Positions 1-64,000 of a stretch of 64,000 nt of DNA are shown here, in pieces (the stretch's first letter is position 1; every line of letters begins with the position of its first letter). The notes under the pieces are model-generated. The model was not told the DNA's origin. It did not search any database and saw only the letters and a list, made by a program, of their open reading frames with translations. Origin of the DNA: Turnera subulata (lineage: Eukaryota > Streptophyta > Magnoliopsida > Malpighiales > Passifloraceae); NCBI GenBank assembly GCA_028386065.3, contig JAKUCV010006157.1, positions 34,058-98,057 on the forward strand, given 5' to 3'. A program made the position numbers and the translations under genes.

Positions 1-194
1 AGACGATCAATATGGACACTAAAAATTACTCAAGGTCAACCAAACCAAAAGACCCGACCCAAAATCGGTCCAAGACCAAGAAGACTCAAATAAAATCAAT
101 TATCCAATTTTTATCTTTCCGGGCCCCGTCACGGATAAGCTAGGGTCGTACCAGGTTATCAACCTGTTCCTGGTGCCAGATCAAAAAGAACCCA

Positions 195-510
195 GGGATA
201 AACATCCCAAAAATAACAAACCGGGATAGACATCCCAAGCATAGACATGCTTATCACACGAACCCAGATCATGGCCACCACGAAACAGTCTCTAACCATC
301 CGGTCATACCTCTACTTACCACGTGACAATTATATTACCGTCGTCAAAAACCAAACTCACAGGGATCGACATCCCTAACCAAAATACCGAGGATCGACAT
401 CCTCATTACAATTCATTAATTATACTATTATACTTATTCCAAAAGACACAGAAAATCGACACGGGGATAAACATCCCAAAAACCAAGCAAAACACCGGGA
501 TAGACATCCC
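195..510. repeat. Array of short GGGAT-N4-ATCCC hairpins in LTR A1
   Basis: At least six near-identical palindromic motifs occur: 195-208, 223-236, 362-375, 391-402, 464-477 and 497-510. The arms are conserved while the 4-base centre varies (AAAC, AGAC, CGAC). The same array, reversed, is seen at 59823-60204, and a tandem form at 6886-6987. Confidence 0.8.
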
Positions 511-687
511 GAACCCAAACACAGCTAAACCACAGCATCCAACAATGTAATAACACCAAACACAATAACCGAGTAATATAGGCACATATTGAAGGAAATC
601 CATCCTCACCTTAGCCGATTACTCAACTTCGGAAACTATGACTGGTCCGATGCCGGCTCCTCGGGAAACTGCCCGATATCCAAAAAC

Positions 688-1505
688 CTATACAACAAAA
701 TCATACATACACATAAATGCACATATTCGGTATGCTATGACGCCAATACTACGAAATACACCCATCCCGATTCTTATCTGATATTATTATCTTTTATCGA
801 AAATAATTTTCCGAACGTATTTCCGAATATAATTTCGGTACTATACTTTAATTAAAACTCTTTTCAAAATATATTTTCATAAAATAATTATAATTCTCAA
901 AATATTAATCATCATAATTTTCCAGAAAATAATAACCTATTTATAATTTCTAGAAAATATTTTTACAGTTTTTATCTTTTTCTAAATATATAATAATATT
1001 TTCCAACACTAAAATTATAATTACCTTTAATTTCCAAAATACATATTCATATGCATATACCACAATCACAATTTTCCAGCCAAAATAATATACATTTTTA
1101 ATTTCCAGAAATTAATTTCAAGTTACATATATATTTTTTTTCCAATTTAATAATAGTTTCCAAAACAAAACTTAATTATTTAACCAAGTAAATATATTTA
1201 TATTTTATCAAACATACCAGATTTAAATTGGAATTAATTTACTCAAAATAACTATATATTTTTTTCAAAATTGAATATCAGATTATGTTTAAATAAATAT
1301 ATATATAAATATAGTTTTTTTTAATTAATCGGACTGGGCTGAATAGGACCAGGCCCAGGCTCGCACTGTGCAAGCCCAGCCGGCCCACGCCCAACCCAAG
1401 TCAACACAAGCCCACAACCCAGCCCGTTACTATACCCAAGCCCATCAAACCACAACCCGCGACCCGTTCTCACGAAACTGATTTTTGCCAAGAGTCGGGT
1501 CTTAC
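688..1505 (-). other. Predicted intron in LTR copy A1
   Basis: Read on the minus strand, the GC-rich block ends CCGGAG and is followed by GTAAGA (donor at 1505-1504). The AT-rich stretch then runs to TTGTATAG (acceptor ending at 688), after which the conserved GTTTTTGGATATCGGGC segment begins. The same two sites are found in the other family A copies, and the copy at 58650-60788 lacks the intervening DNA. The splicing itself is inferred. Confidence 0.6.
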
Positions 1506-2501
1506 CTCCGGGTCGTGCAGCAGTGACGGCGGCGGAAGGCGCAAGCTCGAGGAAAACGAGGCGAGCACGAGGGAAGGCAAGGCGGCGAAAGGGTTGACGA
1601 CGGCAAACTGAGCGCGGCGGCATCGGCAGCGGGTGCAGAAGCGCAGGAGGCAGGATCCACGGGTCCTCCTCCGGGTCATCGGCGCGTCAGGGAGCTCCAG
1701 GCGGAGGAACGCGACGGGGACAACAGGGGTGAGGTCGCGCCGGTCCTCCGAGCTCGATGGTGGCGGCGGTGGCACGCGACGCGACGTAGATCGGGCCGGC
1801 GTGCACAGTAACCAGAGCTCCTGGGGTGACGGACTGTTCACCTTATTTTTTTCTTCTTTTCTTCTTTTTCGTATTTTCCTCTTCCTTTTTTCTATTTTCT
1901 GATTTTCTTCTTCTTTTTTTTGTTTCTATTTTCCGAATTTTTTTCTTTCTTCTCTTCTTTTTTTTTTTCCTTCCTCTCTCTGTATTTTCTGTTTTCTTTT
2001 TTTTCCTTTTCCTATTTTTCTCTCGTTTTTCTTATTCTTATTCTTCTTCTTTTCTTTTTTTTTTCTTTTTCCTTTCTCTCTTTTCTTTTTTTTTTTCCTC
2101 TCCTTTTCTCTCTTTTTCTTTTTCTCTCTTTTTTTCTTCTCTTCTTCACCCGGTTCCTCCTCCTCTCTTCTTTTATAAACTTTTTTTTACTATTAATCAT
2201 GTGAGTTATCAATAATACAATTCGTCCATATTACGGGCGAATCCGATCCGGACCAGAAAATAACAGATACCTCCTTAGTTATTTTCCGGTGTGATTTTCC
2301 GAGAAATTTCGAAACCCGAAAAATACCAACTTAGTTCCAAAAAATCCGTGGGAAAATCACGAGCGTGGGAAAACCCTCGGTTTCGAAAAACGACTCCCGA
2401 TTTACCTTGAATTAATTACCCAAGATTAATTCAACAGTAAATCACGGTAAATAGACTTTTACAGTCCGGTAAAAATCCAAAATTTTTACCCGGCTGTTAC
2501 A

Positions 2502-4753
2502 TACTAGATGTCTAAGTGTATTCAATTTTATTATTTTCTTTTCCCTTGACTAGTTTCTACATTTCTATCATCCAACCATTATCTCATTATCCCGAGCAGG
2601 CTCGCAGCCTCTCCGCTCGTCTGGATAATAATCAATACCAAACTGTCATCACATAATAGTACTCCCAGTACTCAACTCTCACAATTCTATAGTCAACAAC
2701 AGCAATAGTCTTACTTACATCCATAATTCCAACAGCAACAATAATATCAGCAGCAACAATAATTCCAACAACGTCAACGACAACAATTATTAACCTAATT
2801 CATCACACAACAAACCACACACAACCATAAAGTATCATGCCAGCATCATTGGACACAGTAAGCAAACAACAACTTGATATCACGGGATGTAAATAAATAT
2901 TTACTTAACCTCACCTTAGCCGATTATCAAATACGGAATCCTCAACAGGTTCCAAAGCCGGTTCCACAGGATCTGCTCGATATCGATTCCTAAATAACAA
3001 ATAACAAATGCACACACAAGATGCACATAATCGGTATGCTATGATGCCAATACTACGAAATAACCCATCCCGGTTACTTATCTTTTATTATTATCTTTTA
3101 CCAAAAATATTTAACCGTACGTATATCCGAATATAATTCCGGTACTATACTTTAATTAAAACTCTTTTCAAAATATATTTTCATAAAATAATTATAATTT
3201 CTCAAAATAGTATTTACTATAATTTTTCTGGAATTTATAAAATATATATATATATATATATTTTCCATAATATCTCCATAAAAATTATTATACTTTCCAA
3301 ATATAGTTTCCAATTATTATTTTCTTTAGAAAACTCCATTTCCACAAAATATAACCATATAACTTATTTTTCCGATAATAAATACGAATTTATTGATATA
3401 CATATATATATTTTCTAAAGACAAAATACATTTCCATACCATTATATATTAACATAATAATTAATTTATTTGGAAATATTATTTGCGTTTACTACATATA
3501 TATTTCCAGAAATATTCCCAAAATTTTAATTTTCAAAACATATTTTCCAGATTTTATTTTTATTACTTATTATTATTATTTATTTTTTTTTTAAATTTCC
3601 GGACTGGGCTAAGTGGTACAAGCCCAGCCCAGAACTCAATCCCCCAAAACATCCAGACCACATTAGCCCATTCCCAAGCCCACATAGTTACCAACCCAAC
3701 AACACAGCCCAAATAAAATTATCCCACCAAACTCAACCCAACATGCCAAGCCCAAAAGCAACCCTAGCCCAAACCATAACCCACCCCTACAGCGCCAGGT
3801 CAGACCCGACCCGTGACCCATCCAAACCGGGTCAACATCTTCTCAAGGCTCACCTTGAGTTTGCAGAGGCGGCGGCGAGCGGTGGGCGGGGCAGCACAGA
3901 CGGCGTCGTCGCGGGAAAGAGGAAGGACGGGGGCGGCGCGGCGACTGCAACGGCGAGGCCTGCTGTGGCGGCGGCTGTGACGTGCTGGTGGTCGCTGCTG
4001 CAGGTCGTCCCGTCGTCGCGTGAGGTGGAGGCGGCGAGGAGAAGGTGCGGTTCGCGGGCGGCAGGGGCGGCGGATGGAGAACACCGCTGCTGGAGGAGGA
4101 CGGCGAGGTGGTTCGCGTGGCTGTTGGTGGTGGCGGTCTCGGCAAGGGTGGTGGCGGAAGGGAGGAGGAGAAGAGAGGAAGGCGACGGTGGCTATCGGTC
4201 GCGGTGGGAGGTGGCAGCTGCTCGGTGCAGGGGAAGAAGAAGAGAAGAGGAAAAGAGAAAAGAAAAAGGGAAAAAAAAAGGAAAGAAAGGGAAGAGGAGT
4301 GGCTCGTGTGTGTGTGGTCTCCAAGGTGGTTGGGTTCACGAGAAGAGAAGAGGAGAAAAGGCAGGTCACGGGTATACGGGTCACGGGCACACAGGAGGAA
4401 GACGACAGGGAGAAGAGAAAAAAAAAGAGATAGAAAAGAGAAAAAGAAAAGAAAAGAAGAAAAGAAAGAGAGGCGGGGGCAAAATCGTAATTTCCCGTCC
4501 CGAGTCCAAAAATATGACTTGGGCTCGAAAAATCCGATTAATCCTCCTGAGCGTTGCCCAACTCTCGGAACTGAAAACCGAGGCTCGGTTAGTCGGAAAG
4601 ATACTCCCGAGCGCGGGAAAACCCTCGGTTTTGAAAAACGACTCCCGATTTACCGTAGTAAATTAATTACCCAAGATTAATTCAATAGTAAATCACGGTA
4701 AAACGACTTTTACAGTCCCAGTAAAAATTCAAATTTTTACCGGGGCCTTTACA
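2502..4753 (-). mobile_element. Family A long LTR, copy A2 (interrupted by A1)
   Basis: The minus-strand LTR starts TGTAAAGGCCCCGG at 4753 and follows the order of the family A LTR at 60972-63436, until it is interrupted at 2501/2502 by the insertion of copy A1. It contains a GC-rich block (about 3854-4220), an adjoining purine-rich tract on the plus strand (4220-4480) and an AT-rich block (3090-3600). Long ORFs on both strands of the GC-rich part (for example 3743-4666) reflect base composition, not a recognised protein. No internal retrotransposon sequence is visible on its right side, so it is a solo LTR or a remnant. Confidence 0.75.
2990..3853 (-). other. Predicted intron in LTR copy A2
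   Basis: On the minus strand a donor ACTCAAG|GTGAGC lies at 3854/3853 and an acceptor TTATTTAG|GAATCG at 2990/2989, bracketing AT-rich sequence of 864 bp. Downstream the short second exon ends CGGCTAAG|GTGAGG at about 2930, as in copy A1 and the plus-strand solo LTR. Positions agree with the other family A copies. Confidence 0.6.
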
Positions 4754-5880
4754 CTATGACATGGCACAGAGCTGATGTGTCTGAATGTCCATGTCATTAG
4801 GACTTGATTGATCAAATAAAAAAATTATAGGATTCAATTAAGAATTTTTTTTATAAATTGTAGGACTTCTAAAGATATTAAGCCCTAAAATTTTAAAATT
4901 CTTAATTATAAATTTTATCACAAATCTTGAATACTAAAGTAATAGATTTTAAATTTTAAAATTTTAAACTCTAAAATAATACTAAAATCTTAAACACTAA
5001 CATTCTAAATCTTAAATTCTACATTTAAAATGTTAAAATCCTAAATTTTCAAAGACTTTATATCCACTTAAAAAGTGTAACTCCTAGAATCTTAATTCTC
5101 TAAATTATAAAATCTTAAATCCCAAAGCCCAAAACCTCAAAATCATAAACTCTAAAATTCTAATTCTTAAATCATATATTATAATGACCTAGAGCCCTAA
5201 CTTTAAATATTAAACCCCTAAAATCAAATCTTAAAATATAATTTTAGACGGTAAATGCCAAATAAATTAATTATTATTTAAAATAAGGAATTGAGATTTT
5301 AGATTGTTCTCGATTGGTACGTAAAAATATTTCTAATGTTAAGGTTAGGATTAAGATTTTATGATTTAGAATTTATGATTTAGAGTTTTAAGTTTAATGA
5401 GATGGGATTTTAAAGTTTAGTGCTTTAGATTTCAGGATTCATGATTTTAAATTTATAATTTTAATACCATAAAATTTTAAGTTTTATGGTTAACACTTTA
5501 AGATTAAAAAATTTATGAATTTAAGCTTTAAAGTTTTAATATTTAGGAGTTTAAAATTTTTGAATTTAAAATCTTCTTGTAATTTATAAATAATTTCTAA
5601 TTAAGTTCTATAATTTCAAAATTTTATCATTCAAGTCCTATAATTTATTGATTTGGTTAATCAAGTCCTATTGACGTGGACTTTAAACATGTCGCCATGT
5701 GATGTGTACATGCCACGTCATAGGATAACGGCCAACTCAGCAAAATTAGATGGAAAATGGTGCCTAGGACTTCTTTGATAAACGGTTCAAAATAATAAGA
5801 CTTGATTAATCAAAAAAAAAGTTATAGGACTCAATTGAAAAATACCTAAGAATAATAGGATTTTTAGAACCCTTTAATCC
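4754..5880. repeat. AT-rich inverted-repeat (fold-back) element, left end lost
   Basis: The left arm (about 4757-4870) contains TTAGGACTTGATTGATCAAA and TATAGGATTCAATTAAG. The reverse complement of 5560-5720 contains the matching ATAGGACTTGATTAACCAAA and TATAGGACTTGAATGA. The interior is AT-rich; its left half is made of CTTAAA/CCTAAA-like words and its right half of TTTAGA/TTTAGG-like words, so the interior is also roughly palindromic. The right side carries a further copy of the arm motif at 5785-5850. The end to the left of 4754 is cut by the LTR. No transposase is visible; the superfamily is not assigned. Confidence 0.5.
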
Positions 5881-6231
5881 TAATTGTCACCCTTGTAAAA
5901 TGTGGCTTCTGCCAACAACAACATAATTTTTTTGGTGAATAAAAAATTTAGGTTGAGAGGAGGATTTCAGTTCGGAGTCAAGGCAAATCATCGGGTTCAA
6001 CGAACGCTTACAGTGGTATTGTGACACTCGGGGTCGATGAAGGCGGGAAGTGTACGTCGGTGTCGGGATGAGCATGGACAAGAAGCGGCTTCTCGACGGA
6101 GGGGCACATGAATGAACCGCATCCATACCGGAATAGGAGAGATCCTGAGACTGTGTAAGGATGGGGCTGCACAGTTGGGGTGTTTCATAATTATACGGGT
6201 ATAGGACTGTGTAATTAAGAATAGCTCAAAT
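5881..6231. other. Intergenic or degraded repeat, no gene recognised
   Basis: No convincing coding signal is seen. The last 40 bases (about 6192-6231: a TATAGGACTGTGTAATTAAG run then GAATAGCTCAAAT) resemble the sequence at 19960-19995 on the far side of the solo LTR, so the pre-insertion locus contained two related copies of the leader of a 5S-like repeat. CAAAT at 6227-6231 is the left target duplication of LTR A3. Confidence 0.4.
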
Positions 6232-6885
6232 TGAAGCATCCCGACCCGTATTTACCGTACACAGTAAACACGTGCCGGAACTGTGACAACCCAACCCAAT
6301 AAAGCCCCACAAACAGTGTGTAAATCAATAAATTGGCCAACGGCCCAATAACAAAACTGAAAACCGGCCCTTCGGCCCAACATGGTACTCGTCACCCGAA
6401 CCCCGGGGACATCAACAACAACAACCATCCGGCCCAATGGCCCAACCACAACATACACACAGCAGTAAACTCAACAATATGCACAGCGGAAGACTTATGG
6501 CTCACATGATAACATGTGCAAGCCAAATGCAACTAATGGATCTGAGACCTGTCTGAGGGTACGCTTCAGCTTGCCCCGTACGTTCCTGCACTACAAACAA
6601 CTCATCCTACGGGATGAAACCCCGCAGGCGAGGGGTGAGTCCGAAGCGCTCACCGACGAAAGATAAACAAAGATATATTCAACCATAATACTTTCGAAGT
6701 AAACACAACAGTCATAACATTAAGCTCAAATGTTCACAACACAAGAAAATAACCATAACAACTATACCAAGACCAACGAATGCTTAATTATTTTTATTAC
6801 CAATTTTATCTTCCGGGCCCCGTCACTGGACAAGCTAGGGTCGTACCTGGTTATTAACTAATTCTGGATGCCAGGCCCCACCACA

Positions 6886-6987
6886 ATCCGGGATCAACAT
6901 CCCCATATCTCAAATCCGGGATCAACATCCCAATATCTCAAATCCGGGATCAACATCCCAATATCACAAATCCGGGGTCAACACCCC
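6886..6987. repeat. 28-bp tandem repeats with palindromic core in LTR A3
   Basis: Four units spaced 28 bp apart (CCGGG at 6888, 6916, 6944 and 6972) each contain GGGATCAACATCCC or, in the last, GGGGTCAACACCCC. In the last unit both arms have changed together (A to G and T to C), keeping the stem paired. Confidence 0.85.
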
Positions 6988-7994
6988 AACCAACTAACCC
7001 TCTGCCCATGACACCACAGAACTAGTCTCTAACCATCTAGTCGTACCACTACTTTCCAAGTGACAAATATATCATCATCTCAAATTCCAGTTCGATCCAT
7101 TACTCTTTCATCAATTTCCCAATTTCTATTATCTCAGATTAATTCCACAGACTCAATCTCTTATCTCAAACTCATGACACAAATTATTCAAAATTAACAG
7201 CTCAGCATTATTTCCAACATGTCATACACAAATCTATCACAAACCAACAACAGCACCAACAATTCCACAGCAATCAGGTAATAGTCAATAATTATTCCAG
7301 CAGATCAATCTAGCAACAAAAATACACAAACAACAAAGAAACACACACAGCATTACGAGCACATATCAGGGTTTATCCATCCTCACCTGATGTGTCTCTG
7401 AAATTGCTATCCGGTCAAATCCCGATACCCTATATGTACATATAGGAACACAATAATCACTTATAATGCACAACATAATGATTACGCATGATACCGGTTT
7501 TAGAAATAGTTACACGGCTTGTCTTATTCCAAGTCTAATTCCTATTATTTCCATGTTTTCCTTTAATATGAAATTAGCCTCTTTAATCGATATACCAGTC
7601 ATACTCGATCTTTAAGTTGAAAACCGAAACCGAGCTCCAAGCCGATATCCCGGCCCTTTAGCCCTTTGTCGATAAGGGAAAACATAAACATATTAAAAAA
7701 AATACATATATAAATATACACATATATTTACACATAAATCGATACTAGATTAAACGTAGATCTAGTGTGACCATACTTATGCATATATAGTAGATAATTC
7801 CTTTTTAGCCGTATATGTATTTATGTGATAAATCAAGTTGTAACTTCATTATTTAGCTAAACATAAATCTAGTAGGATATATATATATATATGGTCATTT
7901 ATGAATATATGTTTATAATTCCTAGATAATCATATTTATATTTTTTTAAGCTTAGATTTGACAACTAAATCAAGTAATTAAGTATAACTGGCCT

Positions 7995-10900
7995 TGTAAC
8001 GCCCCGGTTTTCCGTTTTTGGATTTATAAAGAAAATTCCGAGTTCCGGTAATGGAAATAAAATTAATTTATTTTCCCTTCAGATTTATTAATTTTAAGCG
8101 GTAATATGTCGCTTTTGAGCTTTGTCCGACGTAAAACGAGTTTCGGGAAGAAACGCAGCGTAACACGTAGTTTCGGTTTAAACTACGTTGTTTTGGGGGG
8201 GTTTAAAAAAAAAAAAAAGTCAACCTGGCGGGTTAACCCAGCCAGACCAGACGACACGTCGTCTGGCTGGCTAGGTCAAGCCCAGCACAGGCGCGCCCCT
8301 CCTTCCCTTTTTCTTTTTTTCTTTCGTTTTCTTATCTCCTTCAACTTTTCTTTCTTTCTGCCCGTTACTTCCCCACCTAGCCGCCGCCGCCTCAACGGCC
8401 ATGTTTCCCATTATCTCCTCTCGTTTTCCTATCTTCTTCTCCCCTCCATTTTGCCTGGCAACTCTCACGATTCCTTTCCCTCTCTTTTCTTTTCTTCCAT
8501 CTCGTCTTCTTCCCTTCCTCTCACAGAACCCGTCGCCGCCACCATACCTTCTGTTCTCTTTCTCGTGTCGCCGCCGCAGGGACACGAAGCCGCCGCCACC
8601 ACCACTAGTCGCAGAGGAGGCTGGGACGAGGGCTGGCGTGTGCAGAATCGACGAGGCCACCAGTGAGTCGTGCCTTCGACTCCTCCAGTAAGCACCACCT
8701 TGGGTGTTATTTGGTAAGCCACACATCCCTCTCTTTGTTCTTCAAATGGAGTTTTTTTGTGTTGGTTGTACCAAGTGTTGATTTGGATTTCCTTGGCTTG
8801 GCGGCGGATTGTTTGTTGTTGTTGGGTGTTTTGCTGGTGGATTGTGGCGGGGTTTGGTGCTCGGAGGGAGGTGTTGCCGGTTGGTGTGGTCGGATTGCAG
8901 TGTTGTTGTTGGTGTTGGTTTTGGTTTGAATCGAGTGATTGAATGGATGGTGGCAGTGCGTGGTGGTTGCTTCCGGTGAAGCTGTAGAAGTTTTTCCTGC
9001 GGGTTGGCAGTGTTTTTCCGGGTAAGGAATTGTTGCCATAGTTTGCTAAATTTCGTTTTATGCCTGCGGGTGTTGTATTTGAGCTGTATACCCTGTTGGT
9101 TGTTGTTGTTCTGGACAATGGCAGTTGTGTGGGGTTGTTTTTGGGCTCCGGCGAAATTCCGGCGAAGTGACCGGAATCCGGCGAGAACGCACTGTTCCGG
9201 CGAGGGCTCGGAAATTTTCCGGCGAAGGCTCGAATTCCGTCCAACGACATATGTTTCTTGCTTAGACGGTATAATCCTTCGTTTTGTTTCGGTTATGTCA
9301 TGTATTTAAATTTTGGAAAATTATTTACCGAAATACATTTATATTTATACATTTAGTGAATTGTGGATTACCGAGAGTGGAGAGATAGAGTGTGTGGCCG
9401 GGGAGAGCTTACCGACACGAATAGATCATAGGCCGATCAACTCTTGGGCTCGGAAACGACTTTAGGACGGTTTTAGGAAAAACCGAGCCCGGGCCCAATA
9501 ATCTCAATTAAAAGCTTAGGATGTTTAATTGGACTTAAAGTTACGGACTTAAGATCTAATCACGGATAAGTAAATTCACGGACATTAAGAACGGGCTCAA
9601 AGCCCAATTTCATAATCGGTGAAATACGGACTTAAGGAAGTGGGCCCTCGGCCCGGAATTTGTGATTTAAGATTTAGTGGGCCTTAGGCCCGAGAATTTG
9701 TTAATTGACTTAAACCGATGAACCTTAGATCCCTAATCGTGGGAGTTATGGAAGAGAAAATATCCTTTTGGACTTAGGCCCAGAAATCTTATAATTGGAT
9801 AGTTAGGGTCGGGAGGTACTCGATTAGAGCATACCATTAGCATACATACATATTTTATTCCTAAAAATTTGTTTAGCGATTATATTATGTGTCGGTATTC
9901 AGGCACGGGAGATACCTCGAGAACTGTGGACTCGGATCGGGGAGAAGTCATAATCTGCATTTTTAAGGTGACATTACAAGTCTTTTTATATATGTTTTGT
10001 GAATGCATGTTGGTGTGGTTTGTTTGTTTACTTGCCTTGTTTGCTACATGCGATGATTGGAATTGTATGCCTGATTGATCTCACATGTCTAAATTTCTAC
10101 ATGAAAAACTGTTATGAAATATAACATGTAAACTGCTTTGGTGATAATGTATGGTTATGGGCCGCAGGCCCGGATTAAACAGGGACACATACCATTCACA
10201 CTTCCCTGAAAGACATAATGTACTTCAACAGAAAAGTAAAGTGTAATTAAGAATAAAATACTAAATTCTACTGTGGCGTCAGTTGGTAGCCCCGAGGGAG
10301 GGTGGGTACCATCGGGTCACATTATGTTGTTTAGCATGCCCAGGGGATGTAGGTGCACCCCTGGAAGACTTGCACCGGTTAGGTGTGTCTGAGTGCACCC
10401 TCAGGTAGCTAGCGGCCACTCGAGATTTATCAGTGGTTTTTGGCCTCAGAATCTACCCCTTCTGAGGTTCGACATTTGGGTTTCACATCCTGATCTGATC
10501 AGATACGCTACCGAGACTTGACTCACAGTAGAGGGCCCATAATAATAAAAATATTAATAACGATAACAATAAAATAACACATTGAGTTCAGATAATACGA
10601 ACTATAACACAATAAAACATTTATGTGATGGTGTGTGATTCTGATTTGTTTGTATGCTGTACTTGTGCTCGTGAACTACTCACCCTACGAGCATGACTTC
10701 ACTTTCATGTATACTTAGACTTTTAATGTTCACTGAGTAGCCGACTAACATAATCGCCATCGTTGTTTTTTTCAGACTTAGTTAGCGTGCAGACTCACTT
10801 ATACCTTCGACTCGGAGATCAGACGCAGTCACTTCAGCAGGTAGTTGTGCATTATCTCTCGGTGGGATCCATAGGGCCATATGCATGATATTTTCTATCT

Positions 10901-11216
10901 TGAGTATTATTATTATTTTCATCTTCCGCTACATGAGAAATAATTCGTGATGTCATAAATGTTTTACACTTATATCGACGGTGTGCCGGAGTTTAATTTT
11001 GTGATATTATGTCGGCGTGATGCCGTGATGGCTTACTACTTGTTAAGCCGGTTGATCTCATTTACTTTTATGACATCTCGTTGTTAACACACTTTCATGG
11101 AAAATGTTTGTATGCCGAAGTATCGGTTTTTGTACCCCGGGTGTCAAGAGTATTTTGTTAACTTTTTTTTCATTTAATTATTTTATTTTTATTTAATTGG
11201 GGTACGGGCTCTCACA
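7995..11216 (+). repeat. 5' LTR of the family B element
   Basis: It begins TGTAACGCCCCGG and ends GGGCTCTCACA. A pyrimidine-rich leader (8290-8540) and CCG-rich block (8530-8660) are followed by three predicted splice steps: donor TTATTTG|GTAAGC (gt at 8714) with acceptor GGTATTCAG (ending 9902); a 65-nt exon with donor TTTTAAG|GTGACA (gt at 9968) and acceptor TTTTTTTCAG (ending 10775); and a donor CAGCAG|GTAGTT (gt at 10841) that could join an acceptor TTCATATAG (ending 11349) just before the gag start. Splicing is inferred. The 261-aa minus-strand ORF at 8465-9250 recurs in the 3' LTR only because the LTRs are copies. Confidence 0.9.
8240..8272. repeat. Strong hairpin with ACGT centre in the 5' LTR B
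   Basis: The left arm AGCCAGACCAGACGAC (8240-8255) pairs with GTCGTCTGGCTGGCT (8258-8272) with a single bulged base and a 2-base loop. It lies just upstream of the pyrimidine-rich leader and is unchanged in the 3' LTR (15320-15352). The centre holds ACGT, the core bound by bZIP/bHLH factors. Confidence 0.75.
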
Positions 11217-11218
11217 GT

Positions 11219-11230
11219 TGGTAGCAGAGC
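11219..11230 (+). other. Primer-binding site (initiator Met tRNA type)
   Basis: TGGTAGCAGAGC starts two bases after the end of the 5' LTR. It differs at one position from TGGTATCAGAGC, the complement of the 3' end of plant initiator methionine tRNA that primes most plant Ty3/gypsy elements. Confidence 0.8.
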
Positions 11231-11357
11231 GGGCTTCAGATCCTTGGTTTTAAAAGAAAAGTGACCTTAAATTACTAGTGATTTTAGTGTTAAATCCGGT
11301 TTCCTATTTTGAGACTTAAAAGTGTTTTGACTTGTTTGCATTCATATAGGCATCACT

Positions 11358-12671
11358 ATGGATCCACCGCAAGACCGGCACAATGCTGATGGGCTGGATG
11401 AACTTCCTAGTCATGTTTCCGACTCATTGTCGGTAATGCCAGTCCCTGATGGTCAGGGAAATATTGGTGCAGCTGGAGCACAGAATGCAGTGCCGTTAGT
11501 ACCTCCTGGTATGGATGCAGCGACGCAACAACAGTTTCAGGCTTTCCTACAGTGGCAGCAGTTTCAACAGTTTCATCAGCAACAACAGGGCGCCCAAGCC
11601 GTTCCGGTCGCACCTGTTGTAGCACCTGTGGTTGGTGGTATGGAGAGTGGTTATAAGCACATGGATAAGACAGCAGTTGAGATGTTCTCAGGAGAGAGAA
11701 TCACAGCAAGGGTGGCCGATGATTGGTTCCGCCAGGTGGAGAATGTTTTGGAGAAATTCACGTACACACCAGAGCACTGGGCTCGATTTGCAGCACACAA
11801 GTTCATGGGTTACGCATTGAGCTGGTGGCAAGGACTTGTTATGGACCTACCTAGACCAGTGGTGATGCCATGGGCAGACTTCAAGGACAGATTCTACAAG
11901 GAGTTCGTTACCGTTGGATTCTTGGAAGACCAGAAGAAGCAGTTTTTTGAGGTGAGACAGGGACCCGAAGAGTCAGTTTCTGCATTCAGAATCCGATTCA
12001 GTATTCTTCTTTCTTACGCCAGGGAGTTTGTGCCCGATGAGGTGACACAGCGTAGGCGATTTGTTGACGCTCTACGCCGCGAGTTGGCGATCGTAGTGGC
12101 TGGTGGGAGACACCGGACTTGGGAGGCTGTTTGTGAGGCTGCTTTTGATGCTGAGAGGATTCAGTTGATCGGGCTGGAGGCCCGGCCAGCCGAGCGGGAG
12201 AGACAGTCAATAATGCCGGGACAGAAGAAACAACATTCTGGTCCGGGTAATGCAAGTTACATGAGTCGACAAGGTTCTTCCTACCAAGGTTCGAAGAAGT
12301 TTCGAGGACAGAAGTATCAGGGTGGACCGGGCAAGTCTTCGGGAGGGAAGCCTTATCAGTCTGGACCTCAGAGGCGGGGCCCTTGGACTAGACCTCCTAT
12401 TATATATTGGTATTGCGGGAAGCAGGGACACCCCCAGTCAGAGTGTTACACGAGGATTCATGATAGTGGAGGTAGTGGGTCCCAGTATACCGTACAGAAC
12501 TCCGTGGTTAATGGTACAGGTGCTTCTGCTTCGAACAAGAGTGGTGGACACCAGGGAGGCAGTCGAGAGAGTGCTGGAGCCCCGAGCCGCGGAGGTGCTG
12601 TTCGACCTATGGCGACTCCCAGGGTGTACTCTATCATTCGAGAGGAAGCTGCTGACGCTCCAAAAGAATGA
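11358..12671 (+). CDS. gag: Gag of family B retrotransposon (437 aa), degenerate zinc knuckle
   Basis: An uninterrupted ORF of 437 codons. The first 90 residues are Gln-rich (around residues 55-80). A retrotransposon gag (capsid) domain spans about 100-270, with the family signatures WWQGLVMDLPRP, WADFKDRFYKEF and ARFAAHKFMGYALSW. It is followed by a basic Gly/Ser/Gln-rich nucleocapsid region. The zinc knuckle near residues 350-366 reads YWYCGKQGHPQSEC, so the first Cys of CX2CX4HX4C is Tyr. The ORF ends ...EEAADAPKE and stops where Tekay/Del polyproteins would run on into the protease, so pol was removed at the gag-protease border. A splice acceptor (TTCATATAG) lies 8 bp before the ATG. Gag would form the particle that packages element RNA. 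Confidence 0.85.
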   Translation: MDPPQDRHNADGLDELPSHVSDSLSVMPVPDGQGNIGAAGAQNAVPLVPPGMDAATQQQFQAFLQWQQFQQFHQQQQGAQAVPVAPVVAPVVGGMESGYKHMDKTAVEMFSGERITARVADDWFRQVENVLEKFTYTPEHWARFAAHKFMGYALSWWQGLVMDLPRPVVMPWADFKDRFYKEFVTVGFLEDQKKQFFEVRQGPEESVSAFRIRFSILLSYAREFVPDEVTQRRRFVDALRRELAIVVAGGRHRTWEAVCEAAFDAERIQLIGLEARPAERERQSIMPGQKKQHSGPGNASYMSRQGSSYQGSKKFRGQKYQGGPGKSSGGKPYQSGPQRRGPWTRPPIIYWYCGKQGHPQSECYTRIHDSGGSGSQYTVQNSVVNGTGASASNKSGGHQGGSRESAGAPSRGGAVRPMATPRVYSIIREEAADAPKE

Positions 12672-12964
12672 GATGTCTCGAGTGGATTCACTTTACTTTG
12701 TATTGTTGATTTTCTTCTATTATTATCGTTATTATGTAAGACTTCGAGACGAATTATTAATAAGAATGAGATGTTATCCACGCTTGTTTTGGAACATTCA
12801 CTTAAGTGGAAATTTATACCATAATTAAGCAGAAATATAAATATTATTAAAACTAACAATAATATTACAAAGGGGAAACATTACATTGATCTTGATATTT
12901 TATATTTTAATAAAAAGAGAAATATTACAACGATTTTGATATTTTATTAAAATGGAAAATACAT
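12672..12964. other. Internal spacer of the family B element
   Basis: AT-rich sequence after gag with no coding signal recognised on either strand. It occupies the place where pol would begin in an autonomous relative. Confidence 0.5.
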
Positions 12965-13648
12965 CTAACGGTTCGGAACGACATTGACACGGAAGCTGTT
13001 GGGATCGCTGTTGATGTTGACCGTGACTCTGTCGCTCCACGAGAGCCACATGCCGCCTCTGTCGCGCTGGCCAGGAATCTCGAACCGGTTAGCTTGAGGG
13101 AATCGGAGAGGGATGAGACCGTGATCGTCCCGAGGTTGCCACTGCGTCTCCGTCAGAAGAACCATATTCGGTTTGTACTGGTTCTTCAAGTCCCTCAGCG
13201 TACGTGTGAACTCTTAAGCGCGCCTTGCTACTCCCCTGCAGTTCCACACCAGCAGCCGTACCTTTGGCCAAGTTGGAGGTAAGCGCGTCATTCTGGGTAT
13301 GCTTTGGGCCGTCATCGCAAGCTGGTAGTATGCACCTTGCTCCACCGTCTGGCAAGTGGACTCCAAGTTGAACTCCTGAAGCCTATCGGAGATGAAGAAC
13401 ATCACGGTATTTGCCGATCCGTAGTAGGATGTCCTCAGCGTTCCGTGATCCTCCAGGAAGAACACCTCTTCCATTGGAGTGACAAAGAACCGCGAGGAGT
13501 AGAGCTCGTCGACGGAGACCAGCCGGGGCATCCTGCCGAGCTCGTTTGGTAGTTTTTCGGCACGTTCATTGACCATACTGTAGGCCAATCGGTTCCTTCT
13601 GCCAAGGTTGGCACCCTCGACAAAGAAAACTGATGATGGGGCAGGCAT
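12965..13648 (-). pseudogene. Opposite-strand ORF ending in a LINE-type endonuclease (EEP) fragment, one in-frame stop
   Basis: On the strand opposite to gag, one frame runs from ATG (13648) to TAG (12965), broken by a single in-frame TAA at 13214-13216. The first 125 codons are not recognised. The region from about residue 130 contains LLVWNCRGVARR, then after the stop TLRDLKNQYKPNMVLLTET and a later GGMWLSWSDRVTV. This order (N of WNCRG, E of TET, then a GG-W-L-W stretch) is that of the N-terminal half of the endonuclease/exonuclease/phosphatase domain of plant LINEs; the half with the catalytic D and H residues is absent. A TATA box lies 108 bp upstream. It may be a captured LINE piece fused to another ORF. 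Whether it is expressed is unknown. Confidence 0.5.
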
Positions 13649-13755
13649 TGTGTTTGGGCGTATAGGTGTTTGGTTTTCTGGAGTTTTGAGGATTTTTAGT
13701 CAGGGCGTAGGATTGCCTTAAAAATGCTTTGATGACTTACTTCTCACCATACTGT

Positions 13756-13763
13756 CTTTTATA
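13756..13763 (-). promoter_or_regulatory. TATA box upstream of the opposite-strand EEP-like ORF
   Basis: TATAAAAG on the minus strand, about 108 bp before the ATG at 13648, with no other ATG-initiated longer ORF between. Spacing suits a 70-80 nt leader. Confidence 0.45.
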
Positions 13764-14487
13764 ACCTTAGGAGGAGCGTGTTTATTACGTTCAAATTTCA
13801 AGTGTCTGCGTTTTGAAATTTTACCGTTGCCTCATTTATTGCTTCGACACGCTATGTGTTTGTTGTTCGGGCAATAAATGCCAAAGGTTATCAGTCCTTC
13901 TCTACCTTACAATTTTCAATTTCCCGGGCTACTTCAATTTGGTTTCTTCAAGACTTGTTCCTACATCTTTGTCACATGCACTCGTGATCGTTGTGGCTAG
14001 ACCGTGTGGACCACACCTCGAGTAGAGTGCGTATGCGACAAGCTTACAGCTGTTCGGACAGCGCGGAGAGGTGCGTGATGAGACAGACATTTTTTTTGGC
14101 TCATACGGACAATTGTGGACAAGTGGGTAACGTGTCTTTCGAGGGTCACAGGACGTTCCCGTGATCATCGCCTTGCCAGTTAACGGGTATCTTTTCACGA
14201 GGCTAACAGACGTCACCATTAACTGTGTACGTTACGTTTTCGGGATCGAGGATGTTCATAATTGATCCAGGGCGCCAAACATGGAAACATGTTTTATTTT
14301 AACCTTTTAATGTTTGACTCTATTAAACGAGTCTTGCTTTATTTATAATTTCCTTATGATTAATTTTATACCTTTATTGCTGGTTTTAATCTGTTTAACA
14401 CGAGATTTCGCTGCAATAGAGTTTCGATTTAAGAAGAAAGCTCATTTTATTGATTTCATAAACATCTTACAACAAAGGAAAAGCACT
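13764..14487. other. Spacer between the two opposite-strand ORFs
   Basis: A 96-codon minus-strand frame (13929-14219) and a plus-strand frame (14314-14607, partly over the next ORF) exist, but neither resembles a known family. No further feature is supported. Confidence 0.4.
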
Positions 14488-14886
14488 CTACGGAGTTACA
14501 TGATGTTTCAGATCGGTTACAAGTTTCTGTATATTCGCGACCTGAGAAGAGAGTCCCATATAGGCCAGTTCAATTTGCATCACTGCAGTGTGGACATTCT
14601 TCAGTGAAGTGTCCAGTTGCTTCATTATCTGCAGTGGTGTGCTGGACTCAGCTGCTGCCTTGCCTTTCCTATCTTTTACATCCTTGTTACCAGAAGGTCC
14701 TTCCTTGCTTACACGCTTCTTTCGCCGTCTTGGAGGAATCACCATATGCTCCTTTAGGCCGATGATGCTGGTCTTGAACCGCTTCTTAGGAGGTTCCTCA
14801 TTGGAGCTTGTCGGGAAAGCTCTACCCCCGATGTAACTGTTATCCTCTGAGTCAGAGGTAGTACGGGATCTTAGTGGTGAGTCCAT
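14488..14886 (-). CDS. Opposite-strand additional ORF of family A/B elements (132 aa, basic, NLS-like)
   Basis: A 132-codon ORF on the strand opposite to gag, 190 bp from the 3' LTR. The product starts MDSPLRSRTTSDSEDNS (acidic/Ser-rich). It has two basic clusters that look like nuclear localisation signals (PPKKRFK near 33-39, and RRRKKR near 53-58), a Lys/Gly-rich linker, and a C-terminal heptad-like helix (about 85-130: IMKQLDTSLKNVHTAVMQIE and onwards). A diverged copy lies at 63623-63984 beside the LTR of a family A element, on the same relative strand. Conservation of frame, start and upstream TATA box between two families argues for selection. Antisense ORFs next to the 3' LTR are known from some plant Ty3/gypsy lineages; the function here is unknown. 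Confidence 0.65.
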   Translation of the reverse strand: MDSPLRSRTTSDSEDNSYIGGRAFPTSSNEEPPKKRFKTSIIGLKEHMVIPPRRRKKRVSKEGPSGNKDVKDRKGKAAAESSTPLQIMKQLDTSLKNVHTAVMQIELAYMGLSSQVANIQKLVTDLKHHVTP

Positions 14887-14919
14887 AGTTGTGTGTGAGT
14901 TCTCAATTATTGGGTTGTT

Positions 14920-14927
14920 TTTTTATA
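14920..14927 (-). promoter_or_regulatory. TATA box of the opposite-strand additional ORF
   Basis: TATAAAAA on the minus strand, starting 41 bp upstream of the ATG at 14886. The copy at 63581-63588 has TATAAATA starting 42 bp upstream of its ATG. Upstream both share a GCTTATACCCTTA(A/T)GCG block. The short spacing implies a leader of only about 10 nt. Confidence 0.6.
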
Positions 14928-15060
14928 GGCAGGAGAAACACCGCTTAAGGGTATAAGCGACATCTCGCAATAAGTTCGGACACCTGGTGGAGGATACCAG
15001 AAACTTATCGTGGTAGGACCTACGGACTTGATGATTGAATTTCGAGGACGAAATTCTTTT

Positions 15061-15075
15061 TAAGGTGGGTAGAAC
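15061..15075 (+). other. Polypurine tract region of family B
   Basis: TAAGGTGGGTAGAAC directly precedes the 3' LTR. The preceding TTTCGAGGACGAAATTC block is also present next to the LTR of the family A element (63437-63475, reversed), showing the two families share their 3' end. Confidence 0.7.
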
Positions 15076-18000
15076 TGTAACGCCCTGGTTTTCCGTTTTT
15101 GGATTTATAAAGAAAATTCCGAGTTCCGGTAATGGAAATAAAATTAATTTATTTTCCCTTCGGATTTATTAATTTTAAGCGGTAATATGTCGCTTTTGAG
15201 CTTTGTCCGACGTAAAACGAGTTTCGGGAAGAAACGCGGCGTAACACGTAGTTTCGGTTTAAACTACGTCGTTTTGGGGGGGTTTTAAAAAAAAAAAAGT
15301 CAACCTGGCGGGTTGACCCAGCCAGACCAGACGACACGTCGTCTGGCTGGCTAGGTCAAGCCCAGCACAGGCGCGCCCCTCCTTCCCTTTTTCTTTTTTT
15401 CTTTCGTTTTCTTATCTCCTTCAACTTTTCTTTCTTTCTGCCCGTTACTTCCCCACCTAGCCGCCGCCGCCTCAACGGCCATGTCTCCCATTATCTCCTC
15501 TCGTTTTCCTATCTTCTTCTCCCCTCCATTTCGCCTGGCAACCCTCACGATTCCTTTCCCTCTCTTTTCTTTTCTTCCATCTCGTCTTCTTCCCTTCCTC
15601 TCACAGAACCCGTCGCCGCCACCATACCTTCTGTTCTCTTTCTCGTGTCGCCGCCGCAGGGACACGAAGCCGCCGCCACCACCACAAGTCGCAGAGGAGG
15701 CTGGGACGAGGGCCGGCGTGTGCAGAATCGACGAGGCCACCAGTGAGTCGTGCCTTCGACTCCTCCAGTAAGCACCGCCTTGGGTGTTATTTGGTAAGCC
15801 ACACATCCCTCTCTTTGTTCTTCAAATGGAGTTTTTATGTGTTGGTTGTACCAAGTGTTGATTTGGATTTCCTTGGCTTGGCGGCAGATTGTTTGTTGTT
15901 GTTGGGTGTTTTGCTGGTGGATTGTGGCGGGGTTTGGTGCTCGGAGGGAGGTGTTGCTGGTTAGTGTGGTCGGATTGCAGTGTTGTTGTTGGTGTTGGTT
16001 TTGGTTTGAATCGAGTGATTGAATGGATGGTGGCAGTGCGTGGTGGTTGCTTCCGGTGAAGCTGTAGAAGTTTTTCCGGCGGGTTAGCAGTGTTTTTCCG
16101 GGTAAGGAATTGTTGCCATAGTTTGCTAAATTTCGTTTTATGCCTGCGGGTGTTGTATTTGAGCTGTATACCCTGTTGGTTGTTGTTGTTCTGGACAATG
16201 GCAGTTGTGTGGGGTTGTTTTTGGGCTCCGGCAAAATTCCGGCGAAGTGACCGGAATCCGGCGAGAACGCACTGTTCCGGCGAGGGCTCGGGAATTTTCC
16301 GGCGAAGGCTCGAATTCCGTCCAACGACATATGTTTCTTGCTTAGACGGTGTAATCCTTCGTTTTGTTTCGGTTATGTCATGTATTTAAATTTTGGAAAA
16401 TTATTTACCGAAATACATTTATATTTATACATTTAGTGAATTGTGGATTACCGAGAGTGGAGAGATAGAGTGTGTGGCCGGGGAGAGCTTACCGACACGA
16501 ATAGATCATAGGCCGATCAACTCTTGGGCTCGAAAACGACTTTAGGACGGTTTTAGGAAAAACCGAGCCCGGGCCCAATAATCTCAATTAAAAGCTTAGG
16601 ATGTTTAATTGGACTTAAAGTTACGGACTTAAGATCTAATCACGGATAAGTAAATTCACGGACATTAAGAACGGGCTCAAAGCCCAATTTCATAATCGGT
16701 GAAATACGGACTTAAAGAAGTGGGCCCTCGGCCCAGAATTTGTGATTTAAGATTTAGTGGGCCTTAGGCCCGAGAATTTGTTAATTGACTTAAACCGATG
16801 AACCTTAGATCCCTAATCGTGGGAGTTATGGAAGAGAAAATATCCTTTTGGACTTAGGCCCAGAAATCTTATAATTGGATAGTTAGGGTCGGGAGATACT
16901 CGATTAGAGCATACCATTAGCATACATACATGTTTTATTCCAAAAAATTTGTTTAGTGATTATATTATGTGCCGGTATTCAGGCACGGGAGATACCTCGA
17001 GAACTGTGGACTCGGATCTGGGAGAAGTCATAATCTGCATTTTTAAGGTGACATTACAAGTCTTTTTATATATGTTTTGTGAATGCATGTTGGTGTGGTT
17101 TGTTTGTTTACTTGCCTTGTTTGCTACATGCGATGATTGGAATTGTATGCCTGATTGATCTCACATGTCTAAATTTCTACATGAAAAACTGTTATGAAAT
17201 ATAACATGTAAACTGCTTTGGTGATAATGTATGGTTATGGGCCGCAGGCCCGGATTAAACAGGGAAACATACCATTCACACTTCCCTGAAAGACATAATG
17301 TACTTCAACAGAAAAGTAAAGTGTAATTAAGAATAAAATACTAAATTCTACTGTGGCGTCGGTTGGTAGCCCCGAGGGAGGGTGGGTACCATCGGGTCAC
17401 ATTATGCTGTTTAGCATGCCCAGGGGATGTAGGTGCACCCCTGGAAGACTTGCACCGGTTAGGTGTGTCTGAGTGCACCCTCAGGTAGCTAGCGGCCACT
17501 CGAGATTTATCAGTGGTTTTTGGCCTCAGAATCTACCCCTTCTGAGGTTCGACATTTGGGTTTCACACCCTGATCTGATCAGATGCGCTACCGAGACTTG
17601 ACTCACAGTAGAGGGCCCATAATAATAAAAATAATAATAATGATAACAATAAGATAACGCATTGAGCTCAAACAATACGAGCTATAATACAATAAAACAT
17701 TTATGTGATGGTGTGTGATTCTGATTTGCTTGTATGCTGTACTTGTGCTCGTGAGCTACTCACCCTACGAGCATGACTTCACTTTCATGTATATTTAGAC
17801 TTTTAATGTTCACTGAGTAGGCGACTCACATAATCGCCACCGTTGTTTTTCAGACTTTAGTTAGCGTGCAGACTCACTTATACCTTCGACTCGGAGATCA
17901 GACGCAGTCACTTCAGCAGGTAGTTGTGCATTATCTCTTGGTGGGATCCATAGGGCCATATGCATGATATTTTCTATCTTGAGTATTATTATTACTTTCA

Positions 18001-18293
18001 TCTTCCGCTGCATGTGAAATAACTCGAGATGTCATAAATATTTTATCTTTATATCGGCAGTTAGCCGGAGTTGATTTGTGATATTATGTCGGCGTGATGC
18101 CGTGATGGCTTACTACTTGTTAAGCCGGTTGATCTCATTTACTTTTATGACATCTCGTTGTTAACACACTTTCATGGAAAATGTTTGTATGCCGAAGTAT
18201 CGGTTTTTGTACCCCGGGTGTCAAGAGTATTTTGTTAACTTTTTTTTCATTTAATTATTTTATTTTTATTTAATTGGGGTACGGGCTCTCACA
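15076..18293 (+). repeat. 3' LTR of the family B element
   Basis: Nearly identical to 7995-11216, including splice-site motifs and the hairpin (15320-15352). It ends GGGCTCTCACA at 18293, followed by the target duplication GGCCT (18294-18298). Differences are mainly single-base transitions plus a few short indels. Confidence 0.92.
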
Positions 18294-19936
18294 GGCCTTT
18301 AATTATTAACTTTCCAAGTATAAATTAAATAAACCGAAATTTAAATACTATAGGCCTTTTTAATAATCCAAAAATAAAATTAAACATCAAATTACAAAAC
18401 GTAAATGGAATTAAAGGTTAGTATTTGATTAATTAAATTAAATCTTTATTTTAATTAAAGAATAAGAGTCTGGGTTCATTAACGTTGTTCGGGTTTCGTT
18501 TAATGATGCATATGGTCATAGGCTCGGGTTTACCCAACGGATTCATTTCCGGGCTCGCCGGAAAATTCCCGGGACGCCGGAGACTCGCCAGATTCCGGCA
18601 GCTACTGTTCACGCAGTCCTCAACACCCCTGTTACTGTTCACCGTGAAACGTCAAACCCACAGCACCATCTGCTACCATTCCTCTAGCAGCAGAACAACC
18701 CAATACCTCCACCAACCCACGACGTCCATCAATCAAAACAGCCTATTCATCATACCCCCCAATCATCCACCCTTCATCAACTCGATTCAGATCAACCCAA
18801 CGAAAATCGATTAGCAACAATCCTCAACACGAAAGAAAGAGCAGAAAGGAAGAAGAAGCTCGGTCAAAGACTCACCAATCTGGGCTTTGCCGGCGACGAT
18901 GTCACTCCTTTGTTCGGAAGAGGGAGCCGGCGAATGTGCAGAGGCAAGGGAGAGGTCGACTCCTCTACGTCCGGCGGTGGCTCGGCTCAATTCCTCGGTG
19001 GTGGCGGCGACGTCGTCTGGCTGCAGCGGCTGTGGAGAGGACACGACGGCGTCGTCGCGTCGAAGAAGGAGGAGGAGGAGAGGGGTCGATGTTGCATCCG
19101 GCGCCTCTGGCAGCGGCGGCTTGGTTGCAGGGGCAGAGAAGGAAGGGAAAGAAAGGAAAGAGAAGGTCACGGGCTGGTGGTTCAGGGTGAGGTGAAGAGG
19201 AAGAAGGGAGAGGAGAAGGGAGAGATGGTGGCCAGAGAGAGGGTGCAGGGAGGAGGCGGCTGGTAGGGAAATCGGAAGAAGGAGAAGAGAATTTAAGAGG
19301 AGGAAAGGTGGAAGGAGACAAGGGAGATAAAAGAAAAGATAGAAAAGAAAGAAAGAGAGGAGGAGGGCCGGTTAGTTCACGGGGAAAACAAGAAAAGAAG
19401 GGGGGGTCCGGCGGCTGAGGAAGGAAAATGGAGAAGAAAAGAAAAGAAAGGAGAAAAGAAAGGAAGGGGAGGAAAAGAAAGAAAAGAAGGAAGAGAGGTG
19501 GGGCCCGCGCGGCTGAAGGAAAACCCGGGAAAGAGAAAGAAATGTAACCGGGAAAGAGGAAGAGAAAGGAAAGAGGAGAAGGATAAGTGGCTCGGGGCAA
19601 GCCTCATATGGACGGTCCGGATTCTCGCGTCAGAATCTCGTAGACGCAGGGATACTCCCGTCTTTCCGACAAATTCCGTCCCGAGTCCAAAAATACAACT
19701 TGGGCTCGGAAAGTCCGATTAATCCTCCTGAACGTCGTCCAAGTCTCGAAATTGAAAACCGAGGCTCGGTTAGTTAGAAAGACACTCCCGAGCGCGGGAA
19801 AACTCTCGGTTTCAAAAAACGACTCCCGTTTTACCGTGAATTAATTACCCAAGATTAATTCATTCGGTAAATCACTGTATAACGACTTTAACAGTCCCGG
19901 TAAAAATCCAAATTTTACCCGGGCTGTTACACAAAT

Positions 19937-20160
19937 GAATTGATTTTGAGGTTGAACAAGTATGGGACTATATAATTGAGAATAGCTTAAATGGTTTGAT
20001 GGGTAATAACTATATCAACAAGGTGCACCTACCTTTTCGGCATTCCATAAGAACTCCAAAGTTAAACGTGCTTAACTTGGAGCAATTTTGGGATGAGACG
20101 TGCGAGTGAGAACAAAGCATGTTGGAAAGGTCTCGTATTGGTCTGTAGTGACAGTCGACA
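19937..20160 (+). repeat. 5S-rRNA-derived repeat (degenerate)
   Basis: Positions about 20020-20100 follow plant 5S rRNA: GGTGCACC, then a CATTCCATAAGAACTCC block, AAAGTTAAACGTGCTT (5S AAGTTAAGCGTGCTT, the start of the internal promoter), AGCAATTTTGGGATGAG. Several positions differ, the 5' third of 5S is missing, and the flanks (AGAATAGCTTAAATGGTTTGAT before; GTGAGAACAAAGCATG and GGTCTGTAGTGACAGTCGAC after) are those of a dispersed 5S-derived repeat rather than of a 5S array. It could come from a Cassandra-type TRIM or a 5S-derived SINE. It is unlikely to be a working 5S gene. Confidence 0.55.
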
Positions 20161-20270
20161 AGCCCAAATTAGTCACTAGAAGAGAGTTGGTGAGGTTCTA
20201 ACTCTCAACTTAATGAGAGTGTTGAAACAACTTAAATATGGTGACAAATTCTATCATGTACTATAAAAAT

Positions 20271-21324
20271 TTATAATCTCCACCTCTTCTTCCGTAAGTT
20301 CTTAATCAGGACTAATGCAAAATAAGATTTTATAAAAATTGACATTTCTACTTTTTTGATGCTGTACTGAAGGAGAACTAGTTTAATAATCTCATTTCTT
20401 AATACTATTTTCAGATAATCATGATTAATGAACCTCTCTTTTCTATTGTTTTACAGCTATATTACACTATTAACACTTTTATTTGCAAAAAGAAAAAACT
20501 ATCAATACTATATATTCCCCTTTTTTTTTATTAGTACAATACTATATATTCCCTTGCTTTGACCTTGTGTACTCTTTTATCCTTTTCTCTATCATGTTTT
20601 GTTTTGCGTACTCTTTATAACCTATTGAATTCATTTTCCAAGGCATACTAAACTGATAATATATTTCTTTATAAAAAAAACTGATAATATATTTAATCCT
20701 AAAAAAAATCATAATAATTGTAAAATTGAAAGGATTAGCGGCACCTGCCCAAGAGTTGGGTTTTTTTTAGCTGTTAACATCCAAGGACGGTTGTATATGG
20801 AACCAAAATGCATGCAAGCCCATATGCTACTGTTGTAAACCCAATATCAATGGATTGATAGATATATATAATTAACATCTTTTTTTTTTTGTCTTTGGGC
20901 GTTTGATCACAAATAATGAAAGAAATTTTGATTAAAGACCAGGGAAGATATATTCAAAACAAAATATAATAATACGAACATAGCATGAACCCAAAATATA
21001 ATATGAATATTATTATCAAACATGGAGATGGCACACAAAATATGGAACCGAGTATAGAGACTCTATTGGAACCAAATACATAGCATCAACCCATAGCCCA
21101 TAACCCATATGGCAAACCTAGAATGGTAAAACCATTCTTCATGAATAGCCAGCCAGCCTAACAGGGTTTTCTTCTAAATTAAGTGCTTTCATAATAAAAC
21201 TATTAAATGGTTTCATAAAACAATGTAAAAAAAAAACTGATAAAGAGGGTGATACAAGAACAGAAACATCTGATTGGCAGAACCAAGAACCTCACAAAAT
21301 TCCAATCACTTCACGTATATTCAC
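20271..21324. other. AT-rich intergenic region downstream of the Hev b 5-like gene
   Basis: Poly-A/T runs and no coding frame worth calling. The 3' untranslated region of the minus-strand gene should lie in the right-hand part, next to 21325. Confidence 0.4.
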
Positions 21325-22586
21325 TCACTCCTGGGCCTTTTCCTCTGCAACATCTGTGGCTGTCTCCTCCTGGGTTGCCTCCTCGACTGGTTTCTCTTCT
21401 TCAGCTGGCTTCTCTTCTTCAGGTACTTTCTCTTCCTCTGCAGGAGCTTCAGTAGTAGTCGCTTCTAATTTGGGCTCCTCCTCTTCAGCAGGCTTCTCTT
21501 CTGGGGTCGCTTCTGCTGCCTGCTCGCCTTCAACCTCAACTTCCTTCACAACCTCTGTCGTTTCAACTTCAGCTGCAGCTTCAGTGCTCTCTTCCTCCGC
21601 TGCTGCTGCTGCTGGTGCTTCTGCCTCTGGCTGTGCAGCAGGAGGTGCAGTTTCTTGACTTGTCTCCTCAGCTTTGGTCACCTCTGTTGTCTCATTCTCT
21701 GGCACTGCTACTGCTGCTGGTTGAACCTGCAATCATTAACCATATACTGATTTAATATTCTACAGTCTAAAACATGGGTGAAACTTGAAACTATAGCAGA
21801 ATATCTCATGGTTTGCTGATAAAATTGATCAGAAAAGTATTGCAAGCTGTTTATAACGTGAATACAACATAGTGTGATCCCTTATATCTTTGTTTTTGTG
21901 TGTGTTTATTATATTTGTATAGATGTCATGATATGAAGAATTCAAGGTCTGATCACATGTTTCCATTTGTTTTCATTAGATACTGATCAACTAAAGAAAA
22001 AAAGTTGGTTGAAATAGATGAAACTCTAAACATATTCATGATGATTGAATCATTAGTAATTAACTAAACACACATGTTTCAAGCCAAAAGAATCAGACCG
22101 AAATCTGGCTTAATGGATATAATGATATGGAAGATCTCCAATAGTCCATCACCAGAGCCAGAGTTCGGTGTTATTTATGGCCATCAAAGTACAAGAGTTA
22201 CTGCATTTATGCATCAAAAATATATAGCATGTTCATTTTCTATCTTTGAAAGCAAAGACAAGTATATATATATATATATATATCAAAAATGTTGATTGGG
22301 ATACTTAATTGGCAAGCAAAAACGGATCAAATCAAGATATCACTCGAGCAATCGAAACTCGGGAGAGAATAGTCATCACTCGAGCAAGTTTGAAACTCGG
22401 GAGAGAAAGTCCTGTGTTGACAGGACACTCTTCTAGTATAAAAAAGGAAACGAAATATATACACCTAGAAGATTCCTATCACCACAAACAAAGAAGCTTG
22501 GATAGGATGTGATGTGATGACTAATCTGATCAATGAAAGAATATGATGACTATTGTAGGCCAAAGGTATACCTCAACACTGGCCAT
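21325..22586 (-). CDS. Hev b 5-like acidic protein (138 aa, two exons)
   Basis: Exon 1 is 22572-22586 (five codons, MASVE, then donor GAG|GTATAC). Exon 2 is 21325-21726 after the acceptor GATTGCAG. The 845-bp intron separates them. The spliced product has 138 residues, is extremely acidic and is built of Glu, Ala, Pro, Thr and Lys with recurring PAEEEKP/VEEATQE-like units and no aromatic core. The start (MASVEV...PENETTEVTKAEE) and the TPEEKPAEEE repeats match the acidic latex protein Hev b 5 and its relatives in other eudicots, of similar length. The protein is expected to be intrinsically disordered; its molecular role is not established. The ATG is chosen because it joins in frame and because a TATA box lies upstream. 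The ATG inside the intron edge at 21732 is an artefact of reading unspliced DNA. Confidence 0.85.
21727..22571 (-). other. Intron of the Hev b 5-like gene, with (TA)n and a short tandem duplication
   Basis: A (TA)n run sits at about 22263-22283. A duplication of about 35 bp with ATCACTCGAGCAA and GAAACTCGGGAGAGAA occurs twice between 22339 and 22408. No other gene is seen in it. Confidence 0.7.
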
Positions 22587-22698
22587 TTGGAGATCGAAAT
22601 GGAATGTAAATGGAAGTTGATGAAGAAGAAGAGAGCGAAAGAGTATAGCAAGAAAGGCTACAATTGAGTGAAGTGAAGGGATGATGAGTGTGAAGAGC

Positions 22699-22706
22699 TA
22701 TTTATA
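22699..22706 (-). promoter_or_regulatory. TATA box of the Hev b 5-like gene
   Basis: TATAAATA (within CTCTATAAATAGCTC) on the minus strand, 113 bp upstream of the ATG. The spacing suits a leader of about 80 nt. Confidence 0.7.
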
Positions 22707-25700
22707 GAGATGCAAAATGCATAGCCTGGTATTAGCTTTGGTTTAAGAAATGAGAAGAGGGAGGTAGTATTTGAAGAATCTGTCAATTTGACACCTCATG
22801 TAGCTGACACGTCAAAAAGGACAGGACATATTAGCATGTCTCCCTAGCTGTAAAAATGTTTTCTTTTTCCTGTAAAGTACCATATATAGATTTTTAAATG
22901 GTTTGTTTTGTACACTCCATAAATAGAGATTTTGATTATTGACTACAATCGTAACAATAGTAATGGCGATGTCATTGAAAATCATGTAGAAAGATAGGTA
23001 AAATCTCAAATAAGGGATCCTGCATTGAACATCGTAATTTGTCATTGTTAAGGAGGGGTAAAAAAGAAGAAAGAAAGAAAATTAGAAGAAAATACTTGGC
23101 ATACAAGGTACAACAAAATTACCCAAATTTTTTGGCATAGACACTACGCAAACTCACTGAAATCGACTTTATATTATAAGTATAGACTATATATCAGTAG
23201 CAGTAGCACAATCATATATATGCAGTCACTATAATTAAATAAGAGTCGTAATTAAGGAGAAGTCCTGCGTGTATTTATTTATAACACAATCTTGATGTTG
23301 AATGGAGACGGGGAGAACAAGTGTTCCTTTTAACCTAGTATTAGGGGGGAGGGGGGTTGATCATTACTTTAACAAAAGTGATTTTGGCAAGGACACATGG
23401 TGGTGGAGGCCATTTCTCATATCAACATCATATCTTCCATCTAAAGTGGGCTCCTCTTTGTTTTCGTGTAATTGGGTATTTAGCTGGCCGATCACTATGA
23501 TGCCGTCATGTTATAGCTAGAATCTCAATTTGATTAATAGTTTATGGTATGGGCAGTGATGTTTTCTTTTAGCTTTTTTTCTTTTAATAGAATTGGTTAG
23601 TATTTTTTAAAAAAATATTTAATCTATATATTCTACTTTTCCTTTTTCCATTGTCTCTTAATACTTTTCTTTGGGCGAAATTGTCAATTAATCCTTAAAA
23701 CTTTCTGCATCCATACAAAACTAATACTGTGTGACTATATATATATATGTATGTATGACGACCTCTCATACTTGCTATACATTCATCAGCAAAAGGAAAA
23801 AAAAAAAAAAAGCAAGAAAACGTCATGAATAATGTATAGCTTTTGCAAATTATAAGCAAGTGAAGTACCTTGTGGCGCTGATCGAAATCCTATTCATTTT
23901 AGACCTATCTTTTGGTAGGCTTTTCCAAAACCTAAACGACACAATTTATTTCTCATCCATGAGAAGCCATACATCATTTAAAATAGATATAGGAAGCAAG
24001 GGGAGAGCGTGAGGTAGCATGCATGTATTCATTTTTTTGGGGTTAAAATATACTTGTACTTTTTTTTAGAGCAAAAATATACTTGTATTTGAAGAAAGTA
24101 AAACTCTAACAAAATAGGTGATTTTCTTATTATGTAATACAATTTCACTAGAATCCAGCATCACTTGAGCCAGTTCAAAAATAGATCCATACAGATTGAA
24201 TTCGACACCTAGCTACTAATTAGGAAGTGCGGTGTATTTATATCTGTGCAGGATGTGAGACATATTTCCAGCATGGCATGTCTATTTGTCCCAACTGGAT
24301 GGGGTGTGATGGAGATAGTGGACATACATATCAGGTTAACATTTAAGATTCGACCCAGGAAAATAACTATTCATACGAGGATTTAATAGAAGTAGAAGTA
24401 GAAGACCAACGATGAAATTGAACCAAAGAAAAGTCGAAGTGCAAACTGTATAAATAAAAACTATATAATATAGACAATAAACATCCATAATACTAAAGTA
24501 CAAAAATTCAAACAAGGCATGGTAGAATGTAATAAATGAAGGTATAATTTCATGGGCTCGACAACCAACGGCAACTTCAGTTGCTTGCTATATACCTTTA
24601 TCCTGTTGTGGTCAAATTATTTTTGTTGTTTCTAAGGTACTTTTTCCATTTTGTTTTTTTTTTCACCTTTCACCCTTCACACCCTAGTCCATTAGTCCAC
24701 AACAAAATTTAACAGTGGGGCTTTACGGTCTTGAGGCAAACCAAGCAAAGAGCCAACAATGGTATCTTAGGCCGGTGGTACTTTCATGATTGGGGTCAAA
24801 ATCCTTTCATTTTAACGGTGATCACCATCTTTATTTATTTTAGTACCATCATTTGAGTGACCCTACCGGAAAAGTATTGAAGTTTTGCAATTGGCGTTTT
24901 TATTTTTTCTTTTTTTCCTTTGAATCAAGCAAAGCCCATCTTTGCTCTACAAAGAGGAAGCCGACCTTTCTAAAGATGGGGGAGCCTTTTGTGAGGACCC
25001 ACATATACATGCTTTCCAGGTAGGGATCTCGTGAATTCAGGGTCCCACTTTGCCCGCCCTCTGATTTGCCACGTTGGATCGCTGTCATCTTTCTGATCAT
25101 GTCCTCACAAAATGCCACACCACCCCCCCACCAAATTCCTCAAAACTCACATCATGTGCACCACCATTTTTCAATATAATCCGTAGTATTATGTCTCCTA
25201 TATAATAATATAAAGAGTGATAAGCTAAACACTAGTGGGGGAAATGGGGATGAAGTCATGGATTAGATCTGGCGTGGTAGTACATGTGTGAGAAGAATAT
25301 GTGGGATTTTAGAACTATCTATTTACGACGAAATATATGTGTACAAGGCCAATTTATCATGGATTGAACTTAAAATATAGTTAAAAATACTCTCCAAGTG
25401 TTGGCTTAGTTGGTTGGAATTTTATCAGTAAGCACTCACTATGCTCGATATTTTGCTATTTTCCTAGCAAGTAATTCAGTTGGTCTCCCAAACAAGTATT
25501 TTCTTTTTGACTTTCAATGAAAGGAAGTAGGACTCCTTCCTACTTTACAGGCAGCAAATTCCCAACATCACAACTTCAGAAGTTTCGGCTGCCCAATACA
25601 TTAAGATCCTTTCTTCCTCCGTTTGTTGTGTGGATTGAATCAATTTCCCACCAAGGATCCTTTAAGATTCCAATTAGTTTGCAAAAGCACTTACTTTATC

Positions 25701-26365
25701 ATAAAACGCATCAATGACTGACTGAGCCCACCCACCCAACAAAGGCGTCTTGGATTGCCCAATAGGCAATAACTGCGGGAACAAAATGGGAAAAGGCAAA
25801 ATAAACAGGACACCCACATTCCAAAGTTCAAAACAGGAAGGTTGCACTTGTACAAATAATACTATGTTTTGTGGTTCCCTCTATTTTTTCTTCTAGCTCT
25901 CCCGACATCTACAGTACATTGTAGTAAAAAAATAACTGGAACTTCGCAAGCCTGCTCGAGGACAGAAAGCTATAATTCAGCGTTTAAATTGCCATTTTTT
26001 TTGTCGCAAACATAAGAATAAAAATCACTTGGGACATGATTGCATCAGATGCGAATCCTCATTTTACATTTACTAGAATAAAAATTTGCAAAAAGATCAC
26101 TTTTTTTCATAATCAGCGAGACAAAAAGTTCTGTTAACAAATTCTGGAGCTGTTTTTGACAGTAAATATGAGCACTAAACTGCTAACCAACGATGGTGAA
26201 AATTTCTTACAGTGGTTCCAAAAAACTTGAATAAAACTTAAATACTAATCGACAGGTGCAGTAGTTCGTATAACTGTTGAGCTCTGGCCAATGGGGGATC
26301 CAGGAAGAAGAGGAATTGATCCCCGTCGAGATAAACCCTTTTGGAACTGCCATAGTGACCAACAT
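22707..26365. other. Intergenic region between the Hev b 5-like gene and EMC3
   Basis: AT-rich DNA with many A/T runs. Short frames (23302-23520, 24900-25118, 25517-25717) do not resemble known proteins and have no splice or codon support. The end next to 26366 should hold the 3' UTR of EMC3. No transposon ends could be identified with confidence. Confidence 0.4.
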
Positions 26366-29300
26366 TCAAGCTGTAAGTTTTCTCAATACCGCCTCAGCAC
26401 GCTGCTCAAATTTTGGCAGCGCCCACTCATGCTGAACGATGTCTAGGCTGTCTTTCTCAGCACCCAAGCTCTGACAATAATGCAAATCAATGAAGTATTA
26501 GGAGTAAGAAAACTGTTGCCTGGATGCAAGTTCTTTCAGCTCATCTTCCGACGAGGATGATGCCATAATAAATACTAGTAAAACTATCACTACTGACATA
26601 GATGCACCAAAGGTTCTTCCCAACCAAAAAAAAAAAAACATATATGTCTCAAATCACTTGGAAAACTTCGAAACATGATGTGTCAGCTAGTGCACCTTCT
26701 TGCCTCATATATTTGCACTAGATATTAGAGAGAGAAAAATAGTCCCAAAATTACTGGGCATTTTCCTTACGCACTCAATACTTTTGTTGCATTGCCTGGT
26801 CTAAATCCAAATCCAACAATAAGGTGGAAAAAATATATATGAGAAATTGAATATGTTGAGAGAGTATTCGACAAAACCCAAATTGGAAGATCCTTGATAA
26901 GTGGGCTTAAAAACCCAAATCATGCATAAGACAGCTCTCGAGACATAGAGACACGCAGCTAAAAAAGTTGCTGGTTAATTATGCTAACATGAATAGCAAC
27001 TAAAGTAAAACATAGAAGTACACAGAATGAAAAACCTCAAGTACCATAATCATGTAAAAGACTTTCACATAGTAGGGGAACACACAAGGAACAAGGAAAC
27101 AAGGCAACAAGGGAATCACTGCCAGCAAGACAATGTTATACAGTGCGCAAAGAGAGAGCATGTGAGTGCAGGGACCAGCTTGGGGCCACAAGAAGATGTA
27201 AATTCCAAATACATAAGACATCATAATGGCATACCTGCATCGAAAGTAGTAGAATAGCAGAGAATATTGCAGCCAGTCTTAGGAAAATAGCACAAAAACA
27301 ATGAATTCTTCATTGAACCAACCACTTGCTTCCAAATATAACATCTATTCGCACTTCTTATCACATGAAAATCTACCACTACAGTTGATGCATCCGTTTG
27401 CCACCAAATTGAATTTAGGAAGCAAACTGACAAGTAACAGATATATTTTGGTCGAAACTGGGATGTATATTATAAATATACCTGAGCTGAGAACATGATT
27501 AGGGGTCGGTAGCTCAATCCGACTCCTATCTTAAAAAAGACAACCAATACTACAACAGATACAAACACATTGTCACAACTTATATAAAGACATGACTAGA
27601 GGCAGACTTGATGAACGAGAAATAACATGCGTGAAAGGACCGATTAGGTCAGAGAGATAAGTGGGAATCTGTCTGTCGATCCATGTCAACAACTGAACTG
27701 GATGCCCCTGGTGAGAAGATCATACGATGGCATTCTTCGGTGAGGACCACAGCCGTGTGATTCTGGGAGCGGTGGCGGGTGGGGGCTGAGGGAGTAAAAT
27801 TTGATGAGATGACAGGGTAATTAGCTTGGAGGGGGGTAGGAATGGTGATCGGTCCGGTGGGGGCCTGTGCAATAGCAGAGGTAGACAGGGTGGTTTGGGC
27901 ATTGGACACATCTTTTAGGGCTTGCCTTTTGGGGTTGCCTTTCGTTGCGAATTTGGAGATTTTTACAGGTTGTGATTTTTTTATGGACGGTGCGGGGGCT
28001 TTGGAGGAAGCTTTGGTGCTGGATTTCTTGAGAGGCCCAACTCTTATAAAGTCTTGAAGTGTGGGTGGCCTTTACATCCAGAAAAATAAAATCTATTGGT
28101 GACAAGTTACTAGTCTTAATGAGACCTAAGGTGGCCTTTACATCCAGAAAAATAAAATCTATTTGTTTCAGTTTTCTATAAATATTTTTCTAAAATATAT
28201 TTACTTGGCAAGTACTAGTTACATTAGGTACATCACCACTAGTCATATATGCATAAGAATTAAGATGGCCTTTACTTTCAGAAAACTAATTCATTCTTTT
28301 CCCATTTTACATTAATATTTTTCTAAAACGTGTTTACTTGAAAAGTGTTGCTACACTGTTACTAGTCTTCCTCATGAGAACTAAGGTGGTCCTTAATTCC
28401 AGAAAACTAGAATTTTTTCATTTTTATATTAATATTTTAATGAATGCATTTACCCAAAAAGTGAGAAAGCAATATTATGACAACTATTCCTAGAAAATGA
28501 GTGTAGATTTAGACGAATAAATTTGGAAGAGAATTTTTAATAAAAATTCATGATACAAGAGTAAAAGTTGGCGATAAAATTTCTTGCAAGAAGAAATTTT
28601 AATTGTTGTGACAATAGCCTTTTGGAGATCTATTTTGAAAAAATCAGATCCCCAAAAAAGAGTTAATCTTTTTTCCTGAGCAATATAAGCATGTTTTAAA
28701 TACTGATTTCTAGTATTAAGAAACTTTTTATGAAAAAGGTGAAACTTCTAATCAAAGCAAACTACCATCTACGCCACCAGTAGACTGCAAAGTGTCCACC
28801 CTGTTCCCATATGCACTGGCTGACTTCGGATGACACTACTTTAAATCCATCCCCCAAACAAATAGACAGCCAAGCTAACATGGCAAAATTAGAGCTCAAA
28901 CTGCAGAAAGAATGCCTACAATTGCAGAAAGAATCTTTGTGACACACAGAAGCATTTTCATTTTCATTTCTTAATAAAAATGGTCAACACCCAGGCCACA
29001 GGCAAAGAACCTGCAACCTTAAACCTAACATAAACCCAGAATTACAACAAGAATCCTAGATGCAAGACAACTGCAAGCATATGCCAAATCAAAAATATAA
29101 CAAGGGCCAGCAGCACAAAACCATTCCATTTCTAAAAATAATCTGCAGTAGTTTACAGCAATGCCATGAAATGCCAGAGCTCTGTGTCAACAATTCAATT
29201 CCCCCATGAATCATTCCAGGGTAACCTCTTCCTAGAAAGAAGACTAGTATAACAGGCAGTAACTATGACTTGCCTTTAAATAGATAACTAGGGACTAACC

Positions 29301-32300
29301 CAAGCACCAAGTGTGGTATCAAGTTTTCCACAAGACAAAAGTTTAACTAAAGTTACTGGAAATAACTTGCCTTCTGATATGTGAGTATAACAAAAGAATG
29401 GATCTGCATGAATGGTGTATTGTCACATAAAAGGAACAGTAAAAGCTAGACTTAAACATTCCGTAATCGCTTCCACTGACTAGAGACAACACGTCAATGC
29501 TGTTGTGTCATGCAGCTAGAAACCTACAGGAACAGATACCTAGTAACTAAACCAGATTGGCCAGTTCAATAGGGAACTGCATCTGGGTCCTGTCCAGAAA
29601 TTTCTGCTAAATTGACTGGTTCAACGAAAGTTGTACCTAAACATGAACCGGGGCCGAAACCGGTTTGACAACCGTTTGATTTCTAAAACCTCGAGTTTCA
29701 CCTTTAATAAAAAACCTTTTAACTAATTGTCAATTCCGGGTTCCAAATAGGTGGTTAAGTTCGATGCAAGTGAATTAGTTATGACAATATTTCACTGAGA
29801 AAGTATTTGACGGTGCGAAAACAGATGAAGCATAAGAAACAGGTATGACCTTAAATTGGGCTCCTTAATCAGTTTTGAGACTAAAATGATAAATGGAGAA
29901 CAAATTTACCTTTGTTGGGTCCATGCCAAACCCACTCATTTGCATCATCCGCTGTGTATCATCAGTAGCTGCATGGTAAACATGATTTAGCAATTAAAAG
30001 TAACAAAAAACTTGCAACTTATGCCAAGACCACATTTCTTCTACGAATTTGCAAGAAGGAAAGACAGAAATCTAAGTTAAATAGATATCACACTTTAGAA
30101 GTTCTATGACCAACATAGATATAACCAGAAGTTTTATAGACTCATACTCACCATTTTCTTCACCCAGAATAAGACTAAATAAACCCCTCAATCCAAACAA
30201 GTTAAGGAAATACCTGAAAAAAAAAATAAGAGTAATTTTAAAGTTAGTTAAGAGAATGACCAGAATCCAGGTAAGATTCATATTCTAAAGATTTTTACAA
30301 AGTAAGGGAAGTACCATGAGCGACTACTGACATAGCTAACATCAACTGTGCTTAAATCAATCCCATTTTGCAACATTGATCTGAACCTCTGAGTTAGTGG
30401 AAACGGTATCTTGGCTGCAAGGAGAAAAGAATGGCATTAAAAAAAAAGTTGCAATGAATACAGATCAATCTAGCAAGAAGAAAGTTTTAAACAAACCCAA
30501 GAAACTCCAAACTGAACACATTAAGGATTCAGACATAAAACAGAGTTCAACAATCAAAGAGTTTAGATAATGATAGTAAACAAACAAACCTGCAACAAAA
30601 CCAGAGAAGAAGAAGTTGACCCATGCAAAAGTCAGTGTCTGTCGAGCACAAGAAGGCAAGTCAGGCATCAAGAATTAACAACTGGACTTGATGACAATAA
30701 CAAGCTGTTAGCACATTGCTTTTCCTGTACCTGTGGTATGATCATGGAAAGGTTTTTCTTCATCATATCCATGGCCATGTTTGGATCAGAGAACATTTGT
30801 GCTTGCGCATTCTGAGCCTGGCCCTTTGGAACATGCAACAATCCATTTTCCTACAGATGCCACCCAAATAAATAAATCTTTAACATGGGCATTACAATCT
30901 GGAATGCAAAACTCCCAAGTGATGTAACAGAATATGCATTCGCTTAAGAAATCCTATACGTACGGCACATCAGATGGCCATCTAAATCAAAGCAAAGAAC
31001 CAAAAACAATTAGGAACTTTTAATCCAACCACCCCAGTACGCCTGGATCTTGAGATAATAAAACCCCACAGCCAGAGTGATAACCTCCTTAGCCATGCAA
31101 CCCAACACCATTTCCCCCCCTCAGAATGTGACAAGCTGCATCCAACGTGTTTGAAGGGACTCCCTGATGTGTACAGTCAAAAAACAAAAAACTGTGTGTA
31201 ACACCAACTGCACCCAGAACAAGCCACAAAGCTTCAAAGAAACCTACTAAGCTATCACCTTACGGAAACCAAGCTCCACAGCCAAACTAAGCCCATAGCT
31301 CGCATGTCAGCCAACTCAGAACCCATATTAGCTAAAGTTCCCAGTTTCAGGGACAACCCCACCAGCCAACTCCTGTAGATAGTCATGCAAAATTATCCAG
31401 CCTTCACTGACCAGGTACCATCTACATTAATCATAAAAAAACCCTGCAACAGGGAAACCCTAAGGCAGCACTCTCTGATCTCTCACCCTCGCATCCTGCT
31501 GGTCCATTTCGAAAGATTGCTCCTATTTTATGCCAGTGAAGCTACGCAACATACCTGCTTTGCAAAACAAGTACTCCTTCCCTCAAGTGCAGACATTCCT
31601 CGAGCACCAGCTAATCCAGCAAGTTAGCGGAATGGTTCAATATCACAGCTAAAAAGGCTAAGCACTATGAAAAATTCCGATCCTGAAAATCCCTTCGCAT
31701 AATGGCATGCCCATTACAAACCCTACCACGCCATTTCTAAACATCTCTTCCATTCCATCCCTTGAATCCGTCCATATCCCATAAACGTGCTAGAGAAACC
31801 GGTTAGATCCTTAAAACCACAGGGAAAATCGGCACCAGATCAAACGGAACTTTTATGAAAAAAAAAAAGGTATGGTTTGCAGGTCTTAGTTCGAAGTAGA
31901 GTTGCACATATAAGTTAATGAAACTTTAGTCAAAGTCACGCGCAGGATCAGATACCTAAGAGAGACAAAGGCAAACTAAAGTTAAATTAGAAGAAGAGGC
32001 AAACCTCGTTGCTGAAATAAAGTCTGCGAGCGCGGAAAGACTTGGGAGGAATGAAATTAGCAGCGCCGCGTAAATTTCGAGCCCTAAGAATCACTTGCCT
32101 GGGAAGAGATGAACAAAAAGCGCACACACAACCAAAAAAAAAAAAAGAAGAAGAGTGAGTTAGTATCCAAGTACAATGGTAGTAACCAGAATAGAGATGG
32201 ATAGGATAAACGATTAGGAGAGAGAGAGTGAGGGGGAGAGGAACGTGCCCTTCACGGATGATTTTGGCATCGGGGACTTGAGAGGAGCGCATGAGCTTGG

Positions 32301-32400
32301 AGACGAAGTAGCGGAGGACGCCGATGAGAACCATCACCACCGACAGCGGTATCAGCACCCAGTCCCTTATCGCCCTGTCCAGCACCAGATCTTCTGCCAT
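26366..32400 (-). CDS. EMC3: ER membrane protein complex subunit 3 (246 aa, 8 exons)
   Basis: Exons on the minus strand: 32249-32400, 32005-32098, 30731-30850, 30590-30638, 30315-30414, 30152-30213, 29910-29968 and 26366-26470. They total 741 nt and join in frame without stops. The product starts [20 protein letters not shown] (first membrane segment about 13-31). It contains [37 protein letters not shown], a second hydrophobic stretch [13 protein letters not shown], then [20 protein letters not shown], the third hydrophobic region [17 protein letters not shown] and a C-terminal [19 protein letters not shown]. This is the whole EMC3 (TMEM111) protein, a member of the YidC/Oxa1 superfamily that inserts membrane proteins as part of the ER membrane complex; 246 aa is the usual plant length. 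Intron 1 appears to start with GC (AAGG|GCACGT). The last intron (26471-29909) has filled with repeats. Confidence 0.95.
27640..28060 (-). pseudogene. LINE ORF1-like or other retroelement fragment in the EMC3 intron
   Basis: A minus-strand frame, readable from about 28050 to 27649, encodes a Lys/Pro/Ser-rich stretch ([35 protein letters not shown]) followed by a Pro/Thr-rich segment. The style is that of the variable basic linker of plant LINE ORF1 proteins, but no zinc knuckle or RRM is seen, so the assignment is weak. It is oriented as EMC3 and would be removed with the intron. Confidence 0.3.
28064..28440. repeat. Degenerate tandem repeats in the EMC3 intron
   Basis: A motif GGTGGCCTTTACATCCAGAA occurs at 28067 and 28130, with weaker copies at 28264 (GATGGCCTTTACTTTCAGAA) and 28384 (GGTGGTCCTTAATTCCAGAA). 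A second motif, TTACTAGTCTT..TGAGA.CTAAG, recurs with it. This gives about four copies with spacings of roughly 63, 134 and 120 bp. Confidence 0.6.
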
Positions 32401-32824
32401 CTTCTCCTTCTCCTTCTTACTCTTACTCTTCCTCTTCTCTGCTCGCTCCTTGTACACTTTTCTTCTTCTTCGGCTTCGATTTGGCCGGAGATTTTTTTAG
32501 TCTTTTACTTCACTTTGTTTTTCTTTCTTTCTCTCTCTCTCTTTTTTTTTTTTTGCAACTGCCACTACCACCAAGGGGCCTTTTCAGGTTGGTCTTTCCT
32601 CTCGCTAAACGCACCGTTTCTTCTAATAACGTAGGTATTAATGGAGTGGTGAACAATTTTTGTCATTTCTAATACCTTCTTCAGTCTATAAAATACTTTT
32701 TTTTTTTCTCTTCCTTCAATTGCTCTCCGACTCTGACTGAATGAAACGCACCGTTCGCTCACAGGAATCAATCTTGATTCCTTTTCTCTTTCAATAGTAT
32801 ATATTTTTTTGGAAAAGAATATAC
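32401..32824. other. Upstream region of EMC3
   Basis: It holds the 5' UTR and promoter of EMC3 on the minus strand: purine-rich on that strand just before the ATG, then a CT-rich run at 32519-32552 on the plus strand. No clear TATA box was identified. The in-frame upstream ATG at 32457 gives only a short Lys/Glu/Ser-rich extension and is not favoured. Confidence 0.4.
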
Positions 32825-33060
32825 TTTTTTTTTTTTTGTGGAGAACGAGCATATTATAGCATTACTTAGGATACATCTCGTGCTGCAAGATACAAATCAT
32901 CTTGCTGAAAACGAGTACAACAAGGCGGGGCAGAACAAGAGATATAAATCCTTGACGATCATTGCGAGCAGACCTCACAAGAGCATCAGCAACAAGATTT
33001 CCCTCCCGGTAAACATGTGAAAATACACAAACCCCAAAAGAAGCAGACTAATGAATATAC
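32825..33060 (-). pseudogene. LINE 3' end (RNase H tail) fragment
   Basis: On the minus strand the frame contains HMFTGREI followed, with frame slips, by a VADAL-like region. This is the usual end of the RNase H domain of plant L1-type LINEs (VYREGN.VAD). A run of T on the plus strand (32824-32837) is the poly-A tail. The 5' part is missing. Confidence 0.45.
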
Positions 33061-33203
33061 TTTATCTTATACTATGCATGAATGGACCAGATTGGTTCAA
33101 AAAAAAAAAAAGGCATGGATGTACTAGACAAATTCTGATGGTAGGTGATGTAAAGGGTTCAACATTACACTATCTTCGAATCCGAGGTATGGGCTATCCA
33201 TGT

Positions 33204-33402
33204 TGTTAGAATATAAGTGTGAGTGGTGTATCCCACATTGGAGAGAAGGAGGCCAAGTGAGTAACATATAAGTGAAGTGGACCTATGTACCCAATACCTT
33301 GAGGTTTTGGGTTACAGAGTGGTGTCCTGGTCACGCGTATGGAACTCACTTGGGCCTCGCATATTGTCTCCCCGATTTTCGGGCGACTCCCGGTTCTCAA
33401 CA
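33204..33402 (+). mobile_element. Short solo LTR or TRIM LTR (199 bp)
   Basis: It starts TGTTAGAATATAAGTG, contains TCCCACATTGGAGAG and ends GGTTCTCAACA. The flanking 5 bases are CATGT (33199-33203) and CATGC (33403-33407), a 4-of-5 match to a target duplication. This short dispersed repeat type, with TCCCACAT near the start, is common in eudicot genomes. The strand is arbitrary. Confidence 0.55.
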
Positions 33403-33595
33403 CATGCCCTATGTGTTCCTCGAAGTTTAGGATAACACACGAAGATAACTAGGAGGTAATTTTGATAAACTCCTCGCGAACCAAATGATTGGGGAGTATC
33501 TACCTTTACTTCAATGCATTTGCTCTATGCTAGTCCAAATTTAAACGATTAATTTTCATCATAGGCATAGTGAGACTAATTTTATAGCTGATATA

Positions 33596-34015
33596 CAAGG
33601 TTTTGAAAACCGGACCGGCCATTGAACCGGCGAGGGGGATGTTCAAGGAAAACCGGGGTTCGACCGGGGTTCAACCGTTTTATTAAATTATATTAATTTT
33701 TTTAGAAAATAGTCAAAATATATTCATTAAAATAATTTTATGGTCAAAATTGAAGTCATTCTCAATATATACTAAAACGTATGTAAAGATAACACTAATT
33801 TGTGATAGTTTAGTTGGTTAATGACTTTAAATATTGTTAGGAGGTCAAGGGTTCAAGTCTTACTCTCACCATTTTTAAAATTTTTAACCAGTAAAAACCG
33901 GTTCAAAACGGTTCTATAACTGGGGGGTTTTTCCTAGTGAACCGGACCGGAGTTGTCCTGAAAACGCGGTTGAACCGGGATAACCGGTCGAACCGGTCCG
34001 GTTTTAATAACCTTG
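33596..34015. mobile_element. hAT-type MITE (420 bp) with 8-bp target duplication
   Basis: The two ends are inverted copies over 23 bases with two mismatches (left CAAGGTTTTGAAAACCGG, right reversed CAAGGTTATTAAAACCGG). Both flanks carry CTGATATA (33588-33595 and 34016-34023). The 8-bp duplication and CAAGG ends are those of hAT elements. The interior has further CCGG-rich subterminal repeats and no coding sequence, so it is non-autonomous. Confidence 0.85.
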
Positions 34016-34125
34016 CTGATATATTAATTAAGAAAGTTCTTATCATAAGTGAGACCCCCTGATTATTGCATGGTTCCCATGCTGGTTGATGGGGTCAGTT
34101 TTTTTTTTTTTTTGAAAAGGAGGAC

Positions 34126-34225
34126 GATGCTCATTTTGAAGTAGTAGTCAAGAGACAAAGCCAACCAAATCAGAAGATGCTCATTTTGAAGTAGTAGTCA
34201 AGAGACAAAGCCAACCAAATCAGAA
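34126..34225. repeat. 50-bp perfect tandem duplication
   Basis: Two adjacent copies of a 50-bp unit beginning GATGCTCATTTTGAAGTAG (34126-34175 and 34176-34225). Confidence 0.9.
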
Positions 34226-34239
34226 GACAAGAGAGGCTG

Positions 34240-34621
34240 AATCACTTAAGGGGATCAACTAAAGCATGATAACTATGTGTATAAGTCTGTGCCAAGTTGG
34301 GAAGACCATCAACCAAGAAATTGACTTTTTGATAAGAATTCTACTCTCTCATGGCCTAGTCACCTAGTGCCTCAACACAACAGTCACTGCACGGACCAAC
34401 AAGGGAGGAACCTGCTCGATGTAAGAAAATGCACAACCAAAGAGGAATCCATCTCCAGCTCCAGACATCAAACACCCAGCTCCCAAGCAAGGCCAAAGCA
34501 AGCCTATACTCCCCAAAACTCCATGCATAAGGCAAAACAAGAGTTAATACAAAAGTGAAATCCCCCAACCCAAACGACCCACATGATCCCACAAAACACC
34601 CTTAGTACTAGCCAAGTTACT
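34240..34621 (-). pseudogene. LINE fragment (RNase H, distal part), split by the gypsy element
   Basis: Minus-strand sequence continuing the LINE found at 40158-40440, on the other side of the Ty3/gypsy insertion. It is degraded, with stops and frame shifts. It corresponds to the middle of an RNase H domain, after the first catalytic Asp. Confidence 0.4.
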
Positions 34622-35218
34622 TGATGTCAGACCAATATATGAACTAAAGAGTATTTATTTTGGATTTGGGGTAACCAAAATATTTAAAGATACAGATTAT
34701 CACCACCTTAAATATTGGGTTAGAACACTCACTCTCAATAATTTTCCAAGAGATATAGATACTCACCACTCTTAAGGAAAACTTAGAAAGATAGAAAGTG
34801 TTTAAGTTTAAACTCAAAGGAATCCACCTAAGAGAAATAAGCTTGAATAAGAGGAAGAGAGGAACTCTACTTCTCTACTAAAGGAAATGGTTTTCACTCA
34901 AAACTCAATGATCTTAAACATTACAATTGCATACATATTTATAGGCTAGTTTGTTTACCTACCATGCATATGCAAATTACAAAAATACACTACTAGCACA
35001 CCATGCTTATTTTGTTCACACTTGGCAGCAAGCTTTGTTTCACAAAGTCTAAATTCACCTACTGCATTATTTGTTCAAAGTCTTCACCTACTGCATTATT
35101 TGCTCAAAGTCTTCACCTACTGAAGATTTGTCATACTTGTGTAGCCTGCAAATCTTGAATGGCAGGTTGTAAACCATGAGAAAAAAAACTTTCACCTTTC
35201 ACATTAGCACCTGCATCA
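34622..35218 (-). repeat. 3' LTR of the gypsy element (597 bp)
   Basis: Terminal TG/CA. Compared with the other LTR it has about 30 extra bases, a tandem duplication of CACCTACTGCATTATTTG-containing sequence around 35055-35120. Otherwise only a few base differences are seen. Confidence 0.92.
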
Positions 35219-38200
35219 ATCTTCCCCAGTTAAAAGAAGACTCGTCCTCGAGGCTATATCTCCATCATCTGCATTATATGGATATAAATCGACCACTTTA
35301 AATGTTGCAGAAACCCCATAATCTCCAGGAAGTTCAATTTTATAATCATTTTCTCCGACCCTCTGCAAAACTTTAAATGGACCATCAGCTCGGGGAGAGA
35401 GTTTGGACTTTCTTTTACTAGGAAACCTCTCTTTCCTCAGGTGAATCCACACTAAATCACCTTCTTTGAATGTTGCAGGCTTCCGAAATTTATTTGCGCG
35501 CTCACGATACTTTTCAGTTTGCTTTTCAATGTGAGCTCCCATCTTTTCATGCAACTGCTTGATCTCCTGTGCCTTTTCACTTGCATCTCCACTAAATTCT
35601 TCTTTAATTGGAATCGGAATTAAATCCAAAGGACTATTAGGATTTAGACCATATACCACTTCAAAAGGAGAATGACCTGTAGCTTGGCTCTTCGAACGGT
35701 TGTAAGCAAATTCAGCTTGAGCAAGATGCAAATCCCACTCATTGACATTCTTCGTCACCAAACTCCTTAGAAGATTTCCTAAACTTCGATTCACTACTTC
35801 AGTTTGTCCGTCTGTTTGAGGATGATGGGACGTACTAAATTGTAATTTAGTACCAAATTTTCTCCAGAGTGTCCTCCAAAAGTGACTCAAAAATTTAGTG
35901 TCACTGTCTGAAGTGATGGATTTAGGAATTCCATGAAGTTTGACGACTTTACGAAAATAGAGATCAGCAACATGGCTTGCATCTGCTATTTTGTTGCATG
36001 GAATAAAATGAGCCATTTTGGAAAATCTGTCAATGACAACAAAGATTGAATCCTTGTTACGTTGCGTGCGTGGAAGTCCAAGAACAAAATCCATGCTGAC
36101 ATCTTCCCAAGGTGAGTTAGGAATATGAAGTGATGTGTATAAGCCAGTATTCTGTCCATGCATCTTGGCTTTATGACAGATACCACATTATTCCACAAGA
36201 TGTGCAACATCTTTTGTCATTTTTGGCCAAAAGAATTTTTCTTGAATAAGGGCCAAAGTCTTGTTCCTGCCAAAATGACCAGCAAGACCTCCTCCATGAG
36301 CTTCTCGGATGATTGCCTCTCTTAATGAACACTGAGGAATGCACAGCTTGTTATCTTTGAAAAGAAAACCGTCCTGGTTGAAATAATGATGAAGGGATCC
36401 TTCAGAACAAGCTTGCCAAATTGAGCTAAAATCATCATCATCTGGATAAAGTTCCTTTATTATGTTGAATCCAATGACATTGGTCTCTATAGTATTAAGC
36501 AATAAATGCCTTCTACTAAGAGCATCTGCCACTTGATTGAGCTTGCCAGACTTGTACTTGAGAGAAAAAGTGTATGGCTGTAAAAACTCAACCCATTTAG
36601 CATGCCGCTTTGTCAACTTGTGTTGTCTGCTCAAGTATTTTAGGGCTTCATGGTCGGTGTAGAGAACAAACTCCTTTGGAAGTAAATAATGACTCCAGTG
36701 ATCAAGAGCTCTAATGATTGCATAGAACTCCTTATCATAAGTAGAATACTTCCTTCGAGAGTCACTCAGCTTTTCACTGAAGAAAGCAATCGACCTACCT
36801 TCTTGGCTAAGCACAGCAGTAATGCCGACATTTGAAGCATCACATTCGACTTAAAAAATGATGTCAAAATTTGGAAGAGCAAGGACTGGAGCTTTTGTCA
36901 TTTTTTTCTTCACAAGCTCAAAGTTTCTTTGGGCTGCTTTCAGTCCAATTGAATGATCCTCCTTTCAAGCACTCTGTGGTTGGGGCAATAAGAGTGCTAA
37001 AGCCTCGAATAAACCTGTGGTAAAAAGAGACAAGGCCATGAAAACTCCTTATGTCATGCAAGAAAGTTGGAGTTGGCCAGCTTGAAATAGCTTCAATCTT
37101 GCTTGGATCTGCTATGATTCCTGTGGATGAGACAATGTAGCCAAGGAAAACAACATTATCTGTAAAGAAATGGCATTTTTCAGGTTGGCATATAGCTTTT
37201 GCTCACTCAAGGTCTGAAACACCTTGTGCAGATGATCCAAATGCTCTTTATGAGACCTGCTATAGACCAAAATGTCATCGAAGTAGACAACAACAAATTT
37301 GCCCATGAATGGTCTAAAAACATGAGTCTTTAGTCTCATAAAAGTACTGGGAGCATTAGATAATCCGAATGGCATGACTAGCCACTCATATAAGCCATTG
37401 CGAGTTTTGAAAGCTGTCTTCCATTCGTCTCCTGGTCTCATTCTAATTTGATTATAGCCACTACAAAGATCAATTTTAGAGAATACCTTAGCTCCATGCA
37501 GTTGATCAAGAAGATCATCAAGTCGTGGGATAGGAAACCGATACTTGATGGTGATCTTATTGATTGCTCGACTGTCAACACACATACGCCATGATCCATC
37601 TTTCTTCGGTACCAAAAGGGCTGGTATGGCACAAGGACTCATACTTTCATGTATTAATCCTTTAGCCATAAGTTCATCAACTTGTCGCTGCAATTCTTAG
37701 CTTTCTGTTGGATTCATCCGGTATGCTGCTTTATTAGGTAGGATTGCACCAGGAACCAAGTCGATACAATGCTGAATATCTTTCATAGATGGTAAACCAC
37801 CAGGAATATCTTCTGGAATTACGTTAGAAAATTGCTGAAGTAGAGGTTGTACTGATGGATGCACCTGTTCCTGTGAAGACAAAGATTCCTCTACAAAAAT
37901 AAGAGCATAAATGTTTTCTTCCTCATGTATAGCCTTCTTGACTTCTTTGTCAGAAAGTAAATTATTTTTCTCCCCTAAAATAGGTTTGAAAATATTTTCC
38001 GACTTTAGTGGTGCGAGAACAACCTTAACCCCTTCTTTCACGAAAGTATAGGTATTTTTGAATCCGTCATGGACAGCCTTTCTATCATACTGCCATGGTC
38101 TACCCAAGAGCAAATGACAACTGTCCATAGGTACCACATCACACCAAACAACATCTTCATAATTTTTGCCAATGGAAAATTGCACTAAGCATCGTTTTGT

Positions 38201-39565
38201 TACCTTGACATCGCCTCCCTTTTGTAACCACCGGAGTTTGTAAGGTTGTGGATGTGCTTCAGATTTCAGTTGCAATTTATCCACCACGTGAGTTGCTACA
38301 ACATTTGTACAGCTCCCACTGTCGATGATGACGTCACAAACTTTGTTGTGTGAAGTGCACCGAGTATGAAAAATATTTGTTCGAAGCCAATCACTAGCTT
38401 CAACTTCTGCCATAGTCAAAGTTCTTTGGATGACTAGTGAATCACCTTCATCAGCATATGTCACGTCTTCTTCTTCAAATTCTTTTTTATCTTCCTCTAT
38501 AGTCTCCTCTTCAATGTCTTCTTCCACCAAGGAAACAATTTTCCGATTTGGACAATCAGATGCAATATGACCAAAACCATGACATTTGAAGCACTGTCAA
38601 GAGTTGGCCTTGGGGGTTTGTTGTGTGGTTGACGAAGTTGAATTTTTAGCTCCAAAAGTTGGTTTAGGATTATCCGTCTTTGGGGCAGCTACTGACTTGT
38701 TGAGGCTAGAACTGCTTCCCCGGTTAAAGGGCTCTCGGTTAGAGACTTTGGAATTGGATCCTTACCTCTCCTTAAGCTGCTTTTCCACCTTGTGAGCAAG
38801 CTTCACAACGTCATTATAAGTCCAATAAGGCTGCAATTGAACAACATCACCAATTTCAGCTCGAAGTCCTCCAAGATACCGAGCTATTAGTTGTTCTTCG
38901 GGCTCAAGAACATCACAGCGTAGCATGAGATGATCAAACTCTGCTGTATATTCTTCCACGGATAGCTCTCTTTACTTGAAATTATGATACTTAAGAAAAA
39001 CATCTTGCCTAAAATTTTCAGGCAAATACTTTCGCTTAAGAACCTTCTTCATTTTTGCCCATGTGGAAATGGATGATTTTTCATCACGAGCTCTTTGTTT
39101 CTTCAAGTGCTCCCACCAAATAGAAGCGTGTTTTCGTAGCTTCATTGCCACTAATTTTACCTTCACATTTTCAGGAACATCTTTGAACTCGAAAATTCTC
39201 TCGACGGTATTTAACCAATCAAGAAAATCATCAGGTTGTAGTCTTCTTTCAAAATCGGGTATTTCTACCTTCATATTGAAGTCTTTGTGAAGATTACGAG
39301 TACGAGGAAGTGGAAGGAAAGGCACAACTCCCTCATCTGAAGCTTGGCTTCTTTCTTGAGAAAAAGGATTAAAATCCTCATCCTCGTCAGATGAATTATT
39401 GGCTATGATTTCAGGTCGTGTTTGTTCACGTTCCCGAATTTCATAGTCTCTAATTCGACCTTGCAGTTCTTGCACTTGCTTCCTTAATTCCTCCATTTGG
39501 ATGTCACGCAATGTTGGCTCTTGGCTTGAAGTTTCAACAACACCTTTATCTTTTTTAGGTGCCAT
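35216..39565 (-). pseudogene. Ty3/gypsy Gag-Pol polyprotein, six in-frame stops and two frame shifts
   Basis: One minus-strand frame of about 1450 codons runs from ATG at 39565 (MAPKKDKGVVE) to a TGA at 35216 that is formed by the first bases of the LTR. Domains in order: gag (WWEHLKKQR, VEEYTAEFDHLMLRCD), zinc knuckle [14 protein letters not shown], protease ([12 protein letters not shown]), reverse transcriptase ([31 protein letters not shown]), RNase H (YSTYDKEFYAII, LYTDHEAL), and integrase with the HHCC region and DDE core (SMDFVLGLP, SITSDSDTKF, DGQTEVVNRSL), then a GPF-type C terminus without a chromodomain. Stops in this frame are at 38972, 38762, 38597, 37697, 36851 and 36188. The frame slips near 37165 and returns near 36920. 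The product is not functional as read; the catalytic motifs themselves are intact. Confidence 0.92.
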
Positions 39566-39575
39566 GAAACCAAAT

Positions 39576-39587
39576 GCTCCGCTACCA
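39576..39587 (-). other. Primer-binding site of the gypsy element
   Basis: On the minus strand TGGTAGCGGAGC begins three bases after the LTR. It matches the initiator Met tRNA complement at 10 of 12 positions. Confidence 0.6.
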
Positions 39588-39590
39588 AAT

Positions 39591-40157
39591 TGATGCCGGA
39601 CCAAGGTATGAACTAAAGAGTATTTATTTTGGATTTGGGGTAACCAAAATATTTAAGGATACAGATTATCACCACCTTAAATATTGGGTTAGAACACCAC
39701 TCTCAATAATTTTCCAAGAGATATAGATACTCACCACTCTTAAGGAAAAATTAGAAAGAAAGAAAGTGTTTAAGTTTAAACTCAAAGGAATCCACCTAAG
39801 AGAAATAAACTTGAATAAGAGGAAGAGAGGAACTCTACTTCTCTACTAAAGGAAATGGTTTTCACTCAAAACTCAATGATCGTAAACATTACAATTGCAT
39901 ACATATTTATAGGCTAGTTTGTTTACCTACCATGCATATGCAAATTACAAAAATACACTACTAGCACACCATGCTTATTTTGTTCACACTTGGCAGCAAG
40001 CTTTGTTTCATAAAGTCTAAATTCACCTACTGCATTATTTGCTCAAAGTCTTCACCTACTGAAGATTTGTCATACTTGTGTAGCCTGCAAAACTTGAATG
40101 GCAGGTTGTAAACCATGAGAAAAAAAACTTTCATCTTTCACATTAGCACGTGCATCA
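39591..40157 (-). repeat. 5' LTR of the gypsy element (567 bp)
   Basis: Terminal TG/CA; almost identical to 34622-35218 except for the extra tandem copy there. The 3' end of the gag leader adjoins it directly. Confidence 0.92.
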
Positions 40158-40440
40158 TTACTCCCCTACCGAAAGGCACCATCCGTATCCAATTTCACCC
40201 ACCCCTCAGCAGGGGCCTCCCAACCAATTAGCCTTGGCACCTTGAGGCTTGGCCCAACAACACTCATGCACGATAGTTCAAAGGCCTGTGCCACCTCCCC
40301 GTACATGATGCCTCACTAAATGGAATACATAACTCACAGATTCACTCCCCTCATATAATTGCTAGGTGACGGCGATGCCTCTCCGCATTAGTCATCAATC
40401 AATTATGCCCAACCTGCCACACGAAAGATCGAACTCGTTT
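40158..40440 (-). pseudogene. LINE fragment (zinc-binding/RNase H border), proximal part
   Basis: The minus strand encodes GWEAPAEGWVKLDTDGAFR, the start of the RNase H domain in plant LINE ORF2 (first catalytic Asp in TDGA), directly at the insertion point of the gypsy element. It continues at 34621 and below. Confidence 0.65.
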
Positions 40441-42259
40441 TGTAACTTAGTAACTTTGTAATTTATTAATGAATTTATAGATCATTGGTACTCTTATGTG
40501 AAAAATACTAAAGGGATGAAATCTCGTATTCGAGTCTCATCTTTATCGACTAGTATAAAAAAAATTGTGTAAATTAAGTTATATAACATTTCTTCTAAAA
40601 TAAATCTCCCATCACATATCATGGGTTTTCTTCTGTTTTTTTTTTGTCCAAACATATCATGGTTTATACTTGCATTTTTTTGGGAATAGAAGGGTAAGAC
40701 CAACTCTTCTAACTCTTAAGATCTGAACCTCATCTTTAGACCTAGAATTCTTGACAAGTGGACTGCAAATTTGTTACAGGTTCTTCTTCGGGCCAAGATC
40801 TCTTGACCAGCGGACTGCAGATTTCACTAAATCAAAGTGGGCTTGGCCTCGGGAGGTTTGAATAATTTGATAATGCACGTCCGTGAGGTCTCTGGCTATT
40901 TTTTATGAAGAACCTGTGATCCATCAGTGAGTTCCAAGGTGTCATTGAATACTCGAGAATGACTATTGTGCATTTGTTTTTTCTGCTACATTATTTATTC
41001 ACGAAGAAATCACTGAAAAAAAAAGGGTAATAATAGGTGGATATAAATAAATAATTGTCCTAAATAAATGGCAACTAAGTCATTGTGTTAAGATTGAGAT
41101 GACGTCAATGCTACAACCTCCTTCCTTTTTGGAGTGAAATGATGGAAAAAATAAACAACAGTTACATCAGTTGTGTTCGAGTAATGGTATACCCTCCTGT
41201 TGATTATTCAGTGACAGAACCATAAGCTAATCTCAATCGCACTTTTAGGGGAAAAAACCAAACTTTATTTCAATGGCACTCAGCATTTTGTTGAGAGAGG
41301 AAAGCAACGACTGATCCTGAATTCAGTTTATAATACTTCAAATGAATGATTCTGCAAGTGAAGATAATAAAAACAAAAGTTACAATATCGGCATACTTTA
41401 AAGTTTTCTGTTAAACAAAAAGAAGAAGCTCATATGCTTTTGCTTTCTCGTCCTTTGTCATCAAGAATCGACCGCTATTTTGCTTTTTGAACGGTACATT
41501 ACGCTACATAAAGACAGGAAGTGAGTAAGGGTTTAAAGCAAGAAACCTAGGATGCTCAAGTACTAAGGAGTACTTCAACTGAAAACGGAGACAGAGCACT
41601 TTTAAGAAAGTAATAAAAAGAGAAGTTGGTTACACCAATCATACATGAAAAAAACAACATAGTCCCATCCATAAGGGAAAGGGTCAAAATCAACGGAATG
41701 GGAATGGTGTTTGTGTTGTCTGTTAAAAAATAAAAGAAATAAATAAAAAAAGCACACTACTACTCTCCCCTCCTTGAATGGTGGTGCTCTCTTCGTGGAT
41801 CATCGTGCAGGGGAGTGACCCTCACGATCTTGCCACCTTCTCTCTTGTGGATCGGATACAATTTCGGATCACCACATGACCATTTCACTTTTTCCTGTTG
41901 TTTTGAACTTTCCAAAAACAGAACCCAATATTTCTTTCTGGCTCTACCTCTCTCTTCGTTTCTCTCTTGTGTCTTTTCTCGTCCCAGGGGCCTCGCTGCT
42001 TTTTGTTTCCTACTACTCCTCCTCCTTCCCTTATAAGATTCTTTGACCACCCTCTTTTTTGCTTTTCGGTTTCTGCAGTCTTGGTTTCCTTCTCCTTCAT
42101 GTTCTTTAGCTTTTTCTTGGGACGTTGAACTATCTTTTCCTTTGTTCTTGGTAGTTAAAGCAAAAAGGTTTTTATCATGAGCGAGATCATATAATAGTGT
42201 GGCGTCTGGTGTGTGTCATCCCTTTTGAGTGACAGTTTATGGGCTGTTGTTGACGTAGT
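40441..42259. other. Intergenic region upstream of RhoGDI
   Basis: AT-rich with no recognised gene. A box-B-like motif (ATTCGAGTCTC, near 40530) hints at a degraded tRNA-derived SINE. The right end (about 42060-42259) is pyrimidine-rich and probably includes the RhoGDI 5' UTR. The minus-strand frame at 41760-42050 is Lys/Arg/Glu-rich because of this composition. Confidence 0.4.
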
Positions 42260-44339
42260 TTGGCAGTTGGTCTGGATTCTTCAACTACTAAAAACATCAT
42301 GGGACAAGATGGCGATGGTTCCGACACAGAAGCCAAAACAAGCAAAACCCCTGATGCAAAGGAAGAACATGGCACCACCGCCGAGCCTGCAGCTGGGACA
42401 GACGAGCCTGGCAGAAACACGACTGATAGTTCCCCTCGTGCACCTGAAACCGATCACGACGACGATGATGATGAAGATAGGAAGATTGAGTTGGGCCCTC
42501 AGTTCACGCTTAAGGAGCAACTTGAGAAAGATAAGGTTGATTTTTGCTTGCTTGCTTTCCATTTATTATAAAATGTTTAGTACTACTACTACTTCATTTG
42601 GTGGCTTGGATCTCTAAATTTGGTGGCTTTGAGGATGTAGGATGACGAGAGCCTGAGAAGGTGGAAGGAACAGCTCCTCGGGAGTGTGGATATCGAAGCT
42701 GTTGGTGGTAATGTGCTCTTGCTTTTGGATTTTCTTAAATTCTTTTGGCTGCTCTCGTAAATGGAGGTAAAAGGGTTATATTATATGCATTTAACCATCC
42801 TCCACTGTGGTACAGTACTCCACTAAACTAGACAGATGCTTTAGGTGCAATACGTTGATCTCCAGCAGAAGATTATTTTGTTCTGCACTTAGTATCGGTG
42901 AAATGGTTAAAAAGTAAATGTTGGCCCCTGTTGACATTTAAAACTTACCTGATAAAGATCAGTTCATGCCAATGTGTTGGGCATGGTATTGGTTAATATG
43001 ATTGATAGATACACCTATCAAATTTTACATCTCTTCCCACAACTTGAGACAATTCTTGTTCAATTAGTACATTAATGACCATAATCCCCGGTACGTCTCA
43101 GCATTTGAACTCGTATTTGCATCCAATACGTGCATCAAGTGATTTTCAATTCCTGCCATTTCAATTCGTTAAATTTTGGTAAGCAACATCACTGTTAGAC
43201 TTTTTTTTTTAATTAAGAAAATTCAAGTGTGTTATCTAGTCTCTTACATTTTCATTCAAACTTATAAACTGTATAGAAACTCTGGAAGCGGATGTGAAGA
43301 TTGTCAGCCTAGGCATTAAATCTCCCGGTAGACCTGACATTGTTCTTTCGATTCCGGAGAATGGAAATCCCAAGGGCTCCTGGTTCACCCTGAAAGAAGG
43401 TAGTCGGTACAGTCTGGAGTTTACTTTTGAGGTTAAGAACAACATTGTATCCGGCCTCAAGTACACCAACACAGTTTGGAAAACTGGTGTCAAGGGTAAT
43501 CCTTCTCTTTCTCTTAATGCACACACCCGCACATACACATTGTTTTTCCTTTTTGGAATAATAATTTCTCTTTTGTGATTGATTCTGTTACACAGTGGAT
43601 AGTGCAAAAGAAATGCTTGGAACCTTTAGTCCTCAGGCAGAACAGTACACACACGAGTTGCCAGAAGAAACAACTCCATCTGGCATGTTTGCTAGGGGAT
43701 CATATTCGGCTAGAACTAAAGTGAGTTCCATCATTTTGATTAATTTGCTTTAGCATCATCTATACTATTTATTATGCTTAATCACTATATATGGATGTCA
43801 CCGTGTTTGTTGTTGTTTGTCTTAATAGTATGGCTAACTGCATATTTATTTGAAGCTTTTTGGGCAGTCATCCACGCTCTGTTCTCCATCTCCTACTGCT
43901 CTTTTGTGCATGTATAGGAAGAAATTCATGGTCTGAATAATTCTATTTAAGTTTGATTCTGTAGCCATTTTGATTTCCTGTTACAGACTTGTAAAAGTAA
44001 GAAGGGCGAGGTTTCGGATTCGAGTCCCACCTCCATGGACTACTATAAAGAAAACATGCCTCTGCCTGCATCAATTTTCCTGTATTCAACGACTCAATTA
44101 GTTAGCTCTCAAGCTTATATGTGCTAGAATATGAATCTCTCTGGATCATCCCCGTACATGTTATTAGTCACTCAATGAACAGTGTCTAGAATAATACAAG
44201 ACTACCTTCAATAGCACCTGTGCACCCACTAATGGTCCTTTGTGTTCCATTTTCTGTGTGTTTTCAGTTTACTGATGATGATGACAAATGCCACTTGGAG
44301 ATCAACTATACTTTTGACATCCGCAAGGATTGGCTGTGA
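42260..44339 (+). CDS. Rho GDP-dissociation inhibitor (252 aa, 5 exons)
   Basis: Exons 42260-42535, 42641-42707, 43277-43495, 43596-43720 and 44268-44339 join in frame to 252 codons plus stop; all introns are GT-AG. The N-terminal 75 residues are acidic and disordered, with an Asp run (HDDDDDED). The RhoGDI fold follows: LGPQFTLKEQLEKDKDDES, RRWKEQLLGSVD, SPGRPDIVLSIPENGNPKGS, the FTLKEGSRYSLEFTF beta-sandwich strand, NNIVSGLKYTNTVWKTGVKV, MLGTFSPQ, PEETTPSGMFARGSYSARTK and a C-terminal CHLEINYTFDIRKDW. Plant RhoGDIs extract prenylated ROP GTPases from the plasma membrane and hold them inactive in the cytosol, restricting polar growth sites. The first ATG is taken because the extension (MAVGLDSSTTKN) is conserved in style; an ATG at residue 14 is an alternative. 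Confidence 0.95.
43984..44060 (+). repeat. Possible tRNA-derived SINE remnant in the RhoGDI intron
   Basis: GGTTTCGGATTCGAGTCCC resembles the B box of a tRNA-type promoter, followed by CACCTCCATGGACTACTATA and an A-rich stretch, as in plant SINEs. No A box or target duplication was confirmed. Confidence 0.3.
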
Positions 44340-45652
44340 AGGCGAAGTATTTGTTCAAGTGTCATTGTTGCAGGCACTCCTGAACTGTCTTCAATGTTAG
44401 AATGTGTGCTTCTAAAGTGTTACCATTTGTTCTTTTTTATTGCCTTATTTATGAGTCCTGTCCAAGACTGGTGATCATAAACAAGGAGCAATAATTCAAA
44501 ATTTGGTAGGTACAATGGTTAAGAGGAAGTTGTGAGCTAATTGGCTGCTTGTGTCTTTTTTTTTTTGAGATTCTTTTACACATCTACAAATTAATAGTGA
44601 GCTGCTATATGTGGTGAGAATTTATTGGTTGTGTGTTCTTGTTTTCTTTTTAAGTTTGCTTGCTCGAAACTAGCTGGCTGGCTAACCAATTCAATAGGAA
44701 TTTTGGGAAAAGATGAAACTGTGAAACCAACTGTTTGGTATGGGCTAATTTGTGTTTAAGTTATGAATTGAATTATATTTTTATTTAAAATGTAATATTT
44801 GGCTAATGTTTCAAATCTAGACTAAAATGATTGGTTTTGGAATTCATTTCTAGTCTAATAAGTATTAATTTTGTATAAATGACAAAAATATCTTTATTAC
44901 ATTATTGTCTCTTTTTAGGTTCTTTTTAACTATTCAATTCAAAATTTAAGTTATAATACTAAAATTGAATTCAATTCTTTTTTGAAAAAATTAGACCTCA
45001 CAAGGGAATTGATTTATAATTCATTTCAACTGAAATCACCTTTTGTCAACTACACCCTTTGAGAGCATTATAGGGTGAGAAGAGAAAGCATTTAGATAAG
45101 GATAACATTCATATGAACAATAATATTTTCTTACGATGGTAAAACAGGTAGATAACTAGGAAGGGAAGGAATCATGCTTGCAGCCTCTCTCTCGTTTTAC
45201 TCTATTGCACACTTTGTTAACTGGTTAGCGTATTCAGTTCCTGCACTAGAATCAGATGAGAAGATACTGATGTGGTTAATCATCTGGAGGAACTATGCGT
45301 TGTTGTTTGCTTGACTGTAATGAGTTCTTGGTGCTTTCACTTTTATTGGACAGTGTAAGACTATTCGGTAGTATCTGTATCCTCTGATATAGTTCTTCAC
45401 TTTCTACTGTAAATTTAAATTTAGTTTCCAAGTGATATGGTAGCAAAATAAACTAACTGGCAAAATTTCAAAGTTTTGTAGCTTGGAAGATTGATTCTGG
45501 GTTGGCGAGCTCACAGAAACCTTTTTTTTTTTTTTAAATTGACCATTACGAACACATCTTATCCATTCAACACAGAGAATCATCAAGATTTTTATTTCAA
45601 TACAAGGAGGAATTTGGGAAGTAAATGAATAACAACGGAAAAACATGAATGA
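44340..45652. other. RhoGDI 3' flank and intergenic region
   Basis: It includes the 3' UTR of RhoGDI. The stretch 44700-45050 is AT-rich with GAATTGAATT-like inverted motifs, possibly a MITE, unproven. Positions 45037-45135 recur in altered form at 57600-57705. Confidence 0.4.
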
Positions 45653-46510
45653 CTAGCAAGGTTTTGGTAGCACCCACACAGGAGGGGGCCAAACGAGGAA
45701 CTCATGACTTTTGCAGCTTTGCAGTTTATCAAAGCTGTTGTCTTTGAGTCTGAAGAAGCCAAAATCAAAACCTCCATAGACATTTTCCTTTTGAAAATCC
45801 CAAGAATGATCTGAGTAATAAATAGTAAACCCTTCACTGGAAAGTTGGGATGGTACAAGTAATGATGCATTCATTCCCAGAAACAGCATATTATCACCTC
45901 GGTAATCCTTGTCCATTTGGGGCCTCGGTGCCGCCTTTTCTCAAATTTATACACATTGAATGCTGTCGTCCTGTATCCGGTTGAAGTTTCATTATCAATT
46001 GTCACAACCTGAAAGTAGGCCTATTTCCTTGAGACCGTTAGCAGCCCATAAGTAAGGGATCCCACTAGATACCACATGATACCATGGCATTGTTCTTCTG
46101 GTGCTTCTACATGGTGAGCCACGACATTTGGTAGGGATTCAGGATCACAAACCACAAGATGCGAATGACATATTACGTAGAATTTGCCTTCATAGAAAAT
46201 CATATCACTAAAGCCGATGGATGGTGTTTGCAGTGATGTCCATTTATCATCGCCATATTTGCAAAATGTCAATCTATCGTACCCGCCATAGATTGCCAAT
46301 GCTACAAAGTCGTGGGCGGCAGGGGTGGAAGATAACACTACCTTTTGGAGGCCGAGCATATTCTTCCATTGGATTTTGCTATACATGCCAGTGATACTAA
46401 ACTTGTAATTCACAATGGCGTATTCTTGGTCTTTCCTATCAGGATCATAGCCTGTCACGTATGGTAGGGTTGACAGAGGAGGACCAAAAGCTTTCTTAAA
46501 ATTTTTTCAG
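45653..46510 (-). pseudogene. DUF295 (F-box-associated) protein fragment
   Basis: The minus-strand frame from about 46510 contains FGPPLSTLPYV, VVLSSTP, VALAIYGGYDRLTFCKYGD, WTSLQTP, FSDMIFYEGKFYVI and VVCDPESLPNVV. This is the repeating pattern of the DUF295 domain of plant F-box proteins, predicted beta-propeller-like substrate-binding regions. An in-frame TAG (near 46019) interrupts it, and a frame shift near 45915 moves the rest (NMLFLGMNASLLVPSQ, DNVYGGFD-like NVYGGFDFGFF, VWPPPVWVLP) to another frame, ending at 45653. The F-box and the N-terminal half are absent, so it is a truncated pseudogene. Confidence 0.8.
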
Positions 46511-46827
46511 CCAACATTTAGAAAAAGAAATTGTAAAAGAAAAATACAAAAAATCAGAAAAATGATGTCTACAAAATCACCAAGAATTATCTCGAGTTTT
46601 CTTTTCAGAATGCTGACTTAATATGTTTTTATTAAAAAATTTTAGGTAAAAAATTCGAAAAATAAAAAAACCTTGTGCCAATATCATAGATCCGTTCCTG
46701 ATTGCTACTTTCCTTATAATCATCAGTACCCGTACCTAACCAACATCATAAAAGCAAAACACAATGGAGTAAAAACAATTGAAATCAGATTGGCCGGTTT
46801 AATTCCTCTGCTTCTTATGTTTTCTTG

Positions 46828-48374
46828 GCTGACCAAGCTTGATATGCTACTCACAGTAGCTTTAGTAGAGTCATATTATTGTTGTAAAGAGTAGCTCAAT
46901 ATCTTGGCATGATGGGGTCTAGAAATGTGTGGATAGCTACTTCTTATCTCCTTGTTATTTTGGAGACTATTTCGCCCCTTCCTACAGACCAAATGGATGA
47001 GATGGGATAAGGAGTATGGGCTTGGCTATCAGCTGTGCACTATAGATTATAACTCTCCTGGCAATGGGGATGACTTGACCATCACCTCTGTAGATGGCAT
47101 CAGCGTGGAGAACCACATCACAAATCTCAAAGCAGCAAATACCCGGCCTCATGTTTTGTTCAGCAAGAACACCTTGCAATGGAGCCCACTGGAATTTTAC
47201 TTGCTTTCTTCATAGGTTGTGGGCTCTAGAACACCAAGCCTGATATGCTGCTCATAGTAGCTTTAGTAGAGTCATATTATTGTTGTTCATACTACTCCCG
47301 CTTGAGGACTACAAGTGTTCAGAGTGGCTCAATATCTTGGCATGATGGGATCTGGAAATTTGTGGATAGCTACTTCTTGTCTCCTTGCTATTTTGGAGAC
47401 TATTTCACCCCTTCCTACGTACCAAATAGATGACAGTCAAGGAATTCATGTCCTGTGTATGCAAACACCAGATTCAGATATGAAAAGGAAACTTGTGTCA
47501 AGGTGGAGCAACTTAACCACTGGAAAAATATATCGCACTTTAGGCCTGAATACTTTTGATCTATATGCCTATGATATGGTATGGTTGCTTGCTCATGCTA
47601 TAAGATAAATTTTTAATCAGGTAGGGAATATTTCATTCTTAAATGATACAAGGCTAATTGAGTTGCGCAAAGGAAATTTGAATCTTGAAGCAATGAGCAT
47701 CTTCAATGGAGGAAGGGTGTTGATTGAAAGCATTTGCCAAGTCAATATGACTGGCGTAATAGGACAAGTTTAGTTTAATTTTGATGGCAATCTCATCTGC
47801 CCAGCATATGAAATTCTTAATGTTATAGGTACAAGATATAGGAAGATTGGCTACTGGTTCAATTATTTTGGGCTATCAGTTGTGCCCCTTGAAACTCTAT
47901 ACTCACAGCCTCCTAACTGTTCCAGTTTAAACCAAAAGCTACACCCTGTCATTTTTCCTAACAATGGATGACATTTGAGAATCAGAGTCTGATATTGTGT
48001 TAGTTTTCATGAATTCATCTCTGAATGACAAGGATCTGAAATGTTTTCAGGTTTCTGCATCAATATTTTCACTACTGCTATCAACTTGCTGCCACATGCC
48101 GTCCCATATAGATTTGTTCAGTACGGGGACCATAATCCAAGTAACACTGAGTATAGTGAGTATAGTGACACAGCTAGTGGAATCTTTGAAATTTTGTGAT
48201 GATTACTTAATGTTTATGATCAATAACAAATGGCTTATGAGGAGTGCCTGCAGTTCACAAGGCACAAAGTTGGAAACTGACTGGCTTGGCCTTAAGAGTT
48301 TCTGGGGTCTTTTCTTGATATGTGGATTAGCTTGCGTGCCTGCTCTCCTTATATACTTACTGATGATGATCTAG
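46828..48374 (+). pseudogene. Glutamate receptor-like (GLR) gene, deleted and partly duplicated
   Basis: Plus-strand pieces match the plant GLR order. Near 47320-47600, AQYLGMMGSGNLWIATSCLL and GLNTFDLYAYDMVWLLAHAI belong to the ligand-binding (ANF-receptor-like) amino-terminal domain. Near 47600-47930 it continues with FNFDGNLICPAYEILNVIGT and IGYWFNYFGLSVVPLETLYS. At about 48260-48374, [20 protein letters not shown] is the last membrane segment and C-terminal end. The pore and most of the S1/S2 domains are missing, and stops and frame shifts occur. A segment of about 190 bp (46838-47010 and 47242-47430) is present twice, both copies coding for the same GLR stretch. GLRs are cation channels of plant membranes; this copy cannot make one. 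Confidence 0.8.
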
Positions 48375-48449
48375 CAGTTTAGCAAGCACAACTCCTTAGA
48401 ACCGACATCTTCTGATAGAATTTCAACATCTGTCCGTCTTCAGACATTT

Positions 48450-48840
48450 ATTTCATTTGTTGATGAGAAAAAAGAGGAAGTAAGTCGTACCTCTCACCTC
48501 CAAAGGATTGTATTTGAGTGATATTCTCTTCAGGAACAGGCAAAGGATTGGAAATCTCAAGTTTTGTGAAGGCCTCACCATGAAGAAACTCATGGATAAG
48601 GAGATGACTGAAGCTCGGTAAAGAAAACAGGTTTAGGTGGTGCATTCAATGTGGTTACCATATCTTTGAATTCACCAGGAAGACTTCCAAAGACATTCAA
48701 GTTCAAATCCAGAGTATTTAGGGCGACCCATGGCTGCAAGTCCATCAGAAATAGCCTTTGTAAGTGCATCCCAAATGGATATCGAGAAGTTGGCAAATCC
48801 ATTATTTGATCATTGTCCCCTTATCCTCCTCAATATATGA
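48450..48840 (-). pseudogene. Possible leucine-rich-repeat receptor fragment
   Basis: A minus-strand frame of 70 codons (48590-48802) contains LQPWVALNTLDLNLNVFGSL, which resembles an LRR unit followed by the PPP-type loop of receptor-like proteins (NAPPKPVFFTE). No full repeat array is seen and the rest is not readable. A weak assignment. Confidence 0.25.
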
Positions 48841-50039
48841 TCAACTAGGAGTATAAACCATCTAGGTTCCTTAATATTACTGGTGGTCATTCTCTAGATT
48901 TGAGGAATTATTAAAGGAGATGTGGGCTTCAGAATCTTCTAAATATCCTGGCAATTTTCGTGTGCTACATGTGGCTATTTGAGGGTCCGGAATAAGGCCC
49001 ATCTTGGGAATATTGATGATGATAGATTGATACAAATTGAAGAGCAGATTCACAAGCTTGATTTAGAGGCTGAACACAGGGAATTGGTGGTGGAGTCTGA
49101 GAAACATCTATATTGCTCCCTTAAATCTGAAACGATGGTCAGACAACATTAGTAGGAATGCATTTGGAGGCAAAAGGCCAGAATTAAGTAGTGCAGATTG
49201 GGTGACCATAACACCGAATTTTTTCACATTATAGTGGAGCAATAGCGGCTGCAAGAACTCCTTCAAGTCTATCCATCTTTGTGTTAATGTTCTCTTGTCC
49301 CCAATTGCTATTACATCGGAGAAAGCACCTGGTCCAAACGATTTTAATTTCAACTTCTTCAAAAGATGCTGGGACCCGATTAACAAGGATGTGTGTGTAA
49401 AGATAAATGTATTTTATAAATCCATGTGTCTCCCTAAAGGTGTTAACAACGCCCAAGGGAAAAGCATACTTGATAATGCCCTTGTGGCTTCAAAAAATTT
49501 TCACAGTTTGAAAACGGCTGAAAAAGGTGCTGTCTTGTGGAAGATTGACTTTAAGAAAGCTTTTGACTCAGTCTCCTGGGAGTTTTTAATTGATATCATG
49601 GAATGCATTGGCTTTGTTACCCAATGGGGACAATGGATATGAAGCTGCCTTTTTTCTTCTCAGCTTGTTGTCCTTATAAATGGATCTCTCTCTGAGGAAT
49701 TCATCATGAACAGGGGCCTTAAAGAAGATTATCCGTTATCTCCATTTTTAGGCTTCATTACAAATTACCCCCTGTACTTTCGGTCAAACTAGGATCACCC
49801 CCTGAACTAAAAAAACCGGTATTTAACCCCTTAGACTTTGTAATTCCGCATTTTACCTTATTCCGTTAGAGTTATTTCAATTGTGTTAGTTGATCTAACG
49901 GAATGCACGGCTGGTCGACACATGGCAAGATCTTTACCGTTTGGTACTTAAATTTTTTTTCCTATTTTATTTTTTTTTAAAAAACGAATTTTTTAACAAA
50001 GAAAGGCTAAAAAGATTCTTTTCAGCAAAAACTAAAGTT

Positions 50040-51240
50040 TTTTACAAAAAAATAAAAGAAAAAATTCTATTCAACAAAAATTATTTATGTATTCAGTCAT
50101 AAAAATTATTTTTTATAAAGATTCAGTCACAAAATTTCCAGAATTTGTAAGAAAAAAAGAAATCTTGCTTCACTGTTTTCTAAAATTTCATAGAAACAGA
50201 TCCGTTATTTTGGGTTCAAAGAATTCAAATTGATTCTTTAAAAATAGAAAATGACCAAAAGACACTAAAAATTATTTTTACAAAAGAAAAAAATTGTACA
50301 TAGCAAAATTTATTTATGTATTGTCATAAAAATTATTTTTTTGTAAAGATTCAGTCACAAAAATTTCCAGATTTTATTAGAAAAAAAAGAATTCTTGCTT
50401 TACTGTTTTCTAAAATTTCATATAAACGTTATTTTGAGTATTAAAAAATTGAAATTGATTCTTTAAAAACAGAAAATGACCAAAAGACACTAAAAATTAT
50501 TTTTACAAAATAAAAAAATTATACTTAGCAAAAATTATTTATGTATTCAGTCATAAAAATTATTTTATTATAAAGATTCAGTAACAAAAATTTCCATATT
50601 TTATAAGAGGAAAAGAATTCTTTCTTTATTGTTTTCTAAAATTTCATATAAACGTTATTTTGGGTTTTAAAAAATTTAAATTGATTCTCTAAAAATAGAA
50701 AATGACAAAAAAACATTAAAAATTATTTTTACAAAAGAAAAAGTTGTACTTAGCGAAAATTATTTATGTATTCAGTCATAAAAATTATTTTTTATAAAGA
50801 TTCAGTCACAAAAATTTCCATATTTTATAAGAAAAAAATTCTTGCTTTACTGTTTTCTAAAATTTCAAAGTTATTTTGAGTTTAAAAAAACTTAAATTGA
50901 TTCTTTAAAAATAAAAAAGATCAAAAGACATTAAAAATTATTTTTACAAAAGAAAAAAATTCTTCTCAGCAAAAATTATTTATGTATTCAGTCATAAAAA
51001 CTATTTTTCATAAAAGATTCAGTCACAAAAATTTCCAGATTTTATAAGAAAAAAATAATTATTGCTTTACTGTTTTCTAAAATTTCATAGAAAAATTATT
51101 TTGAGTTTTAAAAAATTCAAATTGTGGGCAGACCTCAACTGAACCAACATTTTAATAAAAACTGTACCCAAAAAAAATTCAAATTGATTCTTTAAAAATA
51201 AAAAATGATAAAAAGACATTAAAAATTATTTTTACAGCAT
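50040..51240. repeat. Tandem array of about 5 units (215-235 bp) inside the Mutator-like element
   Basis: Each unit contains ATTATTTATGTATTCAGTCA, ATAAAAATTATTTTTTATAA, GATTCAGTCACAAAAATTTCC, TTGCTTTACTGTTTTCTAAA and TTGATTCTTTAAAAATA in the same order. The ATTTATGTATT word falls near 50087, 50311, 50540, 50764 and 50978. Units differ by small indels. Confidence 0.85.
51125..51174 (+). mobile_element. 50-bp insertion flanked by 12-bp direct repeats
   Basis: AAATTCAAATTG occurs at 51113-51124 and again at 51175-51186, and the 50 bp between them interrupt the last unit of the array. They contain TTTTAATAAAA and end in CCCAAAAA, like the tail of a severely 5'-truncated LINE insertion with target duplication. 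Confidence 0.5.
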
Positions 51241-51757
51241 TCATCCACCGACTGCTACCTCCTCTCCCTAAATAAAATAAAATAATATTAATTTTAATTT
51301 ACTATAATTTTAAAGCCCCACTCCCTCAATCACCACGCAATCGTCACTCCACCATAACCACCACCGCCAAACACCACCCATTGCCACCACAACCATCATA
51401 ACCACCACCATTATCACCATAACAGTAACTTCAAAAAAAACTCCACATGTATAATTACAACAACCCCAACCTCCCTCCACCCCCGCAGTTGCAACCACGC
51501 AAAATCCAAACTCAAAATCTAAATCCAAATGCTATCATCAAAACGAAGGGATTCAGGGCGCTCCATGTTGGTGAGCGTGAGTTTTTTTTTTAATTAGAAA
51601 ATTTTTTTGAGGTGGAGGGGGAGGCTGAGATGTGAGGATTCATCGGGATTGTCCTACTCAACTACTCAAGCTGAAACTCTTCACAGGAATTAGCAATTTC
51701 CTCTACAATCTAAGAACATAGATCAAAATTTTCCACTCAAAACCCAATACACCATTT

Positions 51758-52030
51758 TTATCCCATCAAGAGACCAAGCACCAATAGTAAATGCCAACAA
51801 ATGGGCACCAAAAACACACCAATCCTTTCACTACCACCGAAGAACTGAAGATTATACTTGTTGCTCATATTCGCATACAGAATCCTCCAATTCTTGCCCG
51901 TTCCTTGCTTCCCTTCCTGATCAACAAGCTCGAAGATATACAACTCTGCCACTCCATCCTTCCTCAACGGCGTCGCATCCGGCGGAGGGCCTTCAGATAC
52001 ATCTCCGCATACAAGGGCGTCGCGAGGGGT
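51758..52030 (-). other. Coding-like segment, possible captured gene fragment (Pack-MULE cargo)
   Basis: A minus-strand open frame continues from about 52040 to 51758 with non-repetitive, codon-like sequence: APKTPRDALVCGDVSEG, PLRKDGVAELYIFELVDQEG, GTGKNWRILYANMSNKYNLQ. It is unlike the low-complexity DNA around it. No family is recognised. Mutator-like elements often carry host exon fragments, which makes capture plausible. Confidence 0.4.
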
Positions 52031-53986
52031 TTTGGGTGCGGCGGATGCAGTGAGGAAAGGGGAGAGGAAGGAGGTGTGGAAGGAAGAAGGGAGGCGGAGG
52101 GGGAGACAGTGAGGGAAGGAGGGAGAGGCGATGGAGTGTTAGTCAATGGAGGTGTGGGCGGCGAGGAGGAGGAGGAGGAGGAGGAGGAGGAGGAGGAAGG
52201 GGAGGAAAGAAAAGAAGAGGAAGGAAGAAAAGGGGGAGAAGAATAAAAAAAAAGATGAAGAAAAGAAGAAAGAAAAAAAAGGCCGGTGGAGAGGAAGAAA
52301 AGAAAAAAAGAAAGAAGAAGAAAAAAAAAGAACAAGAAGAAAAGAAAGTCAGGAGAGTGAAGAAGAAAAGAAATAAAAAAGAATAGGAGGTATAAATCTT
52401 CGGTCCTGGACAATCAACGTGTCCACCATCTGCAGTCTCCGTTAAGCCTCATGACGGAAACGGAATAGGGTCAACCATAAGGGGTAAACCGTGAAATTAC
52501 AAAGTTTAAGGGGTCAAATACCAGTTTTTTTAGTTCAGGGGGTGATCTTAGTTTGACCGAAAGTACAGGGGGTTAAAATGTAATGAAGCCCCATTTTTAT
52601 TTAATCTTGCTACAGTAGTGCTTAACGCCATGGTTGCTCAAGTTGTTTTGAAGGACGTGGTTCACAAAATTCATATTGGAAACTCCTCCTTTTACATCTT
52701 GCAACATGCAGATAATACTTTACTCTTCTCCCGATAATGTTGATTCCCTCCTCAATCTAAAATCATATTTGAGACACTTTGAGGCTCTCCATGGGCTATC
52801 CATCAATTTTCACAAAAGCAAATTTCTTCGATATTCATGTCAATTCTCAGAGGTTTAATGTGGCAGCAGGTATTCTTCATCACAAACTTGAAAGATTTCC
52901 AACAACCTACTTGAGTTTACCACTTGGCCATAATTTTTTCTTTTTGGTGTGAAAAGGAGGACCGAAACCCATGCATTAAGGAAGCATAGAGCACTAGCAA
53001 GGCAAAGTTGCCCCCACCAGATCAAAATATAATAACATATGAATGTCAAAAAGTGGAGAATCTAAGTAATGAACCCCAAGGGCAAAACTATGAGCCACAT
53101 TGGTCAAACCATTCGTCACACTATAGCCTTCGCAATATATGTGTTGGATTTTGACAGTCCAATCTCGCTATAGTAGCTCCCGTAAGAAGGCCACCATCGA
53201 TCTCACAGAAAGAGGAGGAAGATGAGTGAAGGTCAAGCAATGCAGCACGAACTGAGAATCAAGCTCCAGCTCAACCTGCCGAAATCCACTTTCTCACGTC
53301 AAATAAAGTCCAGCCCATGCTCCCCAGAACTCAATGCTCAGGGCAGAGCAGGAACCAATAGCAAAGCAGAAACCACAAATCCAGAGGCCCCTAGCATCAC
53401 GTAATACACCACCAGCAGTAGCACTTCCCGTGGCACCTCGACGCTCTCCATCAGTATTTAGTCGAACCCAACCATCCAACGGCCGAGACTACCCAATCCA
53501 ACGTTCCATGTACTGCCCCTTTACCCCTCCACCAGAAAACTCCGCAGCAAAAGCTAAAAGAACAGCCTGACAACGGTGCCGCACCAAATGAAACAATTGC
53601 ATAGCATCACCACCTCTAAAATTAAAAACAAAATCATTCTGATCCATTCAAAGTTGGTGTAAAGCAACCCAAAAAGAACAAACCGAAACTGACTCCTCTG
53701 GATCCTCCTCTCTCTTCTCCTAATAAATTCGTCAAAAGCCAAAACTGCAAATTTGGATTGAAGAAAGCTCTCCTCTCCCCTGGGTGTACAACCAAGTCCC
53801 AAAAAGCACAAGCCACTATACAATCTCTTAACACATGAAGGTCTGACTCTTGAGATGTACCACACCGAGCACGCTGCCCGTATGGATTTACATGGCGCTA
53901 ATAAAGCTCCTGATTAGTCATCAAATGGTTATGGGCCACCTGCCACAAAAACGTCCTCACCCTCTACGGGCCCTTCCATCACCAAA

Positions 53987-54641
53987 TTGTTCCTATATTT
54001 GGGCTAATTCCCTGACTGTATTTGGGCTTATGCCTTGACTTGGGTTTATACCCTGATTATATTTGGGCTTATGCCTGATTGTATTTGGGCTTGTGCCTTG
54101 ATTGTCTGCACAGTAGAGGGCCCTAATAATAAAATACTCAAATCCAAATAAAATACTCAATCTTAACACACAATATGGAATAAATATTACAAGATGACTT
54201 ATGAAAACTGTGGGTAAAAGTTTTAATGATGACTTTGCGTTGTACACTAGGACTTACCTGTGCACTGTGGTTGTTACTGCCAAGTTCCGATGTATTCCGT
54301 GATTGACTTGTACATGTGTATGTCTTGGTTTATTTATTTATGGTGAGACAGTGATTGGTCTCACCCCTCACTTCTTTACACAGGTTGTCTGATCATCGAT
54401 CAGGAGTGCATATCAGTAGGTGGCGGTGCTTTCCTCCTCGGGTCGGATCCATAGAGTTCAATTCATACATGTCACTTTATGTTATTTTTGTCTTCCGCTG
54501 CATACTCGTTTATTATATAATTTATTGTATAATTGTACAATGATTATTTTATTTTTATTGTATCCTGATATGTAAGGGTATTTTGGTCATTTCATATGTT
54601 ATAAATAGTTAAAGTGGTTATTTTGGGATACGAACGTGTCA
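53987..54641 (+). mobile_element. LTR-like insertion (655 bp) in LINE B
   Basis: The LINE zinc-binding region is interrupted; ACCAAA stands at both edges (53981-53986 and 54642-54647). The insert shares words with the family A/B LTRs (ACAGTAGAGGGCCCTAATAA, TGTCTTCCGCTGCAT, CGGATCCATAG, a TTTACACAG acceptor-like site) and ends GGGATACGAACGTGTCA. It is likely a short solo LTR of a related family. TTTGGGCTTATGCCT-like units repeat four times at 53997-54100. Confidence 0.6.
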
Positions 54642-56507
54642 ACCAAAGTCAAAAGACCAGTAAAGAAGAGAGTTCTTGGCTTCCAACCAAATAATCTACC
54701 ATCAACCTAATCAAGTAAATTCCTATAAGTTGCATGTCGAACCCTCTCATGAAGTAAAGGGACACCGAGATACCTCCCTAAATTTTTCTTCCATGGAATG
54801 CCACTAAGCTCACTCAACTGCTCCACAACCTCCATAGGTACATTCTGCAAACAGAATAAAAGAGATTTTTCACGACTAACTAACTGACCAGATGCACCAC
54901 AAAATAAATCCAAACAATCCAAAATGCATCATAATTGATTGGCAGCTCCAAAGAGGGTTAGGTCATCAGCAAAGAATAAGTGTGACAGACCAAGACCTCC
55001 TCAATTCAACTGGATAGGATGCCAAAGGTCATCCAAGATAGCTCTCTCAATAATATGGCCAAGCCATTCAATGCATAGAACAAATAAATAAGGAGACAAA
55101 GGATCTCTTTGACGAATACCCCGGGTAGCGTGAAAAGCCGGAGTAGTTTCCCCATTCTACAACACCTACAAAGAAGAAGAAGAAATGCAAGCCATAATCA
55201 GGTTGACCAACATTGCAAGCAAACCCACCGCCTCCAAAATATCCCTCACAAACAACCACCGAATACGGTCATTAGCCTTGGCCAAATCTATCTTTAGAGC
55301 AACCAGACCGTGACCCTCTCTCCTCTTGCGCATTGTATGCATTACCTCTTGGGCAATAATAATGTTATCCGTGATATGTCTTCTTGGCACAAAACTACTT
55401 TGTACTGGTCCCACCACTTGCGACATAACTCCACGTAAATGACCAACAATGAGCTTAGTGATTACCTTGTACAACAAATTGCACAAACTAATAGGCCGTA
55501 ACTGAGTCAAACTCTCCGGACTATCCACCTTCAGGATGAGTGAAATCAGAGTATCATTCAAGCCATCTTCAATTAGTTGTGTCTAAAAGGCCCGAACCAC
55601 GTGCTGAAACAGGTCTTGACCCACAATATCCCACTGGCTCTGAAAAAATATTACATGTAGGTCGTCTGGTCCCAGGGCTTTTAAAAGTCCCATGTAAAAC
55701 ACGGTTCCGCAGACCTCAAAAATCTCAAGGGGTCTACTCAATTGTTGTAAGGCCCTCTCATCTACAGTAGGAAAAGCATGTTCCGGCAGGACTGGTTGGG
55801 GACACAAAGAGGCTTCCTCTGAATATAACTGCTGACAAAACCGGACTGCCCGATTCTTTAACTAATCTGAATCATAGCACCAATCACCATTATCATCCTT
55901 CAAAGCCTCAATCTTGTTTCGTTTTCTTCGAGTAATGGTAGTTGTATGGAAATATGGTGTATTGCGATCTCCCAAAGACAGCCATCGAAACCATATGATT
56001 TCTACAACCAAATGATCTCCTCCCGAATTAGCACCTTCTCATACTCCATTCTCAACTTCCTTTCCAGCGGTACCAGGCCTCTATTCGGCCTAATTAACAT
56101 TGCTCTATCCACTCCTGCCAACCTCTATAATAGGCTTTGCTTCTCTCGGAAAATATTACCAAACACAAGCCTATTCCACTCTTGAGCAGTCCTTGCAAAA
56201 CCTTCCACCGAAGAGGACCGATTACCCTGAAAGAACTAGGCTCTACGTGTGAACTCAGAGAACTGCGCATGTGTCAACCATGCCTCCTGAAAACGGAATG
56301 GTCGATCCCCTAAGGAAGGTAGCCGAGACCCAGCTTCACAAAGCAGGAAGGCTCGTCGATCAGATTATACACGTGGAAAATGCAAAACAGAACCTTCAGG
56401 AAACGCCATCCTCCAATAATCATTAGCAAGAACTCGTTCCAACCTCTCTGCTACTTGACCCCTAAACCAAGTAAAATAAGGACCTTTTATCCCAAATCAT
56501 TGTCTTT

Positions 56508-56943
56508 TTTTTTACGGTAACAAATTCAAAAGGCGAATTTTATTTTATTTTTAATCAAAGGATAACTTATATTTCATTAAAGCCATAAGTGCATTCCATA
56601 CATATAACCTACCACCACACCTGACTTATAAAGCAAGGTCTGAACACTTGGCCAGAATATATCCTTTGCATGTGCATGGAAGCTAGTAAGAAGAAGGTAA
56701 CCTCTGAGAAGAGTCAATATCTATCTCTTGGCATGGTATTACATCGATAAGGACTGTTCTAAATAGCCTCCCTTTATATTATTTATCGCTCTTCAAAATT
56801 CCAATTTATATTGTAAAAAAGCTTACCAGGATCCAAAAGAATTTTTTTTGGAGTGGCCTAGAGGATAAATAAAAAATTTGTATGGTGGCTTGGAACAAAA
56901 TCGCTAGACCACAGGGTCTTGGCATTGAATTTGTTACTGTAAA
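56508..56943. mobile_element. LINE insertion with internal inversion (twin-priming type)
   Basis: A 14-bp direct repeat, AAATCATTGTCTTT, flanks it (56494-56507 and 56944-56957). The left part (to about 56690) read on the minus strand is a LINE 3' end: TTTAATGAAATATAAGTTAT, then an A-rich tail. The right part read on the plus strand encodes LINE ORF2 sequence (LNSLPLYYLSLFKIPIYIV, RIQKNFFWSGLEDK, VAWNKIARPQGLGIEFV). Opposed halves inside one target duplication are what twin priming of a LINE produces. The outer 18 bases are also inverted copies (TTACGGTAACAAATTCAA against TTACAGTAACAAATTCAA). Confidence 0.65.
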
Positions 56944-57000
56944 AAATCATTGTCTTTCTTTTGTGTGACTTAGCTTGTTCTTTAACGGAATAAGTCAAAC

Positions 57001-58050
57001 CATCCAATATAGGACCTTTTTGTTTCATGACAAGTATGAATTCATCAGATATTGGTCAAATTTTTGGTGCTAAGTGATGTACACTTGACAAGTTATTATG
57101 TATGGTAGTAATTTTCTCTAGTTCGTCTGGCTATGGATGAAATTGTGACGTTATTAATGGAAGGCATTGTATATGTGAGATGTTTTTGCTTAGCTATTGG
57201 GTTCATGTATCGAGTTAAACTTGTTGTTAGCGACCAATTAGAGTTTTTACCTTTGTTTTTAGCAATGAGGACGTAGACCGAGTTATGCACGTGAGTTTCT
57301 GATCTCCCAGTCAAGTATATGCTAGTGTGAATCATTTAGGTTGTGAAGTGCGAAGTCTGGTACATGATAAATTTGGGCCGAGGGAGAGATGGGTTCTTAG
57401 GGAATTGATGATTAGCAAATATGAAGGTCTTGTGGTGTAGAGGATACCGGCTTTTTGAGTTTATAGTTCCCTTGCGTTAATGTATAAGTTTTTGTTTCAA
57501 ATGACTTCAATGGGCAGAGGTTCATGGGAATGAAATTGGTCTGTTCACTAGTTTAGTTTGTGGTGTTTTAGCTTTTGGACATCTTTAGTGATTTAAAACA
57601 AGAATCACCTTTTGTCAACAACACCATCTGAGAGCATTATGGGGTGAGAAGAGAAATGATTTAGATAAAGATAGCATTCATATGAGCAATAATATTTTTT
57701 TGCGCTGTTCATTCCAAATGGTAAAAGGTGAATGCAGGTTGAAGAGAATAAAATATTTATTCGTGGAAAAGAATGAAGAGAATAAAATATTTATTCTTGA
57801 ATTAAAATAATAATAAAAAATACATACCTTGTGTTGTAGATCTAATTAGTTTATTTAAACTACAAAAAAATGTTGCCGACTAATTGATATTTTTAAACAG
57901 GAATAAAAGTTTGCCAGTTCAGTATTTATTTTCCTGTAAGAAGAATTTGAAGTAAAAAAATTAAAGAAAAAGAAACACATACCTTGAGTTTGCTTATATG
58001 AGCGTTGCCGATCAATTTGGCATTATGGGGAAAAATTTGTTAGTTAAATA
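57001..58050. other. Intergenic region, no gene recognised
   Basis: AT-rich, with one dispersed repeat: 57600-57705 resembles 45037-45135 (AATCACCTTTTGTCAAC, GAGAGCATTATGGGGTGAGA, GCATTCATATGA). No coding frame is supported. Confidence 0.45.
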
Positions 58051-58649
58051 TGAAACGCCCCGACCCGTATTTACCGTACATAGTAAACACGTGCCGGAAC
58101 TGTAACGACAGTAAATACAACAAGTAACACAGCCCAATGGCCCAAAGATAATATCAATGAAAATATCAAAGAAACCGGCCAACGGCCCAATGTCACGTCA
58201 TAAACATCCAAATTTGGCCCATCGGCCCAACATCAAAACATGTCACCTAAACTCAGGGACCCAAAATATAGCACAGCGGAAGCAATTTTAAACCCATTAT
58301 CATCATATGCAAAACCTGATGCAAACTAATGGATCTGAGTCCTGTCCGAGGGATAACGCCGCAGCCTGTCTGGAATGCATCACACCTGAACCACAAATAA
58401 CTCAACCTACGGGATGAAAGCCCGCAGGTGAGAGGTGAGCCCGAAGTGCCCACCGGGTAAAACCCATAAGCAAATATACATATACAAACAACCGTAAATT
58501 CCCAAGTCACATCACCAACAATTAACTAAGGTTCTCACGAACCTTAAATGACACACTTGTGATTCTAGACACGCTATTCCAATTTTATTATCAGGGCCCC
58601 TATCACAAGTTAAATGGTGGTCGTCGCCTGGTAGTCAAGCTAGCTAGCC

Positions 58650-60788
58650 TGTAACAGCCTGGGTAAAAATTTAGATTTTTACCGGGACTGTTAAAGCCGT
58701 TATACAGTGATTTACCGAAATAATTAATCTTGGGTAATTAATTCAAGGTAAATCGGGTATTGTTTTTTGTAACCGAGGCTTTTCCCGCGCTCGAGATTTT
58801 TCCGTGGATTTTTCGGGCCTAAGTCAGTATTTTTCGGGTCCCGGAATCTTCGAAAAATCACACCGAAAAATACACAAAGGGGGGATATCAGTTGTTTTCT
58901 GGTCCGGACGGGACACGACTACGTGATTGAGTCGCGCAGCCGCCTCCCACTGCACAACCTGTGACTTACCTGTGCAGCCCGTGACCCTGCGTGTTCTTAC
59001 TTCCTTCATTTCCTGCAAAAACACACCCACACCTAGCATCACCCTTCTTTACTCTCTGCATCCCCTCACTGCCAACTACCCATTCCTTTCCTGCACCTAA
59101 GAAACCAGAAGAAGAAAAGAAACTAAAAAAAAAAAGAGAAAACAAACAATACACAGACACACCACGCCAACCAACCAACCGGCCGCCACCACCATCAAAG
59201 ACCCGACGCCACCACAGGCCACCTGCACCACCATCTCTTGGTCATTTCCTCTCCCTGCTGCCACCGCACCGCCGCCCTGCTCTGCTTGCAACTGCCGCCA
59301 GACGAGACAAGCTCGGCTCCACCAAAAGTCGAACAACTCGCCACCGCCATGAGCAGCAAATCGAGGAGCAAAGCATGAACTTCGATCGTGCACTGGAGGC
59401 CAACCACACCTTCCTTCTCCACGGCAAGCATCGACCCCGTGACCGGTGCTTTCTTGCTCGTCGCTGCAGGACGTACGCCGCCGCCCCACTTTCCTCTCCA
59501 CGCTCGACGGCCCACAACCGGCGACGACCGGGTAGCACGCCTGCAGCCACCGCCTCACGCCTCCCTACGCCTCCACCTCACCGTCCCTGCTCGCGTCGCT
59601 CTGCCAACCGTGCTGCACCGCCGTTCGTCGCGCCACCCGCCGCTGCTAGGTTTGATATCGGGCAGTTTCCCGAGGAGCCGGTTTGGGACCGGTCATTGTC
59701 TCCGGAGTTGGGTAATCGGCTAAGGTGAGGATGGATTTCCTTCAATATGTGCCTATATTACTCGGTTATTGTGTTTGATGATTATTGCTCTGTTGGTTGT
59801 TGCATTTGTTGTGGTTTAGTTCGGGATGTTTATCCCAGTGTCCTAATTATTTTTGGGATATTTATCCCCGTGTTGAGTTTTGGATATTTATCAATGTGTC
59901 TTTTTGATATAAAGTATAATGGATTAAATAATAAAATGTGATAAGGATGTCGATCCTTGATTTTGGATTAGGATGTCTATCCCGCTATTTTGGTTAGGGA
60001 TGTTGATCCCTGTGATTTGTTTTGAATGATGATAATATAATTGTCACGTCGTAAGTAGTGGTACGACTCGATGGTTTAAGACTGTTTCGTGGTGATCGTG
60101 ACCTTGGGTTACTTGTGATAAGCATGTCTATGCTTCGGATGTCTATCCCGTGATTATTTTTGGGATGTCTATCCTTGGGTTTGTATTTTTGGGATGTCGA
60201 TCCCTGGGTTCTCTTGGATTTGGTATGGCACCCGAAATATGTTGATAACCAGGTCTGACCCCTAGCTTATCCGTGACGGGGCCCGAAAAGATAAAATTGG
60301 AAATTGGATTTTTATTTGAGTCTTTTTGGTCTTGGACCGGTTTTGGGTCTTGTCTTTTGGTTTGGTTGTTATGCTTGTTTTTTACCTTGAGTAATTATAG
60401 AGTTGCATATTGATTGTCTATCCTTCGTCGGTGAGCACTTCGGACTCACCCCTCACCTGCGGGCTTTCATCCCGTAGGATGAGTTATTTGTGGTACAGGT
60501 ATGTTGCATTCCAGACAGGCTGCGGCGTTATCCCTTGGACAGGACTCCGATCCATAGTTTGCATCAGTGTCGCATACAGTGTCTTTGTGAGTTATTAAGT
60601 CTTCCGCTGTGCATTATATTGCTATTGTTGGGCCATTGGGCCGGTTATGACGTTATTGATGTTTTTATTTTGGGCTGTTGAGCCCGAGTTTCTGTTGTAT
60701 GCACTGTATGCTGGGCTTTATTTGGTCAGGTCGTTACAGTTCCGGCACGTGTTTACTGTGTATGGTAAATACGGGTCGGGACGTTTCA
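58650..60788 (+). mobile_element. Family A solo LTR, intron-less version (2.14 kb)
   Basis: TGTAACAGCCTGGG...GGACGTTTCA, with the 5-bp duplication TAGCC at 58645-58649 and 60789-60793, inserted in opposite orientation into another family A LTR. It is about 1.1 kb shorter than its neighbour because the AT-rich intron is missing: the GC-rich block ends CCGCTGCTAG at about 59649 and the next base begins GTTTGATATCGGGC, the sequence that follows the intron in the other copies. The second donor (CGGCTAAG|GTGAGG, about 59726) and the downstream acceptor (TTTGTGGTACAG|GT, about 60498) are kept. The 245-codon ORF 58991-59728 crosses the junction but resembles no known protein. Confidence 0.88.
59823..60204. 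repeat. Hairpin array GGGAT-N4-ATCCC in the solo LTR
   Basis: Eight intact or nearly intact motifs: 59823-59836, 59855-59868, 59945-59956, 59971-59983, 59997-60010, 60137-60149, 60162-60174 and 60191-60204, plus one decayed at 59882. Centres vary (GTTT, ATTT, GTCG, GTCT, GTTG) while the stems are retained. Confidence 0.85.
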
Positions 60789-61445
60789 TAGCCCGTGGAC
60801 CCCGCCCTGGTTCCTCCACATATAACTGGCACAAACAGTGAGCAGACCCCAAGCACACTCTCCCCCAGTGCCTAAAATAATAACTGGTACAGACAGGGAG
60901 CAGACCCCAAGCACACTCTCCCCCAGCACCATAAAAATAAGACTACCATCTGGCTGTTCCAACATTTAACCATGACTTACTAGATGTCTAAGTGTTTCCA
61001 TTTTATTAATATTACCATCTTAGTCTTGTTACCACAAAACTGTTAACCAACCATCAACTCATTATCCCGAGCAGGCTCGCAGCCTCTCCCCTCGTCTGGA
61101 TAATACAATCTTATTCCAACTGTTTTCTCATACCAGTACCCCCGGTACTCGACTCACACAATTTCACAGTCAACAACAACAATAATAACTTACTTATACC
61201 AACAATTCCATTATCATCATTAACATCAACAGCATCAATCATCAATTTAATTCATCACAAGACAACCATTCACAGCCTCAAAGTATCATACCAGCAAACA
61301 TCGCACATAGAAAACAAACAACAACTTGATATCACGGGCAGTATATAAATATTTACTTAACCTTACCTTGGCCTGTTACTTAACTCTGAAGACAATATCG
61401 GGTCCAAAGCCGCCTCCTCGGGAAAATGCCCGATATTTCAAAACC

Positions 61446-62526
61446 TATACAACAAAACAACATGCTCACATAAATGCACATAATTGGTATGCTATGATGC
61501 CAATACTGCGAAATAAACCCATCTCGGTTCATATCCTTTATTATCATCTTTTATCGAAAATATTATACCATATGTATATTCGAATATAATTTCGGTACCA
61601 TACTTTAATTAAAACTCTCCTTTAAATATTTTTTTTAATAGAGTAATTGTAAACTCTCCTTTAAATATTTTTTTTAATAGAGTAATTGTACTTTGTCTTT
61701 CAAAATAATAACAATATAATTTTCCTAGAAATTATATCATATATATGTATTTTTCCAAAATTATTTCAATAGAATATATTACTTGCCAAAATATAATTAC
61801 CAATTATTATTATCTTTAGAAAACCATATTCCCAGAAAAATTAATCATACAAAATTATTTTCTGAAAATAAATACGAATTAATAAATATACATATATATA
61901 TTTTACAAAGGGTCAAGTACTTTTCCGAACAATTTTTAATATCAACATAATTATAAATTTTTAGAAATATTAATTATGTATACTATACACATTTTCCAAA
62001 GGTAGTTTCACAATTTTCTAGAAAAATAATAACATATATATAATTTTCCAGAATATATATATCATGCTGAAAACATAATTATAATTTTCAAAGCAAAAAT
62101 ATAATTATCTTTATTTTCAAAGAATCAAAGTATATATATACATTTATATATATTTTTTTAAAATACCAAAATCCATACTAATAGATTTTCCCATATTTAA
62201 TAATAATAATTACCATATTTAATTTTTTTTCCAAAATATATACTTGATTTAATTAATTATCTCTCTTCTTTTTTTTATTGTTTTTTTAATTACGAACTGG
62301 GCCAAACAGTGCTGGCCCAACCCACTGCATAGACCAGACCCAAGCTCCAAGTAGGAGCCCAGGTATAGGCCCAGGCGCAGGCCCAGGCGCACACAAGCCC
62401 AGCTCCATCCCAACTCTAACCCAACGCACCCAGCCCAAGGTTCGCGACCCGGTTGAAGCGTCGGGTCAAACTCGACCCACATCATGACCCATCCGGGTCG
62501 TCACCACAAGCGGGTCTGCAGCTCAC
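61446..62526 (-). other. Predicted intron in the 3' LTR of the right-hand family A element
   Basis: The donor CCACCTAG|GTGAGC (62527/62526) and acceptor TTGTATAG|GTTTTG (61446/61445) bracket 1081 bp containing the AT-rich block. The same interval is missing from 58650-60788. The second exon ends AGGCCAAG|GTAAGG near 61364. Confidence 0.65.
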
Positions 62527-63436
62527 CTAGGTGGACGGCGCGACATGTGAGGTGGCGGCTGAGAGGAGGCGACGGTGCACGCAAGGCGAGGCGGCACAAG
62601 ACGGGCGATGGCGAGGCGATGCGAGGAGGGCCGGCTTCGTGGCTGTTGGAGCGGCGGTCGATGGATCTGCAGGTGAAGGTCGACGCGAAGAGGTTGCACT
62701 GCGGAGGGGACGGCGTCGGGTTCCTGCGAGTTGGGTCTGCTGCGACCTGGAGGAGCGGTGGCTACTCGTCTTCGGGTTGTTGTGAGTCTCCTCTCGGCGG
62801 CGTTGCTGCAAGAAGAAAGGAAGGAGAAGGCCATCGGGTCGTCGGGTTGGTGGTGTGCGACGGCGGTCATCCTGGTGGAGAGGCGTGTCGGGTGGTGCTG
62901 GTCACGATGGTCGGTGGCAGGTCGTGGTGGTGTCGGGTGGCGAGGACTTCGGTGGTGGATCAGTCGGTTGTGTGTGTGTGTTGTTCTTTATATTTTTCTT
63001 CCTTTTTCTGGTTTGTGAATAAGGCAGGGTGTGTAGAGAAAAAAAAATGCAGAAGAGAAGATGTGAAAACTGAAGACACGGGAAGAAAGAAAAACAAAGA
63101 AGGTCACAGGTTACACAGGAAGACACGGACTGCACAGGCAAAGGCGGCTGCGTGACTCAATCATGCAGTCGTGTCCAGAATGGACCAGAAAACAACTGAT
63201 ACACCCACTTAGTTATTTTTCGGTGTGATTTTTCGAAGATTCTGGGACCTGAAAAATACCAACTTAGGTCCGAAAGATCCACGGAAAAATCTCGAGCGCG
63301 GGAAAAGACTCGGTTTCGAAAAACGACGCTGGATTTACCTTGAATTAATTACCCAAGATTAATTCATTCGGTAAATCACAGTATAGTGACTTTTACAGTC
63401 CGGTAAAAATACCAAATATTTACCTGGGCTGTTACA

Positions 63437-63475
63437 GTCTACCCACCTTAAAAAGAATTTCGTCCTCGAAATTTC
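63437..63475 (-). other. Polypurine tract and conserved 3' border of the right-hand family A element
   Basis: On the minus strand TTTCGAGGACGAAATTCTTT leads into TTAAGGTGGGTAGAC and then the LTR start. It is nearly the same as 15040-15075 of family B. Confidence 0.75.
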
Positions 63476-63580
63476 ATCTTATCCGTGGGTCCTACCACGA
63501 TACGCTTCTGGTACACTCTACCAGGTGTCCAGACTCAACACGAGATACCGCTTATACCCTTATGCGACATCTGCTCCGCT

Positions 63581-63588
63581 TATAAATA
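63581..63588 (+). promoter_or_regulatory. TATA box before the second opposite-strand ORF
   Basis: TATAAATA, starting 42 bp before the ATG at 63623. The shared upstream block CGAGATACCGCTTATACCC matches the sequence upstream of 14927 on the minus strand. Confidence 0.6.
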
Positions 63589-63622
63589 CCAAACCTCATA
63601 ACTGAGACACTCACTCTCAGCC

Positions 63623-63984
63623 ATGGACTCTCCACTAAGATCAAGAACCACCCCAGACTCCAAGGACAACAGCTACATCGGTGGTACTGCTTTCCCGACA
63701 AGCTTCGATGAAGAACCACCCAAGAAAAGGTTCAAGACAGACACCCTCAGTCTGAAGGAAGATGTAGCGGTCTCCCTAAGACAACGAAAGAAGCTGATGA
63801 TCGGAAGGGCAAAGCAACGGCTGAAAGCAGCACTCCACTGCAGATACTAACGTAGCTGAACGTCTCACTGAGGAAGGTCATCTCGGCGGTGATGCAGATA
63901 GAACTGGCGTGCGCGAAACTCTTCCCTCACATGAAAAACATACAAAAGCTTGTAAAAGATCTTGAGAAGCAAGTAACTCCTTAG
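63623..63984 (+). pseudogene. Second copy of the opposite-strand additional ORF (frame-shifted)
   Basis: It starts MDSPLRSRTTPDSKDNSYIG, with EEPPKKRFKTD, like the ORF at 14488-14886. After about residue 57 a deletion shifts the frame. In the next frame the homologous KGKATAESSTPLQIL is followed by an in-frame TAG (near 63850) and then VISAVMQIELA and KNIQKLVKDLEKQVTP, ending at TAG 63982-63984. The strand is again opposite to the element's own coding strand. This copy is broken, but homology covers the whole length. Confidence 0.75.
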
Positions 63985-64000
63985 AGTACTTCTTCTCCGT

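Follow-up and report, generated by a model that had tools for sequence, protein, structure and literature searches.

Scattered LTRs precisely lacking putative introns in a retrotransposon family of Turnera subulata

A short LTR nested in a longer one

The stretch of Turnera subulata DNA analysed here, a window of 64,000 nucleotides (C5578:34058-98057, from a 518.7-Mb genome assembled in 7,125 contigs), holds a solo LTR inserted into a longer LTR, and it raises the question of whether the part that the short copy lacks was spliced out of an RNA before reverse transcription. The solo LTR (58650..60788, plus strand, 2,139 bp) was delimited by its TG...CA ends and by alignment to the LTR around it. 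It is a complete LTR without any internal region, and it is flanked by a direct 5-bp target site duplication, TAGCC, that can be read directly on the left (58645..58649) and on the right (60789..60793). The surrounding host LTR lies on the minus strand at 58051..63436, nested solo included; its length is 3,243 bp when the insert and one copy of the duplication are left out of the count. A tract at about 63437-63460, which from its motif we take to be a polypurine tract, precedes the host LTR, so that the latter is probably a 3' LTR.

The two LTRs belong to one family, as the original prediction had proposed, since their starts align with 83% identity (358 columns) and their ends with 72% (410 columns). 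The same prediction saw a gap of about 1.1 kb in the solo LTR, running from a GT donor to a TAG acceptor, and this too was borne out: the missing block spans exactly the GT to the AG of the host LTR, where it occupies 1,082 nt (61445..62526, minus strand; CCTAG|GTGAGC ... TTGTATAG|GTTTTG, the bar marking the junction). We refer to this block as intron 1. Exon 1 of the host LTR ends at 62527, and its exon 2 begins at 61444 and is 78 nt long (61367..61444, minus strand). In the solo LTR exon 1 meets exon 2 at 59649..59650 (plus strand, GCTGCTAG|GTTTGATATCGGG), the very point at which intron-bearing relatives are split. Its exon 2, placed by the acceptor and the following donor, measures 75 nt (59650..59724, plus strand) and leads into a second intron that this copy has kept (59725..60477, plus strand, 753 nt, AAG|GTGAGG ... 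CCCGTAG|GATGAG), the ends of which were set by the exon 2|exon 3 join in copies on contig C1041 described below. Because the host and solo exons 1 align poorly, the 5' breakpoint would be uncertain from the window alone; this doubt is removed by copies elsewhere in the genome, which fix both breakpoints and, in 15 of the 16 with a traceable exon 1 (the exception being L042), read AG|GTGAG at the solo's exon-1 end point. The idea of a spliced copy nested in its unspliced relative thus needs some qualification: an intron-bearing relative does surround the solo LTR, but the solo does not derive by splicing from that particular LTR, its closest intron-bearing relatives lying elsewhere in the genome.

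Three further LTRs of the family, all on the minus strand, are present in the window: copy B (1-2501, cut by the window start), copy C (2502-4753, cut by B) and copy D (6.2-19.9 kb, split by a 10.3-kb element). Intron 1 is 818 nt long in B (688..1505, minus strand, CGGAG|GTAAGA ... TTGTATAG|GTTTTT) and 864 nt in C (2990..3853, minus strand, CTCAAG|GTGAGC ... TTATTTAG|GAATCG). That of D (7430..18875, minus strand, donor GATTG|GTGAGT) has 1,141 nt of its own and is broken by the 10.3-kb element at 7995-18293. In the host LTR, B, C and D together, the intron is thus 818-1,141 nt long with 66-72% A+T, it follows a GC-rich exon 1, and the acceptor before the short exon 2 is TATAG in all but C, where it is TTTAG. 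Exon 2 itself is 75-78 nt long in four of the window copies and 43 nt in D. An open frame of 247 codons spans the solo junction, and a protein encoded across exons 1 and 2 was considered; the other four window copies have no common frame. Because the frame is not kept and exon 2 of D has 43 nt, this reading was dropped as a chance product of GC-rich sequence. From polypurine-tract and LTR-start motifs we presume the family to be a Tekay-like chromovirus of the Ty3/gypsy type; the coding part of the host element lies outside the window.

Two apparent introns in the LTR across genome copies

Beyond the window, relatives that share the solo's exon 1 read ...CGCCGCTGCTAG|GTGAGTGG and those that share its exon 2 read TTGTATAG|GTTTGATATCGGG, while the solo itself reads ...CGCCGCTGCTAG|GTTTGATATCGGG; TTGTATAG or near variants precede the identical exon 2 start in the relatives. 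A query with the solo's exon 1 gave 40 matches including the solo (40 scored of 165 candidates). A query across the junction (40 scored of 2,138 candidates) was matched over its full length by the solo alone; of the 39 other matches, 38 start at, or at most 2 bases from, TAG|GTTTG. At 25 of the 29 loci that this query found outside the window, exon 2 follows AT-rich sequence with an AG acceptor; as for the remaining four, L070 and L076 are intron-bearing, L061 is intron-less and the match of L068 begins at the acceptor TAG.

For the splice sites themselves we compiled 56 copies, namely 25 of 39 loci, the host LTR, B and C, and 28 loci from the junction query. Loci whose exon 2 was not located were excluded (L010, L025, L032, L033, L036, L037, L041, L043 and L047), as were some whose exon 2 was located: L026 and L027 (both with a mutated acceptor), L039, which has the donor, L042, which lacks it, and L044. 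Since LTR pairs are included, the 56 copies are not all independent. The donor motif AG|GTRAG occurs 450-1,250 nt upstream of the acceptor in 48 of them, against a mean of 2.2 and a maximum of 6 of 56 in 50 dinucleotide shuffles; of the eight copies without it in the searched interval, some may carry mutations or splice from a different donor. In 52/56 copies TATAG forms the acceptor pentamer, 28 of the 56 acceptors having been located by a motif that fixes AG|GTT and leaves the letters before the AG free. Between these conserved ends the interior diverges, as is typical of a GT-AG intron: its sequence is highly variable and its length in the 48 copies ranges from 553 to 1,083 nt. In each of eight copies inspected the intron is AT-rich and the end of exon 1 GC-rich. 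We relied on the AG|GTRAG count and its shuffles rather than on a ranking of donor weights because, with an approximate plant donor weight table, GTs inside the AT-rich intron, in particular GTAA sites, often score as well as or better than the proposed donor.

Both length classes foreseen by the original prediction, with identical breakpoints at GT/AG, are found genome-wide. The acceptor AG followed by the start of exon 2, a pattern that covers the two classes together, was matched 4,906 times (22 for the reversed pattern), and a pattern that also requires a G+C-type exon end before the AG was matched 42 times (reversed pattern, 11). The sequences of three of these 42 (C1680, C2767 and C1998) are unlike the family, and a few others may be intron-bearing. 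Roughly 1% of about 4,900 copies therefore lack intron 1, a rough estimate because the pattern misses the intron-less copies on C1302 and C1041. An earlier form of this pattern, SSNNNNAGGTTTGATATCGGG, matched just the solo and two probable intron-bearing copies (CGGTATAG), and it was replaced because, where A occurs in other exon types, it allowed just G or C.

We have read the sequence of 18 intron-less LTRs on 17 contigs, the solo included, and in every one exon 1 meets exon 2 exactly at the splice position, the junction expected of spliced retrocopies. Among them, L061 on contig C3209, with the junction GAGCCCGAG|GTTTGACATCGGG, differs in its exon 1. That exon, used as a query (40 scored of 2,132 candidates), recovered three more junction-crossing copies, L078, L079 and L080, together with intron-bearing relatives. 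L078 reads CTGAACCCGAG|GTTTGATATCGGG and L079 has the same exon end followed by |GTTATGATATCGGG; their intron-bearing relatives L081 and L083 read CTGAACCCGAG|GTGAGG, and CCGAG|GTGAG or CCGAG|GTGGG is present in five of five copies from L081 to L085. Twelve further candidates, nine of them from contigs with two or three matches and three single, were read over 45 upstream bases each; in all 12 exon sequence abuts exon 2, with a G+C content of 0.58-0.76 at the junction. These 18 junctions support the interpretation, made at the outset from the window alone, of intron loss inside an LTR.

The second intron goes beyond what had been claimed. Exon 2 ends in (C/A)AG|GTRAGG in 51 of the 56 copies, and intron-bearing copies read CCCGTAG|G(A/T)TGAGTT at the start of exon 3 (26 occurrences, some loci overlapping). 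A search for exon 2 followed within 5-35 nt by the exon-3 string gave three matches and none in the control; all three are on C1041, about 3.6 kb apart, and read GGCCAAG|GATGAGTTATTTG at the join (GGCCAAG|GATGAG). In one of these copies, followed further upstream, exon 1 likewise abuts exon 2 (...GCAAACTGAG|GTTCGGATATCGGG), so that, with both introns precisely absent, all three exons are joined in its genomic DNA. An exact scan of viral contigs for the exon-3 string gave no match. In outline, then, the LTR contains a GC-rich exon 1, intron 1 (AT-rich, about 0.55-1.1 kb), the short exon 2, a second intron and a conserved exon 3; intron 1 is precisely absent from scattered copies, and both introns from one copy that we read.

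Recurrent loss and its possible causes

Whether these absences descend from one event or several was judged by clustering the last 50 nt of exon 1 from 54 intron-bearing and 17 intron-less copies, for which shuffled sequences gave a maximum score of 10. At a score of 30 three clusters mix the two states: one holds the solo with 14 intron-bearing copies, another six intron-less with five intron-bearing ones, and the third the intron-less L095 with L060 and L063. The other nine intron-less exon-1 ends stand alone (seven) or form a pair (two). Lowering the score to 24 adds a fourth mixed cluster (L096), and at 18 most types merge into one. Since the exon-1 types differ, and at least three of them also have intron-bearing members, the loss of intron 1 has recurred; at least three independent losses are well supported by this sample of short exon-1 ends.

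Some of the intron-less pattern matches lie close to one another. Two intron-less pattern matches on one strand occur on each of C978, C1160, C1653, C1875, C2629, C2918, C3209, C3507 and C4341, and three on C5018, with spacings of 3.7-7.8 kb for the nine pairs and of 3.6-7.8 kb over all ten contigs; both members were read in sequence on C3209, whereas elsewhere one was read and the rest are pattern matches. The spacings of 5.2 (C4341), 5.4 (C1160) and 7.8 kb (C1653) overlap those of intron-bearing elements. Such pairs are what would be expected if one spliced 5' end had supplied both LTRs, bearing in mind the control count of 11 for the 42-match pattern. We take the two LTRs on C3209 as one element because what comes after the first of them resembles the start of the internal region in other elements. 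Upstream of the second lies a polypurine tract (recorded for L061 on this contig). In the first, the region after the LTR end is missing and U3 is missing or replaced, and no LTR start was found at the expected place.

Any single junction could stem from a DNA deletion or a template switch, because AG|GT stands on the donor as well as on the acceptor side (TAG|GT in the case of the solo). Ordinary deletion at such short direct repeats, TAGGT or AGGT, the match to splice sites then being a coincidence, has in its favour that TAGGT is common to both sides in the solo's relatives and that the family does undergo deletions: 675 bp of L027 are missing from its partner L026, and the part missing after the first C3209 LTR is bracketed by two GGGCGTT repeats in a relative, L013. 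The L026 loss, however, does not end at splice sites. Gap ends that vary or fall off the splice sites would have spoken against splicing, and this one LTR of a pair is the single off-site case among copies with a located exon 2, set against 18 of 18 junctions on site. Moreover, one long relative contains 1,308 identical 5-mer pairs 800-1,200 bp apart, yet the exact splice-type junction of the solo recurs in other copies, which makes chance a poor explanation of its gap. The junction recurs across several exon-1 types, whose overlap with the acceptor side is just AG (plus GT) in 13 of 17 cases and TAG in four, and precise absence is seen for the second intron as well, and for both in one LTR. 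We therefore consider deletion improbable. Slightly less credible still is that reverse transcriptase skipped the intron by switching templates at AG|GT, within one RNA or between two that were packaged together. The family is a mosaic in which exon-1 and downstream types are variously combined (for example in L009), suggesting that switching is frequent, but nothing would direct it to GT/AG time after time, in various contexts and at two introns. As for the converse, an originally short LTR in which the AT-rich block is an insertion gained by some copies, the block's variable length and sequence might be cited for it, but its presence in roughly 99% of copies by pattern count, its identical position in the sampled subfamilies, including copy D, and the scattering of intron-less copies among intron-bearing sisters leave it practically no credit.

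Very probably, then, the leader RNA undergoes splicing, and from time to time a spliced genomic RNA is reverse-transcribed, both new LTRs inheriting the spliced U5. In the retroviral scheme, the 5' end of the genomic RNA is the template for R and U5 in both LTRs; a spliced leader would consequently yield a new insertion with two intron-less LTRs. Transcription would start within or upstream of exon 1, and the spliceosome would remove the introns from part of the leader RNA. Replication would proceed mostly from unspliced RNA, which would explain why roughly 99% of copies keep the intron, and spliced or half-spliced RNA would be packaged now and then. The solo LTR of the window would be what is left of an insertion of this kind after its reduction to a single LTR, with intron 2 kept. 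Packaging or expression signals within the intron may be what keeps it in the family. More tentatively, and with somewhat worse than even chances, the LTR introns could act as a switch of RNA fate: the unspliced leader, perhaps through an intronic packaging signal, would replicate while spliced RNA is put to a different use, for instance translation. The intron-less LTRs would then be rare leaks, and the family would persist because the intron is needed for packaging, so that intron-less lineages stay small.

Spliced RNA in other retroelements

In deltaretroviruses and foamy viruses the splice donor is in the R region, that is, within LTR-derived RNA, and the acceptor is far downstream, so that the LTR does not hold the whole intron. 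Plant LTR retrotransposons generally lack introns, according to a review (PMC12786077), which also describes Ogre and EVADE as plant LTR retrotransposons with functional introns. The introns inferred in the Turnera family resemble these in kind, but those of Ogre and EVADE serve subgenomic RNAs of the coding part (PMC12786077). BARE1 of barley is likewise described as having spliced and unspliced RNA pools, as splicing deduced from the Turnera genome would imply here, but its 104-nt intron is at the end of gag (PMC3735527). For soybean Diaspora, splice donors in the LTR have been predicted and the copying of wrongly spliced RNA proposed as the cause of env loss; these sites are, however, predictions, with acceptors at the gag start, and the authors stated in 2005 that introns upstream of gag were not known from any LTR element (PMC1142308).

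The closest parallel for the copying itself is found in human LINE-1, where SpIREs (spliced integrated retrotransposed elements) carry intra-5'UTR splice junctions in the genome (PMC5860796). There the spliced leader RNA of a retroelement is copied back into the genome, as would be the case here. L1 has no LTRs, and its spliced copies are reported to be less active as promoters and are described as dead ends in general (PMC5860796); the Turnera intron, by contrast, sits in the LTR, where it is conserved as a trait of the family, and intron-less LTRs apparently stand at either end of an element. Among the matches listed in a search of titles and abstract openings in the open-access literature, we found no description of an intron within an LTR together with genomic intron-less LTRs.

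For a plant element it has been argued that spliced RNA must be kept out of replication and that its DNA copies could not be amplified (PMC3735527). The present family bears on how LTR elements exclude spliced RNA from replication. It carries a pair of introns inside the LTR and has thousands of copies, and genome sequence alone suffices to count how often spliced RNA leaks into replication, separately for the two introns, and to relate this to the success of the subfamilies.

The element inserted in copy D

Copy D, one of the minus-strand LTRs of the main family in the window, is interrupted by a 10.3-kb LTR element (7995-18293) that has a gag (PF03732), a target duplication of GGCCT and 3.2-kb LTRs that are 97.8% alike. 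The LTR of this element looks as if it, in its turn, possesses a GC-rich leader, with putative donors at LTR position ~670-720 and a putative acceptor (TATTCAG|GCACGGG) near LTR position 1908.

Other repeats in the window

At 34621-40061, two LTRs of ~473 bp each (97.5% alike) enclose minus-strand gypsy-type pol fragments with RT, RNase H, integrase and SH3_Tf2-1 domains. There is also a tandem array at 50054-51124, the ~230-bp units of which are 86-88% alike.

Main-family LTRs elsewhere in the genome

Among the loci L009 to L023, exon-1 types are paired with downstream types in varied ways, and this mosaic-like appearance of the LTRs suggests frequent template switching. By pattern matches, the contigs C5018 (intron-1-less junctions) and C1041 (exon 2 joined directly to exon 3) each have three successive LTRs spaced ~3.6-3.7 kb apart, rows that resemble LTR-internal-LTR-internal-LTR arrays. 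Finally, L026 and L027 form an LTR pair on contig C6709 (97% alike); one of the two lacks 675 bp spanning exon 1 and the intron, with gap ends that lie away from the splice sites, and in both the acceptor is altered to TATAAG.
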